DNA of 64,000 nucleotides from Rhynchopus sp. YZ270_cl-10 (lineage: Eukaryota; Euglenozoa; Diplonemea; Diplonemida; Diplonemidae). The stretch lies in NCBI GenBank assembly GCA_964035575.1, contig OZ037906.1, positions 1 to 64,000 of the forward strand, in the 5' to 3' direction. The number at the start of each line of letters is the position of its first letter. The first letter of the stretch is position 1. Below are positions 1 through 64,000 of the stretch, piece after piece. The position numbers and the translations under genes are program-made. Under the pieces are notes generated by a model, which ran no database searches, was not told the origin of the DNA, and saw only the letters and a list, made by a program, of their open reading frames with translations.

Positions 1-438
1 GGCGGGTCTGCGGGTCTGCGGGTCTGCGGGTCTGCGGGTCTGCGGGTCTGCGGGTCTGCGGGTCTGCGGGTCTGCGGGTCTGCGGGTCTGCGGGTCTGCG
101 GGTCTGCGGGTCTGCGGGTCTGCGGGTCTGCGGGTCTGCGGGTCTGCGGGTGTGGTGTGTGTGGGTGTGGCGGGTCTGCGGGTCTGCGGGTCTGCGGGTC
201 GGCGGGTCTGCGGGTGTGGTGTGTGTGGGTGTGGCGGGTCTGCGGGTCTGCGGGTCTGCGGGTCTGCGGGTCTGCGGGTCTGCGGGTCTGCGGGTCTGCG
301 GGTCTGCGGGTCTGCGGGTCTGCGGGTCTGCGGGTCTGCGGGTCTGCGGGTCTGCGGGTCTGCGGGTCTGCGGGTCTGCGGGTCTGCGGGTGTGGTGTGT
401 GTGGGTGTGGCGGGTCTGTGGCGGGTTTGCGGGTTTGC
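1..438. repeat. Octamer satellite (GCGGGTCT)n
   Basis: Tandem array of the 8-bp unit GCGGGTCT, running off the left edge of the window. It is interrupted three times (about 147-170, 207-235 and 387-412) by a GT-rich insert of the type GTGTGGTGTGTGTGGG. At the right edge three GCGGGTTT units appear before the next array begins, so this array and the large one at 5.7-12.1 kb differ by a single C/T transition and are probably related by descent. Open frames here exist only because an 8-bp unit lacks stop codons. Confidence 0.97.
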
Positions 439-3400
439 GGGTTTGTGGCAAATGATGGCAAATGATGGCAAATGATGGCAAATCATGGCAAATTATAGCA
501 AATGATGGCAAATGATGGCAAATGATGGCAAATGATGGCAAATGATGGCAAATGATGGCAAATGATGGCAAATCATGGCAAATGATGGCAAATCATGGCA
601 AATCATGGCAAATCATGGCAAATGATGGCAAATGATGGCAAATGATGGCAAATGATGGCAAATCATGGCAAATCTTGGCAAATTATGGCAAATGATGGCA
701 AATGATGGCAAATGATGGCAAATGATGGCAAATGATGGCAAATCATGGCAAATGATGGCAAATCATGGCAAATCATGGCAAATCATGGCAAATGATGGCA
801 AATGATGGCAAATGATGGCAAATGATGGCAAATCATGGCAAATCTTGGCAAATTATGGCAAATGATGGCAAATGATGGCAAATGATGGCAAATGATGGCA
901 AATCATGGCAAATGATGGCAAATCATGGCAAATCATGGCAAATCATGGCAAATGATGGCAAATGATGGCAAATGATGGCAAATGATGGCAAATCATGGCA
1001 AATCTTGGCAAATTATGGCAAATGATGGCAAATGATGGCAAATGATGGCAAATGATGGCAAATCATGGCAAATGATGGCAAATCATGGCAAATCATGGCA
1101 AATCATGGCAAATCATCGCAAATCATGGCAAATTATGGCAAATGATGGCAAATCATGGCAAATGATGGCAAATCATGGTAAATCCCAAGTTAGCCATAAA
1201 ACTGATATCCAAAAAAAATTTACAATGTTCGGAAATTTTGAACAGTATTTATGTGGGGTGGTTTTTGGGCCCAAAATATCAACACAGTGTCTCCACTGGG
1301 GAAATTGCGTCAATTTAAGTGGGATAAGTGCTATGTGGCGAAAAAAATCGAAAATTTTGAAATTTGTTCACCACAGTGGGAAAATAGTGCAAATCATGGC
1401 AAAGCATGGCAAATCATGGCAAATCATGGCAAATGATGGCAAATGATGGCAAATGATGGCAAATGATGGCAAATGATGGCAAATCATGGCAAAGGATGGC
1501 AAATGATGGCAAATGATGGCAAATCATGGCAAATTATGGCAAATGATGGCAAATGATGGCAAATGATGGCAAATCATGGCAAATCATGGCAAATTATGGC
1601 AAATGATGGCAAATGATGGCAAATGATGGCAAATGATGGCAAATGATGGCAAATGATGGCAAATGATGGCAAATCATGGCAAATCATGGCAAATCATGGC
1701 AAATCATGGCAAATTATGGCAAATGATGGCAAATCATGGTAAATCCCAAGTTAGCCATAAAACTGATATCCAAAAAAAATTTACAATGTTCGGAAATTTT
1801 GAACAGTATTTATGTGGGGTGGTTTTTGGGCCCAAAATATCAACACAGTGTCTCCACTGGGGAAATTGCGTCAATTTAAGTGGGATAAGTGCTATGTGGC
1901 GAAAAAAATCGAAAATTTTGAAATTTGTTCACTACAGTGGGAAAATAGTGCAAATCATGGCAAATCATGGCAAATCATGGCAAATCATGGCAAAGCATGG
2001 CAAATCATGGCAAATGATGGCAAATCATGGCAAATCATGGCAAAACATGGCAAATGATGGCAAATCATGGCAAATCATGGCAAATCATGGTAAATCCCAA
2101 GTTAGCCATAAAACTGATATCCAAAAAATATTTACAATGTTCGGAAATTTTGAACAGTATTTATGTGGGGTGGTTTTTGGGCCCAAAATTTCAACACAGT
2201 GTCTCCACTGGGGAAATTGCGTCAATTTAAGTGGGATAAGTGCTATGTGGCGAAAAAAATCGAAAATTTTGAAATTTGTTCACTACAGTGGGAAAATAGT
2301 GCAAATCATGGCAAATCATGGCAAATCATGGCAAAGCATGGCAAATCATGGCAAATGATGGCAAATCATGGCAAATCATGGCAAAACATGGCAAATGATG
2401 GCAAATCATGGCAAATCATGGCAAATCATGGTAAATCCCAAGTTAGCCATAAAACTGATATCCAAAAAATATTTACAATGTTCGGAAATTTTGAACAGTA
2501 TTTATGTGGGGTGGTTTTTGGGCCCAAAATTTCAACACAGTGTCTCCACTGGGGAAATTGCGTCAATTTAAGTGGGATAAGTGCTATGTGGCGAAAAAAA
2601 TCGAAAATTTTGAAATTTGTTCACTACAGTGGGAAAATAGTGCAAATCATGGCAAATCATGGCAAATCATGGCAAAGCATGGCAAATCATGGCAAATGAT
2701 GGCAAATCATGGCAAATCATGGCAAAACATGGCAAATGATGGCAAATCATGGCAAATCATGGCAAATCATGGTAAATCCCAAGTTAGCCATAAAACTGAT
2801 ATCCAAAAAATATTTACAATGTTCGGAAATTTTGAACAGTATTTATGTGGGGTGGTTTTTGGGCCCAAAATTTCAACACAGTGTCTCCACTGGGGAAATT
2901 GCGTCAATTTAAGTGGGATAAGTGCTATGTGGCGAAAAAAATCGAAAATTTTGAAATTTGTTCACTACAGTGGGAAAATAGTGCAAATCATGGCAAATCA
3001 TGGCAAATCATGGCAAAGCATGGCAAATCATGGCAAATGATGGCAAATCATGGCAAATCATGGCAAAACATGGCAAATGATGGCAAATCATGGCAAATCA
3101 TGGCAAATCATGGTAAATCCCAAGTTAGCCATAAAACTGATATCCAAAAAATATTTACAATGTTCGGAAATTTTGAACAGTATTTATGTGGGGTGGTTTT
3201 TGGGCCCAAAATTTCAACACAGTGTCTCCACTGGGGAAATTGCGTCAATTTAAGTGGGATAAGTGCTATGTGGCGAAAAAAATCGAAAATTTTGAAATTT
3301 GTTCACTACAGTGGGAAAATAGTGCAAATCATGGCAAATCATGGCAAAGCATGGCAAATCATGGCAAATCATGGCAAATGATGGCAAATCATGGCAAATG

Positions 3401-3571
3401 ATGGCAAATCATGGCAAATGATGGCAAATGATGGCAAATGATGGCAAATCATGGCAAATTATGGCAAATGATGGCAAATCATGGCAAATGATGGCAAATC
3501 ATGGCAAATGATGGCAAATCATGGCAAAGCATGGCAAATGATGGCAAATCCTGGCAAATGATGGGAAATCA
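439..3571. repeat. Decamer satellite (GGCAAATSAT)n with embedded higher-order units
   Basis: Array of a 10-bp unit, mainly GGCAAATGAT or GGCAAATCAT, about 3.1 kb long. It starts directly on the GCGGGTTT units at its left end and stops abruptly at the Helitron fragment on its right. Between about 1,180 and 3,325 the array is broken by six copies of a non-repetitive ~210-bp segment. Open frames in it are repeat artefacts. Confidence 0.97.
1180..3324. repeat. Six copies of a ~210-bp segment; last four at exact 341-bp period
   Basis: A unique AT-rich segment beginning with AAATCCCAAGTTAGCC and ending near GGGAAAATAGTG occurs at about 1180-1390, 1740-1950, 2091-2301, 2432-2642, 2773-2983 and 3114-3324. 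The last four lie at an exact 341-bp period and look nearly identical, including the decamer spacers, which indicates recent unequal exchange or amplification. The first two have different spacing and small differences (for example a longer A-run in AAAAAAAATTTAC), so they are the older copies. No coding function is apparent. Confidence 0.95.
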
Positions 3572-4033
3572 TTGACACTCCGTGACACTTTTCAGAACAC
3601 TTCTGATACTGATGCCCCTGAAGTTGTAGAGACCTCAGTCGCTGGAGTGAATACGCTTCTACCCGATGTGAGCAGCTTGCAGGCTACTCACAAAAATATT
3701 CTTGGGGATCACATTGCAATGGTGGTGGTGATGGAGTACCAGAAGAGGGGTCTGCCTCATGCTCATGCAATTCTTTGGAACAACAACAGAACATCACCGA
3801 AGAATCCTTTAAATGTGGGTCACATCGTACAACTCCCTGGACCAGCACACCCAAACCTCTACAAAGCTTTCAGTCAGTATCTGATGAACAACAGGTGGAT
3901 GGTTCATTACAATCTTCTCCTGAAATATCGGCGCCACAGAAACAATGAGGAAGTGCGCGGGGTCCTTGTTGTTAAGTATTTGTTTAAATACTTATTCAAG
4001 GGGGAGCCTGTGACAGGTCTATTGATGCAATGA
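3572..4033 (+). pseudogene. Helitron Rep/helicase-like N-terminal fragment
   Basis: The 153-residue frame contains EYQKRGLPHAHAILW, which matches the two-histidine (HUH) metal-binding motif of Helitron Rep proteins (usual form EFQKRGLPHAHILLW). Further on, NNRWMVHYNLLLKY and KYLFKYLFKG match the NRWVVPYN and YLFKYVYKG blocks that carry the nickase tyrosines of the Helitron-like N-terminal domain. The interval between the two blocks is much shorter than in intact elements and no helicase domain follows, so this is an internally deleted fragment. It abuts the decamer satellite on its left. The family is clear; the ends of the original transposon are not visible. Confidence 0.85.
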
Positions 4034-4745
4034 TTTGTGTGGTAGAGTTGTGAACATTAAGGATAAAATAAGAAAACAAATAAAAAATAGCGATAAGTGG
4101 GGAGATGTCTTTGTGGGCTTGCGGGTTTGCGGGTTTTTTTGTCTCAGTTAATTTTTGTTTTTGCAAAGGAAATCTCTTGTGATGAAGAAAACATTATTTT
4201 TGGGGAGTTTGTTGTTAATTGCATAAAAAGAAAAGAAAAAAAGAAAAAGAAAAAGATAAAAGTTGAAGTGAAGTTACAATTACTGGCAGTAAAGCAAATA
4301 AAAAACTTCAACACCAAAACACAGTTCAAATGATCTAAGAAGTGTTTATTTTTCTATTTTAAATTGTTTTTTGTTTGGGTTTGTATTGGATACTTCTTCC
4401 CAGCCGGAGAGAAATCTCTTGTGATGAAGAAAACATTGTTTTTGGGGAGTTTGTTGTTGATTGCATAAAAAAAAAGGGAAAAAAAGAAAAAGAGAAAAGG
4501 TGTATCTACATTTATCAGAGCAAACCCGCAAACAAAATAACATATGGGGTGTCACAGTTTTTGTTTTTTTTTATTCATTGTTTTTAGTGCCTGCTTCCGT
4601 CAGAGGTGTTTGTCAAAAATGAAATATGTCAACAAAAACAAAGAACACTTTAAATTTCATTTTTTACTACTAGTAAAGTAATTTTACGCTTCCAAAACAC
4701 ACACACTACCTCAGTCAATCATACACATATTCATACACAAAAAAA
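4034..4745. repeat. Non-coding stretch with a ~75-bp direct duplication
   Basis: AT-rich non-coding DNA. A ~75-bp segment starting AAATCTCTTGTGATG occurs at about 4168-4245 and again at about 4411-4490 with a few substitutions, each followed by an A-rich tail of AAAAAGAAAAAG type. Short islands of the GCGGGTTT octamer lie at about 4119-4135 (and of its complement near 4521), showing that the satellite motif is dispersed outside the arrays. I see no gene here. Confidence 0.75.
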
Positions 4746-5219
4746 ATGCCCAAAACCCAAAGGCAACAGCTGAAGCACGACATTGACACGTTTTTGGACC
4801 TTCCTGTCACAGCTGGCCCTATAGAGCTAGCCCTGCACAAGGCAGTGGTGGCTGTCCTCTACTGCGGAGGAATTAATGAATCCGTGTGTGCAACACTGCA
4901 ATCCACTGCAATGACAAGTGACGATTATGGTGCCACATTCGAGTACAAGATCGGCGGGAAGCAAAAAAGATTCTCAATTCCAGTGGGAACTCCGGCTTAC
5001 GATGCCGTTCACAACTATGTGAGCGTGCGTACGGGGTTCAAAAGCCCCTACTTCTTCCTGGAATGTGACGCCACAAAATGCTTTCTGAGAGACAGGAGGA
5101 TGCCAGTGAAAGCAGTGCGCATGATCCTGCAAAGAATGGCTGTTACCGTAGGAACTAATCCTGCAGGGTACCGTCTAAGCGACCTCCGCATGATGAGCAT
5201 GACGCGCAGGCCGTACTAA
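4746..5219 (+). CDS. Tyrosine-recombinase-like ORF (Crypton/DIRS-type), partial
   Basis: A 157-residue frame that starts ATGCCCAAAACC after an A-run. The pattern resembles the catalytic half of eukaryotic tyrosine recombinases: a helical N-terminal stretch, FEYKIGGKQKRFSIPVG (the beta-strand and basic loop after the first active-site box), then AVHNYVSVRTG, MPVKAVRMILQRM and a C-terminal YRLSDLRMMSMTRRPY segment in the position of the HxxR/Tyr region. It is shorter than a complete recombinase and looks partial or degenerate. The assignment rests on this general pattern only; a Crypton DNA transposon or a DIRS-like element is equally possible. The GC-rich reading frame contrasts with its AT-rich surroundings, which supports former coding status. 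Confidence 0.45.
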   Translation: MPKTQRQQLKHDIDTFLDLPVTAGPIELALHKAVVAVLYCGGINESVCATLQSTAMTSDDYGATFEYKIGGKQKRFSIPVGTPAYDAVHNYVSVRTGFKSPYFFLECDATKCFLRDRRMPVKAVRMILQRMAVTVGTNPAGYRLSDLRMMSMTRRPY

Positions 5220-5702
5220 ATATTTTTTTCTACCATGTCATCTCTCTCTTTAAATAAAAGAAATAACAATACGTTTGTGGGGTGTGGTTTTCTAGGGTTT
5301 CGGGTTTTTTCGTAGTAGTAGTATTTTAAAGTGTCTTCAATATTTTGGTAGTAGTAGTATTTTAAATCGTCTTGAATTTTTTGGTAGTGGTAGTATGCAG
5401 GTATTTTAAAACATCTTCAATCCGAAAAAAAAGAGCAATAAAAACAAAACAAAAAAAAAGAGAAAAATGTCACAACAAAAACAAAGAAAAGAATCTATAT
5501 TTTTTTTCCTTTTTTACAAAACATTTTACCCCTCCCAAATGACACACATCACAACAGAGTAGTAACAATATGTTAGAGTAAAATGAAATGGAAAAGGTGA
5601 GAGAGCATATTAGATAGTTGTAATCTAACATAATTACGCTTCAGGCACACCAGCCTGCTATCACACACACCAGCTAGATAACGATGGTTGCTCACTTCTC
5701 GT
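5220..5702. repeat. AT-rich spacer with three ~46-bp repeats
   Basis: Non-coding AT-rich DNA between the recombinase-like ORF and the octamer array. Three imperfect copies of a unit built on GTAGTAGTAGTATTTTAAA followed by a TCTTCAAT-like stretch lie at about 5310-5415. No gene is evident. Confidence 0.7.
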
Positions 5703-8700
5703 GCGGGTTTGCGGGTTTGCGGGTTTGCGGGTTTGCGGGTTTGCGGGTTTACGGGTTTGCGGGTTTGCGGGTTTACGGGTTTGCGGGTTTGCGGGTTTAC
5801 GGGTTTGCGGGTTTGCGGGTTTGCGGGTTTGCGGGTTTGCGGGTTTGCGGGTTTGCGGGTTTGCGGGTTTGCGGGTTTGCGGGTTTGCGGGTTTGCGGGT
5901 TTGCGGGTTTGCGGGTTTGCGGGTTTGCGGGTTTGCGGGTTTGCGGGTTTGCGGGTTTGCGGGTTTGCGGGTTTGCGGGTTTGCGGGTTTGCGGGTTTGC
6001 GGGTTTGCGGGTTTGCGGGTTTGCGGGTTTGCGGGTTTGCGGGTTTGCGGGTTTGCGGTTTGCGGGTTTGCGGGTTTGCGGGTTTGCGGGTTTGCGGGTT
6101 TGCGGGTTTGCGGGTTTGCGGGTTTGCGGGTTTGCGGGTTTGCGGGTTTGCGGGGTTTGCGGGTTTGCGGGTTTGCGGGTTTGCGGGTTTGCGGTTTGCG
6201 GGTTTGCGGGTTTGCGGTTTGCGGTTTGCGGGTTTGCGGGTTTGCGGGTTTGCGGGTTTGCGGGTTTGCGGGTTTGCGGGTTTGCGGGTTTGCGGGTTTG
6301 CGGGTTTGCGGGTTTGCGGGTTTGCGGGTTTGCGGGTTTGCGGGTTTGCGGGTTTGCGGGTTTGCGGGTTTGCGGGTTTGCGGGTTTGCGGGTTTGCGGG
6401 TTTGCGGGTTTGCGGGTTTGCGGGTTTGCGGGTTTGCGGGTTTGCGGGTTTGCGGGTTTGCGGGTTTGGGTTTGCGGGTTTGCGGGTTTACGGGTTTACG
6501 GGTTTGCGGGTTTGCGGGTTTGCGGGTTTGCGGGTTTGCGGGTTTGCGGGTTTGCGGGTTTGCGGGTTTGCGGGTTTGCGGGTTTGCGGGTTTGCGGGTT
6601 TGCGGGTTTGCGGGTTTGCGGGTTTGCGGGTTTGCGGGTTTGCGGGTTTGCGGGTTTGCGGGTTTGCGGGTTTGCGGGTTTGCGGGTTTGCGGGTTTGCG
6701 GGTTTGCGGGTTTGCGGGTTTGCGGGTTTGCGGGTTTGCGGGTTTGCGGGTTTGCGGGTTTGCGGGTTTGCGGGTTTGCGGGTTTGCGGGTTTGCGGGTT
6801 TGCGGGTTTGCGGGTTTGCGGGTTTGCGGGTTTGCGGGTTTGCGGGTTTGCGGGTTTGCGGGTTTGCGGGTTTGCGGGTTTGCGGGTTTGCGGGTTTGCG
6901 GGTTTGCGGGTTTGCGGGTTTGCGGGTTTGCGGGTTTGCGGGTTTGCGGGTTTGCGGGTTTGCGGGTTTGCGGGTTTGCGGGTTTGCGGGTTTGCGGGTT
7001 TGCGGGTTTGCGGGTTTGCGGGTTTGCGGGTTTGCGGGTTTGCGGGTTTGCGGGTTTGCGGGTTTGCGGGTTTGCGGGTTTGCGGGTTTGCGGGTTTGCG
7101 GGTTTGCGGGTTTGCGGGTTTGCGGGTTTGCGGGTTTGCGGGTTTGCGGGTTTGCGGGTTTGCGGGTTTGCGGGTTTGCGGGTTTGCGGGTTTGCGGGTT
7201 TGCGGGTTTGCGGGTTTGCGGGTTTGCGGGTTTGCGGGTTTGCGGGTTTGCGGGTTTGCGGGTTTGCGGGTTTGCGGGTTTGCGGGTTTGCGGGTTTGCG
7301 GGTTTGCGGGTTTGCGGGTTTGCGGGTTTGCGGGTTTGCGGGTTTGCGGGTTTGCGGGTTTGCGGGTTTGCGGGTTTGCGGGTTTGCGGGTTTGCGGGTT
7401 TGCGGGTTTGCGGGTTTGCGGGTTTGCGGGTTTGCGGGTTTGCGGGTTTGCGGGTTTGCGGGTTTGCGGGTTTGCGGGTTTGCGGGTTTGCGGGTTTGCG
7501 GGTTTGCGGGTTTGCGGGTTTGCGGGTTTGCGGGTTTGCGGGTTTGCGGGTTTGCGGGTTTGCGGGTTTGCGGGTTTGCGGGTTTGCGGGTTTGCGGGTT
7601 TGCGGGTTTGCGGGTTTGCGGGTTTGCGGGTTTGCGGGTTTGCGGGTTTGCGGGTTTGCGGGTTTGCGGGTTTGCGGGTTTGCGGGTTTGCGGGTTTGCG
7701 GGTTTGCGGGTTTGCGGGTTTGCGGGTTTGCGGGTTTGCGGGTTTGCGGGTTTGCGGGTTTGCGGGTTTGCGGGTTTGCGGGTTTGCGGGTTTGCGGGTT
7801 TGCGGGTTTGCGGGTTTGCGGGTTTGCGGGTTTGCGGGTTTGCGGGTTTGCGGGTTTGCGGGTTTGCGGGTTTGCGGGTTTGCGGGTTTGCGGGTTTGCG
7901 GGTTTGCGGGTTTGCGGGTTTGCGGGTTTGCGGGTTTGCGGGTTTGCGGGTTTGCGGGTTTGCGGGTTTGCGGGTTTGCGGGTTTGCGGGTTTGCGGGTT
8001 TGCGGGTTTGCGGGTTTGCGGGTTTGCGGGTTTGCGGGTTTGCGGGTTTGCGGGTTTGCGGGTTTGCGGGTTTGCGGGTTTGCGGGTTTGCGGGTTTGCG
8101 GGTTTGCGGGTTTGCGGGTTTGCGGGTTTGCGGGTTTGCGGGTTTGCGGGTTTGCGGGTTTGCGGGTTTGCGGGTTTGCGGGTTTGCGGGTTTGCGGGTT
8201 TGCGGGTTTGCGGGTTTGCGGGTTTGCGGGTTTGCGGGTTTGCGGGTTTGCGGGTTTGCGGGTTTGCGGGTTTGCGGGTTTGCGGGTTTGCGGGTTTGCG
8301 GGTTTGCGGGTTTGCGGGTTTGCGGGTTTGCGGGTTTGCGGGTTTGCGGGTTTGCGGGTTTGCGGGTTTGCGGGTTTGCGGGTTTGCGGGTTTGCGGGTT
8401 TGCGGGTTTGCGGGTTTGCGGGTTTGCGGGTTTGCGGGTTTGCGGGTTTGCGGGTTTGCGGGTTTGCGGGTTTGCGGGTTTGCGGGTTTGCGGGTTTGCG
8501 GGTTTGCGGGTTTGCGGGTTTGCGGGTTTGCGGGTTTGCGGGTTTGCGGGTTTGCGGGTTTGCGGGTTTGCGGGTTTGCGGGTTTGCGGGTTTGCGGGTT
8601 TGCGGGTTTGCGGGTTTGCGGGTTTGCGGGTTTGCGGGTTTGCGGGTTTGCGGGTTTGCGGGTTTGCGGGTTTGCGGGTTTGCGGGTTTGCGGGTTTGCG

Positions 8701-11700
8701 GGTTTGCGGGTTTGCGGGTTTGCGGGTTTGCGGGTTTGCGGGTTTGCGGGTTTGCGGGTTTGCGGGTTTGCGGGTTTGCGGGTTTGCGGGTTTGCGGGTT
8801 TGCGGGTTTGCGGGTTTGCGGGTTTGCGGGTTTGCGGGTTTGCGGGTTTGCGGGTTTGCGGGTTTGCGGGTTTGCGGGTTTGCGGGTTTGCGGGTTTGCG
8901 GGTTTGCGGGTTTGCGGGTTTGCGGGTTTGCGGGTTTGCGGGTTTGCGGGTTTGCGGGTTTGCGGGTTTGCGGGTTTGCGGGTTTGCGGGTTTGCGGGTT
9001 TGCGGGTTTGCGGGTTTGCGGGTTTGCGGGTTTGCGGGTTTGCGGGTTTGCGGGTTTGCGGGTTTGCGGGTTTGCGGGTTTGCGGGTTTGCGGGTTTGCG
9101 GGTTTGCGGGTTTGCGGGTTTGCGGGTTTGCGGGTTTGCGGGTTTGCGGGTTTGCGGGTTTGCGGGTTTGCGGGTTTGCGGGTTTGCGGGTTTGCGGGTT
9201 TGCGGGTTTGCGGGTTTGCGGGTTTGCGGGTTTGCGGGTTTGCGGGTTTGCGGGTTTGCGGGTTTGCGGGTTTGCGGGTTTGCGGGTTTGCGGGTTTGCG
9301 GGTTTGCGGGTTTGCGGGTTTGCGGGTTTGCGGGTTTGCGGGTTTGCGGGTTTGCGGGTTTGCGGGTTTGCGGGTTTGCGGGTTTGCGGGTTTGCGGGTT
9401 TGCGGGTTTGCGGGTTTGCGGGTTTGCGGGTTTGCGGGTTTGCGGGTTTGCGGGTTTGCGGGTTTGCGGGTTTGCGGGTTTGCGGGTTTGCGGGTTTGCG
9501 GGTTTGCGGGTTTGCGGGTTTGCGGGTTTGCGGGTTTGCGGGTTTGCGGGTTTGCGGGTTTGCGGGTTTGCGGGTTTGCGGGTTTGCGGGTTTGCGGGTT
9601 TGCGGGTTTGCGGGTTTGCGGGTTTGCGGGTTTGCGGGTTTGCGGGTTTGCGGGTTTGCGGGTTTGCGGGTTTGCGGGTTTGCGGGTTTGCGGGTTTGCG
9701 GGTTTGCGGGTTTGCGGGTTTGCGGGTTTGCGGGTTTGCGGGTTTGCGGGTTTGCGGGTTTGCGGGTTTGCGGGTTTGCGGGTTTGCGGGTTTGCGGGTT
9801 TGCGGGTTTGCGGGTTTGCGGGTTTGCGGGTTTGCGGGTTTGCGGGTTTGCGGGTTTGCGGGTTTGCGGGTTTGCGGGTTTGCGGGTTTGCGGGTTTGCG
9901 GGTTTGCGGGTTTGCGGGTTTGCGGGTTTGCGGGTTTGCGGGTTTGCGGGTTTGCGGGTTTGCGGGTTTGCGGGTTTGCGGGTTTGCGGGTTTGCGGGTT
10001 TGCGGGTTTGCGGGTTTGCGGGTTTGCGGGTTTGCGGGTTTGCGGGTTTGCGGGTTTGCGGGTTTGCGGGTTTGCGGGTTTGCGGGTTTGCGGGTTTGCG
10101 GGTTTGCGGGTTTGCGGGTTTGCGGGTTTGCGGGTTTGCGGGTTTGCGGGTTTGCGGGTTTGCGGGTTTGCGGGTTTGCGGGTTTGCGGGTTTGCGGGTT
10201 TGCGGGTTTGCGGGTTTGCGGGTTTGCGGGTTTGCGGGTTTGCGGGTTTGCGGGTTTGCGGGTTTGCGGGTTTGCGGGTTTGCGGGTTTGCGGGTTTGCG
10301 GGTTTGCGGGTTTGCGGGTTTGCGGGTTTGCGGGTTTGCGGGTTTGCGGGTTTGCGGGTTTGCGGGTTTGCGGGTTTGCGGGTTTGCGGGTTTGCGGGTT
10401 TGCGGGTTTGCGGGTTTGCGGGTTTGCGGGTTTGCGGGTTTGCGGGTTTGCGGGTTTGCGGGTTTTACGGGTTTACGGGTTTGCGGGTTTGCGGGTTTAC
10501 GGGTTTGCGGGTTTGCGGGTTTGCGGGTTTGCGGGTTTGCGGGTTTGCGGGTTTGCGGGTTTGCGGGTTTGCGGGTTTGCGGGTTTGCGGGTTTGCGGGT
10601 TTGCGGGTTTGCGGGTTTGCGGGTTTGCGGGTTTGCGGGTTTGCGGGTTTGCGGGTTTGCGGGTTTGCGGGTTTGCGGGTTTGCGGGTTTGCGGGTTTAC
10701 GGGTTTGCGGGTTTGCGGGTTTGCGGGTTTGCGGGTTTGCGGGTTTGCGGGTTTGCGGGTTTGCGGGTTTACGGGTTTGCGGGTTTGCGGGTTTGCGGGT
10801 TTGCGGGTTTGCGGGTTTGCGGGTTTGCGGGTTTGCGGGTTTGCGGGTTTGCGGGTTTGCGGGTTTGCGGGTTTGCGGGTTTGCGGGTTTGCGGGTTTGC
10901 GGGTTTGCGGGTTTGCGGGTTTGCGGGTTTGCGGGTTTGCGGGTTTGCGGGTTTGCGGGTTTGCGGGTTTGCGGGTTTGCGGGTTTGCGGGTTTGCGGGT
11001 TTGCGGGTTTGCGGGTTTGCGGGTTTGCGGGTTTGCGGGTTTGCGGGTTTGCGGGTTTGCGGGTTTGCGGGTTTGCGGGTTTGCGGGTTTGCGGGTTTGC
11101 GGGTTTGCGGGTTTACGGGTTTACGGGTTTGCGGGTTTGCGGGTTTGCGGGTTTGCGGGTTTGCGGGTTTGCGGGTTTGCGGGTTTGCGGGTTTGCGGGT
11201 TTACGGGTTTGCGGGTTTACGGGTTTGCGGGTTTGCGGGTTTGCGGGTTTGCGGGTTTGCGGGTTTGCGGGTTTGCGGGTTTGCGGGTTTACGGGTTTGC
11301 GGGTTTGCGGGTTTGCGGGTTTGCGGGTTTGCGGGTTTGCGGGTTTGCGGGTTTGCGGGTTTGCGGGTTTGCGGGTTTGCGGGTTTGCGGGTTTGCGGGT
11401 TTGCGGGTTTGCGGGTTTGCGGGTTTGCGGGTTTGCGGGTTTGCGGGTTTGCGGGTTTGCGGGTTTGCGGGTTTGCGGGTTTGCGGGTTTGCGGGTTTGC
11501 GGGTTTGCGGGTTTGCGGGTTTGCGGGTTTGCGGGTTTGCGGGTTTACGGGTTTGCGGGTTTGCGGGTTTGCGGGTTTGCGGGTTTGCGGGTTTGCGGGT
11601 TTGCGGGTTTGCGGGTTTGCGGGTTTGCGGGTTTGCGGGTTTGCGGGTTTGCGGGTTTGCGGGTTTGCGGGTTTGCGGGTTTGCGGGTTTGCGGGTTTGC

Positions 11701-12071
11701 GGGTTTGCGGGTTTGCGGGTTTACGGGTTTGCGGGTTTGCGGGTTTGCGGGTTTGCGGGTTTGCGGGTTTGCGGGTTTGCGGGTTTGCGGGTTTGCGGGT
11801 TTGCGGGTTTGCGGGTTTGCGGGTTTGCGGGTTTACGGGTTTGCGGGTTTGCGGGTTTGCGGGTTTGCGGGTTTGCGGGTTTGCGGGTTTGCGGGTTTAC
11901 GGGTTTGCGGGTTTACGGGTTTGCGGGTTTGCGGGTTTGCGGGTTTGCGGGTTTGCGGGTTTGCGGGTTTGCGGGTTTACGGGTTTGCGGGTTTGCGGGT
12001 TTGCGGGTTTGCGGGTTTGCGGGTTTGCGGGTTTGCGGGTTTGCGGGTTTGCGGGTTTGCGGGTTTGCGGG
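5703..12071. repeat. 6.4-kb octamer satellite (GCGGGTTT)n
   Basis: About 795 tandem copies of GCGGGTTT. Variant units are almost confined to the flanks. ACGGGTTT occurs at about 5750-5800, near 6485-6500 and repeatedly from about 10,465 to 11,970; short units (loss or gain of one or two bases) occur at about 6055-6230 and 6470. The ~4-kb core between roughly 6,505 and 10,460 appears perfectly homogeneous. All three frames on each strand stay open for kilobases because the unit contains no stop codon; the >2000-residue frames here are not genes. The right end passes directly into the OTU-LINE reading frame. Confidence 0.98.
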
Positions 12072-14416
12072 TCGCCCACCGCTCTCCGCACCGCATGGCA
12101 GGGGAGGAATAGCCGCCCTTCGCACACCACCCCAAAGCACCGCCCGTATGCCACCATGCGTTCTGCCTCCAGCTGTCGGGAGAGGTTCACCGCCGTCAAC
12201 AACAGAGTGGTCGCCTTCTGCTCCGACTCATGCTTAGCTGCGATGGCGTAATGCCTCTCGCAGCGTTGCCTGTCATACTCCGCCCGGAGCGACTCTCCTG
12301 CTTCGGGGTGCCGATCGCAGTCTTCCAAGTACTGCGCATGCATCTTCTTCGCGTCCTCTGCGAGTTCCCGCTTGTGCCTGGCGGTCAGCTCCTCCACACG
12401 ATGCCTGTCCGCCGCCTTCGCCTGGTCCAGACGCACATTCTGTTCCTCCAGGAAACGACTCAACTCCTGCTGGCGGTCGCCAAAAGTGCCCCGAAGCGCG
12501 GCCAAATCCGGTCCCCACGACCGACGATGCTCCCGCCGTACCTCCAGGGCTTGCTGCCACGCGTCCGACGCACGCTGCAACGCTTCCTTCTTCTCCTGGT
12601 CCGCCTTTTGTTGTTGCTGCTTCTGCTGTTTCCGTTGCTTCTCGTGCTTCTGCTGCTTCTGTTCTGCCTGCTGCCCCTCTTCGCCCGCCATTGGCATGTC
12701 TACCTCCTCGACGTCCTCGCCCTCGGGAGCTGGCACTGCTGGAGAAGGAGCCCGTTTAGGTGGTGGGTCTCCGCTCCCCTCCGCAGAGGCAGCCTGAGCC
12801 GGAACATTCGAGTGCAAAAAAGACAGGGCACTGAAATATTCCGCCCTGCCAATTTGCGACAGAGGGCAGTGCTTGGACCCCTGAGCGCAGTGCAGACATG
12901 CCAAGCCACCACACGTGTGACAGCAGAAGTGTGCGTCCGACGCATCGAAGAGCTTGCTGCATTGTTCGCACTGCAGGAAAGTGTTCGACGCCTCCGCCTC
13001 CCTCGCTCCCACAAAAGCCATGGGGCGCTCTGACTGGCACTCCCCCTTACCACCTGTGGCCTCAAAAGACAGGATGTGCTGCTGCAGAGCCGGGTCCATG
13101 GTGAGGGGCTCGTAGTGTCCCGGGATACTGCCGGATCCATCTGCCGCATCCTGGTCACCCGAGTGGAGGAGAAGGACCACTGCCTTAGGCCGTTTTCTTG
13201 GCACCATCAGAGAAGGGCGGGCGAACTCGTTGAGGATGACCACAGATACCTCAAGAGCCTCCCCTGCCCCCGCCACTGCAATGGCATCCGCCCACGTACG
13301 CTCGTCTCCTCTGTCCCCACTCGTCATCAGCCGCTGCCAGACCCCAAAATTAGGGACAGCCGCACTCGACAGATCAGCGCGGCCCTGGACCTTCTTCACT
13401 GCCGCCTGGCGCAGACCCTCCACCGACAAATCCGTGCGCCCAGTGGCGAAGAGCAAAGCCTCAAAAGCACAGTCCCCCGCCACAAACGACCAAGTCACCT
13501 TCGAGGCTCCCAGCTTGGCCGCCTGTTCCGTCGCCCGAGGCCTCTGCGCTGCCGGGCACTCACGCAAAAACTCCCACTCACGCACCACATCGAGACCCGG
13601 CCCTTCCGGAATCACGGTAGCCGAATCGAACCTCCCGGTCCGCTTCCTCGGTGGCTCCACGTGGTCCGGCTTCACGTCCCTCTTGCGCTTCCCCTGCTGC
13701 TCCTCCGACCGGTCTGGAGCAGGACGACTCATATCGTCGTCAGGGTTCGCATCATCACAGAGAGGTTCCACGGCCCCTGCACTGCGGCGTCCAAACCGGT
13801 CCATGTCCTCTGCAGACGGTGCCACATCTACCTCCACACACGGCTCCCGCTTCAGGGTGGCAATCCCTACACACATAGCACCCCGCTCCAGAAAGGAAGA
13901 TGCGACCTTTTTCTGGTACGCCACCGCAATGCTCTCCCGGATGCGCAACTCTGCCGACCCTGTCAGGTGCGACGTCTGTCCCGTCGTCAGGCCTCCAAGC
14001 TGCGCAATCAAGAGGTTCGCCTCGTCGCCTGCACCCCCGAAGGCTTCAAACACAATAGGGGAGAACTTGGTGTTGATCTTGTTCAAATCCCGCTCGTGCT
14101 TCTCCCGTTTGACCTGGCCCTGGTTCTTCGCCGACCAGCCCACAAACTTCGAGGCCCCTGTTCTGTAGGAAGGCAAGGTGGGGCACACGTGGGTGATGTC
14201 CAAACAACGAGGTCCATTTTCCGCCACTCCTACTGGGAGGTAGACGTCGCCTGGCCGCTTCTTCGACTCCAAATCCACTCTCACGGTCTCCTCCAAAGCA
14301 GGGTCCAAGCCCGCCCCTTGAGCCGCTCTGTACACCGAATCCCGCAAGGCGTTGTGGCGGGCGACGCGGTGTTTGGCGTAGGGGCAGCCAAAGGTGTGGT
14401 CGCCAAAGGAGTCCAT
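11897..14416 (-). CDS. Non-LTR retrotransposon C-terminal ORF fragment with OTU-like protease domain
   Basis: Minus-strand frame, 839 codons, the last ~50 of them inside the octamer array. Residues 1-180 (MDSFGDHTFGC, RHNALRD, KRPGDVYLP, CLDITHVCP) match the region downstream of the reverse transcriptase in many LINE ORF2 proteins. A basic NLS-like stretch (KRKR, PPRKRTGR) lies at about 242-262. Residues about 306-440 resemble an OTU cysteine protease: AGDCAFEALL with candidate nucleophile C316, a WADAIAVAGAGEALEVSVVIL strand-helix block, and GHYEPL with candidate H434. Next comes a Cys/His cluster at about 483-517 (CEQC, CCHTCGGLACLHC), then a Gln/Lys/Glu-rich coiled coil at about 575-750. 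The reverse transcriptase itself is missing. The 5' side is cut at a poly(T)-ended retroposon (14,425) and the 3' side dissolves into GCGGGTTT repeats at 12,072, so no 3' UTR is left. A homologous fragment lies at 41.2-42.1 kb. The OTU call is by motif only. Confidence 0.75.
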   Translation of the reverse strand: MDSFGDHTFGCPYAKHRVARHNALRDSVYRAAQGAGLDPALEETVRVDLESKKRPGDVYLPVGVAENGPRCLDITHVCPTLPSYRTGASKFVGWSAKNQGQVKREKHERDLNKINTKFSPIVFEAFGGAGDEANLLIAQLGGLTTGQTSHLTGSAELRIRESIAVAYQKKVASSFLERGAMCVGIATLKREPCVEVDVAPSAEDMDRFGRRSAGAVEPLCDDANPDDDMSRPAPDRSEEQQGKRKRDVKPDHVEPPRKRTGRFDSATVIPEGPGLDVVREWEFLRECPAAQRPRATEQAAKLGASKVTWSFVAGDCAFEALLFATGRTDLSVEGLRQAAVKKVQGRADLSSAAVPNFGVWQRLMTSGDRGDERTWADAIAVAGAGEALEVSVVILNEFARPSLMVPRKRPKAVVLLLHSGDQDAADGSGSIPGHYEPLTMDPALQQHILSFEATGGKGECQSERPMAFVGAREAEASNTFLQCEQCSKLFDASDAHFCCHTCGGLACLHCAQGSKHCPLSQIGRAEYFSALSFLHSNVPAQAASAEGSGDPPPKRAPSPAVPAPEGEDVEEVDMPMAGEEGQQAEQKQQKHEKQRKQQKQQQQKADQEKKEALQRASDAWQQALEVRREHRRSWGPDLAALRGTFGDRQQELSRFLEEQNVRLDQAKAADRHRVEELTARHKRELAEDAKKMHAQYLEDCDRHPEAGESLRAEYDRQRCERHYAIAAKHESEQKATTLLLTAVNLSRQLEAERMVAYGRCFGVVCEGRLFLPCHAVRRAVGDPQTRKPANPQTRKPANPQTRKPANPQTRKPVNPQTRKPANPQTRKPANPQTRKPANP

Positions 14417-14424
14417 GACAACCC

Positions 14425-15110
14425 TTTTTTTTTTTTTCTCTTTTGTACTTGGTCTAGTTTTTTATGAGATTAGAAAGGAAAAAGGAAGAAATGGAGAAGA
14501 CAATAAAGACAATAAAATGAACAGGAAATGGAAAAGGAAAAAGGAAATGGAAAAAGGAAAAGGAAAAAATGATGACCAAAAATGGTCGGTGTTTCAAGTT
14601 TTGTATAAAAGGCGGGCGAAGAGTACGGTAGAGCCAACAGAATTTTATACAAAACAAGAAACTGCATTATGTGTTTGTTTTTTATTCTTTTTGATCAATT
14701 TGAATACACAGGCGTCACACTTCTGGGGCAAAAAAAGGAAAAAAAGAAGACCTAATCCTCCTTACTTAAAAGAAGGGAAGGGAGAATAAAAAACACATTG
14801 CCTTTGCTTTGTTGTCTGCAGAATGGTTTGTTTTAGTGCCTCCCCTGGAAAAAGAAAAATGGATTCCACTTGGTAAAAATAGCACACCTGTTGAACACAC
14901 GTCAGGCCAGGAACAGAAGAAAAGCAAACGCTTCCACGAATGGAAGCAAAAGAAAAGTGTGGTGAAAAAACCCTTTTGGCCAAGGTGGCCTTGACTCTGT
15001 CTACAAACTTTGGGGATGAATGAAAAAATGACACTGAATAAATAACAGAGAGTGGGCGGGTAAGCCACTTCTCCGAGCTAAACACAAAGTAAACACCCTC
15101 CACCCATCTG
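14425..15110 (-). mobile_element. Retroposon copy A with poly(A) (minus strand)
   Basis: First of three homologous copies. Read on the minus strand it ends in poly(A), seen as 13 T at 14,425-14,437, preceded by a CTCTTTTGTACTTGG-type stretch. It shares with copies B and C a 13-bp inverted repeat (GTTTTGTATAAAA at 14,598-14,610, complement at 14,643-14,655) around a TATA-like core. Homology stops after CCACCCATCTG at the right end. There is no convincing ORF. Its poly(T) abuts the 5' break of the OTU-LINE fragment. It could be a SINE, a LINE 3' tail or a retroposed non-coding RNA. Confidence 0.7.
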
Positions 15111-15112
15111 GT

Positions 15113-15300
15113 ATCTAAGGTGCACAGGGTGCCTGAAAACCCACTGCACGAAACTCTCCCGTAACCCCCCGGAACTGGATTTTGAAAAGGTGCACAGGGT
15201 GCTTTTGGCCCCCGAGAAAGGGTGCACAGGGTGCCTTTTTTGGTCCCGAAAAAGGGTGCACAGGGTGCCCTTGAGATTGGCACCCTATGACTTTCACAGG
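15113..15300. repeat. Cluster of four GGTGCACAGGGTGCC-type motifs
   Basis: Four copies of GTGCACAGGGTGCC or GTGCACAGGGTGCT start at about 15,120, 15,190, 15,220 and 15,257 with spacers of unequal length and sequence. The same 15-bp motif forms a larger cluster at 17,434-17,765. A following CCCTATGACTTTCACAGG is repeated with one change at about 15,726. No gene seen. Confidence 0.85.
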
Positions 15301-15384
15301 CAAAACTTTTTTTTTTGCTTGAAAACTTTTCACCTTTCACCTGTATGGAGCCTCTGACCAAGGAAAACATATTCTGAGGGCAGT

Positions 15385-15600
15385 CCTACACAGTACACAG
15401 TACACAGTACACAGTACACAGTACACAGTACACAGTACACAGTACACAGTACACAGTACACAGTACACAGTACACAGTACACAGTACACAGTACACAGTG
15501 CACACAGTACACAGTGCACACAGTACACAGTACACACAGTACACAGTACACACAGTACACAGTACACACAGTACACAGTACACACAGTACACAGTACACC
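15385..15600. repeat. Microsatellite (ACAGTAC)n with ACACAGTAC variants
   Basis: Perfect 7-bp ACAGTAC repeats to about 15,498, then a mixed pattern in which an extra AC dinucleotide alternates (ACACAGTACACAGT). The same heptamer makes a second array at 22.7-23.0 kb, and a 9-bp relative is found at 28.0 kb. Confidence 0.97.
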
Positions 15601-15676
15601 CTCCGTCAGCAGGGAAGCATAGTATTACAGTGAGGACTAGTACAACACAAACCACTTTAGTAGCCCAGACCCCAAG

Positions 15677-15722
15677 AACCTCACATAGGGGGGGCAGAAG
15701 TGTGCCCCCCCTATGTGAGGTT
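15677..15722. repeat. Perfect 20-bp inverted repeat with 6-nt loop
   Basis: Arms at 15,677-15,696 and 15,703-15,722 are exact reverse complements (20 bp, beginning AACCTCACATAG and including a G7/C7 tract) around GAAGTG. It lies in a non-coding stretch beside the ACAGTAC array. It could form a cruciform or RNA hairpin; no function can be assigned. Confidence 0.9.
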
Positions 15723-15929
15723 CCCCCCTATGACTTTTACAGGTATTTTGGGTCCCGTACACAGTTTTCACAGAACACACACTACAGTATAGTATAGTAT
15801 ACAGTATAAGGAGTAGTCTGTACTGTAGACACAGCAAACAAGAAAAAAAAACCATATCTCTCAGGGAAGCATGGTGCAACAACACATGGCCACTTATGCC
15901 CACCCACAAAGCACCAACCAGCAGGCGCA

Positions 15930-16288
15930 ACGAAAAACCACACCAACCAGATAACGCAACTTAGAACCTTCAGATTCCCGCACACCCGCACCCACCAGCC
16001 AGCTTATCAACCACACCATCCAGATAACGTTGCCCGAACCCCGCGCACCCGCACCACCACACCAGCCAGATAACGTTGCCCGAACCCCGCGCACCCGCAC
16101 CACCACACCAGCCAGATAACGTTGCCCGAACCCCGCGCACCCGCACAACCACACCAGCCGGATAACGTTGCCCGAACCCCGCGCACCCGCACCCCCACAC
16201 CAGCCGGATAACGCAACCTAGAACCCGCAAACCCGCGCACCCGCGAACCCGCAAACCCGCACCAACCACCAGCCGGAGAACGCAACCT

Positions 16289-16291
<3 letters not shown>
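15930..16291. repeat. 46-bp minisatellite
   Basis: Units built on GATAACGTTGCCCGAACCCC plus a CCGCGCACCCGCACCACCAC-like half start at about 16,023, 16,069, 16,115, 16,161 and 16,207, an exact 46-bp period. More diverged units flank them (15,949). The last part includes GCAAACCC units, the complement of the octamer satellite. A second, shorter block of the same unit lies at 17,263-17,400. Confidence 0.9.
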
Positions 16292-16335
<44 letters not shown>

Positions 16336-17106
16336 AGAAGACAATAAAGACAATAAAATGAACAGGAAATGGAAAAGGAAAAAGGAAATGGAAAAATGAA
16401 AAGGAAAAAATGATGACCAAAAATGGTCGGTGTTTCAAGTTTTGTATAAAAGGCGGGCGAAGAGTACGGTAGAGCCAACAGAGTTTTATACAAAACAAGA
16501 AACTGCATTATGTGTTTGTTTTTTATTCTTTTTGATCAATTTGAATACACAGGCGTCACACTTCTGGGGCAAAAAAAGGAAAAAAAGAAGACCTAATCCT
16601 CCTTACTTAAAAGAAGGGAAGGGAGAATAAAAAACACATTGCCTTTGCTTTGTTGTCTGCAGAATGGTTTGTTTTAGTGCCTCCCCTGGAAAAAGAAAAA
16701 TGGATTCCACTTGGTAAAAATAGCACACCTGTTGAACACACGTCAGGCCAGGAACAGAAGAAAAACAAGACTTCCACGAATGGAAGCAAAAGAAAAGTGT
16801 GGTGAAAAAACCCTTTTGGCCAAGGTGGTCTTGACTCTGTCTACAAACTTTGGGGATGAATGAAAAAATGACACTGAATAAATAACAGAGAGTGGGCGGG
16901 TAAGCCACTTCTCCGAGCTAAACACAAAGTAAACACCCTCCACCCATCTGATCCCGCCCACAAACACAAACAATCACGACAGAAACCAAGACAGGCAGAG
17001 GATGACCAGGGTAGGTTTTACTTGAACAGCGAACCTCTGCCTTGATACTTCACACGCTCAGCAGACGAGTTGCCACAACTCTCCAGACCTGCTGCAAAAC
17101 AGGCCT
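16292..17106 (-). mobile_element. Retroposon copy B with 43-nt poly(A) (minus strand)
   Basis: Second copy of the family, poly(T) at 16,292-16,334. It lacks the ~60 bp next to the tail found in copies A and C: the tail joins directly at GAGAAGACAATAAAG. Copies made with different 3' ends point to an RNA intermediate with alternative polyadenylation sites. On the right it runs past the end of copy A through GATCCCGCCCACAAACAC to about CAAAACAGGCCTGCA, which it shares with copy C. Confidence 0.7.
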
Positions 17107-17189
17107 GCACCTTTCACCGCATTTCGCTTCGTGCCCCTCATCTGGCGCACTACTGACGGGGGACGCCCCATGTAGGCACATCGGTAGGA

Positions 17190-17400
17190 TTTCGTCTTAA
17201 CATAGTTTTTTGCGTCTTAACATAGTTTTTTGTCTTAACATAGTTTTTTGTAACGCAACCTAGAACCAGATACCGTTGCCCGAACCCCGCGCACCCGCAC
17301 AACCACACCAGCCGGATAACGCAACCTAGAACCCGCAAACCCGCGCACCCGCAAACCCGCAAACCCGCACAACCACTAGCCAGAGACCGCAACCTAGTTT
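17190..17400. repeat. Three 20-bp repeats and a second 46-bp minisatellite block
   Basis: GTCTTAACATAGTTTTTTG occurs three times in tandem at about 17,194-17,251. It is followed at 17,263-17,400 by degenerate units of the 46-bp minisatellite mixed with GCAAACCC octamers. No gene seen. Confidence 0.85.
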
Positions 17401-17431
17401 CTCAAACTCGGTGACCAATATTGGCAGCCTG

Positions 17432-17766
17432 AATCCGGTGCACAGGGTGACATAGTGGTACCAAATCCGGTGCACAGGGTGCCCCCAAAAGGTGCACAGG
17501 GTGCCTTTTTGTCACTGGATCCGGTGCACAGGGTGCCCGCAAAAAACGGTGCACAGGGTGCCCCTACAAATCCGGTGCACAGGGTGCCCCTTTTAATCCG
17601 GTGCACAGGGTGCCATTATGGGTTCGCAATCCGGTGCACAGGGTGCCCCCCACGTTATAAGCCCCGGCTAAAAAGCACCCTGTGCACCGGATTTTTTGGC
17701 ACCCTGTGCACCGGATTTTTTTGGGGCACCCTGTGCACCGGACCGGCACCCTGTGCACCGGAGTGG
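17432..17766. repeat. Array of ~12 copies of a 15-bp motif, eight direct then four inverted
   Basis: GGTGCACAGGGTGCC, usually preceded by ATCC, occurs eight times in plus orientation between about 17,436 and 17,650, then four times as the reverse complement GGCACCCTGTGCACC between about 17,674 and 17,760. Spacers are short, unequal and unrelated. The motif contains the palindrome GTGCAC. The layout could be a cluster of protein-binding sites or the subterminal repeats of an inverted-repeat element. Confidence 0.9.
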
Positions 17767-17826
17767 CCACCCATCTGATCCCGCCCACAAACACAAACAA
17801 TCACGACAGAAACTAAGACAGGCAGA

Positions 17827-17873
<47 letters not shown>

Positions 17874-18391
17874 CTCTTTTTTGTACTTGGACTAGTTTTT
17901 TATGAGAATAGAAAGGAAAAAGGAAGAAATGGAGAAGACAATAAAGACAATAAAATGAACAGGAAATGGAAAAGGAAAAAGGAAATGGAAAAATGAAAAG
18001 GAAAAAATGATGACCAAAAATGGTCGGTGTTTCAAGTTTTGTATAAAAGGCGGGCGAAGAGTACGGTAGAGCCAACAGAGTTTTATACAAAACAAGAAAC
18101 TGCATTATGTGTTTGTTTTTTATTCTTTTTGATCAATTTGAATACACAGGCGTCACACTTCTGGGGAATGGAAGCAAAAGAAAAGTGTGGTGAAAAAACC
18201 CTTTTGGCCAAGGTGGTCTTGACTCTGTCTACAAACTTTGGGGATGAATGAAAAAATGACACTGAATAAATAACAGAGAGTGGGCGGGTAAGCCACTTCT
18301 CCGAGCTAAACACAAAGTAAACACCCTCCACCCATCTGATCCCGCCCACAAACACAAACAATCACGACAGAAACCAAGACAGGCAGAGGAT
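17767..18391 (-). mobile_element. Retroposon copy C with 44-nt poly(A), flanked by 64-bp direct repeats
   Basis: Third copy, poly(T) at 17,830-17,873, with the same tail junction as copy A. Compared with A and B it has an internal deletion of about 220 bp (near 18,166). A 64-bp segment from CCACCCATCTGATCC to GGCAGAGGAT occurs just left of the poly(T) (17,767-17,830) and again at 18,328-18,391 with a single mismatch. It is either an unusually long target-site duplication or the result of one copy inserting into another. Confidence 0.65.
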
Positions 18392-18506
18392 GACCAGGGT
18401 AGGTTTTACTTGGACAGCGAACCTCTGCCTTGATACTTCACACGCTCAGCAGACGAGTTGCCACAACTCTCCAGACCTGCTGCAAAACAGGCCTGCAAAG
18501 CACCGC

Positions 18507-18672
18507 TAAGGAGCTAAGGAGCTAAGGAGCTAAGGAGCTAAGGAGCTAAGGAGCTAAGGAGCTAAGGAGCTAAGGAGCTAAGGAGCTAAGGAGCTAAGGA
18601 GCTAAGGAGCTAAGGAGCTAAGGAGCTAAGGAGCTAAGGAGCTAAGGAGCCAAGGAGCTAAGGAGCTAAGGC
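18507..18672. repeat. Microsatellite (CTAAGGAG)n
   Basis: About 21 tandem 8-bp units of CTAAGGAG with one CCAAGGAG variant near the right end. It marks the boundary between the repeat block and the first host gene. Confidence 0.97.
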
Positions 18673-18782
18673 GAAGACTTCAAAGCATAGTTACAGAAAA
18701 AAGGGGAAGGGGCAAAAAAAAACAGTTGTTGTTTAGAGCAATGTGTCGCGGCAAATGAATCAAGTAGTTTCCAGAAGGAAGA

Positions 18783-21700
18783 CTAAGTGATTTGAATGAA
18801 CGGAGAAGTGAGCAACAGGTGTGTGGAATCAAGCTGCCGGAGGGAAGCTTCGATACACACACGAGACTTTGCATATAGCGAAAGGCACTGTGGAGAAACT
18901 GAAATGGTTGTGGACGCTGTGTACGAACGACTGAGCTTAGCCGTTTGCGGTTTGACAACTTCGTGTTTCCCACACCAGACGCCAAAACACACGTGCGGAG
19001 TGCACAGTTCTATTTCCGCGGCTGCAGCAGAGAGAAACAAAGAAATCGGCAAATTCAACCATTTGTCACTGCTGACCTCAGAAGGGAATGTGACATCTGC
19101 TGCCCACTGCAAGATCATGCACCCCTCAGGCACCACCATTCTATCCCTTTGCACTCTGACCGCAGATTTCTCCGTGGACCGGACGGACATGGCCATGGAT
19201 ATGGCGCGAGGCTTCGTAATGGGCTGCGCAGGGGCATTGCTGTTGGCAGTGGAGAGCTTGAATTTGTGCGTTGTTCCGTATACTTCCTGCCGTGTGTATT
19301 CGATCTCTTCCCCAATGGCACAGGCCTGAAGGTATATACATGCTGTGAACCTGTACACACCCTCCAACGAACATGTAAACAAATGTCGAGGGAAATCGAC
19401 AGAGCCGACCCCGTTGCGGATCTCGACACGAACCTCTTCGTTGCCGTCGTTGCCGCGGTGCGGTGCGGGGAGGTGTGTATCACACCACGTCCCATCCTTC
19501 ATGATCTGCCACTGCACCAGACCGTACCCTCTCGCCTCTGCCTCTCCGCCAATGCTGAAATCGGTGCACGTCTCCTCATTCGAGTCCAGAACAGCAAGTG
19601 TCACACAGATCTTCTCTGATGAGAGAATGATGTCGCGCGCACCAACAACCAACACCTGAAGGTGGTCTGGCTTGTGTGACACGCGGATGGGCGGTGTTGT
19701 ACACTCCACCTGAACCAGTTGTTTCTTGACACAGTTGGAAAACTCAAAAAGTGCTTTAAACTGCGTCACACCTGCATGAGACAGTCTGCCCCTCGCAGTT
19801 GTCACGCTGCCATCAAAATATGTAAAAGGGCTCTCAGTGTTGAACTTCATGTTGTACGGGTGGCTCCCCACGGGCTGGATCATCATGCAGTCTGTTTTGA
19901 GGGGAGTTAAGTAGCGCTGTTCCCCTGCTACTGACCACCCAAGCCTGCACGAAATTACTATTGGTGTGTCCATAACCACTTCGGAGGGGAGGTCGGAAAA
20001 GATGATGGAAGGGGACATGTCTAGGGTGGTCCAGGTGCGGTACTCTTGGTAAGCCCAAAAAGCAACAACAGACCCGTTGATGAGGTAGAAGGCGCGTGTC
20101 TCTTCCTCTTCCAGCTGCAACCTCTGCAGTGAGAAGCGTGCACAGAGTTGTCCACGGAAGAAAACGTTTTTCCGTATCAACATGATACTGCGAGACACGA
20201 GGAACTCTATCACCACTGCAGAACGTGCGCAGTCAGACTCAATCCCAAGTCGCAGGAGCTCCTCCATAACATTTGTGCTGTTCTCCTCCTCTGTACTGTG
20301 GCGGGTCACGTGAACTTCTTTGCACAGGCCAATGCAGGAGCCGAGTCTTGGCACAGAACCTGCCAAATCGCTCAACTTCGCGTTGATTGTCCACATGCCG
20401 GACTGAGTGAAGAGAACCGTGGCGTTGCCAACGCCGTTCGTGAGATGAATGTCCACAGTCTGCCAGGTCGCAGAAGGGGTGCTGTTGCGTGGGACAATAC
20501 TCGATGTTGATGATGCCTGCTTCATACACGCGAAAGAAGCAAATACCCACTGTCCTGCCCGCCTCCTTGGTGAAGGGGGCTTGCCCAGCTTCGTCTTCGT
20601 ACCAAACACACTGCTTTGTCGTCGTGTGCGTATCTGTCGCGCTCGATCGTCGTCCTCCTGACTCTGTTGCACAGCAGCCTTCACTTGTGGGGTGTAATCA
20701 AACGTGACAACAGCGTTCACAAGCAGAGTGATACTTTCGTCGTGTTTGCTCAGAAGCTTTGCTACAACTGTGGTGGCAGACAACGACGACGGTGGCCATG
20801 GTTCAAGTTCGATCAACAACTTCGCATTTAACGGGGTACGCTCAGGATCCCTTCGTATTTGCGTCCCCCCAATACTCTTCAAATCCAGCAGACTTCTCAC
20901 GACGGTGAATGTGTGCGACCCGACCATCAGCGGCACAAGTGGAGGGGGGAGGTTCAGGTAGACTCGGAGGGAAAACCGCCCAGGCTCGGTTACGGAAATG
21001 GCACGAAAGAGCACCTCACCTCTCCTGATCCACGTGCGGACAGACCCTCGCAGCTCCGCGATGGACACGTTCTGCTCCTCGTTGTGGAGGTACAGCGTCG
21101 CGTGCCTGTCCACGGCCCTGCGGAACTCTTTCCCTGTGTTGAAGAAGAGCTTCACACGCACCTCGAGGGAGGGGTACCCAGCTTGGTGACATGGCTTCGG
21201 CTGCGTGATGAAATGAGCACGGATGTTCCTCCTCAACTGAGCGACCCTTCGAAAGGTCATCGCAACCCGCACACAGTGGTACAACGAGAATAAAGGGGTG
21301 ATAACCGGCGCACCTATCGCTGAGAGGATCAGCCTCAGCCCCGTACGCAGCTTCATCTCGCTGCCGTCAACACGTTTGTCGCGGTACGCTACAAACAGTG
21401 TCACCACCTTCACATTTGGATGCAACAAAGTTGACTTCACGGACTCTGTCACAGGACACCGTACAGAACTCAGGCGCGCCGCTGTCTGTGTGGTAACCGT
21501 GCTGCCGAGCAACGACTTCCCCAAGTAATGCTCCTCAGACTGTGCCTTGCGCCGCTTCATCACTTCCGTGAGGGAGAACAGCAGTGCAGAGCGCGTGACG
21601 GTCACCTTCTTGCTCCCCACCATGCACACGATGCACAACTTCGGCAGGTATGGTAACTTGATGTGCGCCACGAGGACCATCGCCGGGTTCTTGAACACTA

Positions 21701-22475
21701 ACGGGTGCACGAGCTGGATCTGGTGGAGTGGTCCCTTTCCCAGGTACGCCCAGAGGCTGATGCCACGCCCTGGGGAGTGCTCTGCGAAGGCGTCAAATTC
21801 GGTTGCTTTCTCATAAAAGTAGTCGACAACTCTGCAGAAAAGCAACTGTGGATCTGATGTGCAGACAGCCTCGGGAGAATCCGAGACGGAAGGAGCGGCG
21901 ATTAGCAGGAATGTCGGAAACTCTGCCTTGACGTTGGCGACGCACTGCTGCGAGGCACGTCTGGCGGCGGCGCTGAGCTCGGTATTGTTGAGGAAGATGT
22001 CGTCGCACGGCGGGAAGCAGTGGTCACCCTGCGAGACCTCACGGATGTCGAAGTCGAGCCCAAGCAGGCGCCTCTTGTCTGGTGTGCGGTACCTGCACAG
22101 CTGCGACACCGATGGCGCAAAAATGAAGACATGACCCAACGCAGACACACCGTAGCGGCTCCGTGCTGCACGCACGACCCCGATGCAGCCACACACCGCC
22201 AGGGCAACTGCGCTTCTGATCTGCCCCTCGCTCTCGGAGATGCTTGACATCGACACAATGATGCTCAGGGCGGCGGCAACAAGCTTAGGCACCACGACAT
22301 AGCGCGCTAGGAAGGCACCTGTGAGGACCCAGTCCACCGCCTGCACTTTGGGCACGTGCTTCGGAGACCCACAGACATCTGTCGCTGCAGCCATCTCGTC
22401 CATGATACTCCACTGGGGAAGCCCCAGGTCCACATGTTTTCTCCTGTTTATCCGTTCTCGTAACAGAAGTGCCAT
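18783..22475 (-). CDS. Orphan 1230-aa protein, beta-rich with N-terminal hydrophobic segments
   Basis: Uninterrupted 1230-codon frame with GC-rich third positions and a balanced composition typical of a real gene. I do not recognise the family. The N-terminal region has hydrophobic stretches at about residues 46-75 (VLTGAFLARYVVVPKLVAAAL) and 87-102, and another near 380-410, so membrane association is possible. The remainder alternates short hydrophobic strands with polar turns, as in tandem beta-sandwich domains, with a basic serine/arginine-rich linker around residue 630 (RTRRQSS, SPRRRAGQ). The start is supported by a pyrimidine-rich tract and CAG ending 5 nt before the ATG. It is the last gene of the minus-strand series before the repeat block. 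Confidence 0.85.
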   Translation of the reverse strand: MALLLRERINRRKHVDLGLPQWSIMDEMAAATDVCGSPKHVPKVQAVDWVLTGAFLARYVVVPKLVAAALSIIVSMSSISESEGQIRSAVALAVCGCIGVVRAARSRYGVSALGHVFIFAPSVSQLCRYRTPDKRRLLGLDFDIREVSQGDHCFPPCDDIFLNNTELSAAARRASQQCVANVKAEFPTFLLIAAPSVSDSPEAVCTSDPQLLFCRVVDYFYEKATEFDAFAEHSPGRGISLWAYLGKGPLHQIQLVHPLVFKNPAMVLVAHIKLPYLPKLCIVCMVGSKKVTVTRSALLFSLTEVMKRRKAQSEEHYLGKSLLGSTVTTQTAARLSSVRCPVTESVKSTLLHPNVKVVTLFVAYRDKRVDGSEMKLRTGLRLILSAIGAPVITPLFSLYHCVRVAMTFRRVAQLRRNIRAHFITQPKPCHQAGYPSLEVRVKLFFNTGKEFRRAVDRHATLYLHNEEQNVSIAELRGSVRTWIRRGEVLFRAISVTEPGRFSLRVYLNLPPPLVPLMVGSHTFTVVRSLLDLKSIGGTQIRRDPERTPLNAKLLIELEPWPPSSLSATTVVAKLLSKHDESITLLVNAVVTFDYTPQVKAAVQQSQEDDDRARQIRTRRQSSVFGTKTKLGKPPSPRRRAGQWVFASFACMKQASSTSSIVPRNSTPSATWQTVDIHLTNGVGNATVLFTQSGMWTINAKLSDLAGSVPRLGSCIGLCKEVHVTRHSTEEENSTNVMEELLRLGIESDCARSAVVIEFLVSRSIMLIRKNVFFRGQLCARFSLQRLQLEEEETRAFYLINGSVVAFWAYQEYRTWTTLDMSPSIIFSDLPSEVVMDTPIVISCRLGWSVAGEQRYLTPLKTDCMMIQPVGSHPYNMKFNTESPFTYFDGSVTTARGRLSHAGVTQFKALFEFSNCVKKQLVQVECTTPPIRVSHKPDHLQVLVVGARDIILSSEKICVTLAVLDSNEETCTDFSIGGEAEARGYGLVQWQIMKDGTWCDTHLPAPHRGNDGNEEVRVEIRNGVGSVDFPRHLFTCSLEGVYRFTACIYLQACAIGEEIEYTRQEVYGTTHKFKLSTANSNAPAQPITKPRAISMAMSVRSTEKSAVRVQRDRMVVPEGCMILQWAADVTFPSEVSSDKWLNLPISLFLSAAAAEIELCTPHVCFGVWCGKHEVVKPQTAKLSRSYTASTTISVSPQCLSLYAKSRVCIEASLRQLDSTHLLLTSPFIQIT

Positions 22476-22480
22476 GGACT

Positions 22481-22515
22481 CTGTGGGTGGTGGGGATGAA
22501 GAGAAAGCAACTAAG
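22481..22515 (-). other. Putative splice acceptor just upstream of the 1230-aa gene
   Basis: On the minus strand a pyrimidine-rich run (TTGCTTTCTCTTCATCCCC) leads to ACCCACAG, 5 nt before the ATG at 22,475. This suits a trans-splice site or the end of a 5'-UTR intron. Confidence 0.5.
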
Positions 22516-23645
22516 AGAGGTCAAGATAAAATAATTCGCTTTTTTGGTGTGGCTGACGACCCCAAAATAGCAGAAAATAGCAGAAAATCGCAGAAAATAG
22601 CAGAAAATAGCACTTTGGGGGGTTTTTTTTGGGTTTGGTGGCTGGGTGGTGGTGTGGCTCCCGATGGACAAGGGAAGGAAACTTGGCCAGCCCGCAAACC
22701 CGGAAACCCCCTCCCACTCCACAAACGGATCATAAGGTACACAGTACACAGTACACAGTACACAGTACACAGTACACAGTACACAGTACACAGTACACAG
22801 TACACAGTGCACAGTACACAGTACACAGTACACAGTACACAGTACACAGTACACAGTACACAGTACACAGTACACAGTACACAGTACACAGTACACAGTA
22901 CACAGTACACAGTACACAGTACACAGTACACAGTACACAGTACACAGTACACAGTACACAGTACACAGTACACAGTACAGCACCTGGTCTATATCGGGAC
23001 AAAATACATTTTTTTTTGCTAAAATTGCTCTTATTTTTTACGCTTTTTTGCTCGAAAAAAACGTTGTCTGCATCTTTGGTAGGTGTTTTGGGGACTGGCT
23101 GGGGTCAGGAGTCCCTCATTTCCCCTCCCTTTAGCAAAAGCCCAAACCACGGCCAAAAAATAAAAAAAATCCAGACCCCCAAAATAGCAGAAAATAGCAG
23201 AAAATAGCAGAAAGTAGCAGAAAATAGCAGAAAATAGCACCCCCCTTCAGCCACACCATTTTTCCTTTTTTGAAAACTTGGTTGTAGTAGTGTAGACACC
23301 CGAGGATGAACTCCACTATAACTTTTTTGTTAGAAAGTTCGAGCATATCTTTAGTGTTTCGGCGAGAGTAAGAGGGCGAATACTCTGTGTGCAATGTGAG
23401 AGAGAAATCACCTCCGTAAACGGGGGTGTCATCATGCAACTGTCACCTTGCTGGGGTTAGTCGAACCTTTTTCCAGACAGAATAGTGTTAGGTAAAATGT
23501 TTGCGTCTTCTTAGACTTGTTGAAAGCCATTCAAAAGAACAGAGATTGAGCAATCAATAGAGATTGGATGAAACGCGTTGTGCGAAGAAAAAGAGACCTA
23601 CGTTGCACGGGAGTCTCCAAAAGAAAAAAAGAAGTGAAGTTGAAA
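22516..23645. repeat. Intergenic region with AATAGCAGAA repeats flanking an (ACAGTAC)n array
   Basis: Two runs of a ~10-bp unit (ATAGCAGAAA) lie at about 22,565-22,612 and 23,182-23,240, in the same orientation and each preceded by GACCCC(C)AAA. Between them is a ~35-copy ACAGTAC heptamer array (22,737-22,978). Octamer-like GCAAACCC occurs near 22,690. No convincing gene; frames through the array are artefacts. Confidence 0.8.
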
Positions 23646-24604
23646 GGGGTGGCATCAAAACAAAAAACGCGGACAATGTCCGCGTTTTTGGGGAATTTCA
23701 GACCCCCCCCTCCCCCCCCCAAAACGCGGACATTTTTTGTTTTTTTTCCCCCTATTTTTTGCTGGTTTTTGGGTGACGGGGTGCAAATTCGTGACCCAAA
23801 ACACAGTTTTTTGGCATTTCCGGAATCCGTCCAGAAAGTGGTGGGGTCAATCTCGAAAATTGGACAATTTTTTGACCACTTAAATTTTTGAAAATATGAG
23901 CCCGGTCACTAATACGTGGGGCCCATTTTCGGCCAAAAAATGCTGCTGAAAAAAATTTTCAGGTGAAAATTTTTCAGCCCCAAAACATGCCGCGATTGGC
24001 ATTTCCGGGATCTGTCCGCGCTGTGGTGGGGTCAATTTGCCGAAATGGCCAAGTTCTTGGTTTTGGTCAAAATGAGTGTAAGGTAAAGGGGCCAAGGTAA
24101 ATCCCACAACCCAGATTTTCTCTCTCTGATGCTGAAACCATGAAAATGTGCAAAAACACCGGCATTTGCATTTCCGGAATCCGTCCGTTCTGTGGTGGGG
24201 TCAATTTGCCAAAATGGACAAGTTCTTGATTTTGGTCAAAACCCGTCAGTGTAAGGTAAAGGGGTCCAAGTGTTTGCCTGTAGAAGCACATGGTAGCAGG
24301 GGTTTAAGGGCCCCCCATTCGTGTACATTTTGCAAAAAAACGCGGGCATCTTGTATTTTTTATTTTGCCCGAAAACACCGGCATTTGCATTTCCTGAATC
24401 CGCCGGTTCTGTGGTGGGGTCAATTTGCCGAAATGGACGAGTTTTTATAAATTTTGGTCAAAATCGTGTACGACCCCAGTGAAGAAAAAAATTTTCGAGG
24501 AAAAAAAACCCCCAAAATGTCCGCGTTTTCTGGAATTTCAGACCCCCCCCCTCCCCCCCCAAAAACGCGGACATTGTCCGCGTTTTTTGTTTTGATGCCA
24601 CCCC
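23646..24604. mobile_element. 959-bp MITE-like element with ~47-bp palindrome-bearing TIRs
   Basis: Both ends begin GGGGTGGCATCAAAAC in opposite orientation. The inverted match continues for about 47 bp and includes a palindrome, ACGGCGG-like in composition, whose arms (ACGCGGACA and TGTCCGCGT) are separated by one base. A second CGCGGACATTTT-type block follows inside each end after a C-tract. A 3-bp AAA flanks both ends, which is too short to prove a target duplication. The interior contains four copies of a ~70-bp module (about 23,813, 23,998, 24,163 and 24,380) with the core GTGGTGGGGTCAATTTGCC. There is no transposase, so it is non-autonomous. Confidence 0.75.
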
Positions 24605-24908
24605 AAAGAAGAAACACTTTCAAAAATTCTCAAAGAAAAAACTGAAAAAAAAAAAACATAATCCTCACCCAAAAACCCACCCCCATAGAAATGAAACACT
24701 CGTCGTTGCTGCGTTCAAGCAGTTCCTTACACCAACTTACTTACCCCAACCCCCATGTCTAACAATAGGATACGAATAAAACACACAACAGAACTGAGGC
24801 ACAAGGACTAAGCAAATTTCCCTTGTTTCTTGAAACTTGACAACACACATGAAGTGACTGTGTAGAGTGGTGTGGACACCTACTCTGTCGTTATGTCCCT
24901 CTCTTACT
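24605..24908. other. AT-rich spacer without a recognised feature
   Basis: About 300 bp downstream of the 301-aa gene, with A-runs and no repeat of note. It probably holds that gene's 3' UTR. Confidence 0.6.
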
Positions 24909-25814
24909 TCAGGCAGCAGGTGCAGCACAGGTGATACACTTTCTGCAGGAGTCCACAAGCAGGCTCGTATCGTTCAACCCCTGCACGAGTACCGCCCTTT
25001 TCTCTGGAATAGTAAAAGTGCCTTGTGCAACGTGTGCTTGTGCATTTTTCACATGGGTTGCAAGCTTTTCAAGATGGTTCGCACACCCTTTTTCGTTGAA
25101 GTGCTTCTGAACGCTCAGTGCAATAAGGACACGTGCCTCGTTCTCAGCCGCACCTGCGAGATTGATGATAGTGTTTGCGGCTTCCTTCTGCACTGGGCAC
25201 AGGACATGCGCTGAACACAAATCCTGGAGCACGTGTGCTTTGTTCGAGAGCACACGCCCGAGCTCGGCGGTTGCGTCCTTCTTGTTGCCTTGCTGCGCGG
25301 TCACTTCAGCTTCGCTGCTTTTCTGCTGCACAGGTGGGTCGAAGTCGTTGCAAATCATGCTGTCGGTGTGGTGTTCGCCAAGGCAGAACTTAAGTGGCAC
25401 TTCTTCTCCGAAGAGGCCTGAGGAGTGCTGCACGATGGCATCGTTGATCTCGTTGTCGATGCGGAGCACGCAGCGGCGCACTGTGTGCAGGAGGTGCGCA
25501 AGCTTGTCCATGTTCGCGTCGGGAAAGATACGGTCGGAGATGAAGTCGGGCTTGATAATGTTGCACATGAACGTGGCTGTCTTCGCCACAGGTGTGATGA
25601 TCTGCTTGATCTCTTTGCGCTCTTCGATGTGTCCTCGCATCGCACGCAGCTGCCCCTCCACCTGCCCACACAGGTTGTCGCACGTCGCCACCTCTGGATG
25701 GTTCAAACTCACAAACCCCTGCGCATAGTTCCGTGCCATGTGTGCGGCACGTCCCGCCTCAATCGCGAGCTCCTCAATCTTCTTCACATTATCCAACTGG
25801 TAGTACAGATCCAT
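24909..25814 (-). CDS. Orphan 301-aa helical protein
   Basis: Complete frame from MDLYYQLDNVKKIEELAIEAG to a stop after CITCAAPAA. I recognise no family. The protein is predicted to be mostly helical, with long amphipathic stretches (EELAIEAGRAAHMARNYAQGF, MDKLAHLLHTVRRCVLRIDNEINDAI, HLEKLATHVKNAQAHVAQG). It has no signal peptide or membrane segment and is fairly cysteine-rich, with a C-terminal CRKCITC. A pyrimidine-rich tract and CAG end 24 nt before the ATG, which supports this start. Cytosolic location is inferred only from the absence of targeting signals. Confidence 0.8.
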   Translation of the reverse strand: MDLYYQLDNVKKIEELAIEAGRAAHMARNYAQGFVSLNHPEVATCDNLCGQVEGQLRAMRGHIEERKEIKQIITPVAKTATFMCNIIKPDFISDRIFPDANMDKLAHLLHTVRRCVLRIDNEINDAIVQHSSGLFGEEVPLKFCLGEHHTDSMICNDFDPPVQQKSSEAEVTAQQGNKKDATAELGRVLSNKAHVLQDLCSAHVLCPVQKEAANTIINLAGAAENEARVLIALSVQKHFNEKGCANHLEKLATHVKNAQAHVAQGTFTIPEKRAVLVQGLNDTSLLVDSCRKCITCAAPAA

Positions 25815-25838
25815 TAAAAGAGTGTTTTGTGTATGCGG

Positions 25839-25905
25839 CTGAGGATTGGCGAGGTTGACGGGTTGAAGGTATGTGTCCAGAGGAAGAGGGGAAAAGTTCT
25901 CGTTT
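25839..25905 (-). other. Putative splice acceptor upstream of the 301-aa gene
   Basis: Minus strand: TTTTCCCCTCTTCCTCTGG and then CTTCAACCCGTCAACCTCG, ending in CCTCAG at 25,839-25,840, 24 nt before the ATG. Trans-splice site or end of a 5'-UTR intron. Confidence 0.4.
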
Positions 25906-26149
25906 TTTTTCTCTCTTTTCTAGCGGGGAACGGGGGCGATTGTTGTATCGTTTTGTTCAAAACGTATCCCTTCCTCCTACCCTGCAAGCCGCATGCACGA
26001 TACGGATGCTCTAGCTTATGTCTAAGAATCTAAAAGGGAAACGGGTTTTGTGATAAAAGGGAACCTTTATAAAAAATTCAAAAAAAAACAAGTAATTGCT
26101 ATCGGAAAAAAAACGGGGTGTGATGTGGAACTCCATCCTGTAGAAATAA

Positions 26150-26490
26150 TCTACAACACGCCCAGCATTCTGCTCTTCTGCAGGTATGCTAACGCTCTTC
26201 GTACGCTGCCAGACCCACTGGGACGCCTGCATCTGAAACGTTCAAGAAGGGGGGCTGTCCTCTTCGTCCAGCACCATCTGCTCGATAGTGTTGTTGGACG
26301 TCGTCTCGGCAGGCTCGGCGTGTTCCAGCTCGTTTTTGTCCACAGGCTTCCCACATTGTCGTCGTCGTTGGAGCAGTGCGGAAGGAACACAGAATGCACA
26401 GACTACAACACATCGATCACACCAGGCGCATCAGCACCACCCAGCAAATCGCCAGGATGCTACGGTGGTTTCGAAAATCGCGCGGAGTTT
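26150..26490 (-). other. GC-rich, coding-like island of uncertain status
   Basis: Between AT-rich flanks lies a ~340-bp GC-rich block whose minus strand carries a short acidic frame (KNELEHAEPAETTSNN, then VLDEEDSPPS and a stop near 26,248) with gene-like codon use. No start codon, splice sites or homology are clear. It may be the last exon of a small gene or a gene remnant. Confidence 0.3.
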
Positions 26491-26640
26491 TCCACAGCAC
26501 ACCCCGCTTTTTTCTTAGCAATTACTTGTCCTTGTTGTTATTGTTGTTTTCAACCACCTTCCTTCAACCCTTGCAGGGATCAGTTGTTATTTTTTTCGCG
26601 AAAACATGAAATTACACATTTCAAGAGAACAAATTAAAAA

Positions 26641-27162
26641 GGGTCCTTATTTGCATTTTTGGGATTCACCCGTGCAGTGGTGGGGTCAATCTCGAAAATT
26701 GGACAATTTTTTGACCACTTAAATTTTGAGAAATATGAGCCCGGTTGCTTATACGTGGGGCCCATTTTCGGCTAAAATTTTCCTCAAAATCTGGTTTTGT
26801 AAAATTGACCCTTTACTCCCCCCCCACATCGATTTCAATACTATACCTTACTTCACCTACGGTTGCCCTTACAGGGGGGGGTGAAGGAAGGTAAGTTGAA
26901 AAGGGTCCTTATTTGCATTTTTGGGATTCACCCGTGCAGTGGTGGGGTCAATCTCGAAAATTGGACAATTTTTTGACCACTTAAATTTTGAGAAATATGA
27001 GCCCGGTTGCTTATACGTGGGGCCCATTTTCGGCTAAAATTTTCCTCAAAATCTGGTTTTGTAAAATTGACCCTTTACTCCCCCCCCACATCGATTTCAA
27101 TACTATACCTTACTTCACCTACGGTTGCCCTTACAGGGGGGGGTGAAGGAAGGTAAGTTGAA
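26641..27162. repeat. 262-bp tandem duplication
   Basis: Two near-identical 262-bp units, 26,641-26,902 and 26,903-27,162, starting GGGTCCTTATTTGC and ending GGAAGGTAAGTTGAA. Each contains the GTGGTGGGGTCAAT module and a TTTTTTGACCACTTAAATTTTG segment that also occurs in the 959-bp element (23,860-23,890). The near identity indicates a recent duplication. It is non-coding. Confidence 0.95.
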
Positions 27163-27224
27163 AAAGAAACGCGCCGGGGTATGGTAAACATAACAGCGCC
27201 GAAGGGATCAAAAGAGGAAAGTGT

Positions 27225-27266
27225 TAATAGGATGAACCCAAGCCTCTCGTACTGAGTCACCCTTGA
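27225..27266 (-). repeat. Dispersed intergenic hairpin, copy 1 (CAGTACGAGAGG core)
   Basis: Minus strand reads CAAGGGTGACTCAGTACGAG followed by AGGCTTGGGTTCATCC. It is the most divergent copy of a short element also found at 38.9, 45.7 and 46.9-47.1 kb, always in the orientation of the genes. The core AGTACGAGAGG equals the sarcin-ricin loop core of large-subunit rRNA; the flanks do not extend this match clearly. Confidence 0.55.
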
Positions 27267-27802
27267 AAGAAAAGGTTTGTAAGATGGCACTGCACCACGT
27301 TGCGGAGCCCACCTCTAAAAAGACACTGACCTCGTGTTCTCGTTTCTAAAGAAAACAAAACTGAGGTGCGCCAAAAAAAAAATGCCTTTCCCATTCCTAA
27401 TTGGGAAAAAACCGAAAGTTAATCACTTAAATTTGCATCGCATCTCAATTACCCGAAAGGCAAAACCCATTCGAAAAGAACGATGCATCGTTGTTTGCTT
27501 TGCGTTACAGTTAACATATTCGGTTTTTTTCTGGGATGGATCACTGGGTTTTGCAGGCGTCACAAAAAGCAAAGGCCTTGTGTGCTCGGTCCGAAAACTC
27601 AGGAGGGGGGATAAAAACAGGACAAAAACTTAGGTGACGAAAGTCTCTGAGTTACTTGCTTAGTCACCAAAAAATGGGAGGGAAAAGTGGGATAACAAAC
27701 GCGCTCTTCGATTTCGATGGTAAAACGTGTGGTGTGGCTGGACCCAAAAAAAAGGGTATTATTTAGCAGTTTGTTAGCACTTTGTTAGCATGCATTTTTG
27801 GG

Positions 27803-28269
27803 GGGGTGGTGTATAAAAAATTTTTTCCCCACGGGTGTTGGAAAAAAAAATTTTTTTTTCGTTGGTGAGCTTTTTAACGCCGGCATTTGCATTTCCGGAA
27901 TCCGTCCGGCCAGTGGTGGGGTCAATTCGCCGAAATGGACAAGTTCTCGTTTTTGGTCAATTTCCGCAGAAAACACAGTATACACAGTATACACAGTATA
28001 CACAGTATACACAGTATACACAGTATACACAGTATACACAGTATACACAGTATACACAGCATACTCAGGGGGAAACTCACTTTGTGGGCGCCGCAGGCGC
28101 ACGGTACGCGTTTTTCGTGATTTTTTCCAGCCCCGTTCTGTGCGTTCTTTTGACTCAGCGAGTCGATTGCGTTCAACGGTGGGGTCACACATGGGTATGC
28201 AAGAGTGGAGGCGCGCCAACAGGGGGAGTGGAAAAACCAAGGTAAAAAAATGTTTTTATACACCACCCC
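27803..28269. mobile_element. 467-bp MITE-like element with 17-bp TIRs and (ACAGTATAC)n core
   Basis: Ends GGGGTGGTGTATAAAAA (27,803-27,819) and its complement (28,253-28,269) are perfect over 17 bp, with further partial match into T/A runs. The interior holds one copy of the GTGGTGGGGTCAATTCGCC module (about 27,883-27,962), a 9-bp ACAGTATAC microsatellite (27,970-28,060) and a GCA-loop hairpin followed by ACGGTACGC (28,088-28,100). A direct repeat of GGGTATTATTTAGCAGTTTG flanks it at about 27,755 and 28,277. It is non-autonomous and its GGGGTGG ends resemble those of the 959-bp element. Confidence 0.65.
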
Positions 28270-28438
28270 TAAAAAAAGGGTATTATTTAGCAGTTTGTTA
28301 GCAGTTCTTTAGCAGTGAAATTTGCTGGTTTCAGCCACACCAACGTGTGGGTGAAAAAAAAAAAAAAATCTATAAAATCTCTAAACCCTGCCCGCCCGCC
28401 CTCCTCTTTCCCCTCCCGACCCTCACATCTTTTTATCT

Positions 28439-31400
28439 CTAGATTTCGCTCATATCGATTTGCTTGGCTGTGGACTTCGTTGGCGACTCCCCCGCAAGTG
28501 CCCTACCACGTGTTCTCTGCTGTTTCCTGCGTGTTGAGATTGAGTAAATAATGAACAAAAACGTTCGGGGGGGAAATGGTGACATACACAAACCCAGAAA
28601 CCCGGGTGTTGTACTGCGTGAGCTTCCTCGGCTCGGTAAAGGCCTTGCTGTTTGTGGCGGACATGGAGATCTCGGACAGTGCGCGTGGTGTTGAGGGTGT
28701 GCTCTTCGGAAGCTTTGCAATGTCTACTGCGCTGTCCTCGTGCACACGTGACAGGCCAAGCGCCCCCACAGGCTGGGCAGTCTTCCCAGCACCCTGAGCC
28801 TTGTCGAGCGCAACCTTAAGCTTTGACCGCTCGACACCTTTCCCTGCAGGACCCCAACGGTCCTCCAGCTCGGCAGCACGGTTGCGCATCTTCCCTGCAG
28901 ATACGGGCGACTCGTTCTTGGAGGGTGCAGAGGGCGCTGTGCGTGCCTGGCGACGGGCGGCCACCACAGCAGCCGCGTCGCTGCCGGCAGACCTGCTGCG
29001 CTCTTTTGTGAGCTCGTCCTCAAGCAGTGCCTTCTCCTTGCGCACCTGCCACTCTGACTCCTCCGCAATGCTGGCACGGCGCTCGCATTCGCGTGCAACG
29101 CGCTCGGCAGTCCTCGCTTTGCCAGCCTCGGCAGCAGCAACACGCTTCACAGTCTTGACCAGCGCCTGCTTTGCACGGGCGCGTTCCTTCTCCTCAGCCT
29201 CGGCCTGCATCTGCGTGGCGCGGGTGTCCTCCTTCCACAGCCGTGCCTGGTCTTCCGCCTGCTTGCACGCCTGCTGCGCAGCCCACTCCTCTAGGCGCAT
29301 GATCTCGTTGTCCTTCGCACGGCACGCCTCCTCCAGCTCATGCACAGACTCGCTCGCCTTCTGCGCAGCACGGCTCTTGTCTACCTCCAAGGACACAACC
29401 TGCTCCTTCAGTGCAGCTGCCACCGCCGCCTCCACCTCAAGCCTCGCAAGCTTCTGGTGCAACGCTTTCTCCGCCTCGTCGCGTCTGTCGAGCTCTGTCT
29501 GCAACGCGGACACGCGGTACTGCATCGACATCGTGTCTGCCTCGCGCTGTGCCTCTGCTTTGCGCAGGGACGTGAGCAGGGTGCGGTCTGCTGTGGATGT
29601 GCTGCGCACGTCTGCTGCCTCCTTCTCAAGGCGGAAGACGTCTTCCCTGGCCTCGCTTGCTGCACGCTGTGCCTGCGAGAGTGCGTCTCTGAGCGCAGCG
29701 CTGTCGTCACGTCGTGTCTCTGCGTCGTTCTCCATGCAGCGCACAGCGTTGCGCAGCGACATGGCCTCCTCCTCGAGGGCAAGCTTCGTCTCGTCCGCAA
29801 GGCGCTTCTCCTTCATGCTGCTGCGTGCAGCACTGCGCAGCTCGTCCTGCAGACGTTCGCCCTCGCGCTTCGCAGTCTCCAACGCAGTCGACGCCTTCGA
29901 GAGGGAGCGCTCCGACGCAGCCAGCTCCGCCTGTACCTGCCCCGTCTCGATCTGCAGCTTGTACACCGCAGCGCTGTGCTGTGCGGCAGCTGCCTGGTGC
30001 TCCTCCTGCATGTCGCTGATCCTGCTCACCTTGGCCTCAAGCTTGCGCTCCATCTGCTCCAGGGTGCGCTGTGTCGCCGACAACTCGTCCCCCGTGGTGG
30101 CAGCAAGAAGCGTCGTAGCAGCAGCGTCCCTCTCCACACCGAGCACACTCTGCTGCAGCTCGTGTACCTCGCGCTGTGCCTCCTTTGCCTGCTGCGCAAG
30201 ACGTGTGTTGTGCTCCTGCACAGTGGCCAGCTCGTCTGCTGTTGTGGTGGCGAGGTGCTTTGCAGCAGCAGCCTCCCTCTCTGTGTCGCAAAGGGTTTCC
30301 TGAAGGTTTTCGACCGCACGCTTCGACTCCTTGACGTGCTGTGTGTACTTGGCGTCACTGGCGGCGCAGTGCTCCTGAGCAGCCGTCAAGTCAGCTTCGA
30401 CAGTAGCAGCGTCCCTCTCCACACCGAGCACATTCTGCTGCAGCTCGTGTACCTCGCGCAGTGCCTCCTTTGCCTGCTGCGCAAGACGTGTGTTGTGCTC
30501 CTGCACAGTGGCCAGCTCGTCTGCTGTTGTGGTGGCGAGGTGCTTTGCAGCAGCAGCCTCCCTCTCTGCGTCGCAAAGGGTTTCCTGAAGGTTTTCGACC
30601 GCACGCTTCGACTCCTTGACGTGCCGTGTGTACTTGTCTTCGGTTGCGGCTGCGTCTCTCTGTAGGTTGAGGACGGTTTGCTGGAGGCCGTGGACAGCGT
30701 GCTGTGCGTCTTTTGTGTACTGTGCGAGCTTTGCGTCTGAGTCGCGTGCATGGTCCTGTGCCTGCTGGAGGCTGTTGAGGGTGTTGCGCAGGTCACTGCG
30801 CACCTGCTCGGCGTCGCTGTCGCGCTGCAGGAGGAGGTCCTCCTTGTCGAGAAGGCTCTGGTACTGGTTGTCCTGCTCCTGGTGGGAGGTGTCCAGCTCG
30901 TCCGTCAGCTTCGCGTGCTTCTCACGCAGGGCACCAAGGTCCTGCCGCAGCTGCTCCACAGTAGCCTGCAGCACAGCGGCACTGCGGAGAGCCTCCTTCT
31001 CCGCAAGCTGCGCTGCCTGTGTTGCTTTGTCGCTGCTGGCGTGCGCTGCAAGCTCCTTCGTAAGCCTCTGCACAACAACGTCAGACGCCTCGCACGCAGC
31101 CTCCAGCTGCGACGTCGCAAAGGCAGCACAGCGGTGGGTGGTTTCGTGCCTTGCCTCTGCCTCCGCAAGCTGCAGGATCGCACGCTCCTCTGCCTCGCAC
31201 ATCAGCACACCACGTGCAGCCTCTGTTGGCGTCTTCTGCAGAAGCGCCTCGCACTCCACCCTGTACGCCTCGATACTGCGGGTCAGGACCTGCACCTGAC
31301 GCACGGCATCGTCGCGCTGCTGCAACAGTGTCAAGGCGGAAGCCTGCTCGTCCTCGACACTGCTGTGCAGGGAAGCGACCTGCTCCTCGCATGCAGCCTT

Positions 31401-34400
31401 GAAGTCTGCCAGCTCGCGGCAGTGCGCTGCGTGCTGTACAGCGGCCTCCTCCTGCAGGCCGCGCAGGCACTCTGCGTTGCTGCGTATCAGCTCCGCACGC
31501 TCGCCCTCTGCTGCCTCAAGCGAGGCAGCCAGGGCGTGTGCATGCGACACAGCCATGTCTGACTTCGCAACCTGCAGACGTGCCACCGCCTCCTCGGCCT
31601 CGTTGATCTGGCTCTGCTGTGCTGCAGCCTTCTCCGCCATGTCGCCCACTAAAGCCTTCAGCGAGTCTGCACGCGTCGCCTCCACCTCTTCAATCTGCTG
31701 GGCAAGCTCTGCACTGCGGCGCTCCTCGTTGTGCAGTTGCTGCAGCGTCGCCTCGTGCGTCGCGTTCAGACGCTCGAGGGCAGTCGCCTTGATGCGGAGC
31801 TCCTCCTTCTGCACCTCCATCAGAGACTTCAGGCACATCGTGCTGCGTCTGCTTCTGCCGGTGTCCTCTGAGTCTGCTGTGGAGGCGGCAGAGTCGCTGA
31901 CGAGGCTTGCATCTGTGAGGTGGCTCTTGTGCAGGGCCAGCTCCGAAGTCAGTGCGCGGTGCACTTCCGACTGCGTCGCATTCTCACCGGATAGCGTCAT
32001 GACCACGTGTTCGAGCTGGCACACCTTCTCCAGGTAGAAGTCTGCCACAGCCGCCTTGTCATCCAGCTCCGCACGCACCTCCTCCAGCGCGTCTGCGTGG
32101 TCGGCGGCAGCAGCACGCAGCGTCTCACCCTCAGCATCGCGTGTAAGCGCCACTGCAGACTGCTCCTCAAGGTGCGACGTCAGGAGGCTCACCTGCTGCC
32201 GTGTCGCAGCCAGATCAGCTTCCACTGTACGCAGCTGCTCCGTGTGTGCGTGCTGTGCCGTCTCAAGGTGCGCCTGCCGGTGCGCACTGCAGCGCTCCAG
32301 GATCTGGTGTGAGTTGTTCGGCGGGATCGTGGACCGTGCGTAGAGCGAGACCCACCCGCACACAGGTGCCGTGATGTACGCACGGTTCCCGGACACCCTG
32401 CTGACGGAGACGGCGGTTCCGTAGCACAGCGGCTCGCCAACGATGCGCGAGGCAAGCTCCTCCTCCGCACGCACGGTGGCACCCTCGCTGCCGATGACAA
32501 CCCACCCATCGTGGAAGGTCCTGCGCGCCACGTCCGCCACTGGCACACGCACCTCGCCACACACAGTCAACGTCACCTTCACGGCCGCCTTGTCCTTGTC
32601 GTGCACCTCGTCACGCACCACGAAGAGCTGTGTCGCCTCCGGCACGGAGTACTTCTTTGGCCCGACCGTCACCTGCAGCCTCTCCCCTGCACGCACCCGA
32701 GCGCTTTCGACCTGCGAGTCAAGACGGGCGAAGTCTTGCAGCATTCCTAAGTCGCCTGCGTCGATCGTGCCACGCAAGGTGCAGGACACATTCGCAACAT
32801 CGTCACCTGCGTCGTGCACACGGAACACCTCCCCGCGGCCGAGGCTGCAGACAACACCTTCCGCGCCGTTGAAGGCGACGTGCACGTCGAGATAGGTGCT
32901 GGTGACGGTCCACTCCTCTGAGGTATCCTCTTGGGAGGGACTGCGCCAGACGCGTTCAGGTGAGTGTGCCACGCGGGGTGGTGTGTGGCACGACTCGTTC
33001 ATCGAGGGCGACAGACTCGCAGACTCAAGCGACAGCAGCAGACGCTGCTCGGCAGCCTCGAGAAGGATGTCCCGCTCGAGCACATCTTCCATGATTCTGC
33101 TGCACGACCCAGGCGTCTGCGGCGAGCCGAACATCGTCGGCAGCGAGCTCTGCCGCGTGGTGGTGGTTCTGTCGAGGGTCGACGACTCCATGAGCATACG
33201 CCACACACTGTCCATCATCGAGAACGCTTCTGTCGAGAGCTTGCCGTACAGCTCCTCAATAGCCTGCCTTGTCGAGCCCTCAATGTCGAGCAGCTGTGCA
33301 ATCGAGGCTGCGGAGCTGGGCTTGCTGCGCTGGTGTGCCTGCAGGGAGAGGATCTCGTTGGCTAGAGTGTCGAGACGGCGGCGGAGCGTCTTCTCGCGTG
33401 CATGCTCTGCCTTGCGCAGTGACTCGACCTCTTCCCTGCGTTTGTTCTTGTCCTCCGTGCAGCGGTGGCAGTCCAGATGCGCGGGCGCGCTGTTGCCAAG
33501 CTGTGCACGCAGCGCGTCGATCTCTCCCTTGTACTGCGAGGCCTCTCTGTGGCGCTCCATCTCCGTGCTCTGCAGCGCATCGCTGCGCAGGGACAGCAGT
33601 GTACGCAGCTCGCCATTCTCGTCGCGCAGCTGCTGCAGCGCCTTCACGTCTATATCATCGCGCTCAGCGCTGCGTGCACGCGACGCTGGCGTGGCGACAG
33701 AGGTGGGCACGTGGGTGGGCACCTTCGCAGGCGCATCGACGACGTCAATCAATAGACTCATCTCGTCGTCGGAGACGTCAAACCTGCTCACCGTCTTCGG
33801 GTGTGTGCCGGACATTGCAGAGTGTCCGCTGTGCTGCTTCACAAAGACCGGCGCTGAGACGTACGACGAAGACCCTGCAGACACACTGGTGGTGCGTGGT
33901 GAGCTGTGCCCCGGTGAGTCGCCGTGGTGCGAGGACGACGACGGCGACGCGCCTGCAGTGCGCACCTCTGAGTGCAGTGCGTGGGCCACCTTCGCGCTCG
34001 TCACACTGATGTTGTGCGCAGGCGACGTCGCTACGTGCGCAGTGCTCTTGATAGGGTTGCGGAAGAAGTGCTCCCACTTCTTTTTCTCGACCTGCTTGTT
34101 GGTCGAGAACACCAGCGTCTCGCATCCACGAGGTGTCGTCACGACTGTGCTTGGGAGGGTGTTCGGGTGGCGCAGCAGCGCACTGCGGCCAAGTGGTGTG
34201 TGCGCACGGGGCTTGTTTGCGACAGATGCCTGGCGTGGTGTGTTCTTCTTCTCTGGGGGGTGGTGGCTGGTGGTCTCGCTGCCGTCGGGCTTCTGCACTG
34301 CGACAGTGAAGTAGAACCACTTCCCACCCACACCCGTACCGTAGGAGCCGCGCCCGTGGCCGCCTTCGTGTGTGAACCACGACGTCGCAGTGAGGGCGAT

Positions 34401-34622
34401 AAACTTGCTCTCGTACACAACGTTACGCGACTTCGCTGCCGCCGACATGTCCGCCACGGTGATCTTCCCCAGCGTCGTGTTAATCGTCACCGTCAGGTTC
34501 CGCCGTTGCCCCTGCAGCGACGGCGAGTACCAAAGCTCACCACGGATCTCGTTGTGCCTCCCCCCAGCAGAGAGGGTACGCTTGGCGCCCCCATCCTGTG
34601 TCAATGCGATGCGTCTGGACAT
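28439..34622 (-). CDS. 2040-aa coiled-coil protein with SH3b-like module
   Basis: Two exons: 34,622-28,588 and 28,526-28,439. The 61-bp intron has GTATGT and CACGCAG ends. Splicing removes an implausible hydrophobic tail and gives a polar C-terminus ending KQIDMSEI. I start at MSRRIALTQ (34,622) because the longer open frame begins with a translated T-tract. Order: a beta-rich N-terminal region (about 1-130); a Ser/Thr/Pro-rich, low-complexity linker; a short coiled coil (about 330-430); a beta region at about 575-765 whose last part (GWVVIGSEGATVRAEEEL and PVCGWVSLYARS) has the pattern of bacterial-type SH3 repeats; then a very long coiled coil (about 780-1950). A 285-bp segment is tandemly duplicated in the coiled coil (30,124 and 30,409). 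A cytoskeletal or flagellar scaffold is likely but inferred. Confidence 0.85.
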
Positions 34623-34700
34623 TGGTAAAAACAAAAAAAAGAAAAAGAAAAAGAAAACAAGAAAAACAAGGGGGGAAAAAAACGGTGAAAAGCCGTTCAA

Positions 34701-35543
34701 TCTGGGGTGTGTTGTGTGGGTTTGAATTTAAAGTGTTGGAAAGTGGGCCGTCGGGCAGGTCAAGGTCGTGGACAATAAAATGCACAGGGGGTTATGAGAG
34801 GGGGGTTTTTGTAGCGATCGTTGTTTGTCTTTGTTTCATTTTCATTTTACTTTAAGATTTTGTGCAAAAAAAAACCATTTCTCCCAGCAATACTTCCTCG
34901 AGAAGAAAAGGGGAAAATAGCAGATACACAAAACACCACTTTTGGAGCAGTGGACAAGACAGACACAATGTGTCCGTTTTTGGCAAAAAAAAAAAAACTA
35001 GAAAAACACCAGAAAAAACACTTGGGTAACGATTTTCAAAAAACGGGAAGAAAAAAAAAAGCGAGAGAGAGAGAGAAACGCTGAGGAGTGGGCAAAAGGG
35101 GGGCTGGAATTAAAAAGGTGTCACTTTTTCCCTTCTTTTGTGCAGAGGGGTAAAAGATGGTACACTATTTTTGTTTTCCGGTAAGTGCTTCGTACGAGTG
35201 CAGGAAGGGAATTGTGCAATGTAGAAAACATAACAAAAAGTCGGCTTTGGCTTGTGCCGACGTTTTCGCTAGTTTCCCATTATTTTCACACATTTCTTTT
35301 TCCCCTTTCATACAAAAACAGAATACAACACAATTAATAAAGGTGGAGACTCCGAGAAGGGTGAAGTCTCGCACTAAAATAGAGCTGCTCAACATTTTAG
35401 ATAATTTGTTTATTTACGTTATTTGCACCACCGTGACACGAGAGGATAGCAATCTGCCACAAAGTGTGGTTGTTTTTTGTCTAAAATGAGAGTTACGTTG
35501 AAATTTGGAGAACAAAAAAATGTCAAAAAAAAAATTAATTTAA
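34701..35543. other. Intergenic region without recognised features
   Basis: AT-rich DNA with A-runs between the 2040-aa gene and the small myristoylated protein gene. It should contain the promoter or 5' region of the former and the 3' UTR of the latter. I see no gene and no repeat shared with the rest of the window. Confidence 0.6.
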
Positions 35544-36117
35544 TCAGGGAGCCTCGGGTTCGACTGCGTCTGCCGCGGTTTCGTGCGCCATCTTAAGCTG
35601 CTCCTCAATCGCCTCTGTGACAACCTTCTCGACGGCCTTGCTGTTGGCCTCGTCCTTCGCATCACGCCAGGCGCGTTGTGCCACGACGTTGTCGGGCACA
35701 GCGTTGTTGGGGTTCTGGTCGCCCATCTCGTTGCACATCTTGGTCTGCTCCTTGGCCGCCTGCGAGGTCAGCCCGAACTGCCTGTCCGCTGCGTCCACGA
35801 CGTGCCCCAGCTTGATCTCTACGTCCTTGTCACTCATCACTGACTTGTGCACATCCTCGTCAGACTTATCCGCGTCTTTCGACTTGACGGTTTCCTTAGC
35901 CTTCTTGTACGCCTCTTGCAAGTTGATGAAGTCCTGCATGCGGTAGATCTCAGCGGTGCTGATGCCGCATGCCTTGGCCGCGAGCTGTGAAGGTTGAGGT
36001 GGTGGGTAGGGGTGAGGGAGAGGGAGAGAAGGGAGCGGGGTGTGATACCTTCGGGACCGGTGCGGTAGGGGTCTTTGCCGCTCCGGGGACAGCTGCCTTG
36101 TCGCTGCAGTTTCCCAT
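35544..36117 (-). CDS. Small N-myristoylated, helical 169-aa protein
   Basis: Two exons, 36,117-36,049 and 35,984-35,544, with a 64-bp intron (GTATCA donor, TTCACAG acceptor). Exon 1 encodes MGNCSDKAAVPGAAK, an N-myristoylation signal (Gly2, Ser5) with Cys4 as a possible palmitoylation site, so the protein should be membrane-anchored. Exon 2 is charged and helical (RMQDFINLQEAYKKAKETVK; AVEKVVTEAIEEQLKMA) and ends in an acidic VEPEAP tail. I recognise no family. An unspliced reading would give a 204-residue, Pro-rich protein lacking the acylation signal, which is less plausible. A pyrimidine tract and CCAG end 34 nt before the ATG. Peripheral membrane or flagellar-membrane location is an inference from the acylation motif. 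Confidence 0.8.
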
Positions 36118-36151
36118 TGTGTGTTGGAGTGGGGTTGTTTTAGTGTGGTAG

Positions 36152-36215
36152 CTGGCAAATGGGTGTTGGGATGTGGGAGGGGGTAGGAGGGAGGGGGTAG
36201 GAGGGGGTCACTGGG
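36152..36215 (-). other. Putative splice acceptor upstream of the myristoylated protein gene
   Basis: Minus strand: a ~50-nt C/T-rich run (ACCCCCTCCTACCCCC and similar) leads to TTTGCCAG at 36,152, 34 nt before the ATG. Confidence 0.45.
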
Positions 36216-37123
36216 TGCACAAAATCCATTTATATTTTTTGTATTCTTTTTTCCGATTACCTAGCGCGGGTTGAACGTGTGGCAGGTGTGTCTACAACAC
36301 CTTCCCTTGCTGCCGCGTACTGCGGTTTGTATAATTTTTTCGCCCTTGACCCTCAATATACCTCGGAGACTACTTCTTTGAGCTTCTTCAAAAAATATGA
36401 CAGACCGTGATGCAACATTTCACCTCGGACTTTTTCCGGCGCAAAATCCCTGAAAAACCCCCCAAAGAATTCCACAGAGTGTGAATACAAGAACGCGCAC
36501 GAGTCTGCGGCCAAGTTTTTTATCTACGTGTCAGGTGTCTTTGGATGGGGTTCATAGCGTGTGAGAAGCCAACTGATGCGTCTTCTTTGTCGCAATGCTG
36601 TTCTCAAAACACGCAGATTGCGCCGCATGCTTCATACAGCGTAGCGTTGCCGTCCAAATACACGGATCGAAGCCTTGCCATTGAAACACGCAGATGTATG
36701 CGCTGCATTTGAGACATTTATGTCGAAATGCTTCTCAAAACACGCAGATGTATGCGCTTCTTTTCAAAAACCTTTCAAACAAAACCCTGGCACGCGAGGG
36801 ACGTTCTTGAGGCCCACTTTCGGACAAATGTAACTTTTTCCCCCCGGGTCAGTTTATGGCATCCCCGTATTTGTTGATGTATTCTCAACATTTTTTGTTG
36901 ACACTTTTGCACACTTAGGATGTGTCTGCTTCTTTTCTCCCTCCTTCCTTTACCTGAGGTACATTCGTTCTATTTTTTCTTTAATTTTCTGGCCTTTCTT
37001 TGATGCGACGATTTTTTTTTTTTACAAAAGACGAATGGTGTTTGCATCATGATGTTTTTCGATTCAAATCTTACGAATTTTGGGATCCCATTTTTTGGAA
37101 TTCCCCCCAATGGTTGACGTTAG
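36216..37123. repeat. Intergenic region with three AACACGCAGAT repeats
   Basis: Between 36,590 and 36,765 the block TTCTCAAAACACGCAGAT or GAAACACGCAGATGTATGC occurs three times, partly with a following GTATGCGCT. The remainder is AT-rich with a T-tract near 37,010. No gene seen. Confidence 0.7.
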
Positions 37124-38554
37124 TCACTCAAGATAGACACGCTGTCGGCCCCCTTTAAGCGACCGCAACGTTTCTATCGTGTCAAGCAGGGGTGTGCCTG
37201 CGTTTGCCTTGCGGATGCCCTCTACGTGTACTGTGTGCATCTTGAGGAGACCTTTGTAGGACTCCGTTGTCTTGTCGGGCATGCATGTGTCCAGGGTCTC
37301 GAGGTACTCCTCCTCGTAGACGAGGCGCGCAAGGGTGCGTTGTGTCGACGGCTTCTGCAGGAACTTCACCTGTGTGGGAAGGTGCTGCTTCAGCAGCGGC
37401 AGCGGCGAGCTGTACATGTGGTCGAAGTTCTGCGGGCTGTCCTTATGTCTGTCGTACCAGATGGAGAAGCAGTAGCGTTCTGCGACCGCAGGCAGCACCT
37501 TGTGGCTCATCACCTCGCTCAGGAAGAACACCGCACGGTTGAAGCGCGGCGCCACCACAACCTCCTCGTCACCAAGGAATGGGAGCAGCGCAATCTCGCC
37601 CCCATCCCCCGCCTTCCACGCCTTGTTTAGGTACACCACGCAGGTCACACGGCGCTTGTTGTTCCCCGGGTTGTCGATGTGCCACGGAAAGGACCCGCCG
37701 CCCTCATTCCACTGCAGCTTGATTGCACGCTGTCCTGCATCCTTGTCGAAGAGCAGCTCCCCTGCACCGCTCTCTTCCAACGCCTGAGGGATGTCGGGTG
37801 CGGAGAACAGTGCGTCCAAGCGGGGGTACTCTGCCGCCACGGTGTCAGTGCCTGTGAACGCACCATGCAGGTCGACTTCGAATACGTGTGGCTTGTCGAA
37901 GGGCGTGACCGTCCCGGCATCGTTCTTGAAGTACGTCCGGTTTGGCGCAAGGTAGCTTCGCGGGCTTGTCCTGTGCACAAGGTGCTTCACCTCAGCGAGA
38001 ACCTCGTCTGCATGGGTTGCATGGAAGTAGTCATCCACGACGGCATAGCCACGCGACATGAGCTGGTCCACACAGTCCCCTAGGCTGCCCTTCGCTTGGA
38101 TGCGCGCAACGCAGGTGGACATGAAGTTCTCCGGCACCTTCAGGGTCTCTTGCACTTCGGCGATGGTGGCGAGGATGGACTCCTTGTTCGCAGCACTGCC
38201 GTCACAGAGGGCGGCTGCGTTCTCAAAGTGCTCGAGGGAGGCGGAGAGACGCCCGCATCCCTGCAGGGCACGGCCCTTCCTCCAGAGCGGCTTCCATGCT
38301 GAGGGTGTGAAGGACAGCGCCTGGTCGCATGCGGCTGCGGCTGCGTCCCAGCGTTTGAGACGAAGCAGACACTCTGCCTTGTTCGAGGCAACAATACTCA
38401 AGGCAGCAGTTGTCTCAGGTGTCCCTGCATGTGCCAGCGCCGCATCATACTCCACGAGAGCAGCCTCATACGCACCACTCTTGAAGCACGCATTCCCCTT
38501 CTCCTTCTCCTCAGCAATGCACCTCACTGCATCAGAGAGAGACTCTGTGCTCAT
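37124..38554 (-). CDS. TPR - 2-oxoglutarate/Fe(II) dioxygenase (prolyl 4-hydroxylase-like)
   Basis: A 476-aa protein. Residues about 12-118 form three tetratricopeptide-like helix pairs (EKEKGNACFKSGAYEAALVE, NKAECLLRLKRWDAAAAACD, RKGRALQGCGRLSASLEHFE). Residues about 165-375 form a double-stranded beta-helix dioxygenase with the iron facial triad H292-x-D294 in FPWHIDNPG and H351 in MSHKVLP, and the 2-oxoglutarate-binding R360 in ERYCFSIW. This matches the P4Hc fold, which hydroxylates proline or other side chains with O2, 2-oxoglutarate, Fe2+ and ascorbate. The TPR part probably binds a protein substrate or chaperone. It has no signal peptide, so it is cytosolic or nuclear, unlike collagen hydroxylases. 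The substrate is unknown. A long C/T tract precedes the ATG. Confidence 0.88.
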   Translation of the reverse strand: MSTESLSDAVRCIAEEKEKGNACFKSGAYEAALVEYDAALAHAGTPETTAALSIVASNKAECLLRLKRWDAAAAACDQALSFTPSAWKPLWRKGRALQGCGRLSASLEHFENAAALCDGSAANKESILATIAEVQETLKVPENFMSTCVARIQAKGSLGDCVDQLMSRGYAVVDDYFHATHADEVLAEVKHLVHRTSPRSYLAPNRTYFKNDAGTVTPFDKPHVFEVDLHGAFTGTDTVAAEYPRLDALFSAPDIPQALEESGAGELLFDKDAGQRAIKLQWNEGGGSFPWHIDNPGNNKRRVTCVVYLNKAWKAGDGGEIALLPFLGDEEVVVAPRFNRAVFFLSEVMSHKVLPAVAERYCFSIWYDRHKDSPQNFDHMYSSPLPLLKQHLPTQVKFLQKPSTQRTLARLVYEEEYLETLDTCMPDKTTESYKGLLKMHTVHVEGIRKANAGTPLLDTIETLRSLKGGRQRVYLE

Positions 38555-38556
38555 TT

Positions 38557-38612
38557 CTAAGGGGAAGCTGGAAGAGGGGGCGGGGGAGGAGGAGGAGGAG
38601 AGGAAAATGATG
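38557..38612 (-). other. Putative splice acceptor upstream of the TPR-dioxygenase gene
   Basis: Minus strand: a ~40-nt pyrimidine run (TCCTCCTCCTCCTCCCCC) followed by TTCCAG (38,568-38,570) and then CCTTAG (38,557-38,558), the latter 2 nt before the ATG. It is among the clearest such sites in the window. Confidence 0.5.
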
Positions 38613-39164
38613 TTAGCTCATAGGGGAGTTCGAATTGAGTGAAACAGAGCATTTGGTCTGTTGGAAAGTGAGAAAAAAAAAAATAGTGCGATGTTTGGAA
38701 CAAAACAAAACTAGCCGAACAATATTACCCCATAACCCCCAATAAAAGTGTATGAACACGCGGACCGCAAGAAAAATGTGAAGTTGCCCAGTGCTAACGT
38801 CTCTCTGGAGACAGGCAAAGGTTTTCCGCGTGGGCCGAAACCATGGAGGGTACTTCATTGGAAACAAACGAGAAGAACAGTTTATAAGATGACCCTAAGC
38901 CTCTCGTGCTTAGTCACCTTGATCACATTCGTTATCGCGCAGCCAGCCGGCTACAAAATATAAAAATAGAATTGCAAACGCCTCTGGTGCCTCGGGTGTC
39001 GGACCAACAAAGTGAAAGTGACAAGTGACACCTCCTTCAGACACAGCACCACTGCCAAACATACCCCAAACCCAAAGCCCGAATTCAAAAAAAAAAAAGT
39101 GAGCACAACAAATAAAACACAAAAAATTCACGCCTTTTTTTTATGAGCCCGCACACTGTTGCCT
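38613..39164 (-). repeat. Intergenic region with dispersed hairpin, copy 2
   Basis: Contains the dispersed intergenic element at about 38,880-38,926. On the minus strand it reads AAGGTGACTAAGCACGAGAG, then GCTTAGGGTCATC and TTATAAAC. CTAAGC (38,895-38,900) and GCTTAG (38,908-38,913) form a 6-bp stem. To its right is GCAAACGCCTC, a motif also seen near 54,491. No gene seen. Confidence 0.6.
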
Positions 39165-41049
39165 TCACTGTGGCAGCGTGCTGTACCTTCTGTGAGGGAT
39201 CACTGGAGGGGAGACTGTTGGAGGCGACGTTGTTTGCCGTGTTGTGTCGATGCTCTGTTGTTGTGGTTTAAAATTTTGTATTTTTTGATTGAAATGGTTG
39301 CACCACTCTGCCCTTATGTCTACATACCTCGGTGCGGAAGACGTCGGGGATGGGACGGCTGAACTGCCTATTCAGGTCGGACACACCACCTGCAGGGGGG
39401 AAGTCGAACTGCTGGCTGGAGGACGAGTTGCTGCGTGCATGCCCACGCTGCATCGCGCCACTGTTCTGGTTCTCGATGCCACCACTCTGGGTCTGCTCGC
39501 TCTGCCTGTCTTTGTTTGACACCTGCTCCTGCGACCCTGACGGCCACTTCCCACTCGTAATCTGCTGCTCCTCCGACGGCGTTCTGAAATACCGCACCGG
39601 AAAGATCGCAATGTTCGACAACCCCATGAGTGCTGCCATGACCACCAACGTAGGTGTCCCAAGCGTATCCACAAAGCTGTCCGACACTGCGTAGCCCACA
39701 CCAATCCCAAAGCACGCCCCCAACGCAACAAGCGGGTAGTACACAGAGAACTCATTGCCACCAAGCATCTCTGAGACGAATGCGGGGACAATAGCGGGGT
39801 TGCCGCTCCAGGCAAAGAAGATGATCGCACTCCACATGTGGAAGAGGCCGTTGTTGCGCACGAAGGGGTACGACAGGCAGAAGGCACCGCTGGTGACGGA
39901 GACACCCATGAGCGCGTAGTGGTAGCCTGCTGCGTCGGAGACCATGCCCCAGATGAGACGCCCTGCAATGGACGCAACACGTGCCCAGATCTCTGCGTCA
40001 AAGGTGTCGTCCTCTGCCGTCGACGCCACCACCTGCAGGCGGATGTCGCTGTAGTTCTGTGTCACCAACGTGCCCGACACATACGTGCAGAAGGTCATCA
40101 CCGGGAGCAGCCAGAACCACCACTCCCGCACCAAGGGGTACCCAGTGTAGATGCCACCCTGCCCACAGCAGAGCTTCTCGACAAGGTCGCGTACATGGCG
40201 CAGCCCTGTGCGTGTGTTCTCCTCCGCCGCGTTCGGCCCATCAAAGGCAGGGTCGTTCGTCGACCCCGTCAGCGTCTGCGAACGTGGCCGCCCCCTCTGC
40301 AGCAAATGGTACTGTGCCTCAAACTGCACGCGCAGCATGACCTCCTTCGGGTCCGGCAGGCACACCGCCCCCGCAAACAGCGCAGACGCGTAGTACAATG
40401 CCAGCAGCCGCAGTGCGAAGGGAAGTCTCTTGTAGACCTCGTACTCCACAACGTCGTCTTCGCCGGGCATTTCGTCCAGACGCAGGAGCACCGCGGTGAT
40501 AACGTTCTGCACCAATTCGCCTGACGCAAAGCACGCAGAGGCGAACCCCATCAGCACGCCAGAGGTATGCGGGAAGCACTTCGCCACATAGAACAGCGGT
40601 ACTATGTAGGTCCCGCAGGCAGCCCCGAGCAGCACACCGTAGCAGAAGATGAACCCAACCAGAGATGTGCACAGCGACGCAAGGATAAGACCTGCACCGC
40701 CGATGACTGCACCGATCATCACGACGAACTTCGGGTTGCGCATCTCCTCCATGAGCCTCCCGAAGAAGAGCATCGACACACCGAAGGAGAACCACGCCAC
40801 CACGTTCACATCCATCACATCGCCACCAGTCCGTTCGTGCCCTGCAGCGCCTGCCTTCCAGCCGAGGTACGCACTCACAACCTGCTTGAGTCGTGACCAG
40901 CTCTGGATGCCGCCCAAGGGTATCATGATAAGCGTCGTCGCAACCATAAATCGCACCATAGGCCACAGAGGCCGTCCGCCACGCCCGTCCATCACCTGGC
41001 GTGCTTCCGCCACGTCGCCACGCTGCCATTGTGGTGGGGGTGACGACAT
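39165..41049 (-). CDS. MFS transporter, 603 aa, oxalate/formate-antiporter-like layout
   Basis: Two exons: 41,049-39,328 and 39,254-39,165, with a 73-bp intron (GTATGT donor, ACAACAG acceptor). Without splicing the frame would run into a basic tail of intronic sequence; spliced, the protein ends STLPQ. The start MSSPPPQWQRG is preferred over an upstream in-frame ATG because that extension has a non-coding look. Twelve hydrophobic helices can be counted: six before and six after a charged central loop containing PRSQTLTGSTNDPAF. The first half has the NxxxWFSFGVSMLFFGRLMEE pattern (loop 2-3 motif of MFS) and LLGAACGTYIVPLFYVAKCFP, as in the OFA/monocarboxylate-porter-like branch. The tail is Ser/Thr/Gln-rich. 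A small-anion or monocarboxylate substrate is only suggested by this similarity. Confidence 0.85.
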
Positions 41050-41219
41050 CGTGCTGTTGTGTTGTGCTGTGTGCAGCGCACAGCTGTACTTTCCTGAGGG
41101 TGTGAGTGTTGCAAAGAGTTGAAAGGTGCAAAACACCTCTGCGGGACAACAAAACCCACAAAATGCTGAAGCCTCGAGGAGGAAAGCAGAAATACGATGC
41201 GGGAAACCAGGCAAAGTGC

Positions 41220-42116
41220 TCAGGTGACGTCGACACCTCGACAGGATGAAGCGACGGAGGAGACGCAGCTTCTCAGACTGCAGACGCCACCCTCAGAGCA
41301 ATAATATGGAACTACAACCCAGAAGCCTCCAGCTCAATGAAAGAGACAGCGTGGTTACTATGTCCTTCTTATGCACTGTGCATGCAGAGACACGCAGGAA
41401 GAAGCGCAAGGAGGAGAGGGACACAGAGGGGTGGCGCCAAAGAAGCACGACCTCGAGGACTGCCAGTACGACACCTGGTCGAGTGTGCAGATACAGGAAG
41501 GAGTGTGGCCAAGAGAGCTTCGATGAAAGCAAACTGGAAGGCAGAACTACGAGCAGACGAGAAAACAGCATTCGAGGAAGAGCTATGTTGAACCTCAAGT
41601 GTGCCGACGGTTTGACTTTGCTCGCCTCATCAACAGCCCGAAAACTGCCAAGCAGGAAGCGGAGAGCCTTATGGCGTATGCGGAGGCCTGCCAGATCCCT
41701 AGCACCCGCAAGTACGATCTGCTGCGGAGCTTTAGGACGTGGAAGCTCGAGACGGCAGGATCTGCAAACCCCTCTCAGCTTGCAGCAGCTATTGTGTGCG
41801 CAGAGGAACCAAGCGAGAAATCTAAGCAAGACTTCTCCCGTGCCGAGTGTAACACCAAAGGGGGGCACATGGATGCGTTTGGCGACCACACCTTTGCATG
41901 TGAGAGCATGGGATGCAGGACAGACCGTCGTGATGCCCTGAAACATGCATTTGCGCTCATATCTGAGGCAGCAGGGCTCAACCCCTCAGTGGAGAAGAAT
42001 TTGGGCTTCGAGTCTGGGAAAAGGGCCGACGTATACCTCCCCCTAGGGATATACGAGACCAGTAAGAGGAGGGGTGGGACATATTGGGGGGAGGGAAATA
42101 TTGTTCGTTTGTGGTT
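41220..42116 (+). mobile_element. LINE ORF2 C-terminal remnant (plus strand)
   Basis: The frame from about 41,599 encodes HMDAFGDHTFACES, DRRDALKHAF, EAAGLNPSVEKN and KRADVYLPLGIYE, closely parallel to the start of the OTU-LINE at 14.4 kb (MDSFGDHTFGC, RHNALRD, RPGDVYLP). Upstream, to about 41,250, the sequence is still coding-like but shifts between frames, with at least one frameshift and in-frame stops. Both reverse transcriptase and OTU regions are absent. It sits between the MFS gene and the TMX-like gene and is the only coding-derived sequence in this part of the window on the plus strand. Confidence 0.7.
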
Positions 42117-42322
42117 ATGTTTCGCCTTTTAAAACAAAGCGTCACGTTTAAAGTTAGGGTGGTGGCAACCTCCACCCATTTTCTGTATTTTAAAACCCAT
42201 TTTCTCTTTTTATTTAGAACTGTTTCGAACTGTAGTGGACAAAACAGGACCCTTCCCCCACACCTTTTTGCAGCACCTTAGGTTGACAAGGCGGGGAAAA
42301 AACTACTAATGGAAATCTATGT

Positions 42323-43195
42323 CTAGTCTTTCTTCTGCTTCGGACCTGCAAAAGAAAAAGTGTGTTTTGAGGGAGAATCGGAATAGAAAAAGTCGGCTGA
42401 GTGCCACAACAAAAGACAAAACATACCAAAGCAGTAGATCAAGATAAAGCTGATGAGAAGTCCACAGCCGATGCTGCCTCCGACCGCCTGGGCAAGAAGC
42501 TTTGGGTCATCCTCAAGGAGACGCTGTGAATAGGGACAAAGTACGATATCACCATAAGAACGTTCCGTTGTACCCCAACCAGGTTCAATGTTCGGAAATT
42601 GATAAATCCTCCCTTTAATTTTGCACAGTCTTCATACCTGGAAATCCCTAACAAACATATGTACGTACGATCCGAGGAAGCCCATTGGTGCAGGGATCGG
42701 CTGAGGCTCGACCTTGTCCGAGTCTGGGTTGAGGGCAAAGTCAATGAGGCTCTCGACACTGCGCCCGCCGCTGTGCTTGTACATCTTGCCCTTGGAGAGG
42801 AGGATGATGGTGGGGAAGCTGATGACGTCGAAGCGTGTGGCGGTTTGGAAGTGGACCGTTGCGTCCATCTTGGCAACGACGGCACGCTCGTGGAGGCCTC
42901 GTGCGACCTTCTCCCAGTCTCCGCTGAGGCGGCGGCAGAACCCACACCACGGTGCGTGGAACATGATCAGCCAGTCGCCCGTCGTCATCCCCGTGCTCGC
43001 CTGCGTCAGATACTCAAAGTCCGCATCCGTCAGCTCCTTCACCTCCACGTTCTGATACATAACGTCCTCATCCTCATCAACAACGTCCATCCCCTTGCCC
43101 CCAAGACGCTCTTCCTTTCCTTCGTACACACCACCAGGACCAGGCTCTGCATGCACCAGCAGGGCGGCCACGACGCACAACAATAGAGTCCTCAT
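42323..43195 (-). CDS. TMX-like transmembrane thioredoxin-domain protein (PDI family)
   Basis: Three exons, 43,195-42,638, 42,523-42,427 and 42,345-42,323, with introns of 114 and 81 bp (GTATGA and GTATGT donors; ATTCACAG and TTTTGCAG acceptors), giving 225 aa. MRTLLLCVVAALLVHA is a signal peptide. A thioredoxin fold follows with active site W83-C84-G85-F86-C87 and cis-proline in SFPTI (P128). Spliced exon 2 adds a single transmembrane helix (about 199-219, GSIGCGLLISFILIYCF), and exon 3 adds PKQKKD, whose lysines at -3 and -5 fit a KxKxx ER-retrieval signal. It should be a type I ER membrane oxidoreductase acting on disulfides. CGFC is a less common active site than CGHC. Only 91 bp separate it from the upstream gene, and a clear pyrimidine tract plus CAG precedes the ATG. 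Confidence 0.88.
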
Positions 43196-43205
43196 TGTTG
43201 ACACT

Positions 43206-43255
43206 CTGTTTGTGGTTTTTGGGGGGGGAGGAATTGAGAAGAAGAAAAAAGGAAT
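43206..43255 (-). other. Putative splice acceptor in the 91-bp gap upstream of the TMX-like gene
   Basis: Minus strand: CCTTTTTTCTTCTTCTC and a C-tract lead to CCACAAACAG at 43,206-43,207, 10 nt before the ATG. With only 91 bp to the preceding stop codon there is little room for an independent promoter. Confidence 0.5.
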
Positions 43256-43286
43256 TTGAAAATTTTACGAAAATTCTAGGAAATAA

Positions 43287-45674
43287 TCATCGTTGCAGCG
43301 GAACCCGCAAATGCATTGCCAAGGCTTCATGCTCTGCCTTGAGTGTCTCGCAGAGGGTAGGTTTGTGTGTCTTCCGCAGCTGCGTTGGTGCGTCGGGCCG
43401 CTTTGTGAGCCGCATGGCATGGAAATGCCTGCGGTTTTGTGCCAAAACTGCCGCCGCATCTGCTGTGATCATATCGGGCTCGCCGTCACGCAGAACGGTC
43501 TTTGTGTGCAGGGTGTGCAGCATCTCGTCGACTGCTGCTGTTGCGGCATCTTCCTTCAGCAGAGGCTCCACTGCCAAAAAGGCGCCAACGAGAAGCGCAC
43601 GCGATGTCTGCTTTGCGACGGTGGTGTGGTGCACTATTGCCTCCCATTCGAGTCGCAGATCGTCGACATCGTGTACATAGAGCTCACGCAGCACGCTCAT
43701 CAGGTCTGAGGACCGGCCGTTCTCATCAGGGACGAATAAGGCCTCAAAGCGGACAGAGTTCTCCGGCAGGCCGTGCTGTCTCCCCACGTCCCTATGCAGG
43801 GCATTGCGCAGGCGCAGCAGGTCCACCTCGGAATACGCCCTGCACACCTCCGCCACATGCTCCCACAGGACCTTGCGTTTGATGACCCCTTTGAGATTAT
43901 TCGTCTTCGTCTCCACCTTCAAAAGCCCTTCCAAAAGCTTCGGACCAATCTGACTAACGCCCTTCACCATTTTAAAAGGCGCCTCCATGTTCAGCCACCG
44001 TCGCAAGCACAGCAGGTCGCTCTCGAACTTCAGGCGATCCAGCGCGTCGACAACGCTGTACGCGGTTTCCATTTGCGATTCGAAGCTGCCGCCGCGGGTC
44101 TGCAGGAAGGCATGAAAGAGCTCTGGAGGGGTCGCACTGCTGGGGTCTTGCTTTTCGAGATAACAATCAAGCTCGCGGATGAGGGTGCGGATGTCTGTTG
44201 CGGTGTGGAGACGGTGTCGTATAGTGCCGCATGCACGCAGGTAGAGGGGCACTGTGGGGAGGGTGCCGTGCGCGAGGAAGACACGGCCTGCGGGGACAGG
44301 AGTCTCAAGGCGTTGTGCAAGCGCCTCTGTGTCAGCCTTGAGGAACACACTCAGGTTCTCTGCGACAACGTGGCGACGGTTGCATTGGTCCAGCGCAGAG
44401 GCCACCTTCGCAGTGTGCTCCGTCAGCATGCGGAAGCGCTGCTTCGTGCTGTGCTCGCTGCCCGCGATGTTGGGTGCCACAAGGTCCTCCACCCGAGCGT
44501 CCTCATGCATGCACAGCTCCTGCTGGACACGGCTCACGTCAGGTCGTGGGGTGTACTGCTGTACGATGGCGTCACGCTGTCGCGTAGTGTCGGTGTGTTG
44601 TGCTTTGCTCTGTTGCAAAGCGATTTCCAGTGCCTCGATTTCCGCAAGCTGCATTTTGTTGGTGCGTGCGAGCGAAAGGATGACGCTGCCTGAGTGCGCA
44701 GCGCTGCGTTCCCTCTCAGCCACGACGGCAGCGATGCTGGCGTCTGCAGAGCTGCTCTTCTCCTCTGCGACAGCGACGGCAGCCTTGAGCTCCTCCAGCT
44801 CGCCAAGGAGGTCTTCGTTGTACTGTGCGATCTTCCGCAACATCGCGTTCTCATCCATGACGGACGTGGAGCGGTGCTGCAGCTCCCGCAGCGCCTCGTG
44901 TGTGTCCTTTGTAACGCGCTGGCTGAGCTTGCACTGCCGCTCCTCATCTTCATAGCGTGTCCTTGCTGCAGCCAGGTCAGTCTTCAACTCGATGTTCGTT
45001 TTCGTCAACGACTCGACCTCCTTCTTCAGGTCTGCCGTCTCGCGCTGTGCGTCGTAGACAGTCTCCTTCGCCTCTGCTGTGCGTGAAGCAAACGTGGCGT
45101 GCAGGTCGTGCGCGATCTTGAGGTACTGCTGCTTCAGGCTCTTCTGCGTCGTCTCCAGCGCATCGCACTTCCGCAACGACGCACCCAACGCACCCACAGC
45201 CCGCATGCAGCATGCGTGGATCTCCTGCAGCACTTTGCGGAACAGCGTTGTGTTCTCTATGTACTCCGAGAAAACCTCGAGGTGCACCTTGCAGAGGTCT
45301 GCCACCTGCTGGGTGTCCTCCTTCGTCAGCTCCACAAGCGCCTCTTTCATGTGCACTTCAGAGCCAAGCGCAGACTGACGCACTTTCATCTCAAATGCAG
45401 CACGCTTCTCCTGGAGCAGCTGTTCAAGCTCGCGTGCAAGCACACGTGTCCCCTTTGTTGTGTCGGCCAGCTCGGACGACACGTTGTCGACATTGAACGT
45501 TCGCGCGGAGTGCTTGAAGGTGTCTGCAATGCGCCCCGCAAAGGAGCGGTTCCGTGTCTGCAGGAACGTCGCACTGTTCTCAGCACCCAGGCGGTAAGCA
45601 CTCCCGTCACTACTTCGGCCAAGCTTGCATGGGATGCCCTTACGCTGCCAATGCTTCGTGGGCGCATCAAGCAT
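43287..45674 (-). CDS. TSNAXIP1-like coiled-coil protein, 795 aa
   Basis: Complete frame from MLDAPTKHWQRKG to the stop after HLRVPLQR. Residues about 78-165 (LEQLLQEKRAAFEMKV and VFSEYIENTTLFRKVLQEI) resemble the N-terminal domain of translin-associated factor X-interacting protein 1, which occurs mainly in ciliary or axonemal proteins. A coiled coil follows (about 185-360). The C-terminal half is helical and globular (PPELFHAFLQTRGGSFESQ; DALDRLKFESDLLCLRRWL) with no recognised domain. There is no targeting signal. An axonemal role would fit a flagellated cell but is inferred from a weak domain match. It lies 91 bp upstream of the TMX-like gene on the same strand. Confidence 0.8.
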   Translation of the reverse strand: MLDAPTKHWQRKGIPCKLGRSSDGSAYRLGAENSATFLQTRNRSFAGRIADTFKHSARTFNVDNVSSELADTTKGTRVLARELEQLLQEKRAAFEMKVRQSALGSEVHMKEALVELTKEDTQQVADLCKVHLEVFSEYIENTTLFRKVLQEIHACCMRAVGALGASLRKCDALETTQKSLKQQYLKIAHDLHATFASRTAEAKETVYDAQRETADLKKEVESLTKTNIELKTDLAAARTRYEDEERQCKLSQRVTKDTHEALRELQHRSTSVMDENAMLRKIAQYNEDLLGELEELKAAVAVAEEKSSSADASIAAVVAERERSAAHSGSVILSLARTNKMQLAEIEALEIALQQSKAQHTDTTRQRDAIVQQYTPRPDVSRVQQELCMHEDARVEDLVAPNIAGSEHSTKQRFRMLTEHTAKVASALDQCNRRHVVAENLSVFLKADTEALAQRLETPVPAGRVFLAHGTLPTVPLYLRACGTIRHRLHTATDIRTLIRELDCYLEKQDPSSATPPELFHAFLQTRGGSFESQMETAYSVVDALDRLKFESDLLCLRRWLNMEAPFKMVKGVSQIGPKLLEGLLKVETKTNNLKGVIKRKVLWEHVAEVCRAYSEVDLLRLRNALHRDVGRQHGLPENSVRFEALFVPDENGRSSDLMSVLRELYVHDVDDLRLEWEAIVHHTTVAKQTSRALLVGAFLAVEPLLKEDAATAAVDEMLHTLHTKTVLRDGEPDMITADAAAVLAQNRRHFHAMRLTKRPDAPTQLRKTHKPTLCETLKAEHEALAMHLRVPLQR

Positions 45675-45735
45675 CTTAACACGAAAGCTTTATACAATTA
45701 CACAAACGCTTAGTCACCTTGAACACAATCGTGAG
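45675..45735 (-). repeat. Dispersed intergenic hairpin element, partial copy at a gene start
   Basis: Minus strand reads GTTCAAGGTGACTAAGCG and, ~15 nt later, TATAAAGC, ending directly at the ATG of the 795-aa gene. It matches one side of the copies at 38.9 and 46.9 kb but lacks the second stem arm. Confidence 0.5.
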
Positions 45736-48540
45736 ACAAAAAAAAGTGTAGAGGAGGGTGGCGATGTTTACCACCTGGCAGGGGGGTGTATTTTGTGTGG
45801 GGAAAATGAGAAAGGTATTAGAAAAAGTGTTCTTTGTTTTGATGGAATAATCAGTAATCCCTCTTAATTTAAAGGAGAGAGAAAAAGCAGGTTTTTGAGG
45901 GTGTGTTGTGGCAAGTCGGCTGGGAAGAAGGGTTTGATCAAAACGAAGAAATAGGAAAGAGAAACTTACCAGAAAAGAATCTTAAAAACCGAACGGTGCC
46001 GTGTGTTTTATTTTTAGATAAAATCAGCAAACCCCATCAAAATCACTATATCCCAGGGGAGACAGGTTTGGTACCACAATGTCTCCCGAAGAGATAATGA
46101 ACGTCAATAAGTTGGCAAATCATCATTACCAAAAAAGACAACTCGATTTTTGACAATCAGAGACTTATCAATAAAACTGTTACAGTAGTCCAAAAAACCA
46201 TAGCAGATGGGGGGTAAACCCTCAGAGTTTGGACCCCAAAATGCATCTTAGTGGTTACCCTCTTATGTTCGTTAGCGCTGGAACCCTATTTCAGTCAGCG
46301 GTGGTGCTCCTTTGGACACTGTTTTATGTACTAAAAAAATTGTAGAAAATATTCGCATATTTTTTTTATGCGCAAGACGCCTTACCCTTGGCAACTCTCC
46401 CTTCATACACACCCACAAAATGGGCAATATTCCGAATGCGAGTGATAACCCAAACCTGAAACCATCACACATCCACCAGGAGCACTCTTCCACGCAGGCA
46501 TTACAGTGCGTTTACACATTCTCCACCACCTTACAACTTGAAAGATGATGGAATCATGTGTACACAGCCGTCGAAAGAGAAGTTGAAAGTGCAAAACGCC
46601 TCACCGTTCATCGGCGGACGCAGGGCACTGATTCTTCAGCCGTCAAAGAAATAAAGTTGACTTGAAATACAAAGCCCTTAGGCTTGACCTGCAAATTTAA
46701 AGAAGAAGGGGGAAAAAAAAACTAACTGAAAAACGCTGCAGCAAAGGGACCGAAGGGAGTACACCATGCTCATACAAACTACAAAGGTGATACAAAGGCA
46801 GTCCGTTGGCTTCTTAGGAAAGCACGCCCCTGGTCTGTTACAATAGCAAATCATTCGAATTTTGCTTTTTTGCAAGAACTTGAAAAATGGGTAATGTGCT
46901 TGGTACAAAACAACGAGATCTCAAGAAAAGAAAAGTTTATAGATGAACCTAAGCCTCTCGCGCTTAGTCTGATTAGGTTATTCTTTGGTTTATTCATCGG
47001 TCATTCAAATTCACTCTCGTGCTTAGTCTGATTAGATTACTCTGTGCTTAGTCACCTTGAAAAAAAAAAGAAAAAGAAACTGTGGTTGTTGCACCTGCGA
47101 CTGACCCACCCAGTCTCGGGCGCACACCCACGGGAAGGGCCCTGATCCACCAGGGCCTTAGTAGAATAAAGAGAAAGTTGAAAGTGCAAGAAACGCCTCA
47201 CCGTTCATCAGCAGACGCAGGCACTGAATAAATTAATGTGCCTCGTCCACATCCACAAAACAGAGCATCTCCTGCAGAGCAAACAAAATGCACAAAAAAA
47301 CACTACCTTTTTGCAGTGCTTTTTGAACAAAAAGCAACACGTTTTGGTTTACTTTTTAATTAGTTTTGGTGTCAATAACTGAGGTGCCCTCTAATCATTT
47401 GTTCAGGAAAACCACCATATTAGCGCCTTCGTTCTGGCGTTGAAAGCGCTGACCTAGAGTCTTTAAGCTTCAGTACGTTTTTTCTTCATTTTTTTTTTTT
47501 TTTTTTTTTTTGCCTTCTTTTTTGTTTCGTTCACGAAATGATATTTTTTTTAAACCCGGAGATATTAACCATCCTTTTCTTCTTGGAAAAAAAATGATGA
47601 CAAACGTGTAACCACTACTAAATGGGTTTTTTTTTACTTTTTCGATTTTGTCTTTCTTTTTGGTTGTATTAGTGTAGACACCTGAAGATGCGTCTCACTT
47701 TACCAAAATGCGCTCACTTTTCTTCTTTTTTTCCCTCAAGAGAGCGATGCAATCCCCTCTTTAGTATTTTCATCAAGGGGGAGTGCCTCTGCTTCTCTTC
47801 ACGACGACCTACTTATACCCGAAATATCACTTTAAAAAAACGTAATTTTTGGGAATAACTAGGTCACAGTGTTTATAAGTAACGTAGGGTGGGGGTAGGG
47901 GTAGGGGTGCGGGGTTGTAAAAGAAGATTGAAAAAAAAAAATCAAAATGTACGAATATTGTTCGTTTGTTGCTTTCTGTATGATCGAATGAAGGAAACCT
48001 TAGAAACGCCCCGACAACGCATCTAACAAAAGAGATCTCAACTTTTTTTGTAAAGTCGGTGCATTTGACAAAAAAACGCATAATGCACGAGAAAAAGGAA
48101 AAAAGAGAAAATTTGAAAGATGAATGTGCGCAGATCATAGAAAAATAAACGAACGCTGAAAAGCACTGCAGCAAAATTAAGCAAAAAAAATGCAAATCAG
48201 TGCATCAGAGTGCAGATGGGAGGGAATGGTTTAGGAAAAAGAAAAAAGAAAAAGAAAACTTGAAAGATGAGTGTCTCTCGTACACACATCAAAAAAAAAA
48301 AAAAAGGGAAAGAAAAAGGGAAGATGAAGCGAGCCCCAACGAGGGCTTTGCGTCTGCACCTTCGAGATAATAGAAAATAAAAAAATACTGTAAATCATTG
48401 GAAACAGTGTGTGGATACCGCCCCTCACTTTTCCATTTTTTAAATCGCTTTTTATAAATTAGCTTATTCCGCAAACCCGCAAATCTTTGGTTTGCAGCAG
48501 GGTAGATCCTTATTTTCGCTAAAAACGCTAAAAATCTCAG
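45736..48540. repeat. 2.8-kb gene-free AT-rich region with dispersed short repeats
   Basis: No gene is supported. Repeats seen: GTTGAAAGTGCAA(G)AAACGC plus CTCACCGTTCATC at about 46,572-46,620 and 47,172-47,220; further copies of the intergenic hairpin at 46,934-46,980 (CTAAGC and GCTTAG arms, GAACCTAAGCCTCTCGCGC) and two partial ones at 47,015-47,068; a T-tract at about 47,488; and GACTTGAAATACAAAGC (46,659), which recurs at 54,232. Small frames here have no coding character. Confidence 0.7.
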
Positions 48541-48550
48541 ATTTATTTTC

Positions 48551-49257
48551 CACGGCGTACGAAAGCGCTTGAAGCGTTTTTTTTTTTCGGGGGAAAAAAA
48601 AAGCACTTTTCGCTTGATGAAAAAAAAAAAGCGCTTTTTTTTTTTGTGTGGGGTTTTTGGTAAGGCGTACCTGTTCTCATGTTTTTTTTGATATTTTGGT
48701 TGTTTTTTTGCGTTGGGGTCAGCCCCGCCGCCAGGATTTTTGAGTTTTGAAAAACTTCTGTTGATGGTCCCAAAAAAAACCCCCTTCAATCGTAGCCTCC
48801 GGCAGAGAGACGAATATTACCCAAGCACAGTCAGAGTTCCTCCGAATCAGCGACATTCGCTCCTTCTCACTTCCTACCGGGCTGTTGTGCAGGAGGCATG
48901 TACATTGTACTCTTCCGTGGCCGGTGCAGGTGGCCGTGCACAAGCCGCAGTGGATGTCAGCCTTCTTATCAGTAAACAGCAGTCATGGCACCCAAAGGTT
49001 CCTGGCGAAGCCACGGTACGCAACATTTCTAAAAAATGTTGCCATAAAATGGCACTGCGTTCGTAATTTTTGTCAGAAAAATGCCCACAGCGGGAAATCG
49101 GCGACTCGATAAATTTGGTTTGGGTCACTTGTAGTGTGGACTTAAACCCCCTTAACAAACCCCTTCAGGAAAAAAAAGCGCTTTTTCCTAAAAATTCAAG
49201 CGCTTTTTTTTTTGAAAATTTCTCAAAAAACTCCTCGAAGCGCTTTCGTACGCCGTG
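48551..49257. mobile_element. 707-bp MITE with 20-bp TIRs and 6-bp target duplication
   Basis: TIRs begin CACGGCGTACGAAAGCG at 48,551 and end with the complement at 49,257; 20 bp match perfectly. ATTTTC occurs immediately outside both ends (48,545-48,550 and 49,258-49,263), a clean 6-bp target-site duplication. The interior has several AGCGCTT-plus-T-run blocks and, at 49,003-49,013, a TGGC-GAA-GCCA hairpin followed by CGGTACGCAACATTTC, a module repeated at 51.17 and 53.92 kb. There is no coding capacity. The superfamily is unclear: the CACGG end recalls EnSpm-like ends, but a 6-bp duplication does not fit them. Confidence 0.85.
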
Positions 49258-49426
49258 ATTTTCGTTTTTTTCCTTTTTTTTTCTCTCCCGTTTTTGAAAT
49301 TTTTCCGCGCAGGCCTGACGCTAACTTTCAGGTTTTTGGAAATCGTGGGGGTTGATGGTTTGTCCGCTCGCGCAGCGAGCGGAAAAATTGAGTGACGGCA
49401 GAGGTTTTTTTACGGGGGGGTGGGGG

Positions 49427-50253
49427 CAGTGTTGGCAGGGTTTAATACAGTTGTTTAAAACAGCTGTATTAAACTGTATTAAACACTGTATTAAACTCTT
49501 GAGATTTTAGGTTTAATACAGTTTAGTACAGGTTACTAGGTTTACTACAGAAAAAGTACGGTAAGACTTTCCCCTCACCTTCTCCAGCTAGTTTTTTTTT
49601 TTAAAGGTAATATTTAAAATTTACACCCGTTCCATTCCATACCAGAAAAAAAAGTGGTGACACACCTGAAGCGGGTGTGCACCGACTTCGACCTCGACGG
49701 GAAGGTCGCGTGCGTCATCGCAGATGGCGACGCGACCGTCCAGTCGGCGGCAAGTAAGCTGTGTGCTTACCTGGTGGAGGAGAAGGGGAACGAGCACCGT
49801 CCCCAGCGCATCGTCTGCGGTGCGCATTTGATGTCTCGGTGCATTAACGATTTAATCGGCACCAAGACACAAAACCGCACCGAGGTCGGCAACGAGTTCA
49901 ACTTCATCCTGAAGTTGGCCAGCGCCACCGTCTCCTCCATCAGAAATGTCGAGCGTATCGCACGGAAGTACGATGAATTGCAGACAGGGAGTGGACATCT
50001 TAGCAAGAAGCCGCCCCTCCCATGCATTACAGGAGCCGCATTTGACGAGTTCCTCAAGCACAAGCCCGCATTGCGGAGAAAATCAACATGTGACAGCAGT
50101 TAGCAAAGTCAAAAGATCACCCCCACTCACCAAAGCCCCCCCTTTACCATGTTCCCTGTACGTACACCCCTGCACTGTACTAAACTGTATTAAACTGTAC
50201 TAAACTGTATTAAACTGTACTAAACTTTTAGGTGCTGTATTAAACCAACACTG
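49427..50253. mobile_element. 827-bp hAT-superfamily derivative with perfect 8-bp TSD
   Basis: The left end CAGTGTTGGCAGGGTTTAAT and the right-end complement CAGTGTTGGTTTAATACAG give a hAT-type CAGTG terminus. GGTGGGGG lies directly outside both ends (49,419-49,426 and 50,254-50,261), a perfect 8-bp duplication as expected for hAT. Subterminal regions hold many copies of TTTAATACAG/CTGTATTAAA (49,438-49,545) and ACTGTACTAAACTGTATTAA units (50,175-50,245). The interior carries a fragment of transposase ORF (49,654-50,103). Far shorter than autonomous hAT elements (usually >2.5 kb), so it is an internally deleted, non-autonomous copy. The intact duplication and termini suggest recent movement. 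Confidence 0.9.
49654..50103 (+). pseudogene. hAT transposase fragment
   Basis: 149 residues without a catalytic C-terminus. VACVIADGDATVQSAASKL followed by RIVCGAHLMSRCINDLI matches the D-x-A-x-N/Q...C-x-AH-x-L block of the hAT RNase H-like domain, including the first catalytic aspartate and the CxxH-type motif. FILKLASATVSSIRNVERI matches the helix after it. The BED finger and the C-terminal dimerisation domain are missing. It lies inside the 827-bp element whose termini are intact. Confidence 0.8.
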
Positions 50254-50504
50254 GGTGGGGGGGGGTTTCACCCCCCCCCCACGATTTTTTTCCCGGCTTT
50301 TGGGGGGGTGAAAATAAAATTTTTTTTTGGAAAATAAAAAAAAAAATCTTGATGGTGTTCTCTTACTCTCCCCCCGATACCTTTCTCGCGCCCCAAGAAC
50401 CATCTAAGGGAGTTAGAGGGTGGGCGTGTTTTCCTAGAATTTGACGGACGGAGCTCGTAGAACCCCCCCCCCCGAGGAATGAGAAAAAAGGATAGGGCGA
50501 AATC

Positions 50505-51283
50505 ATAAAAGTAGCGTACCGTGCGCCTGCGGCGCAAGCTTACTGTAAATTGTATGACATGGTACTGGGTACTTAACTCAAAAAAGTGGACGGCATCTAA
50601 AAATTTCCGCCTGCGGCGCGGCAGCCCTTGACCCAGTTTCCCCCTTTTCTTGTTCAGTCGGCAGGATCACTTGGCCCTTACACTGATGTTGACCAAAAGC
50701 CAAGAACTTGTCCATTTCGTCAAATTGACCCCACCACAGCGCGGACGGATTCCAAAAATCCCCCACGAACCAGCTTCTCCAGGGGCTTCGCGCGCGAAGC
50801 GCGCGAAAAATTTTGCAACCCGAAAAACACCTCACCCCCCCTAAGGTCAAAAAAACCGGTCCCAAAAAAAACCTCTGAGTGACGGTCTAAAAAAAAAAAA
50901 TCCAACAAGCAGGTTGGTACTGTACTGAGGCAGAATAGTGGTGTTTTTTTACACATCTCAGCTGTCGTAGAACTAAACCCCAGGGGATAATATAGGTTTT
51001 GGGGGTTTTCTCTGAAACTCGGTCAAGCCCAACCCAGCTCGTTAGGGCCTCCGGCGGAATGTGAGAATTGCTCGGTTATCCTACTGCAGAGTTCGGCACT
51101 GTATTGATATTTGCACCAGGCACACGCAGTGACAGTATATTTACAAAAAGAAACGGCGGTCGTGGCACCCATGGCGAAGCCACGGTACGCAACATTTCAA
51201 AAAAATGCGCTCAAAATTGCACATTTTTACTGCCAAACAGGGCTGCAAGCTTGCGCCGCAGGCGCACGGTACGCTACTTTTAT
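50505..51283. mobile_element. 779-bp element with 37-bp perfect inverted repeats carrying GCA-loop hairpins
   Basis: ATAAAAGTAGCGTACCGTG at 50,505 and its complement ending at 51,283 are the outer part of a perfect 37-bp inverted repeat (50,505-50,541 and 51,247-51,283), with looser similarity for ~30 bp further out. Each arm contains a six-bp hairpin with loop GCA (arms TGCGCC and GGCGCA). The interior also has a TTCGCGCGC/GAA-loop hairpin (50,787-50,807), a TGGC-GAA-GCCA hairpin (51,172-51,182), and a minus-strand copy of the GGTGGGGTCAATTTG module (50,689-50,757). No target duplication was found. A homologous half-element lies at 53,770-53,990. Confidence 0.7.
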
Positions 51284-52503
51284 TCTTTCGTATGCTTCCT
51301 TTTCCTTCGGCATTTGAACAATTAAATCACATTCTGGCTGTGACCCTTGTCGGACACTGCGCCCTCTGACAAGGGTAATACTTTCTAGAAACATTCTGAA
51401 AAAAAGTGGTAGTGCCCGGCATTAGCAAGAAAATTTTCAAAATTAAATAGGCACCAGCAGTTTGGGTAGGCGAGACCGCATTGGGTGAACCTCCGCGAGC
51501 GCAGCGAGCGGAAATTTTTTTTCGCAGTTTTTGGGCAAAGTTCAAAATCCCACCAAAAATTAAGTGGGGATTTTCGACAACAATACTGGGGCCCTATGGG
51601 TTTTTGGATTTTGGCCTAACAGTGTTGTGTTTCTGCCTTGGTCCGGTTGAAGTCTTTATTACTGGATCTCATACTCCGTACAGGTGACTCATACCCGACC
51701 TTTAACACACACGCACTTCTTCGAAACCTCCACCTTCAGCACCAACCCTTTTACAATGGTCCGCTTTGCGGGTTTGTGGACATAGTAATTGTGTTCTTCA
51801 AAAATATGCTTCAAAATTGTCTTATGCAAGGTGACACTCATTGGTCCTTGTCTTATGAAGTGAAGACAAATATTAAAGGGGCATTGGCGGGCCGAAGGCC
51901 AGCCAAAAAAACGGTAGCGAACTTTTACTTTTTTTCCTTTTGGTTTTCCCCTTATTTTGACTTTCCGGATCGATTGCGGACCGTGGTGGTGCCACTCTGT
52001 GGCTGGAAATTAGTAGGTAACCAAAAAAATGGGCCAGAGAAAAAAGGAAAAAAAAAAAGGAAAAAAAAATAAAAAATCTCGAATCCTTATTTTCACTTTC
52101 GCTAAGGATCTACCCTGGTTTGCAGGTTTGCTTTTTTTTTTTTGCCGACTACCTCCCACCCATTCTCCCCCCACCACAAACAAGGAACCGGGTAATGTTG
52201 GCAATAATTTTATTAAAACCGCAAACGGTTCCTCATCAAAGAGTCTTATTTGTTGACCTCTTCCTTCCACAACCTTGCACCTTTGCACCTTGCAATATTA
52301 CCTGACTTTTGCACGATGCGCTTACTATTCCTTCCACAATCCCAATGTACCAACAACACAACACACATAACACCCCCCACAGGGAGACATTCAGTTTCTT
52401 TTCACCTTCAATATCGGCCCAAGGCCTTTTTCTGGTCCAAAAACCTTGCCACATCATCCCCTCCTCCTACCCTCCAATCCCCCAACAACACACACCTTAC
52501 CTT

Positions 52504-53484
52504 TCAGAGTGAAGAGGTGAAGGCACTCTGCACACTCCGCTCTTGGTCGTCTTCGCTGTTGGAATCGTCTTCGTTGATCGGGAGGAGCGCGTCTTTGTGC
52601 GTTTCTGCTGCGAACCACGAGATCACCCACGGGTAGAACTGCTGCAGCGGGTCGGTACCATAGACGATGGCGTTGAGAAGGCCTTGGAGGCGGGAGAAGA
52701 CTGTGTGCACCACGTAGAGGGGGAAGATCTCTATTGAAGGGTCGACCGCTTCGAGCAGACGTCGCACGGTGCCAAAGATCCAGCACACCACCAGCAGGGT
52801 AGGGTAGTAGCGCAGACGGCCCACCCGACTGATACCTGTGGACACACTCAGAACGGTGCCATGCTGTTCCAGGTGGCCTTTCATGTAGGCCCGCGTCACC
52901 TTCACGTAGACAACTATGTTGAACGCAATGATAATCCACAGCGGCGCGTAGAAGTAATACAGCCGTTTGTCTGGGTTCTGCACCCAGCACATCCCGTACC
53001 CTGCGTCACCGTAGTCGTCACGCGCCATGCCGATGATAGCAGGGATAAGCGGAAGCCCAAAGGAGACGGCAAAGTAGTACCAGAAGTAGTGCACACCCTT
53101 CTTCCCGGTAAGGTGCTTTGCGAAGACCGAGAGGAAGAGGCAGAGGGAGATGCAGCCTGTCCAGAAGATCGGGCAGAGCTCGGTGTAGGTGACGAGAAAG
53201 CCGAAGACGTTGCAGGCACCGTTGTTGAACTCATCGGAATGCACCAGGGAGGCAATCACTACTAGGTTCGACAGCAAATCAGACGCACTCAGACACATCA
53301 ACAGCCTCAGATGCGAACCTCCCTTCGCAAGCAAAGAAATGATCATCGCAGCAGACCCCAGCAAAGACAGCGAGCTCGGTGCAATCGTCGCAATCCTCAA
53401 TATATCCGACTGGTAGCCTGTGAAGTACGCTCCACTCGACGACGATTCAGTCGTGGCATTGTCGAATAAGAAATCCGGGTGCAT
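52504..53484 (-). CDS. Class E (cAMP receptor-like) seven-transmembrane receptor, 326 aa
   Basis: I start at MHPDFLFDNATTESSSS (53,484), which gives a short N-terminus with a possible N-glycosylation site (NAT); an upstream in-frame ATG would add an atypical 21 residues. Seven hydrophobic helices follow. Features of the Dictyostelium cAMP-receptor family: LRLLMCLSASDLLSNL in helix 2, a cysteine in ELCPIFWTGC, the extracellular GYGMCWVQNPDKRLYYFYAPLW, the helix-6 pattern RYYPTLLVVCWIFGTVRRL, and QGLLNAIVYG in helix 7. The tail is acidic and Ser-rich (DDSNSEDDQERS), suited to phosphorylation. It probably couples to heterotrimeric G proteins at the plasma membrane; ligand unknown. An inverted-repeat element begins within ~40 bp of the start codon. 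Confidence 0.88.
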   Translation of the reverse strand: MHPDFLFDNATTESSSSGAYFTGYQSDILRIATIAPSSLSLLGSAAMIISLLAKGGSHLRLLMCLSASDLLSNLVVIASLVHSDEFNNGACNVFGFLVTYTELCPIFWTGCISLCLFLSVFAKHLTGKKGVHYFWYYFAVSFGLPLIPAIIGMARDDYGDAGYGMCWVQNPDKRLYYFYAPLWIIIAFNIVVYVKVTRAYMKGHLEQHGTVLSVSTGISRVGRLRYYPTLLVVCWIFGTVRRLLEAVDPSIEIFPLYVVHTVFSRLQGLLNAIVYGTDPLQQFYPWVISWFAAETHKDALLPINEDDSNSEDDQERSVQSAFTSSL

Positions 53485-53521
53485 CGTTGTGCCCCCCCAA
53501 TCCTTCTGTCGTGTGGACAGT

Positions 53522-54182
53522 GTTTCCGCTATGAAGATATGACCCAAAAAATCTTCAAAAAAAAAAAAAAATCTGGGATTTTCCCGTTTTTTCCCATGAA
53601 GATATCTTCATGAGAAAAAAAAAAAACCCAGAAAAAAAGGGGAGGCAGGGCGTCGCGCGCGCGCGAAGCGCGTTTTATCCCCTTCCTGGTATCATTGTGA
53701 AGAGGATATAGCGAGGTAAAGTTTCAGACCGTGCCCCCAATTCCCTCAATCTTTGCACCATTTGACAAAGAGTGAGAATAAGGGATCGACAAAAATAAAA
53801 AAAGTAGCGTACCGTGCGCCTGCGGCGCAAAACTTATGAGCGGAATCCCACACCCTCTACCATAGTTTGTCTGTAAAAATGGTTGATTTTAAGTCACAAT
53901 TTTTGAAATGTTGCGTACCGTGGCTTCGCCAAAAAGTTTTGATATTATGAGATCCGCCGTTTCTTCTTGTACTGAGGGAAGGCAGGCGTAGAAAAAACAT
54001 GAGAAAAAGGGTTGGTTTGGTTCTTGATTTACATTACCATCCCACGTCATCACGTATTTACCTGAAATGGACGGACCTTTTCGCGCGGAGCGCGAAAAAA
54101 TTTTTTTGACCCCTTTTTGGACATATCTTCATATCTTCACGGTTTTGGAAAAAAAAAATTTTCCATGAAGATAAGCGGAAAC
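53522..54182. mobile_element. Candidate inserted element between two halves of a palindrome
   Basis: GTTTCCGCT (53,522-53,530) followed by ATGAAGATA (53,531-53,539) on the left, and ATGAAGATA (54,165-54,173) followed by AGCGGAAAC (54,174-54,182) on the right. The outer 9-mers are exact complements and the inner 9-mers are direct repeats. Either a 625-bp sequence inserted into the loop of a hairpin with a 9-bp target duplication, or the outer 9-mers are TIRs of a 661-bp element. The interior includes a CATGAAGATATCTTCATG palindrome, two GNA hairpins of the AAAATTT/GCGCG type and a segment homologous to one half of the 50.5-51.3 kb element. It sits 38 bp upstream of the GPCR start. Confidence 0.5.
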
Positions 54183-55070
54183 CCTGCGTGTGGATTGAAA
54201 ATAAATAAAATTGAAAAACTGGAGGAGAAGTTGGCCTGAAATACAAAGCTCTCTCGTGTACCTTAGTGGGTTGGGAGCTGTGGTGGACACCCACGACAAG
54301 ACAAAAAAAAAAAAAAAGGAAAAAAGGGAGAGAGTGAGGGGGGAGTACTTCTTTCATGAACGGTTAACTAACATATGTGTAGGGTGGGGAAAACATGTGA
54401 CGGTTTATCGAAAAACGCAAAAAAAAGCACATCCTAAGCATGATTGCGTTTGTGGTCGAGAGTAATATGGAGTTTATCTGGGGGGGTTGGTCGCAAACGC
54501 CTCTTGTGTGAGGACCGTAAGGCAGCGAAGAAATAATCCGTAAGGATGTCTTAAATGTTAAAATAAAGACGAAGTGGGAGCAGTGCAACGAAAGAGTACT
54601 CTTTGGGTGCACGCGTTACAACGCAAAGAGACAAAAGAAATGATTTTGAGAATGAAAAAAGAAATCTAAGAAAAGATGGGAGCTTTGTCCAAAGAAAAGA
54701 GCAGGTAGAGGTTGCAATCCTAGCCTTCTCGGGCCTAACCTTAACCCAAAGAAAGCTTGAGACAGAGGAGGGGAGGGTGTCATGACACCATCTGAATGGT
54801 TGTGGCAACATTTTATTTGACATCTAATGGTTTCACACTAGCTCCAAAGCCAGGCCACACATTCCCTAAACATGATGTGCCACGTGGGCGAGTAAATGGG
54901 TAAATGAAAAGAATCACAAAACCTGAGCCACCTCGCAGTGCACAAATCATCTACAAAACCAAAAAGAGCCTTTTGTGAAAAAGACTGGGCAAGGAAAAGA
55001 TCGACGTTACGGGTGCATTTATAATGGCCTTCTGAGCACATCACAGACATTGTTTACTTTTTCAACTCCT
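54183..55070. other. Intergenic region without a recognised gene
   Basis: AT-rich DNA containing the 3' region of the giant ADP-ribosyltransferase gene. GTTGGCCTGAAATACAAAGC near 54,230 and GCAAACGCCTC near 54,491 are dispersed repeats seen also at 46.66 and 38.97 kb. Nothing else identified. Confidence 0.6.
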
Positions 55071-58000
55071 TCAGACGAACATCTCGGTCACCTTTTTACC
55101 TGTGTCTCCTTCTCGGTACATTGGGGGTGCGTTCTTTGCTTCTTCGTCTGGGTCTGCGAGGCCTATTTGGCTGCCGCATTCGTGGAAGTCCATGAGGACA
55201 GAGGTGGAGGTGGAGGCGAGCTCCTCCATGGGGCAGAAGTTGACACAGGAACGTGCACGCTCGAAGTAGACGCCCGCTGCACCCTGCAGGAGCTGGTCGT
55301 CGGAGGAGGACATCACAATGCCGCTCGCTTTGCCCTCGGACGAGAGGCGTGCCGCAAGGTACTTCACATCCGCGTTGTGGAAGCAGATGTTGCTCCGCAG
55401 ACGCAGCTGGTCCGTATCCTCCGTCGCGGTGCAGTTGTCCAGCACAGACTCCAGCGCCATGCGTGCTATCGTCACCAGCTTCCCAGGGGCGCTGAGCCAG
55501 TACTGTGGTGTGAAGGAATGTGATGGTATGGCAGAGGATGTGTCGCTGTGCGATTGTTTGATGGCATACCATGTCGAACCCCCATTCCTCCTCAACCAGC
55601 AGCTCGAACTGCACGCGGTAGAGGATCTCGGCCACCTCTGCACAGAGCTCTTCAGAGAGGTTGCGCAGGGCAAAGCCCATGCCCTTGGGTGACACGACCA
55701 TGTGGCGCACGCCCTGTGGTTGGTACAAAATCGCAAAAAAAATAAATGAGGGGTACATACCAACTGCTTTGCGGCCTCAAATATGTTGTGGTAGTTCGAC
55801 TTGCATCGCGTGTGGAAGAGCTCGCGCCCCTGAGGGATGAAGTACTTCCACCCCTGCTCATCGAACGTGCCCGGCTCGGCGATGCGCTGGAAGTATTTGC
55901 GTGCCTCGCGGAGGGTGGCCACCTTGTAGTAGAAGTTGATGGAGGACGAGCAGAGGAAGGTCACGTGGCGGTGCGTGCGCTCGCAGATTTGGTTGCTCCC
56001 GCCGTGGACGCCCTTCGTGAAGAGGAAGCCCTTCTGCGCGATGCAGACCTCCGAGGACAGCTCAAGGATCGAGTAGCTCAGCACAAAACGTGCCTGCTTT
56101 GCGCTGATGAGGCCGTTGCGGGATGGGTGGTCCAGCACCTCCTTCACCCACAACGCAAAGCGCTCCTGCACAAACAGCAGCCTTGGGGAGTTGAGGTTGC
56201 GTGCCCCCTCAGTCATCATATCCACCTCCCACTCGTGGGAGTGGTACTCCCACTCACATTTCATGCGTGCCGCCTTGTCTGCGAAGTTGTCGGCATCTAG
56301 GAGTGCCTTCGCAGCTGCCATGCTTGCACCGTCACGTTCAATCGCATCGCGGAGCTGACACCGCACCCGATCAAGAACAGTGTCGAAGTCGTTTGCAATG
56401 TCCGCCAGCGACTCTGCTGCGAAGAGTCTGAAGAAGAACGCATACTCGTCCACCGCAGTGAAGCGCCCCACAAGCAGCTGGAAGAACTTCTTGGGCAGGT
56501 CCGGCGACGTCACCAGAATCGTCGACTTCACAATCTGCTGCAGCTCGCCGACAGTGATGGTGAATCGCCCGTCACCAAACACGCCCTCCACATTCGGCGG
56601 CGGGATGCCCAGAGCCTTGAACTTCGGGTCGTGCCCAGGGACCTTATCCCACTTCTGGAACGCCTCTGCAATGGTGCGGGCAGAGACTTCGATCTCCTTG
56701 CCTTGTGCGTCCTTCCTGGTGAGGATGGGCTCTTTGAGGCAGAACTTCGGCATGAGGGGAATGAAGTTCTCCTGCGTAGGGTGGTGCCACCCAAGCTGCT
56801 CAAGGAAGGCGAAGATGGGGCGGTACGAGAAGGGGAGGGCCTGCTGCTTTTCGTAGGTGTTGAAGTTGTATGTGTTGCTCCCCCCTTGGTTGTGGATGCG
56901 GGAAAACTCGAAGGGCGACACGCAGGCGAGGAGGTCGGCGGCTTCGTTGACGATGGCGGCACGTCCGTCTGCAGGGAGGTGCGCTGCGTCGTTGCCGAAG
57001 AAGATGCGAGTGTCGTGGTTGAGCCACTGATGCACGTGGCGTGGGCACAACCGCTGCCCGACGTCGTCAGGCGGATTCTCAGGCGGGTCGTTGTCGTCAA
57101 GCAGGATGTCCTCTGTCTTCTTCACAATGTCGCTCTGCATGCGAGACGCCCACGTGGCCACCTCCTTGTCCGTCTTCAGGAGACACCCACGGCTGATCAG
57201 GTGCACAACAAATGAGTCGCCACGTGTCGTCAGCTTCTCAACCACAAAGGTCATGAAGCCGGGTATCATCACGTCGGGGCCGCCGTTTGTCATCTTGTTG
57301 ATGCTCTCAGCAAGGATCTTGCCGCGTGCGATGAGCATGACCTCCCCGACACTGCCTGTGTTGCCGAGCGGGTCTTCTGGGTCGGCCTCGTTCCAGGTGA
57401 GTGCGTCGTCGCTATTGTCTTCGCAACGCCTCTGTATGGCTTTGAACTCAGCTTCGTACTCAAGTGTGCCCTTGAAACCCTTCTTCGTCCACTTGCGCCG
57501 TGAGGCTCCCCACAGCTCGCCGTCGTCGAAGAGTTCGTCGATGAACTCCTGCCGTGTGTACTTCTTCCCAGGCTCGCCCTTCTCGTTGTGGTGGTTCGGG
57601 TGCGGCAGGCGCCGCTCGATCACCCAATGCGACAGATCCGGGAGACACGTCATGCGCCCCTTCTTCAGCTTCATGTACTGTGCGACCACCGCACTGCTCT
57701 TGATCCTTCGGTACAACACACGCTCTTCCTCCTCTCCAGACGCAAGCACGATGTTCGTGCAGGCCCAAAGCTTGACCCACTTTTTGATGCCGTCCCGGCT
57801 GCGCTGGACTGCACTCCACCCGCCGTTGCCGTTGGTTGGGTCGTACAGGGTTGCGAGAGGGAGGGCGAGACGCTCCTGGATAGGGCGCAGTGTTTGCACG
57901 GGTGCGGTGGCCCAGTCGCCGTCTGCGGGTTGCCAGTCCCTCTCGAAGACGTACTGATTGGTGTCGCGCGACAGCTTGCGGACACGCTTCTCCTCCTCTT

Positions 58001-61000
58001 CAGCCTCGTTCCAGAGACGGTCGAAAAGCTCCTTGCGGCGCAGCTGCACAGTTTCGCCACTGGGGCAGGTGAATCCACGTGTCTCAGACTCAATCACCTT
58101 CGCGTCCAGACAGCTGTCCCATGAGGTCTTCTCGTCCACGCCAGAAGTCAGCGTCTTATGAAAGCTCCCATGCGCACACCGTGTCAGCCACTGTTTCGTT
58201 TCAGGGTGGTGCCGTATCTCTTCTTCCGTCCTCACGCCTGCGTCCCACGCGGGGTGCGAGATAACGTTCCTGAAGGTGTGTTTGTGGAGGTACTCCTTGT
58301 GTCCTTTGTGTTTCCTGCGGTGCGTTACCTGGAAGAGCGTGCTCCCAATGCCCGCCATCTCCTGCAGCTCCTGTCCCTCGCAGCTGAGCAGCTTGAGGCA
58401 CATCAGGGTGGTGGAGACGCGGCCAATGGGCGTACGCTTGCTCAGGTGCGGGCACGTGCGTGACACATCTTGCAGCCCCTTCACGGTCTTGCGCAGCAGC
58501 GTTGTCACCTTGGTCCTGCTGTGCTCAAAGCCACGCTCGATCTTGCTCATCAGCTCTTCAGCGCCATCTCTCGACGACGACATTGTGTCCAACAGCGACG
58601 TGACGTCGTCCTTCAGCACCAACCCTATCGCAGCCCTGCGGTACTCCCTGAAGGTGTTCGTCACCTCGTCCACGATGGTGTGGTTAGACGACTCGCAGAT
58701 GCGCATGATCTCCAGGGCAAAGTTTTTGATCTGCCATTCCGGCACCGGAATGAAGTACGGGTGGATATACGACAAAGGGACACACAGCTCGTGTTCGACT
58801 GCGGGGTCCCAGTCAATGAAGTTCTCGCCGTACGTTCTTTTCCTGCGGAGAAGCTTTTTGTATGGCGTTTCGCCGAATTGGTCGCGTTCGTACGGATCAC
58901 ACCCCATATCAATGAGCATCTTGATCTGCCGTATGCTCCCACAGCGTGCCGCAGCAACAAGCGCACCGGGCATCTTGGGGAACGGGATGTGCTCGCTCAC
59001 ACAGTTCTCCGCAAGCTGGTAGAGGAAGGCCCCCATGCGTTTGGGGTCGTTGTCGTACACTTCCCCGTAGTCCATGCTCAGGACTTCGGCGTCCTTGAGG
59101 GCAGAGGCAAAGTAGAACGTCCACGCAGAGCCGTAGTCCTCGAGCATGGAGTGGTGGATGTGGCCTTTGTTCTTGCAGCGGACACTGATGAGGCGTTGGA
59201 AGTGCTGCATCATGTTCTCCTCGTGCATGCCGTCGAACTGCACCACGCAGCAGAGCGCCGCTGTGCACGCTGCAGCTGCGACATCCGATATTGGCGAGGC
59301 ATACTTGGCACGCATGCCTGCGATGGTGAGTGTCCCCACCTTGCACTCCAAGGCATCCGTCAGGATCGGTTGGCTGTCCACGACTATCATCTCCTGCACG
59401 TGTTTGTTCTTCTTGACCGCGTTCAGGAGGCGGCGTGCCCCATGGTGGTCGATGCGGTTCATGCGCACGTCGATCTTCTTGAGGCACACCTGTCGCAGGA
59501 GTATTTCCTCCAGCAGCACAGCGCCCATATTCCCAATGAAGCAGCCCTCCTGTGGCTCCTCCCGCCGCAGTGCAAGGAGCACCTCCCACCGCTCTGAGGG
59601 GTTCTTGCAGGTGACCCAGACATCCTGGAACTTGTCGGGATTGTTCTTCGAACGATATGCATCGAGTTCGACGAAGGAAGGCCCGCGGGCAGCACTGACG
59701 CCAAGCATGAAGGCTACGAGGACCAGAACCTTCTGCCCGTTGGGCGTAGTAGTGTCGAAGAAGCCTTCAATGTAGTCATTCGTCTTCTCGTTGGTCTCCT
59801 CCAGCACAAGCGAGAGGATCTTCTCTGCCTGCGACGTGTCGTACTGGCGTGAGTCCTGCGAGGATGTGACCGGGCACTGCCCGACCGGGTTGTACAGCAC
59901 GTACACACTGTACAGCCACTTCTCCTCGACAGCCCCACCCTTTTCGTCCTTGACGGAGATATCGAGCACGCCGTTCCCACTCTTCACTGCACGCAGCGCA
60001 CTGAAGATCACACCAGCAATCTCTTTCGTCTCTGCACGGGGAAGGCTACGGCGCACCTGCAGCTCCTGCATGTGGGCGTCAGTGACTTCACTGATTTCAT
60101 AGAGTTGGAAGTCTGTCTTCCCGAGGATCGACTGCTGGTCCTCGCTGAGCTTGGTCTCGACCTGGAACATGGAGTTGATGCTGAAGAGCCATTCGGACTC
60201 ACGCCCAAAGCGGCTCCACAGTGCAATGAGACGGCAGGACGTGCCGCGCATGATGAACACAGAGCCGTTCTTCCCGTTCGCAAAGGCCTGCGAAATGCCC
60301 TGGTCCTCGCTTGCGGAGGAGAAGGCGGACCAGAGCACAACATTCCCGCTGCTGTACTGCAGGTTGGAAAGGCGTGCATTAGCGAGCCCACGGTAGCACT
60401 TCTTCTCCTCATTTTCAAGGGGCGCACAGCGCCAGGTGTCGTTGACAACGTGGGAGACGTCCTTCATGGCCTTGTCAATGTAATACAGCATGGGGCACAC
60501 CTGGGGTGCCATCCACGTGCCTATGGAGAAGGCCACGTCGTGTTCCTCTGCTAGGTAGTGTCCACAGCCGTCGGCCACAAGCCACCACCCCACCTTCTCT
60601 AGGAGCACCGGGTCGAGGTACTTCCCGTGCGTCTCGTTCATGTCATATGTCTCCTGCGAGAAGTAGCGCACCGCACTGTTGTCCGCTTCCGTCGTGAAGT
60701 CCGTCGCCCACTTCAGCGGCTTCATCTTGGCCAGCATCTCCTTCAGCTTCGCGTTGTCTGCCGCCAGCGCCAAACAGTCGATCCCTTTCCCGACGGAGTG
60801 TGGCTCCCTTGCGTGGTACACCGCCTTCTGTATATCCTTGCCTTTGTGCCCCATGTGACCCATGTGGCGCATCTGCTTGCGTTGTTGCCTGTGGGCAGAG
60901 ATCGTGACTGTGGTGTCCTCCCATTTGTTTTGCTTTGAACGCATGGTAGCGTTGAGGTGCCAGTACGGCTGGTCCTCCATGTAGGACGCCAGGCGGAAGA

Positions 61001-62858
61001 TGGGGCAGGGCTCGCCGTTCTCAGCGATGACGAGGCAGCGGCTGCCCGAGAGCGCCACGTAGAGGACGCCCTGCTTCCACTGCACACGTTGGATGTCAAG
61101 CGCGTGCATGATGTTGAGGGGTGTCGGCTCGCCGTGGATGCTTGCCGGCAGCAGCTTCTGCAGGATGAGCTTGTGGAATGCGGGGGGCAGGTAGTCCGGC
61201 TCGTTGAGCAGCATTGTGAGGCAGCGGTGGATGCCTTCGTCGTACTGCTGCTGGTTCTTCTTGTGGACGCATTTTTCGCAGAGTGAGTTGATGCTCTGGT
61301 ACTTCTCGGGGTCCGCGAGGAAGACGTTTTCTGTGGAGAGGAGCGGGCGCGAGATGCCTTCTGCGTCTTCGCGTTCGAGGGAGAGCTTTTCCTGGCTGCG
61401 CCTGCTCATGATGTAGTCGAGGATGCCTGGGGGCGGGATCTGCGAGAAGAGCATTGTCTTCATTGGGGAGCTGACGAAGGCTGCCATGGCGCGGCGTGCA
61501 CGCCCGTCGTCGGCGCCGGTGTCGCGGTCTGTGGTGCCTGCGTTGTGCTCCTCTGAGGGGAACATGCAGCACGGCACAGGCAGCCACGCAACAGTGTCCG
61601 TCAAGGGGAACAGATCCGTGTCCTCCAGCTGTGCGTCCTTCAAGGAGTACCGTGCAATGTACACCGCTACCATCATCCCTTCCATGCACCCCCAGTTGTG
61701 CCCGTACATCGACAGCCCTTCCCAGCCAAGTTCAGTCTTGCTGTTCTCGCACATCGTCCGCCGCCCCTCGTGCATCTTCAGCGTGCACGGCATGTTGTCA
61801 TACTCAATCTCAGAGTTCAGCGGCTCGCCATCAGCCTCACGCACTTTGCTATGCGTCTTGAGCTCCTCCCCAATACAGGTGCGTACAAGGAAGTGTCCTA
61901 TCTCTTGCGGGGGTGTGCCTTGCACTTCGCTTTCGTGGCGATACCACTTTTCTAATGTGACACGGAGCTTTTGCGACACAGCGAACCAGCGGCCGAGCTT
62001 GCCGAAGGAGACCCATGCAGACCAGACGACGTCATGCACGAAGGATGTGGAGTAGAGGAAGAGCGGGATGACGACGGTGCTGGGCTCGCCGTAGTTGTGG
62101 AAGCGCTCCATCATGCGGCAGTTCTTTTCAAAGCGCTGCACCGTGTGGACGGGCCAGAGTACCTTGCCCGCTGCGTGCCAGTCCTGCAGGTTGTGGACCA
62201 CCTCGAAGACGCCCTCCTTCGGTGTGTAGTGCTCCTCGTACAGGTTCACCTTTTCAATCACATCCGTCTCCTTCTCCTTTGCGTCCGCAGTCGTGCAGAA
62301 CTTCGACTGAATCTCAGGCTCCTTCTGCACCTTCTCCTCGTCCTTCTCCTTCGACACTGCGTCCTTGCTCTTCTGAATCCACGTCTCCCGGGAATTCTTA
62401 TCAGCAGGAGTCAGCTCGTCACTGCTCGCACCCTTCCAACCTTTCTTCAAACTCAGTGGTAACTTCTTTTCGAGGCGTTTGTTAAACGTTTTGACGTCGT
62501 GCTCAGCAGCCTCCCAGGCACGCGAGAGTTCTTGTTGAAGGCTGTCCTCGGCAGGTGGGTGTGGTATGAAGTGCATCTGGCGGAGATGTTCTTCGGGTAT
62601 CGCCTCGGTGAGAAGCTTTGTGAAGGCAGGTGCGTCGCGCCCGGAGGCTTCCCAAGCTGTGGAAAGTGTCGCACCAAGTGGGCTTGTGCCGGTCTTCTTC
62701 GCTTGCATGTCGCAGAGCACCGTGACCATGAATGCAATCGGGTCCGCGGGTACGCTGACAAGAATCTGGTTCACCATGTCGTCAACAAGTGCCAGCACGT
62801 TCTCACGCTGTGCATACTCCCAGAGGGGGTCTTTCTTCTCTTCAGGTTCGGTTTCCAT
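55071..62858 (-). CDS. Giant ADP-ribosyltransferase with LRR- and ankyrin-like repeats, 2557 aa
   Basis: Three exons: 62,858-55,761, 55,713-55,570 and 55,502-55,071, with introns of 47 and 67 bp (GTATGT and GTATGC donors; CAACCACAG and CACCACAG acceptors; all phase 0). The start METEPEEKK is chosen over a 56-codon extension into a pyrimidine-rich leader. Residues about 14-52 (YAQRENVLALVDDMVNQILV, then VPADPIAFMVTVL) resemble an RIIa/Dpy-30 dimerisation-docking motif. Residues about 815-910 are an arginine-specific ADP-ribosyltransferase: R823 in YRGL, FSS at 846-848, and the ExE motif E887-S-E889 in GRESEWLF. A leucine-rich stretch lies at about 1115-1160 and an ankyrin-like unit at about 1296-1335 (GALVAAARCGSIRQIKMLIDMG). 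The C-terminal ~1200 residues are unassigned. It would transfer ADP-ribose from NAD+ to protein arginines; target unknown. Confidence 0.85.
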   Translation of the reverse strand: METEPEEKKDPLWEYAQRENVLALVDDMVNQILVSVPADPIAFMVTVLCDMQAKKTGTSPLGATLSTAWEASGRDAPAFTKLLTEAIPEEHLRQMHFIPHPPAEDSLQQELSRAWEAAEHDVKTFNKRLEKKLPLSLKKGWKGASSDELTPADKNSRETWIQKSKDAVSKEKDEEKVQKEPEIQSKFCTTADAKEKETDVIEKVNLYEEHYTPKEGVFEVVHNLQDWHAAGKVLWPVHTVQRFEKNCRMMERFHNYGEPSTVVIPLFLYSTSFVHDVVWSAWVSFGKLGRWFAVSQKLRVTLEKWYRHESEVQGTPPQEIGHFLVRTCIGEELKTHSKVREADGEPLNSEIEYDNMPCTLKMHEGRRTMCENSKTELGWEGLSMYGHNWGCMEGMMVAVYIARYSLKDAQLEDTDLFPLTDTVAWLPVPCCMFPSEEHNAGTTDRDTGADDGRARRAMAAFVSSPMKTMLFSQIPPPGILDYIMSRRSQEKLSLEREDAEGISRPLLSTENVFLADPEKYQSINSLCEKCVHKKNQQQYDEGIHRCLTMLLNEPDYLPPAFHKLILQKLLPASIHGEPTPLNIMHALDIQRVQWKQGVLYVALSGSRCLVIAENGEPCPIFRLASYMEDQPYWHLNATMRSKQNKWEDTTVTISAHRQQRKQMRHMGHMGHKGKDIQKAVYHAREPHSVGKGIDCLALAADNAKLKEMLAKMKPLKWATDFTTEADNSAVRYFSQETYDMNETHGKYLDPVLLEKVGWWLVADGCGHYLAEEHDVAFSIGTWMAPQVCPMLYYIDKAMKDVSHVVNDTWRCAPLENEEKKCYRGLANARLSNLQYSSGNVVLWSAFSSASEDQGISQAFANGKNGSVFIMRGTSCRLIALWSRFGRESEWLFSINSMFQVETKLSEDQQSILGKTDFQLYEISEVTDAHMQELQVRRSLPRAETKEIAGVIFSALRAVKSGNGVLDISVKDEKGGAVEEKWLYSVYVLYNPVGQCPVTSSQDSRQYDTSQAEKILSLVLEETNEKTNDYIEGFFDTTTPNGQKVLVLVAFMLGVSAARGPSFVELDAYRSKNNPDKFQDVWVTCKNPSERWEVLLALRREEPQEGCFIGNMGAVLLEEILLRQVCLKKIDVRMNRIDHHGARRLLNAVKKNKHVQEMIVVDSQPILTDALECKVGTLTIAGMRAKYASPISDVAAAACTAALCCVVQFDGMHEENMMQHFQRLISVRCKNKGHIHHSMLEDYGSAWTFYFASALKDAEVLSMDYGEVYDNDPKRMGAFLYQLAENCVSEHIPFPKMPGALVAAARCGSIRQIKMLIDMGCDPYERDQFGETPYKKLLRRKRTYGENFIDWDPAVEHELCVPLSYIHPYFIPVPEWQIKNFALEIMRICESSNHTIVDEVTNTFREYRRAAIGLVLKDDVTSLLDTMSSSRDGAEELMSKIERGFEHSRTKVTTLLRKTVKGLQDVSRTCPHLSKRTPIGRVSTTLMCLKLLSCEGQELQEMAGIGSTLFQVTHRRKHKGHKEYLHKHTFRNVISHPAWDAGVRTEEEIRHHPETKQWLTRCAHGSFHKTLTSGVDEKTSWDSCLDAKVIESETRGFTCPSGETVQLRRKELFDRLWNEAEEEEKRVRKLSRDTNQYVFERDWQPADGDWATAPVQTLRPIQERLALPLATLYDPTNGNGGWSAVQRSRDGIKKWVKLWACTNIVLASGEEEERVLYRRIKSSAVVAQYMKLKKGRMTCLPDLSHWVIERRLPHPNHHNEKGEPGKKYTRQEFIDELFDDGELWGASRRKWTKKGFKGTLEYEAEFKAIQRRCEDNSDDALTWNEADPEDPLGNTGSVGEVMLIARGKILAESINKMTNGGPDVMIPGFMTFVVEKLTTRGDSFVVHLISRGCLLKTDKEVATWASRMQSDIVKKTEDILLDDNDPPENPPDDVGQRLCPRHVHQWLNHDTRIFFGNDAAHLPADGRAAIVNEAADLLACVSPFEFSRIHNQGGSNTYNFNTYEKQQALPFSYRPIFAFLEQLGWHHPTQENFIPLMPKFCLKEPILTRKDAQGKEIEVSARTIAEAFQKWDKVPGHDPKFKALGIPPPNVEGVFGDGRFTITVGELQQIVKSTILVTSPDLPKKFFQLLVGRFTAVDEYAFFFRLFAAESLADIANDFDTVLDRVRCQLRDAIERDGASMAAAKALLDADNFADKAARMKCEWEYHSHEWEVDMMTEGARNLNSPRLLFVQERFALWVKEVLDHPSRNGLISAKQARFVLSYSILELSSEVCIAQKGFLFTKGVHGGSNQICERTHRHVTFLCSSSINFYYKVATLREARKYFQRIAEPGTFDEQGWKYFIPQGRELFHTRCKSNYHNIFEAAKQLVCTPHLFFLRFCTNHRACATWSCHPRAWALPCATSLKSSVQRWPRSSTACSSSCWLRRNGGSTWYAIKQSHSDTSSAIPSHSFTPQYWLSAPGKLVTIARMALESVLDNCTATEDTDQLRLRSNICFHNADVKYLAARLSSEGKASGIVMSSSDDQLLQGAAGVYFERARSCVNFCPMEELASTSTSVLMDFHECGSQIGLADPDEEAKNAPPMYREGDTGKKVTEMFV

Positions 62859-62865
62859 TTTTGGA

Positions 62866-62915
62866 GGTGGGGAGAGGGTGGGAGGGGGCTGATGGGAAGG
62901 GAGAGGTGGGAATGG
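62866..62915 (-). other. Putative splice acceptor upstream of the giant ADP-ribosyltransferase gene
   Basis: Minus strand: CATTCCCACCTCTCCCTTCC leading to CATCAG at 62,889, followed by a second pyrimidine run (CCCCCTCCCACCCTCTCCCC) up to 8 nt before the ATG. Confidence 0.45.
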
Positions 62916-63253
62916 TGTATAGTAATGGTTGTGCAGCAGAGAGGCTGTGAGTTCCTGGGTGGAGTTGGCGTTCAACGAACGAACCAATGCTCCTTTGCGA
63001 GTGGCATCGGGCTGAAGAACAACCAAGGAGGAACAAAGAAGATGTGAACACCGCTTGTCGCGTCATTGAAGAAGCTGTACAGTTTGCTGCTTACGAAGTT
63101 GTGTGTTCGCAACTGCTGAGTGCTCAAGTTAGATGATCAAACAAACGATCTTTTTTTATTGCCAAAGAAAAGGCTGCCTCAACAGCGTTTTCTCTAAGTT
63201 TTTGGTAGCTTATTCGGGTCACCTTTCGAAAAATAACCCTGATTTCCCCCAGT

Positions 63254-64000
63254 CTAGAGGTTCAGCATTTGCTCGTCGAGTGCTGTGAGCAGGACGCAAG
63301 GGTCTGTCTCACCTTCGAACATGTGCTTGAGCATCTCTGGTGGCGACTGTGAGGCACCGAGGGACATGACGTGGCGCAGCTTGGCACCACCCTCTGCACA
63401 GAGAGGGTCGTCTCTGAAGTACTTGTTCCATATCGAAGATGCGATCACCTGTGTGTGTGTGTTGTGTTGTGGCTATGTGGTGGGAGAGGGAACCATGCAC
63501 ATACCCGCGAGTACGCATAAGAATAGTACGCTGCTGGGTAGTTCGACATATGCATGAGCGAGAACGCCCGCCCGTCCATGCCCGTCTGGGTGCCCAGCGT
63601 AGGTGTGTGTATGCTCTTCAGGGTCGGGAGCACGTCGCTGCTCGGAAGCTGCGTCACGATGCCAGAAGTGTTGACATAGGACAGCGGACGCGTGCCGTGG
63701 AAGACAAGGTCTGCTGCTGCGAGGATGAGCTGGTTCAGCTTGCTTGTGGCGCAGAAGCTGTACTCACTCTCGTTCAGCTTGTGCACCAGGTCCTCGGGCA
63801 CAGGCTCGCGTGTCTTGTAGTGGAAGGCAAACTCCTTCAGCACACGGTAGTCCTTCGCATAGTACTCCATCAGCTGCGAGAACGTCTCCACGTAGTCCAG
63901 ACTGGCACGCGTCCCCGCCAAGTTCTGCTGCTCCGTCTGTCCAAAGGCAGAGTGCAGTGCATGCCCAAACTCGTGGAACAACGTCACCATCTCATCTGGC
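63254..64000 (-). CDS. MIPEP: Mitochondrial intermediate peptidase-like M3 metallopeptidase, C-terminal part
   Basis: Partial at the right window edge. Two exons visible: from 64,000 down to 63,505, and 63,448-63,254, with a 56-bp intron (GTATGT donor, ACACACAG acceptor, phase 0). Exon 1 contains the HExxH zinc site TLFHEFGHALH, followed by GTRASLDYVETFSQLMEYYA, in which the third zinc ligand of the M3 family lies (E in YVE), then NYPAAYYSYAYSR. Exon 2 continues VIASSIWNKYFRDDP and ends QMLNL. GTR, LMEY, DYRV, FA, HY and YYSY-xSR-xxAS are shared with mitochondrial intermediate peptidase, which removes an N-terminal octapeptide from imported precursors. Other M3 members (thimet oligopeptidase, oligopeptidase A) remain possible. 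The N-terminal region with any transit peptide is outside the window. Confidence 0.85.

Follow-up and report, generated by a model that had tools for sequence, protein, structure and literature searches.

C-G-closed GNA-triloop hairpins in transposons of a Rhynchopus genome: a class possibly kept for its DNA fold

The window analysed here is a 64,000-nucleotide stretch of the genome of Rhynchopus sp. YZ270_cl-10 (contig OZ037906.1, positions 1 to 64,000), and it carries several nested transposons. Host element E1 (48,498-52,117, + strand) is hAT-like, with the TIR CAGGGTAGATCCT and the 8-bp TSD GTTTGCAG; it is interrupted by two insertions and has five other copies (L002, L004-L007) with five different TSDs. 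A 707-bp MITE lies in E1 at 48,551-49,257 (TIR CACGGCGTACGAAAGCGC, flanked by the 6-bp duplication ATTTTC; in L007 it is uninterrupted), as does a nested insertion at 49,399-50,877 (+ strand; TIR CAGAGGTTTTTTT, 8-bp TSD AGTGACGG). The latter holds a hAT-like fragment element (49,427-50,253, + strand), flanked on both sides by GGTGGGGG and containing an ORF (49,654-50,103) that gave no Pfam match and is hAT-like by eye only. A hAT-like MITE, F1, occupies 53,518-54,186 (+ strand; TIR CAGTGTTTCCGCT/CAGGGTTTCCGCT, 8-bp TSD CGTGTGGA) and has related copies in L029 and L030. E1 and F1 are non-coding as far as seen. An 8-bp TSD together with a short TIR starting with CA was found for E1, F1, the nested insertion and an autonomous hAT element, F4, while the 707-bp MITE (6 bp) and a 425-bp insertion in L004 (TA) represent element kinds other than hAT. 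The hAT C-terminal dimerisation domain gave 139 matches genome-wide, including F4 copies adjoining a hairpin. Protein searches with this DNA yielded distant relatives only, the best being an unnamed protein at 49% identity; oomycetes and diatoms were among the named matches, a stramenopile-like picture.

A preliminary description of this DNA had listed 13 short hairpins between 49,003 and 54,098 plus one at 28,088, and every one of them indeed has a GNA loop closed by a C-G pair. Within the 707-bp MITE stands TGGC-GAA-GCCA followed by CGGTACGC (49,003-49,013, + strand). E1 carries five, all on the + strand: TCCGCTCGC-GCA-GCGAGCGGA (49,363-49,383), whose stem family numbers 127 sites; TGGC-GAA-GCCA with CGGTACGC (51,172-51,182), a unit present twice in copies L003-L008; TGCGCC-GCA-GGCGCA with CGGTACGC (51,252-51,266); TCCGC-GA-GC-GCA-GC-GA-GCGGA (51,492-51,512), in which GA stands opposite GA, as had been claimed; and TTGGCGGGCC-GAA-GGCCAGCCAA (51,884-51,906), in which nine kept pairs flank a single mismatch, itself G.A. 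The nested insertion has TGCGCC-GCA-GGCGCA, then CGGTACGC (50,522-50,536, - strand), CGCC-GCA-GGCG (50,608-50,618, - strand) and TTCGCGCGC-GAA-GCGCGCGAA (50,787-50,807, + strand), for which a shorter register with the loop AAG also exists. The four in F1 are CGCGC-GAA-GCGCG (53,660-53,672, + strand), TGCGCC-GCA-GGCGCA with CGGTACGC (53,815-53,829, - strand), TGGC-GAA-GCCA with CGGTACGC (53,921-53,931, - strand) and TTTTCGCGC-GGA-GCGCGAAAA with AATTTTTTT (54,078-54,098, + strand), a member of a 352-site stem family. Outside this stretch, GCGCC-GCA-GGCGC with ACGGTACGC lies at 28,088-28,100 (+ strand). Stems of at least 5 bp are uninterrupted in 7 of the 13, and the other six are 4-bp or mismatched. 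Triloop palindromes with stems of at least 5 bp number 16 in the stretch, seven being C-GNA-G and nine other; among these nine, one is a shifted register of the hairpin at 50,787 and two, at 49,899 and 50,257, have a GNA-type loop with an A-T closing pair. For (CG)n stems, a shifted register with another loop is also possible (50,791).

The preliminary description had placed these hairpins partly in larger elements and partly free-standing. All 13 lie within larger transposons. A "779-bp element" that had been given a hairpin in each arm is most likely no element, because the DNA flanking the insertion at 49,399-50,877 is contiguous in other copies, which assigns the hairpin at 50,522 to the insertion and that at 51,252 to its host. 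This arrangement bears on the suggestion that the hairpins are mobile by themselves, as REP-like or GC-cluster-like mini-hairpins inserting on their own into transposons. The same cassettes, such as a hairpin with ACGGTACGC, are found in different elements, and a scan for TIRs and TSDs found no enclosing element for the hairpin at 28,088. However, each of the 13 in the stretch lies inside a larger element that has TIRs and a target duplication of its own and that accounts for the spread of the hairpin. In addition, the model of the IS200-type Y1 transposase (PF01797) had no match in this genome and was matched in 5 of 14 control genomes, although divergent HUH enzymes would escape it. Independent mobility, which had been proposed earlier, therefore finds no support here, and we regard it as very improbable.

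The GNA preference is best seen in pattern counts over the whole eukaryotic genome (152 Mb). With the stem fixed and the loop free, TTTTCGCGC-NNN-GCGCGAAAA has a GNA loop at 351 of 352 sites; the first 100 listed comprise GAA (40), GGA (37) and GCA (23), with GTA at zero. For the second fixed stem (the 127-site family), all 50 matches listed have GNA loops. A frame blind to both stem and loop, with C..G closing, occurs at 422 sites, and the 50 matches listed are all perfect palindromes with GVA loops, using three stems. The same frame with G..C closing has one site, which is no hairpin, and with loops of 4-6 bases it has seven. These genome-wide counts are decisive for a preference for GNA over chance. 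A second count used 20 stretches of 10 kb (200 kb) at preset places, with dinucleotide shuffles as the control. At stems of at least 5 bp, C-GVA-G hairpins numbered 14 against 3.8 in shuffles (about fourfold), with GCA at 11 against 1.2, GAA at 2 against 1.8 and GGA at 1 against 0.8, while all other triloops numbered 89 against 106.5; the window alone gave 8 C-GVA-G hairpins against 1.8. Some other loop classes are also above shuffles (in the window, for example, CAGGG with a stem of at least 4 numbers 15 against 1.6), and a cruder count of triloops with stems of at least 7 found GNA in 6 of 22. The outcome named beforehand as refuting the idea, GNA being no commoner than other triloops, did not occur, although the excess in this unbiased sample is modest and mostly GCA. 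The hairpin observation itself is confirmed as real, and it is larger than the preliminary description saw.

Conservation of structure rather than sequence, another earlier claim, is supported by the fixed loop frame, by complementary variation of the stems and by GA.GA replacing Watson-Crick pairs; it is one loop class, not the stem, that stays constant. A pattern that prescribed nothing beyond the GC-GNA-GC core and outer bases of type S yielded 31 distinct arm pairs. Of these, 9 pair completely, by Watson-Crick pairs or GA.GA; shuffles gave 0.65 on average, and none of 20,000 reached 9. Among the 76 listed sites with paired outer arms, 24 are mismatched, and in 21 of these GA stands opposite GA. 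This arrangement recurs with five outer stems and also in a satellite. A GA.GA pattern gave 1,854 matches, and 93 of the 100 listed are GA.GA hairpins with GNA loops. A "reversed pattern" control is not independent, as GA.GA sites match the reversed pattern in a shifted register. Of 102 units that differ from a single consensus by no more than 4 mismatches, 61 have GA/GA at the middle positions, 27 have TC/GA, 8 have GC/GC and 6 another combination.

A functionless origin has to be weighed against these stems. Fold-back template switching might make or perfect palindromes, and, the stablest DNA loops folding most often, GNA would then be an attractor that is copied along with the elements. In favour of this, GNA is the stable DNA loop class (PMC4686876, PMC6479982), the middle loop base is the most variable position (1.72 bits) of the 102 units, and hairpin-array units of 39-41 bp vary in number and loop base. 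However, templated correction should erase GA.GA mismatches, yet they persist across the five outer stems and in nearly all of the GA.GA matches listed. This weakens the earlier suggestion of replication fold-back products, and we consider a purely mutational origin unlikely.

GNA hairpins are carried by a large number of transposon families, by tandem arrays and by a satellite that lies close to a contig end; crude clustering gave about 23 families, with 77 of 146 hairpins merged into one. Of nine hAT families examined, seven have no such hairpin, so it is dispensable for hAT movement; in the other two it follows the transposase gene on the 3' side. The position in these two suggests another possibility, that an RNA stem-loop in the 3' UTR, with its U tract, ends or stabilises transposon transcripts and has spread with the elements. 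In F4 (3,368 bp, with a 948-residue ORF) the hairpin starts 176 bp past the stop codon and 70 bp before the 3' end, with GNA on the sense strand and T9 immediately following it. A second autonomous family (L431/L432, which shares 90-92% identity with F7 across some 150 bp) likewise has it on the sense strand and followed by T9, at a distance of about 290 bp from the stop and 58 bp from the end. A sense-strand site 3' of the stop, as in both hairpin-bearing autonomous families, is also what an RNA role would predict, and a T run of 5-10 occurs on the same side in all seven TTTTCGCGC families examined, where it comes after the A4 of the stem. On the other hand, no T run directly follows the hairpin in five TTTTCCGCC contexts; GNRA or UUCG tetraloops would be favoured in RNA, whereas loops of 4-6 bases are nearly absent (7 against 422); RNA parameters do not yield the triloop as the minimum-energy fold; both orientations are found inside one MITE, F1 (53,660 on the + and 53,815 on the - strand); and hairpins also occur in a 13-unit array and in the satellite. 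No Rfam family scored above its gathering threshold in the window. An RNA 3'-end function is conceivable, but we would not expect it to be the explanation.

On balance, and with moderate confidence, we favour the view that what is kept in these DNA mini-hairpins is the fold of the single strand rather than the sequence, as in the promoter hairpins of phage N4; extrusion and a reader protein are parts that we infer. Members of the class combine a GC-rich, variable stem with preserved pairing, a C-G-closed GNA triloop and, often, GA.GA in the stem, and the flank 3' of the GNA strand is usually more A/T-rich. Negative supercoiling or replication would expose the GNA strand, which could then fold into an unusually stable hairpin, stabilised by a sheared G.A pair across the loop and by tandem sheared G.A pairs in the stem. 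The complementary TNC strand would not fold, and the hairpin might thereby provide a directional DNA signal near the genes and ends of the element. It is less sure that a structure-reading protein, or the transcription or replication machinery, acts on the hairpin as the T7-like virion RNA polymerase of N4 does; the supposed benefit to the element might be control of gene ends, chromatin opening or amplification. One particular version seems doubtful to us, that of a DNA-structure code in a eukaryotic nucleus: transposons, arrays and satellite repeats alike would have converged on, or exchanged, a single foldable motif (C-GNA-G tip, tandem G.A in the stem, adjoining A/T tract) because some protein, of the host or of a transposon, recognises the extruded hairpin as such, whatever its sequence.

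The physical properties reported for such hairpins fit this DNA-fold reading in part. DNA hairpins with a GNA loop and two or more G-C pairs are extremely stable (PMC4686876), the GAA loop melts 6 C above the GTA loop (PMC6479982), and extrusion of the N4 promoter requires the C-G closing pair, the loop G and the loop A (PMC4496689). The less stable GTA is missing from the 100 listed TTTTCGCGC sites, which agrees with this ranking. However, the agreement between loop use and stability is incomplete, as GTA makes up 12 of the 100 listed members of the GA.GA class, from which GGA is missing. Moreover, GCA hairpins alone exceed chance in the 200-kb sample at stems of at least 5 bp, and copies within a family are non-independent. 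The available DNA and RNA energy parameters contain no GNA loop bonus, and a ranking by them is uninformative.

Contigs of other origin were compared by the same kinds of pattern. In viral contigs, TTTTCGCGC-GNA-GCGCGAAAA had zero matches, and a comparable stem had a GNA loop in 4 of 66, without GNA excess. With the GA.GA stem and a free loop, GNA was present at 26 among the 80 viral matches listed, an excess which implies that the motif occurs beyond the Rhynchopus genome; many of the matches with other loops look like chance in GC-rich DNA. Two of the viral GA.GA contexts (L089, L107) appear intergenic. In bacterial and archaeal contigs (257 Gb), GCCGAGC-GNA-GCGAGGC gave at least 120 matches, about equal to a rough chance estimate.

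These results bear on an old dispute about short DNA hairpins and cruciforms, namely whether they arise in eukaryotic chromosomes and are of any consequence there. For short palindromes, some authors consider extrusion "highly improbable" while others report it (PMC6420913). In the Rhynchopus elements, compensatory change preserves pairing, down to opposed G.A pairs and a loop class familiar from DNA chemistry. If confirmed, the hairpins would offer: many natural test sites within one genome; and a simple signature to seek elsewhere, that is, the GNA share of fixed-stem triloops, with GA.GA as the favoured mismatch. Among the best-ranked titles of a literature search by title, none reports such a hairpin class, and the main text of a 2026 inverted-repeat survey (PMC13155455), as far as it was available, does not contain "GNA", "GAA" or "loop sequence".

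Several known systems resemble this class in part. hAT transposons and their MITEs share with several carriers the CA...TG ends, the 8-bp TSD and, in autonomous copies, the dimerisation domain, but most of the hAT families examined here lack the hairpin, which is not known to form part of the hAT definition. Helitrons, IS200/IS605 and REP/RAYT elements likewise have DNA hairpins on mobile elements. Theirs are terminal, and HUH enzymes cut or bind them; the present carriers are elements with TIRs and TSDs, in a genome where no Y1 transposase was found. The GC clusters of yeast are comparable dispersed hairpins. The repetitive hairpin elements of sponge mitochondria, as described in PMC2800124, are also dispersed, in several to many copies, and GC-rich in some sponges; their stems are conserved and their loops vary, the opposite of the present class with its fixed loop frame and varying stems. 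Closer in chemistry are the stable mini-hairpins d(GCGNAGC) of Hirao and Yoshizawa (cited in PMC4686876 and PMC6479982), which share the loop class and the GC-GNA-GC core; those are known from synthetic oligonucleotides, while ours form a natural, covarying, genome-wide class. The promoter hairpins of the phage N4 virion RNA polymerase (PMC4496689) have, like ours, a short stem, a C-G closing pair, a 3-base loop that begins with G and ends with A, a sheared G.A in the loop and strand asymmetry. They belong, however, to a phage with three early promoters and a known polymerase (PMC4496689), whereas the Rhynchopus hairpins are many, reside in eukaryotic transposons and satellites, vary widely in their stems and include GA.GA.

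The region at 48.7-54.5 kb was read directly and scanned for perfect triloop hairpins. The 13 hairpins listed between 49,003 and 54,098, and one at 28,088, are all present, each closed by a C-G pair and reading G-N-A in the loop of one strand (GNA hairpins); the same stretch holds nine other triloop palindromes with stems of at least 5 bp, one being a shifted register of the hairpin at 50,787. Elements were resolved by combining a search for terminal inverted repeats (TIRs) flanked by 8-bp target duplications with alignments to other copies. The hAT-like host element E1 (48,498-52,117) has CAGGGTAGATCCT ends; five other copies of it each have a different duplication. E1 is interrupted by a 707-bp MITE with a 6-bp duplication (48,551-49,257) and by a 1,479-bp insertion (49,399-50,877), within which lies a hAT-like fragment (49,427-50,253) with GGTGGGGG on both sides. 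A hAT-like MITE separate from E1, F1, occupies 53,518-54,186 with the duplication CGTGTGGA. All 13 hairpins are parts of these transposons (E1 five, 707-bp MITE one, 1,479-bp insertion three, F1 four). The 779-bp element proposed in the preliminary description is most likely not an element; its inverted repeat is most likely one hairpin of the insertion pairing with one of E1. Two of the other E1 copies (L004, at 870-1320, and L006) carry at the same insertion place a 425-bp MITE with a TA duplication, TIR CCGTCTTTTGAAAAA and a GAA hairpin near its centre.

The genome searched comprises 152.4 Mb in 126 contigs; contig C74 begins with the 64-kb window. Window proteins include one with a Dictyostelium-type cAMP receptor domain and another whose named close matches are mainly from oomycetes and diatoms, on which grounds we treat the genome as that of a protist nucleus. 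Three frames of one strand, of more than 2,100 codons, are open next to each other at 5684-12251, and overlapping ORFs with a 341-bp step occupy 1663-3381; both look like coding tandem repeats. Two palindromes with 12-bp stems, AAAAACGCGGAC-(AAT/ATT)-GTCCGCGTTTTT, are inverted copies at 23663-23689 and 24561-24587 and are not of the GNA kind.

In a 200-kb sample taken at set places and compared with shuffled sequence, C-GVA-G hairpins (GAA, GCA or GGA loops) with stems of at least 5 bp numbered 14 versus 3.8 expected, and all other triloops 89 versus 106.5. This excess is carried by GCA (11 versus 1.2 expected), not by GAA (2 versus 1.8) or GGA (1 versus 0.8). When the stem was fixed and the loop left free genome-wide, TTTTCGCGC-NNN-GCGCGAAAA gave 352 sites, 351 with GNA; the first 100 GNA sites listed were GAA (40), GGA (37) and GCA (23), with no GTA. 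With the shorter stem TTCGCGC, A- or C-initial loops were found on either strand at 2 places genome-wide. CCGCTCGC-NNN-GCGAGCGG gave 127 sites, with GAA or GCA in 50 of 50 among the matches listed. A frame with stem and loop both free and C..G closing had 422 sites genome-wide, and 50 of 50 among the matches listed were perfect palindromes with a GVA loop on one of three stems (CGCGC, CCGCC or CCGGC); G..C closing of the same frame gave a single, non-palindromic site, and loops of 4-6 bases gave 7 sites, none of them GNRA or UUCG. The reversed control of the C..G-closed frame, AAAA-SSSS-G-NNN-C-SSSS-TTTT (S, G or C), had 38 sites, above our chance expectation.

In DNA, sheared G.A pairs placed in tandem within 5'-CGAG-3' are about as good as Watson-Crick pairs. 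The pattern SSSGAGC-NNN-GCGASSS, with GA facing GA in the stem (GA.GA), has 1,854 matches genome-wide; 94 of 100 among the matches listed have GNA loops (GAA 57, GCA 25, GTA 12, GGA 0), and the outer arms are complementary in 93 of these 94, in four kinds (CGC 63, GCC 20, CCC 9, GGC 1). A fifth, ACC..GGT, occurs in locus L010. SSSNN-GC-GNA-GC-NNSSS, which is blind to pairing at the middle and outer positions, has 5,530 matches. Among 100 matches listed, the outer arms are complementary in 76, with the middle positions Watson-Crick in 52 (21 of them from a single satellite at the start of contig C1), GA.GA in 21 and other in 3; the remaining 24, with unpaired outer arms, look like background. 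With each distinct arm pair entered a single time, full pairing (Watson-Crick or GA.GA) is seen in 9 of 31 versus a shuffle mean of 0.65, a level reached by 0 of 20,000 shuffles. This compensatory pairing supports the earlier proposal that stems differ while the structure is kept. Across 102 units that differ from one consensus at no more than 4 positions (palindromic units counted on both strands), the two middle positions were GA/GA in 61, TC/GA in 27, GC/GC in 8 and other in 6, and the most variable position was the middle loop base. GA.GA and GC.GC units are mixed in the array of locus L087.

The ~1,026-bp satellite lies close to the beginning of C1 (C1:700-2100, L433; pattern matches at C1:839-15829). 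In it, possibly telomere-like (GCGGGTTT)n blocks alternate with AT-rich DNA and with GAA hairpins that come in pairs, spaced 59 bp. Its hairpin, GCG-GA-GCGGGCGC-GAA-GCGCCCGC-GA-CGC, is again GA.GA in another sequence. The array L069 (C4:290700-291650) consists of 13 GA.GA hairpins, repeated every 39-41 bp, with a nearly constant stem but A, C or T as the middle base of the loop. L075-L081 are fold-back elements, each of which by eye forms a single long, imperfect palindrome tipped by GNA; some, e.g. L076 and L080, have a second CGAG-CGAG opposition lower in the stem.

The GNA excess is not general. GNA loops were in excess in the 200-kb sample, mainly through GCA, and much more sharply genome-wide, but not in viral contigs with the TCGCGCGC stem (GNA in 4 of 66). 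With the GA.GA stem, viral contigs also have an excess, with GNA in 26 of 80 among the matches listed. Uncultivated virus contigs (IMG/VR loci L089, L093, L097, L102, L106, L108, L113-L115, L124 and L127) have a stretch in common, and the L089 copy carries three successive GNA hairpins between long frames (two of GA.GA type, then GGCGCC-GCA-GGCGCC). In viral locus L107, a GA.GA hairpin is followed by AAAAATTTTT.

Twenty contexts from among the 352 sites of the TTTTCGCGC class were grouped by eye and BLAST into seven families with a single loop each (GGA, GAA, GCA, GGA, GCA, GCA and GAA), so that loops differ between families and not within them. F3 and F5 are related (78% over 128 bp), several families have an upstream hairpin module in common, and all seven have a run of 5-10 T after the hairpin, read along the GNA strand. 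Clustering of 146 hairpins from this genome, a set partly selected for GNA hairpins, gave 23 clusters, one of which merged 77; GAA occurred in 13, GCA in 7, GGA in 7 and GTA in 1, and in 17 of 23 the A/T content was higher on the 3' than on the 5' flank. As descent explains most copies, support comes from at most some two dozen families, not from thousands of sites.

One autonomous hAT family, F4, measures 3,368 bp and has TIR CAGGGTCCTCAACC, duplication AATACAAC and a 948-residue ORF; its hairpin lies 176 bp past the stop codon, 70 bp short of the 3' end. L431/L432 represent another autonomous family, with frames of 612 and 1008 residues and 90-92% identity to carrier family F7 over ~150 bp; here the hairpin is ~290 bp past the stop and 58 bp short of the element end. 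Among seven further hAT families, distinguished by frame length alone, six (1066, 891, 671, 741, 275 and 140 residues) had no C-GNA-G hairpin with a stem of at least 4 bp between domain and element end; for the 275-residue family, whose end is unclear, 1 kb was searched instead. Hairpins in loci of the 741-residue family lie outside, past the element end, and the 1107-residue family, whose end was not found, has only a 4-bp-stem hairpin.

The strictness of the triloop and the scarcity of tetraloops favor DNA over RNA as the level of action. We favor DNA hairpins retained for their fold, since the loop class is stable, the triloop is strict and phage N4 offers a likeness. Speaking against this view are the position of the hairpin in both autonomous carriers, past the stop codon and followed by a T run as in an RNA signal, the explanation of most copies by descent, and the lack of a general GNA excess. 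Beyond the observed loop constraint, covariation and carriers, we infer extrusion, a reader and unequal behavior of the two strands in the cell: the GNA strand, when exposed by supercoiling or replication, would form the hairpin. G-N-A loops are described as making DNA hairpins extraordinarily stable (PMC4686876), the stability of GTA being given as 6 °C below that of GAA (PMC6479982). The latter fits the absence of GTA among the listed TTTTCGCGC sites, but not the 12 GTA in 100 of the GA.GA class, where GGA is missing. In phage N4 promoters, the closing pair, loop G and loop A are reported to be needed for extrusion at physiological supercoiling (PMC4496689), and these are the same closing pair and loop bases as in the hairpins described here.
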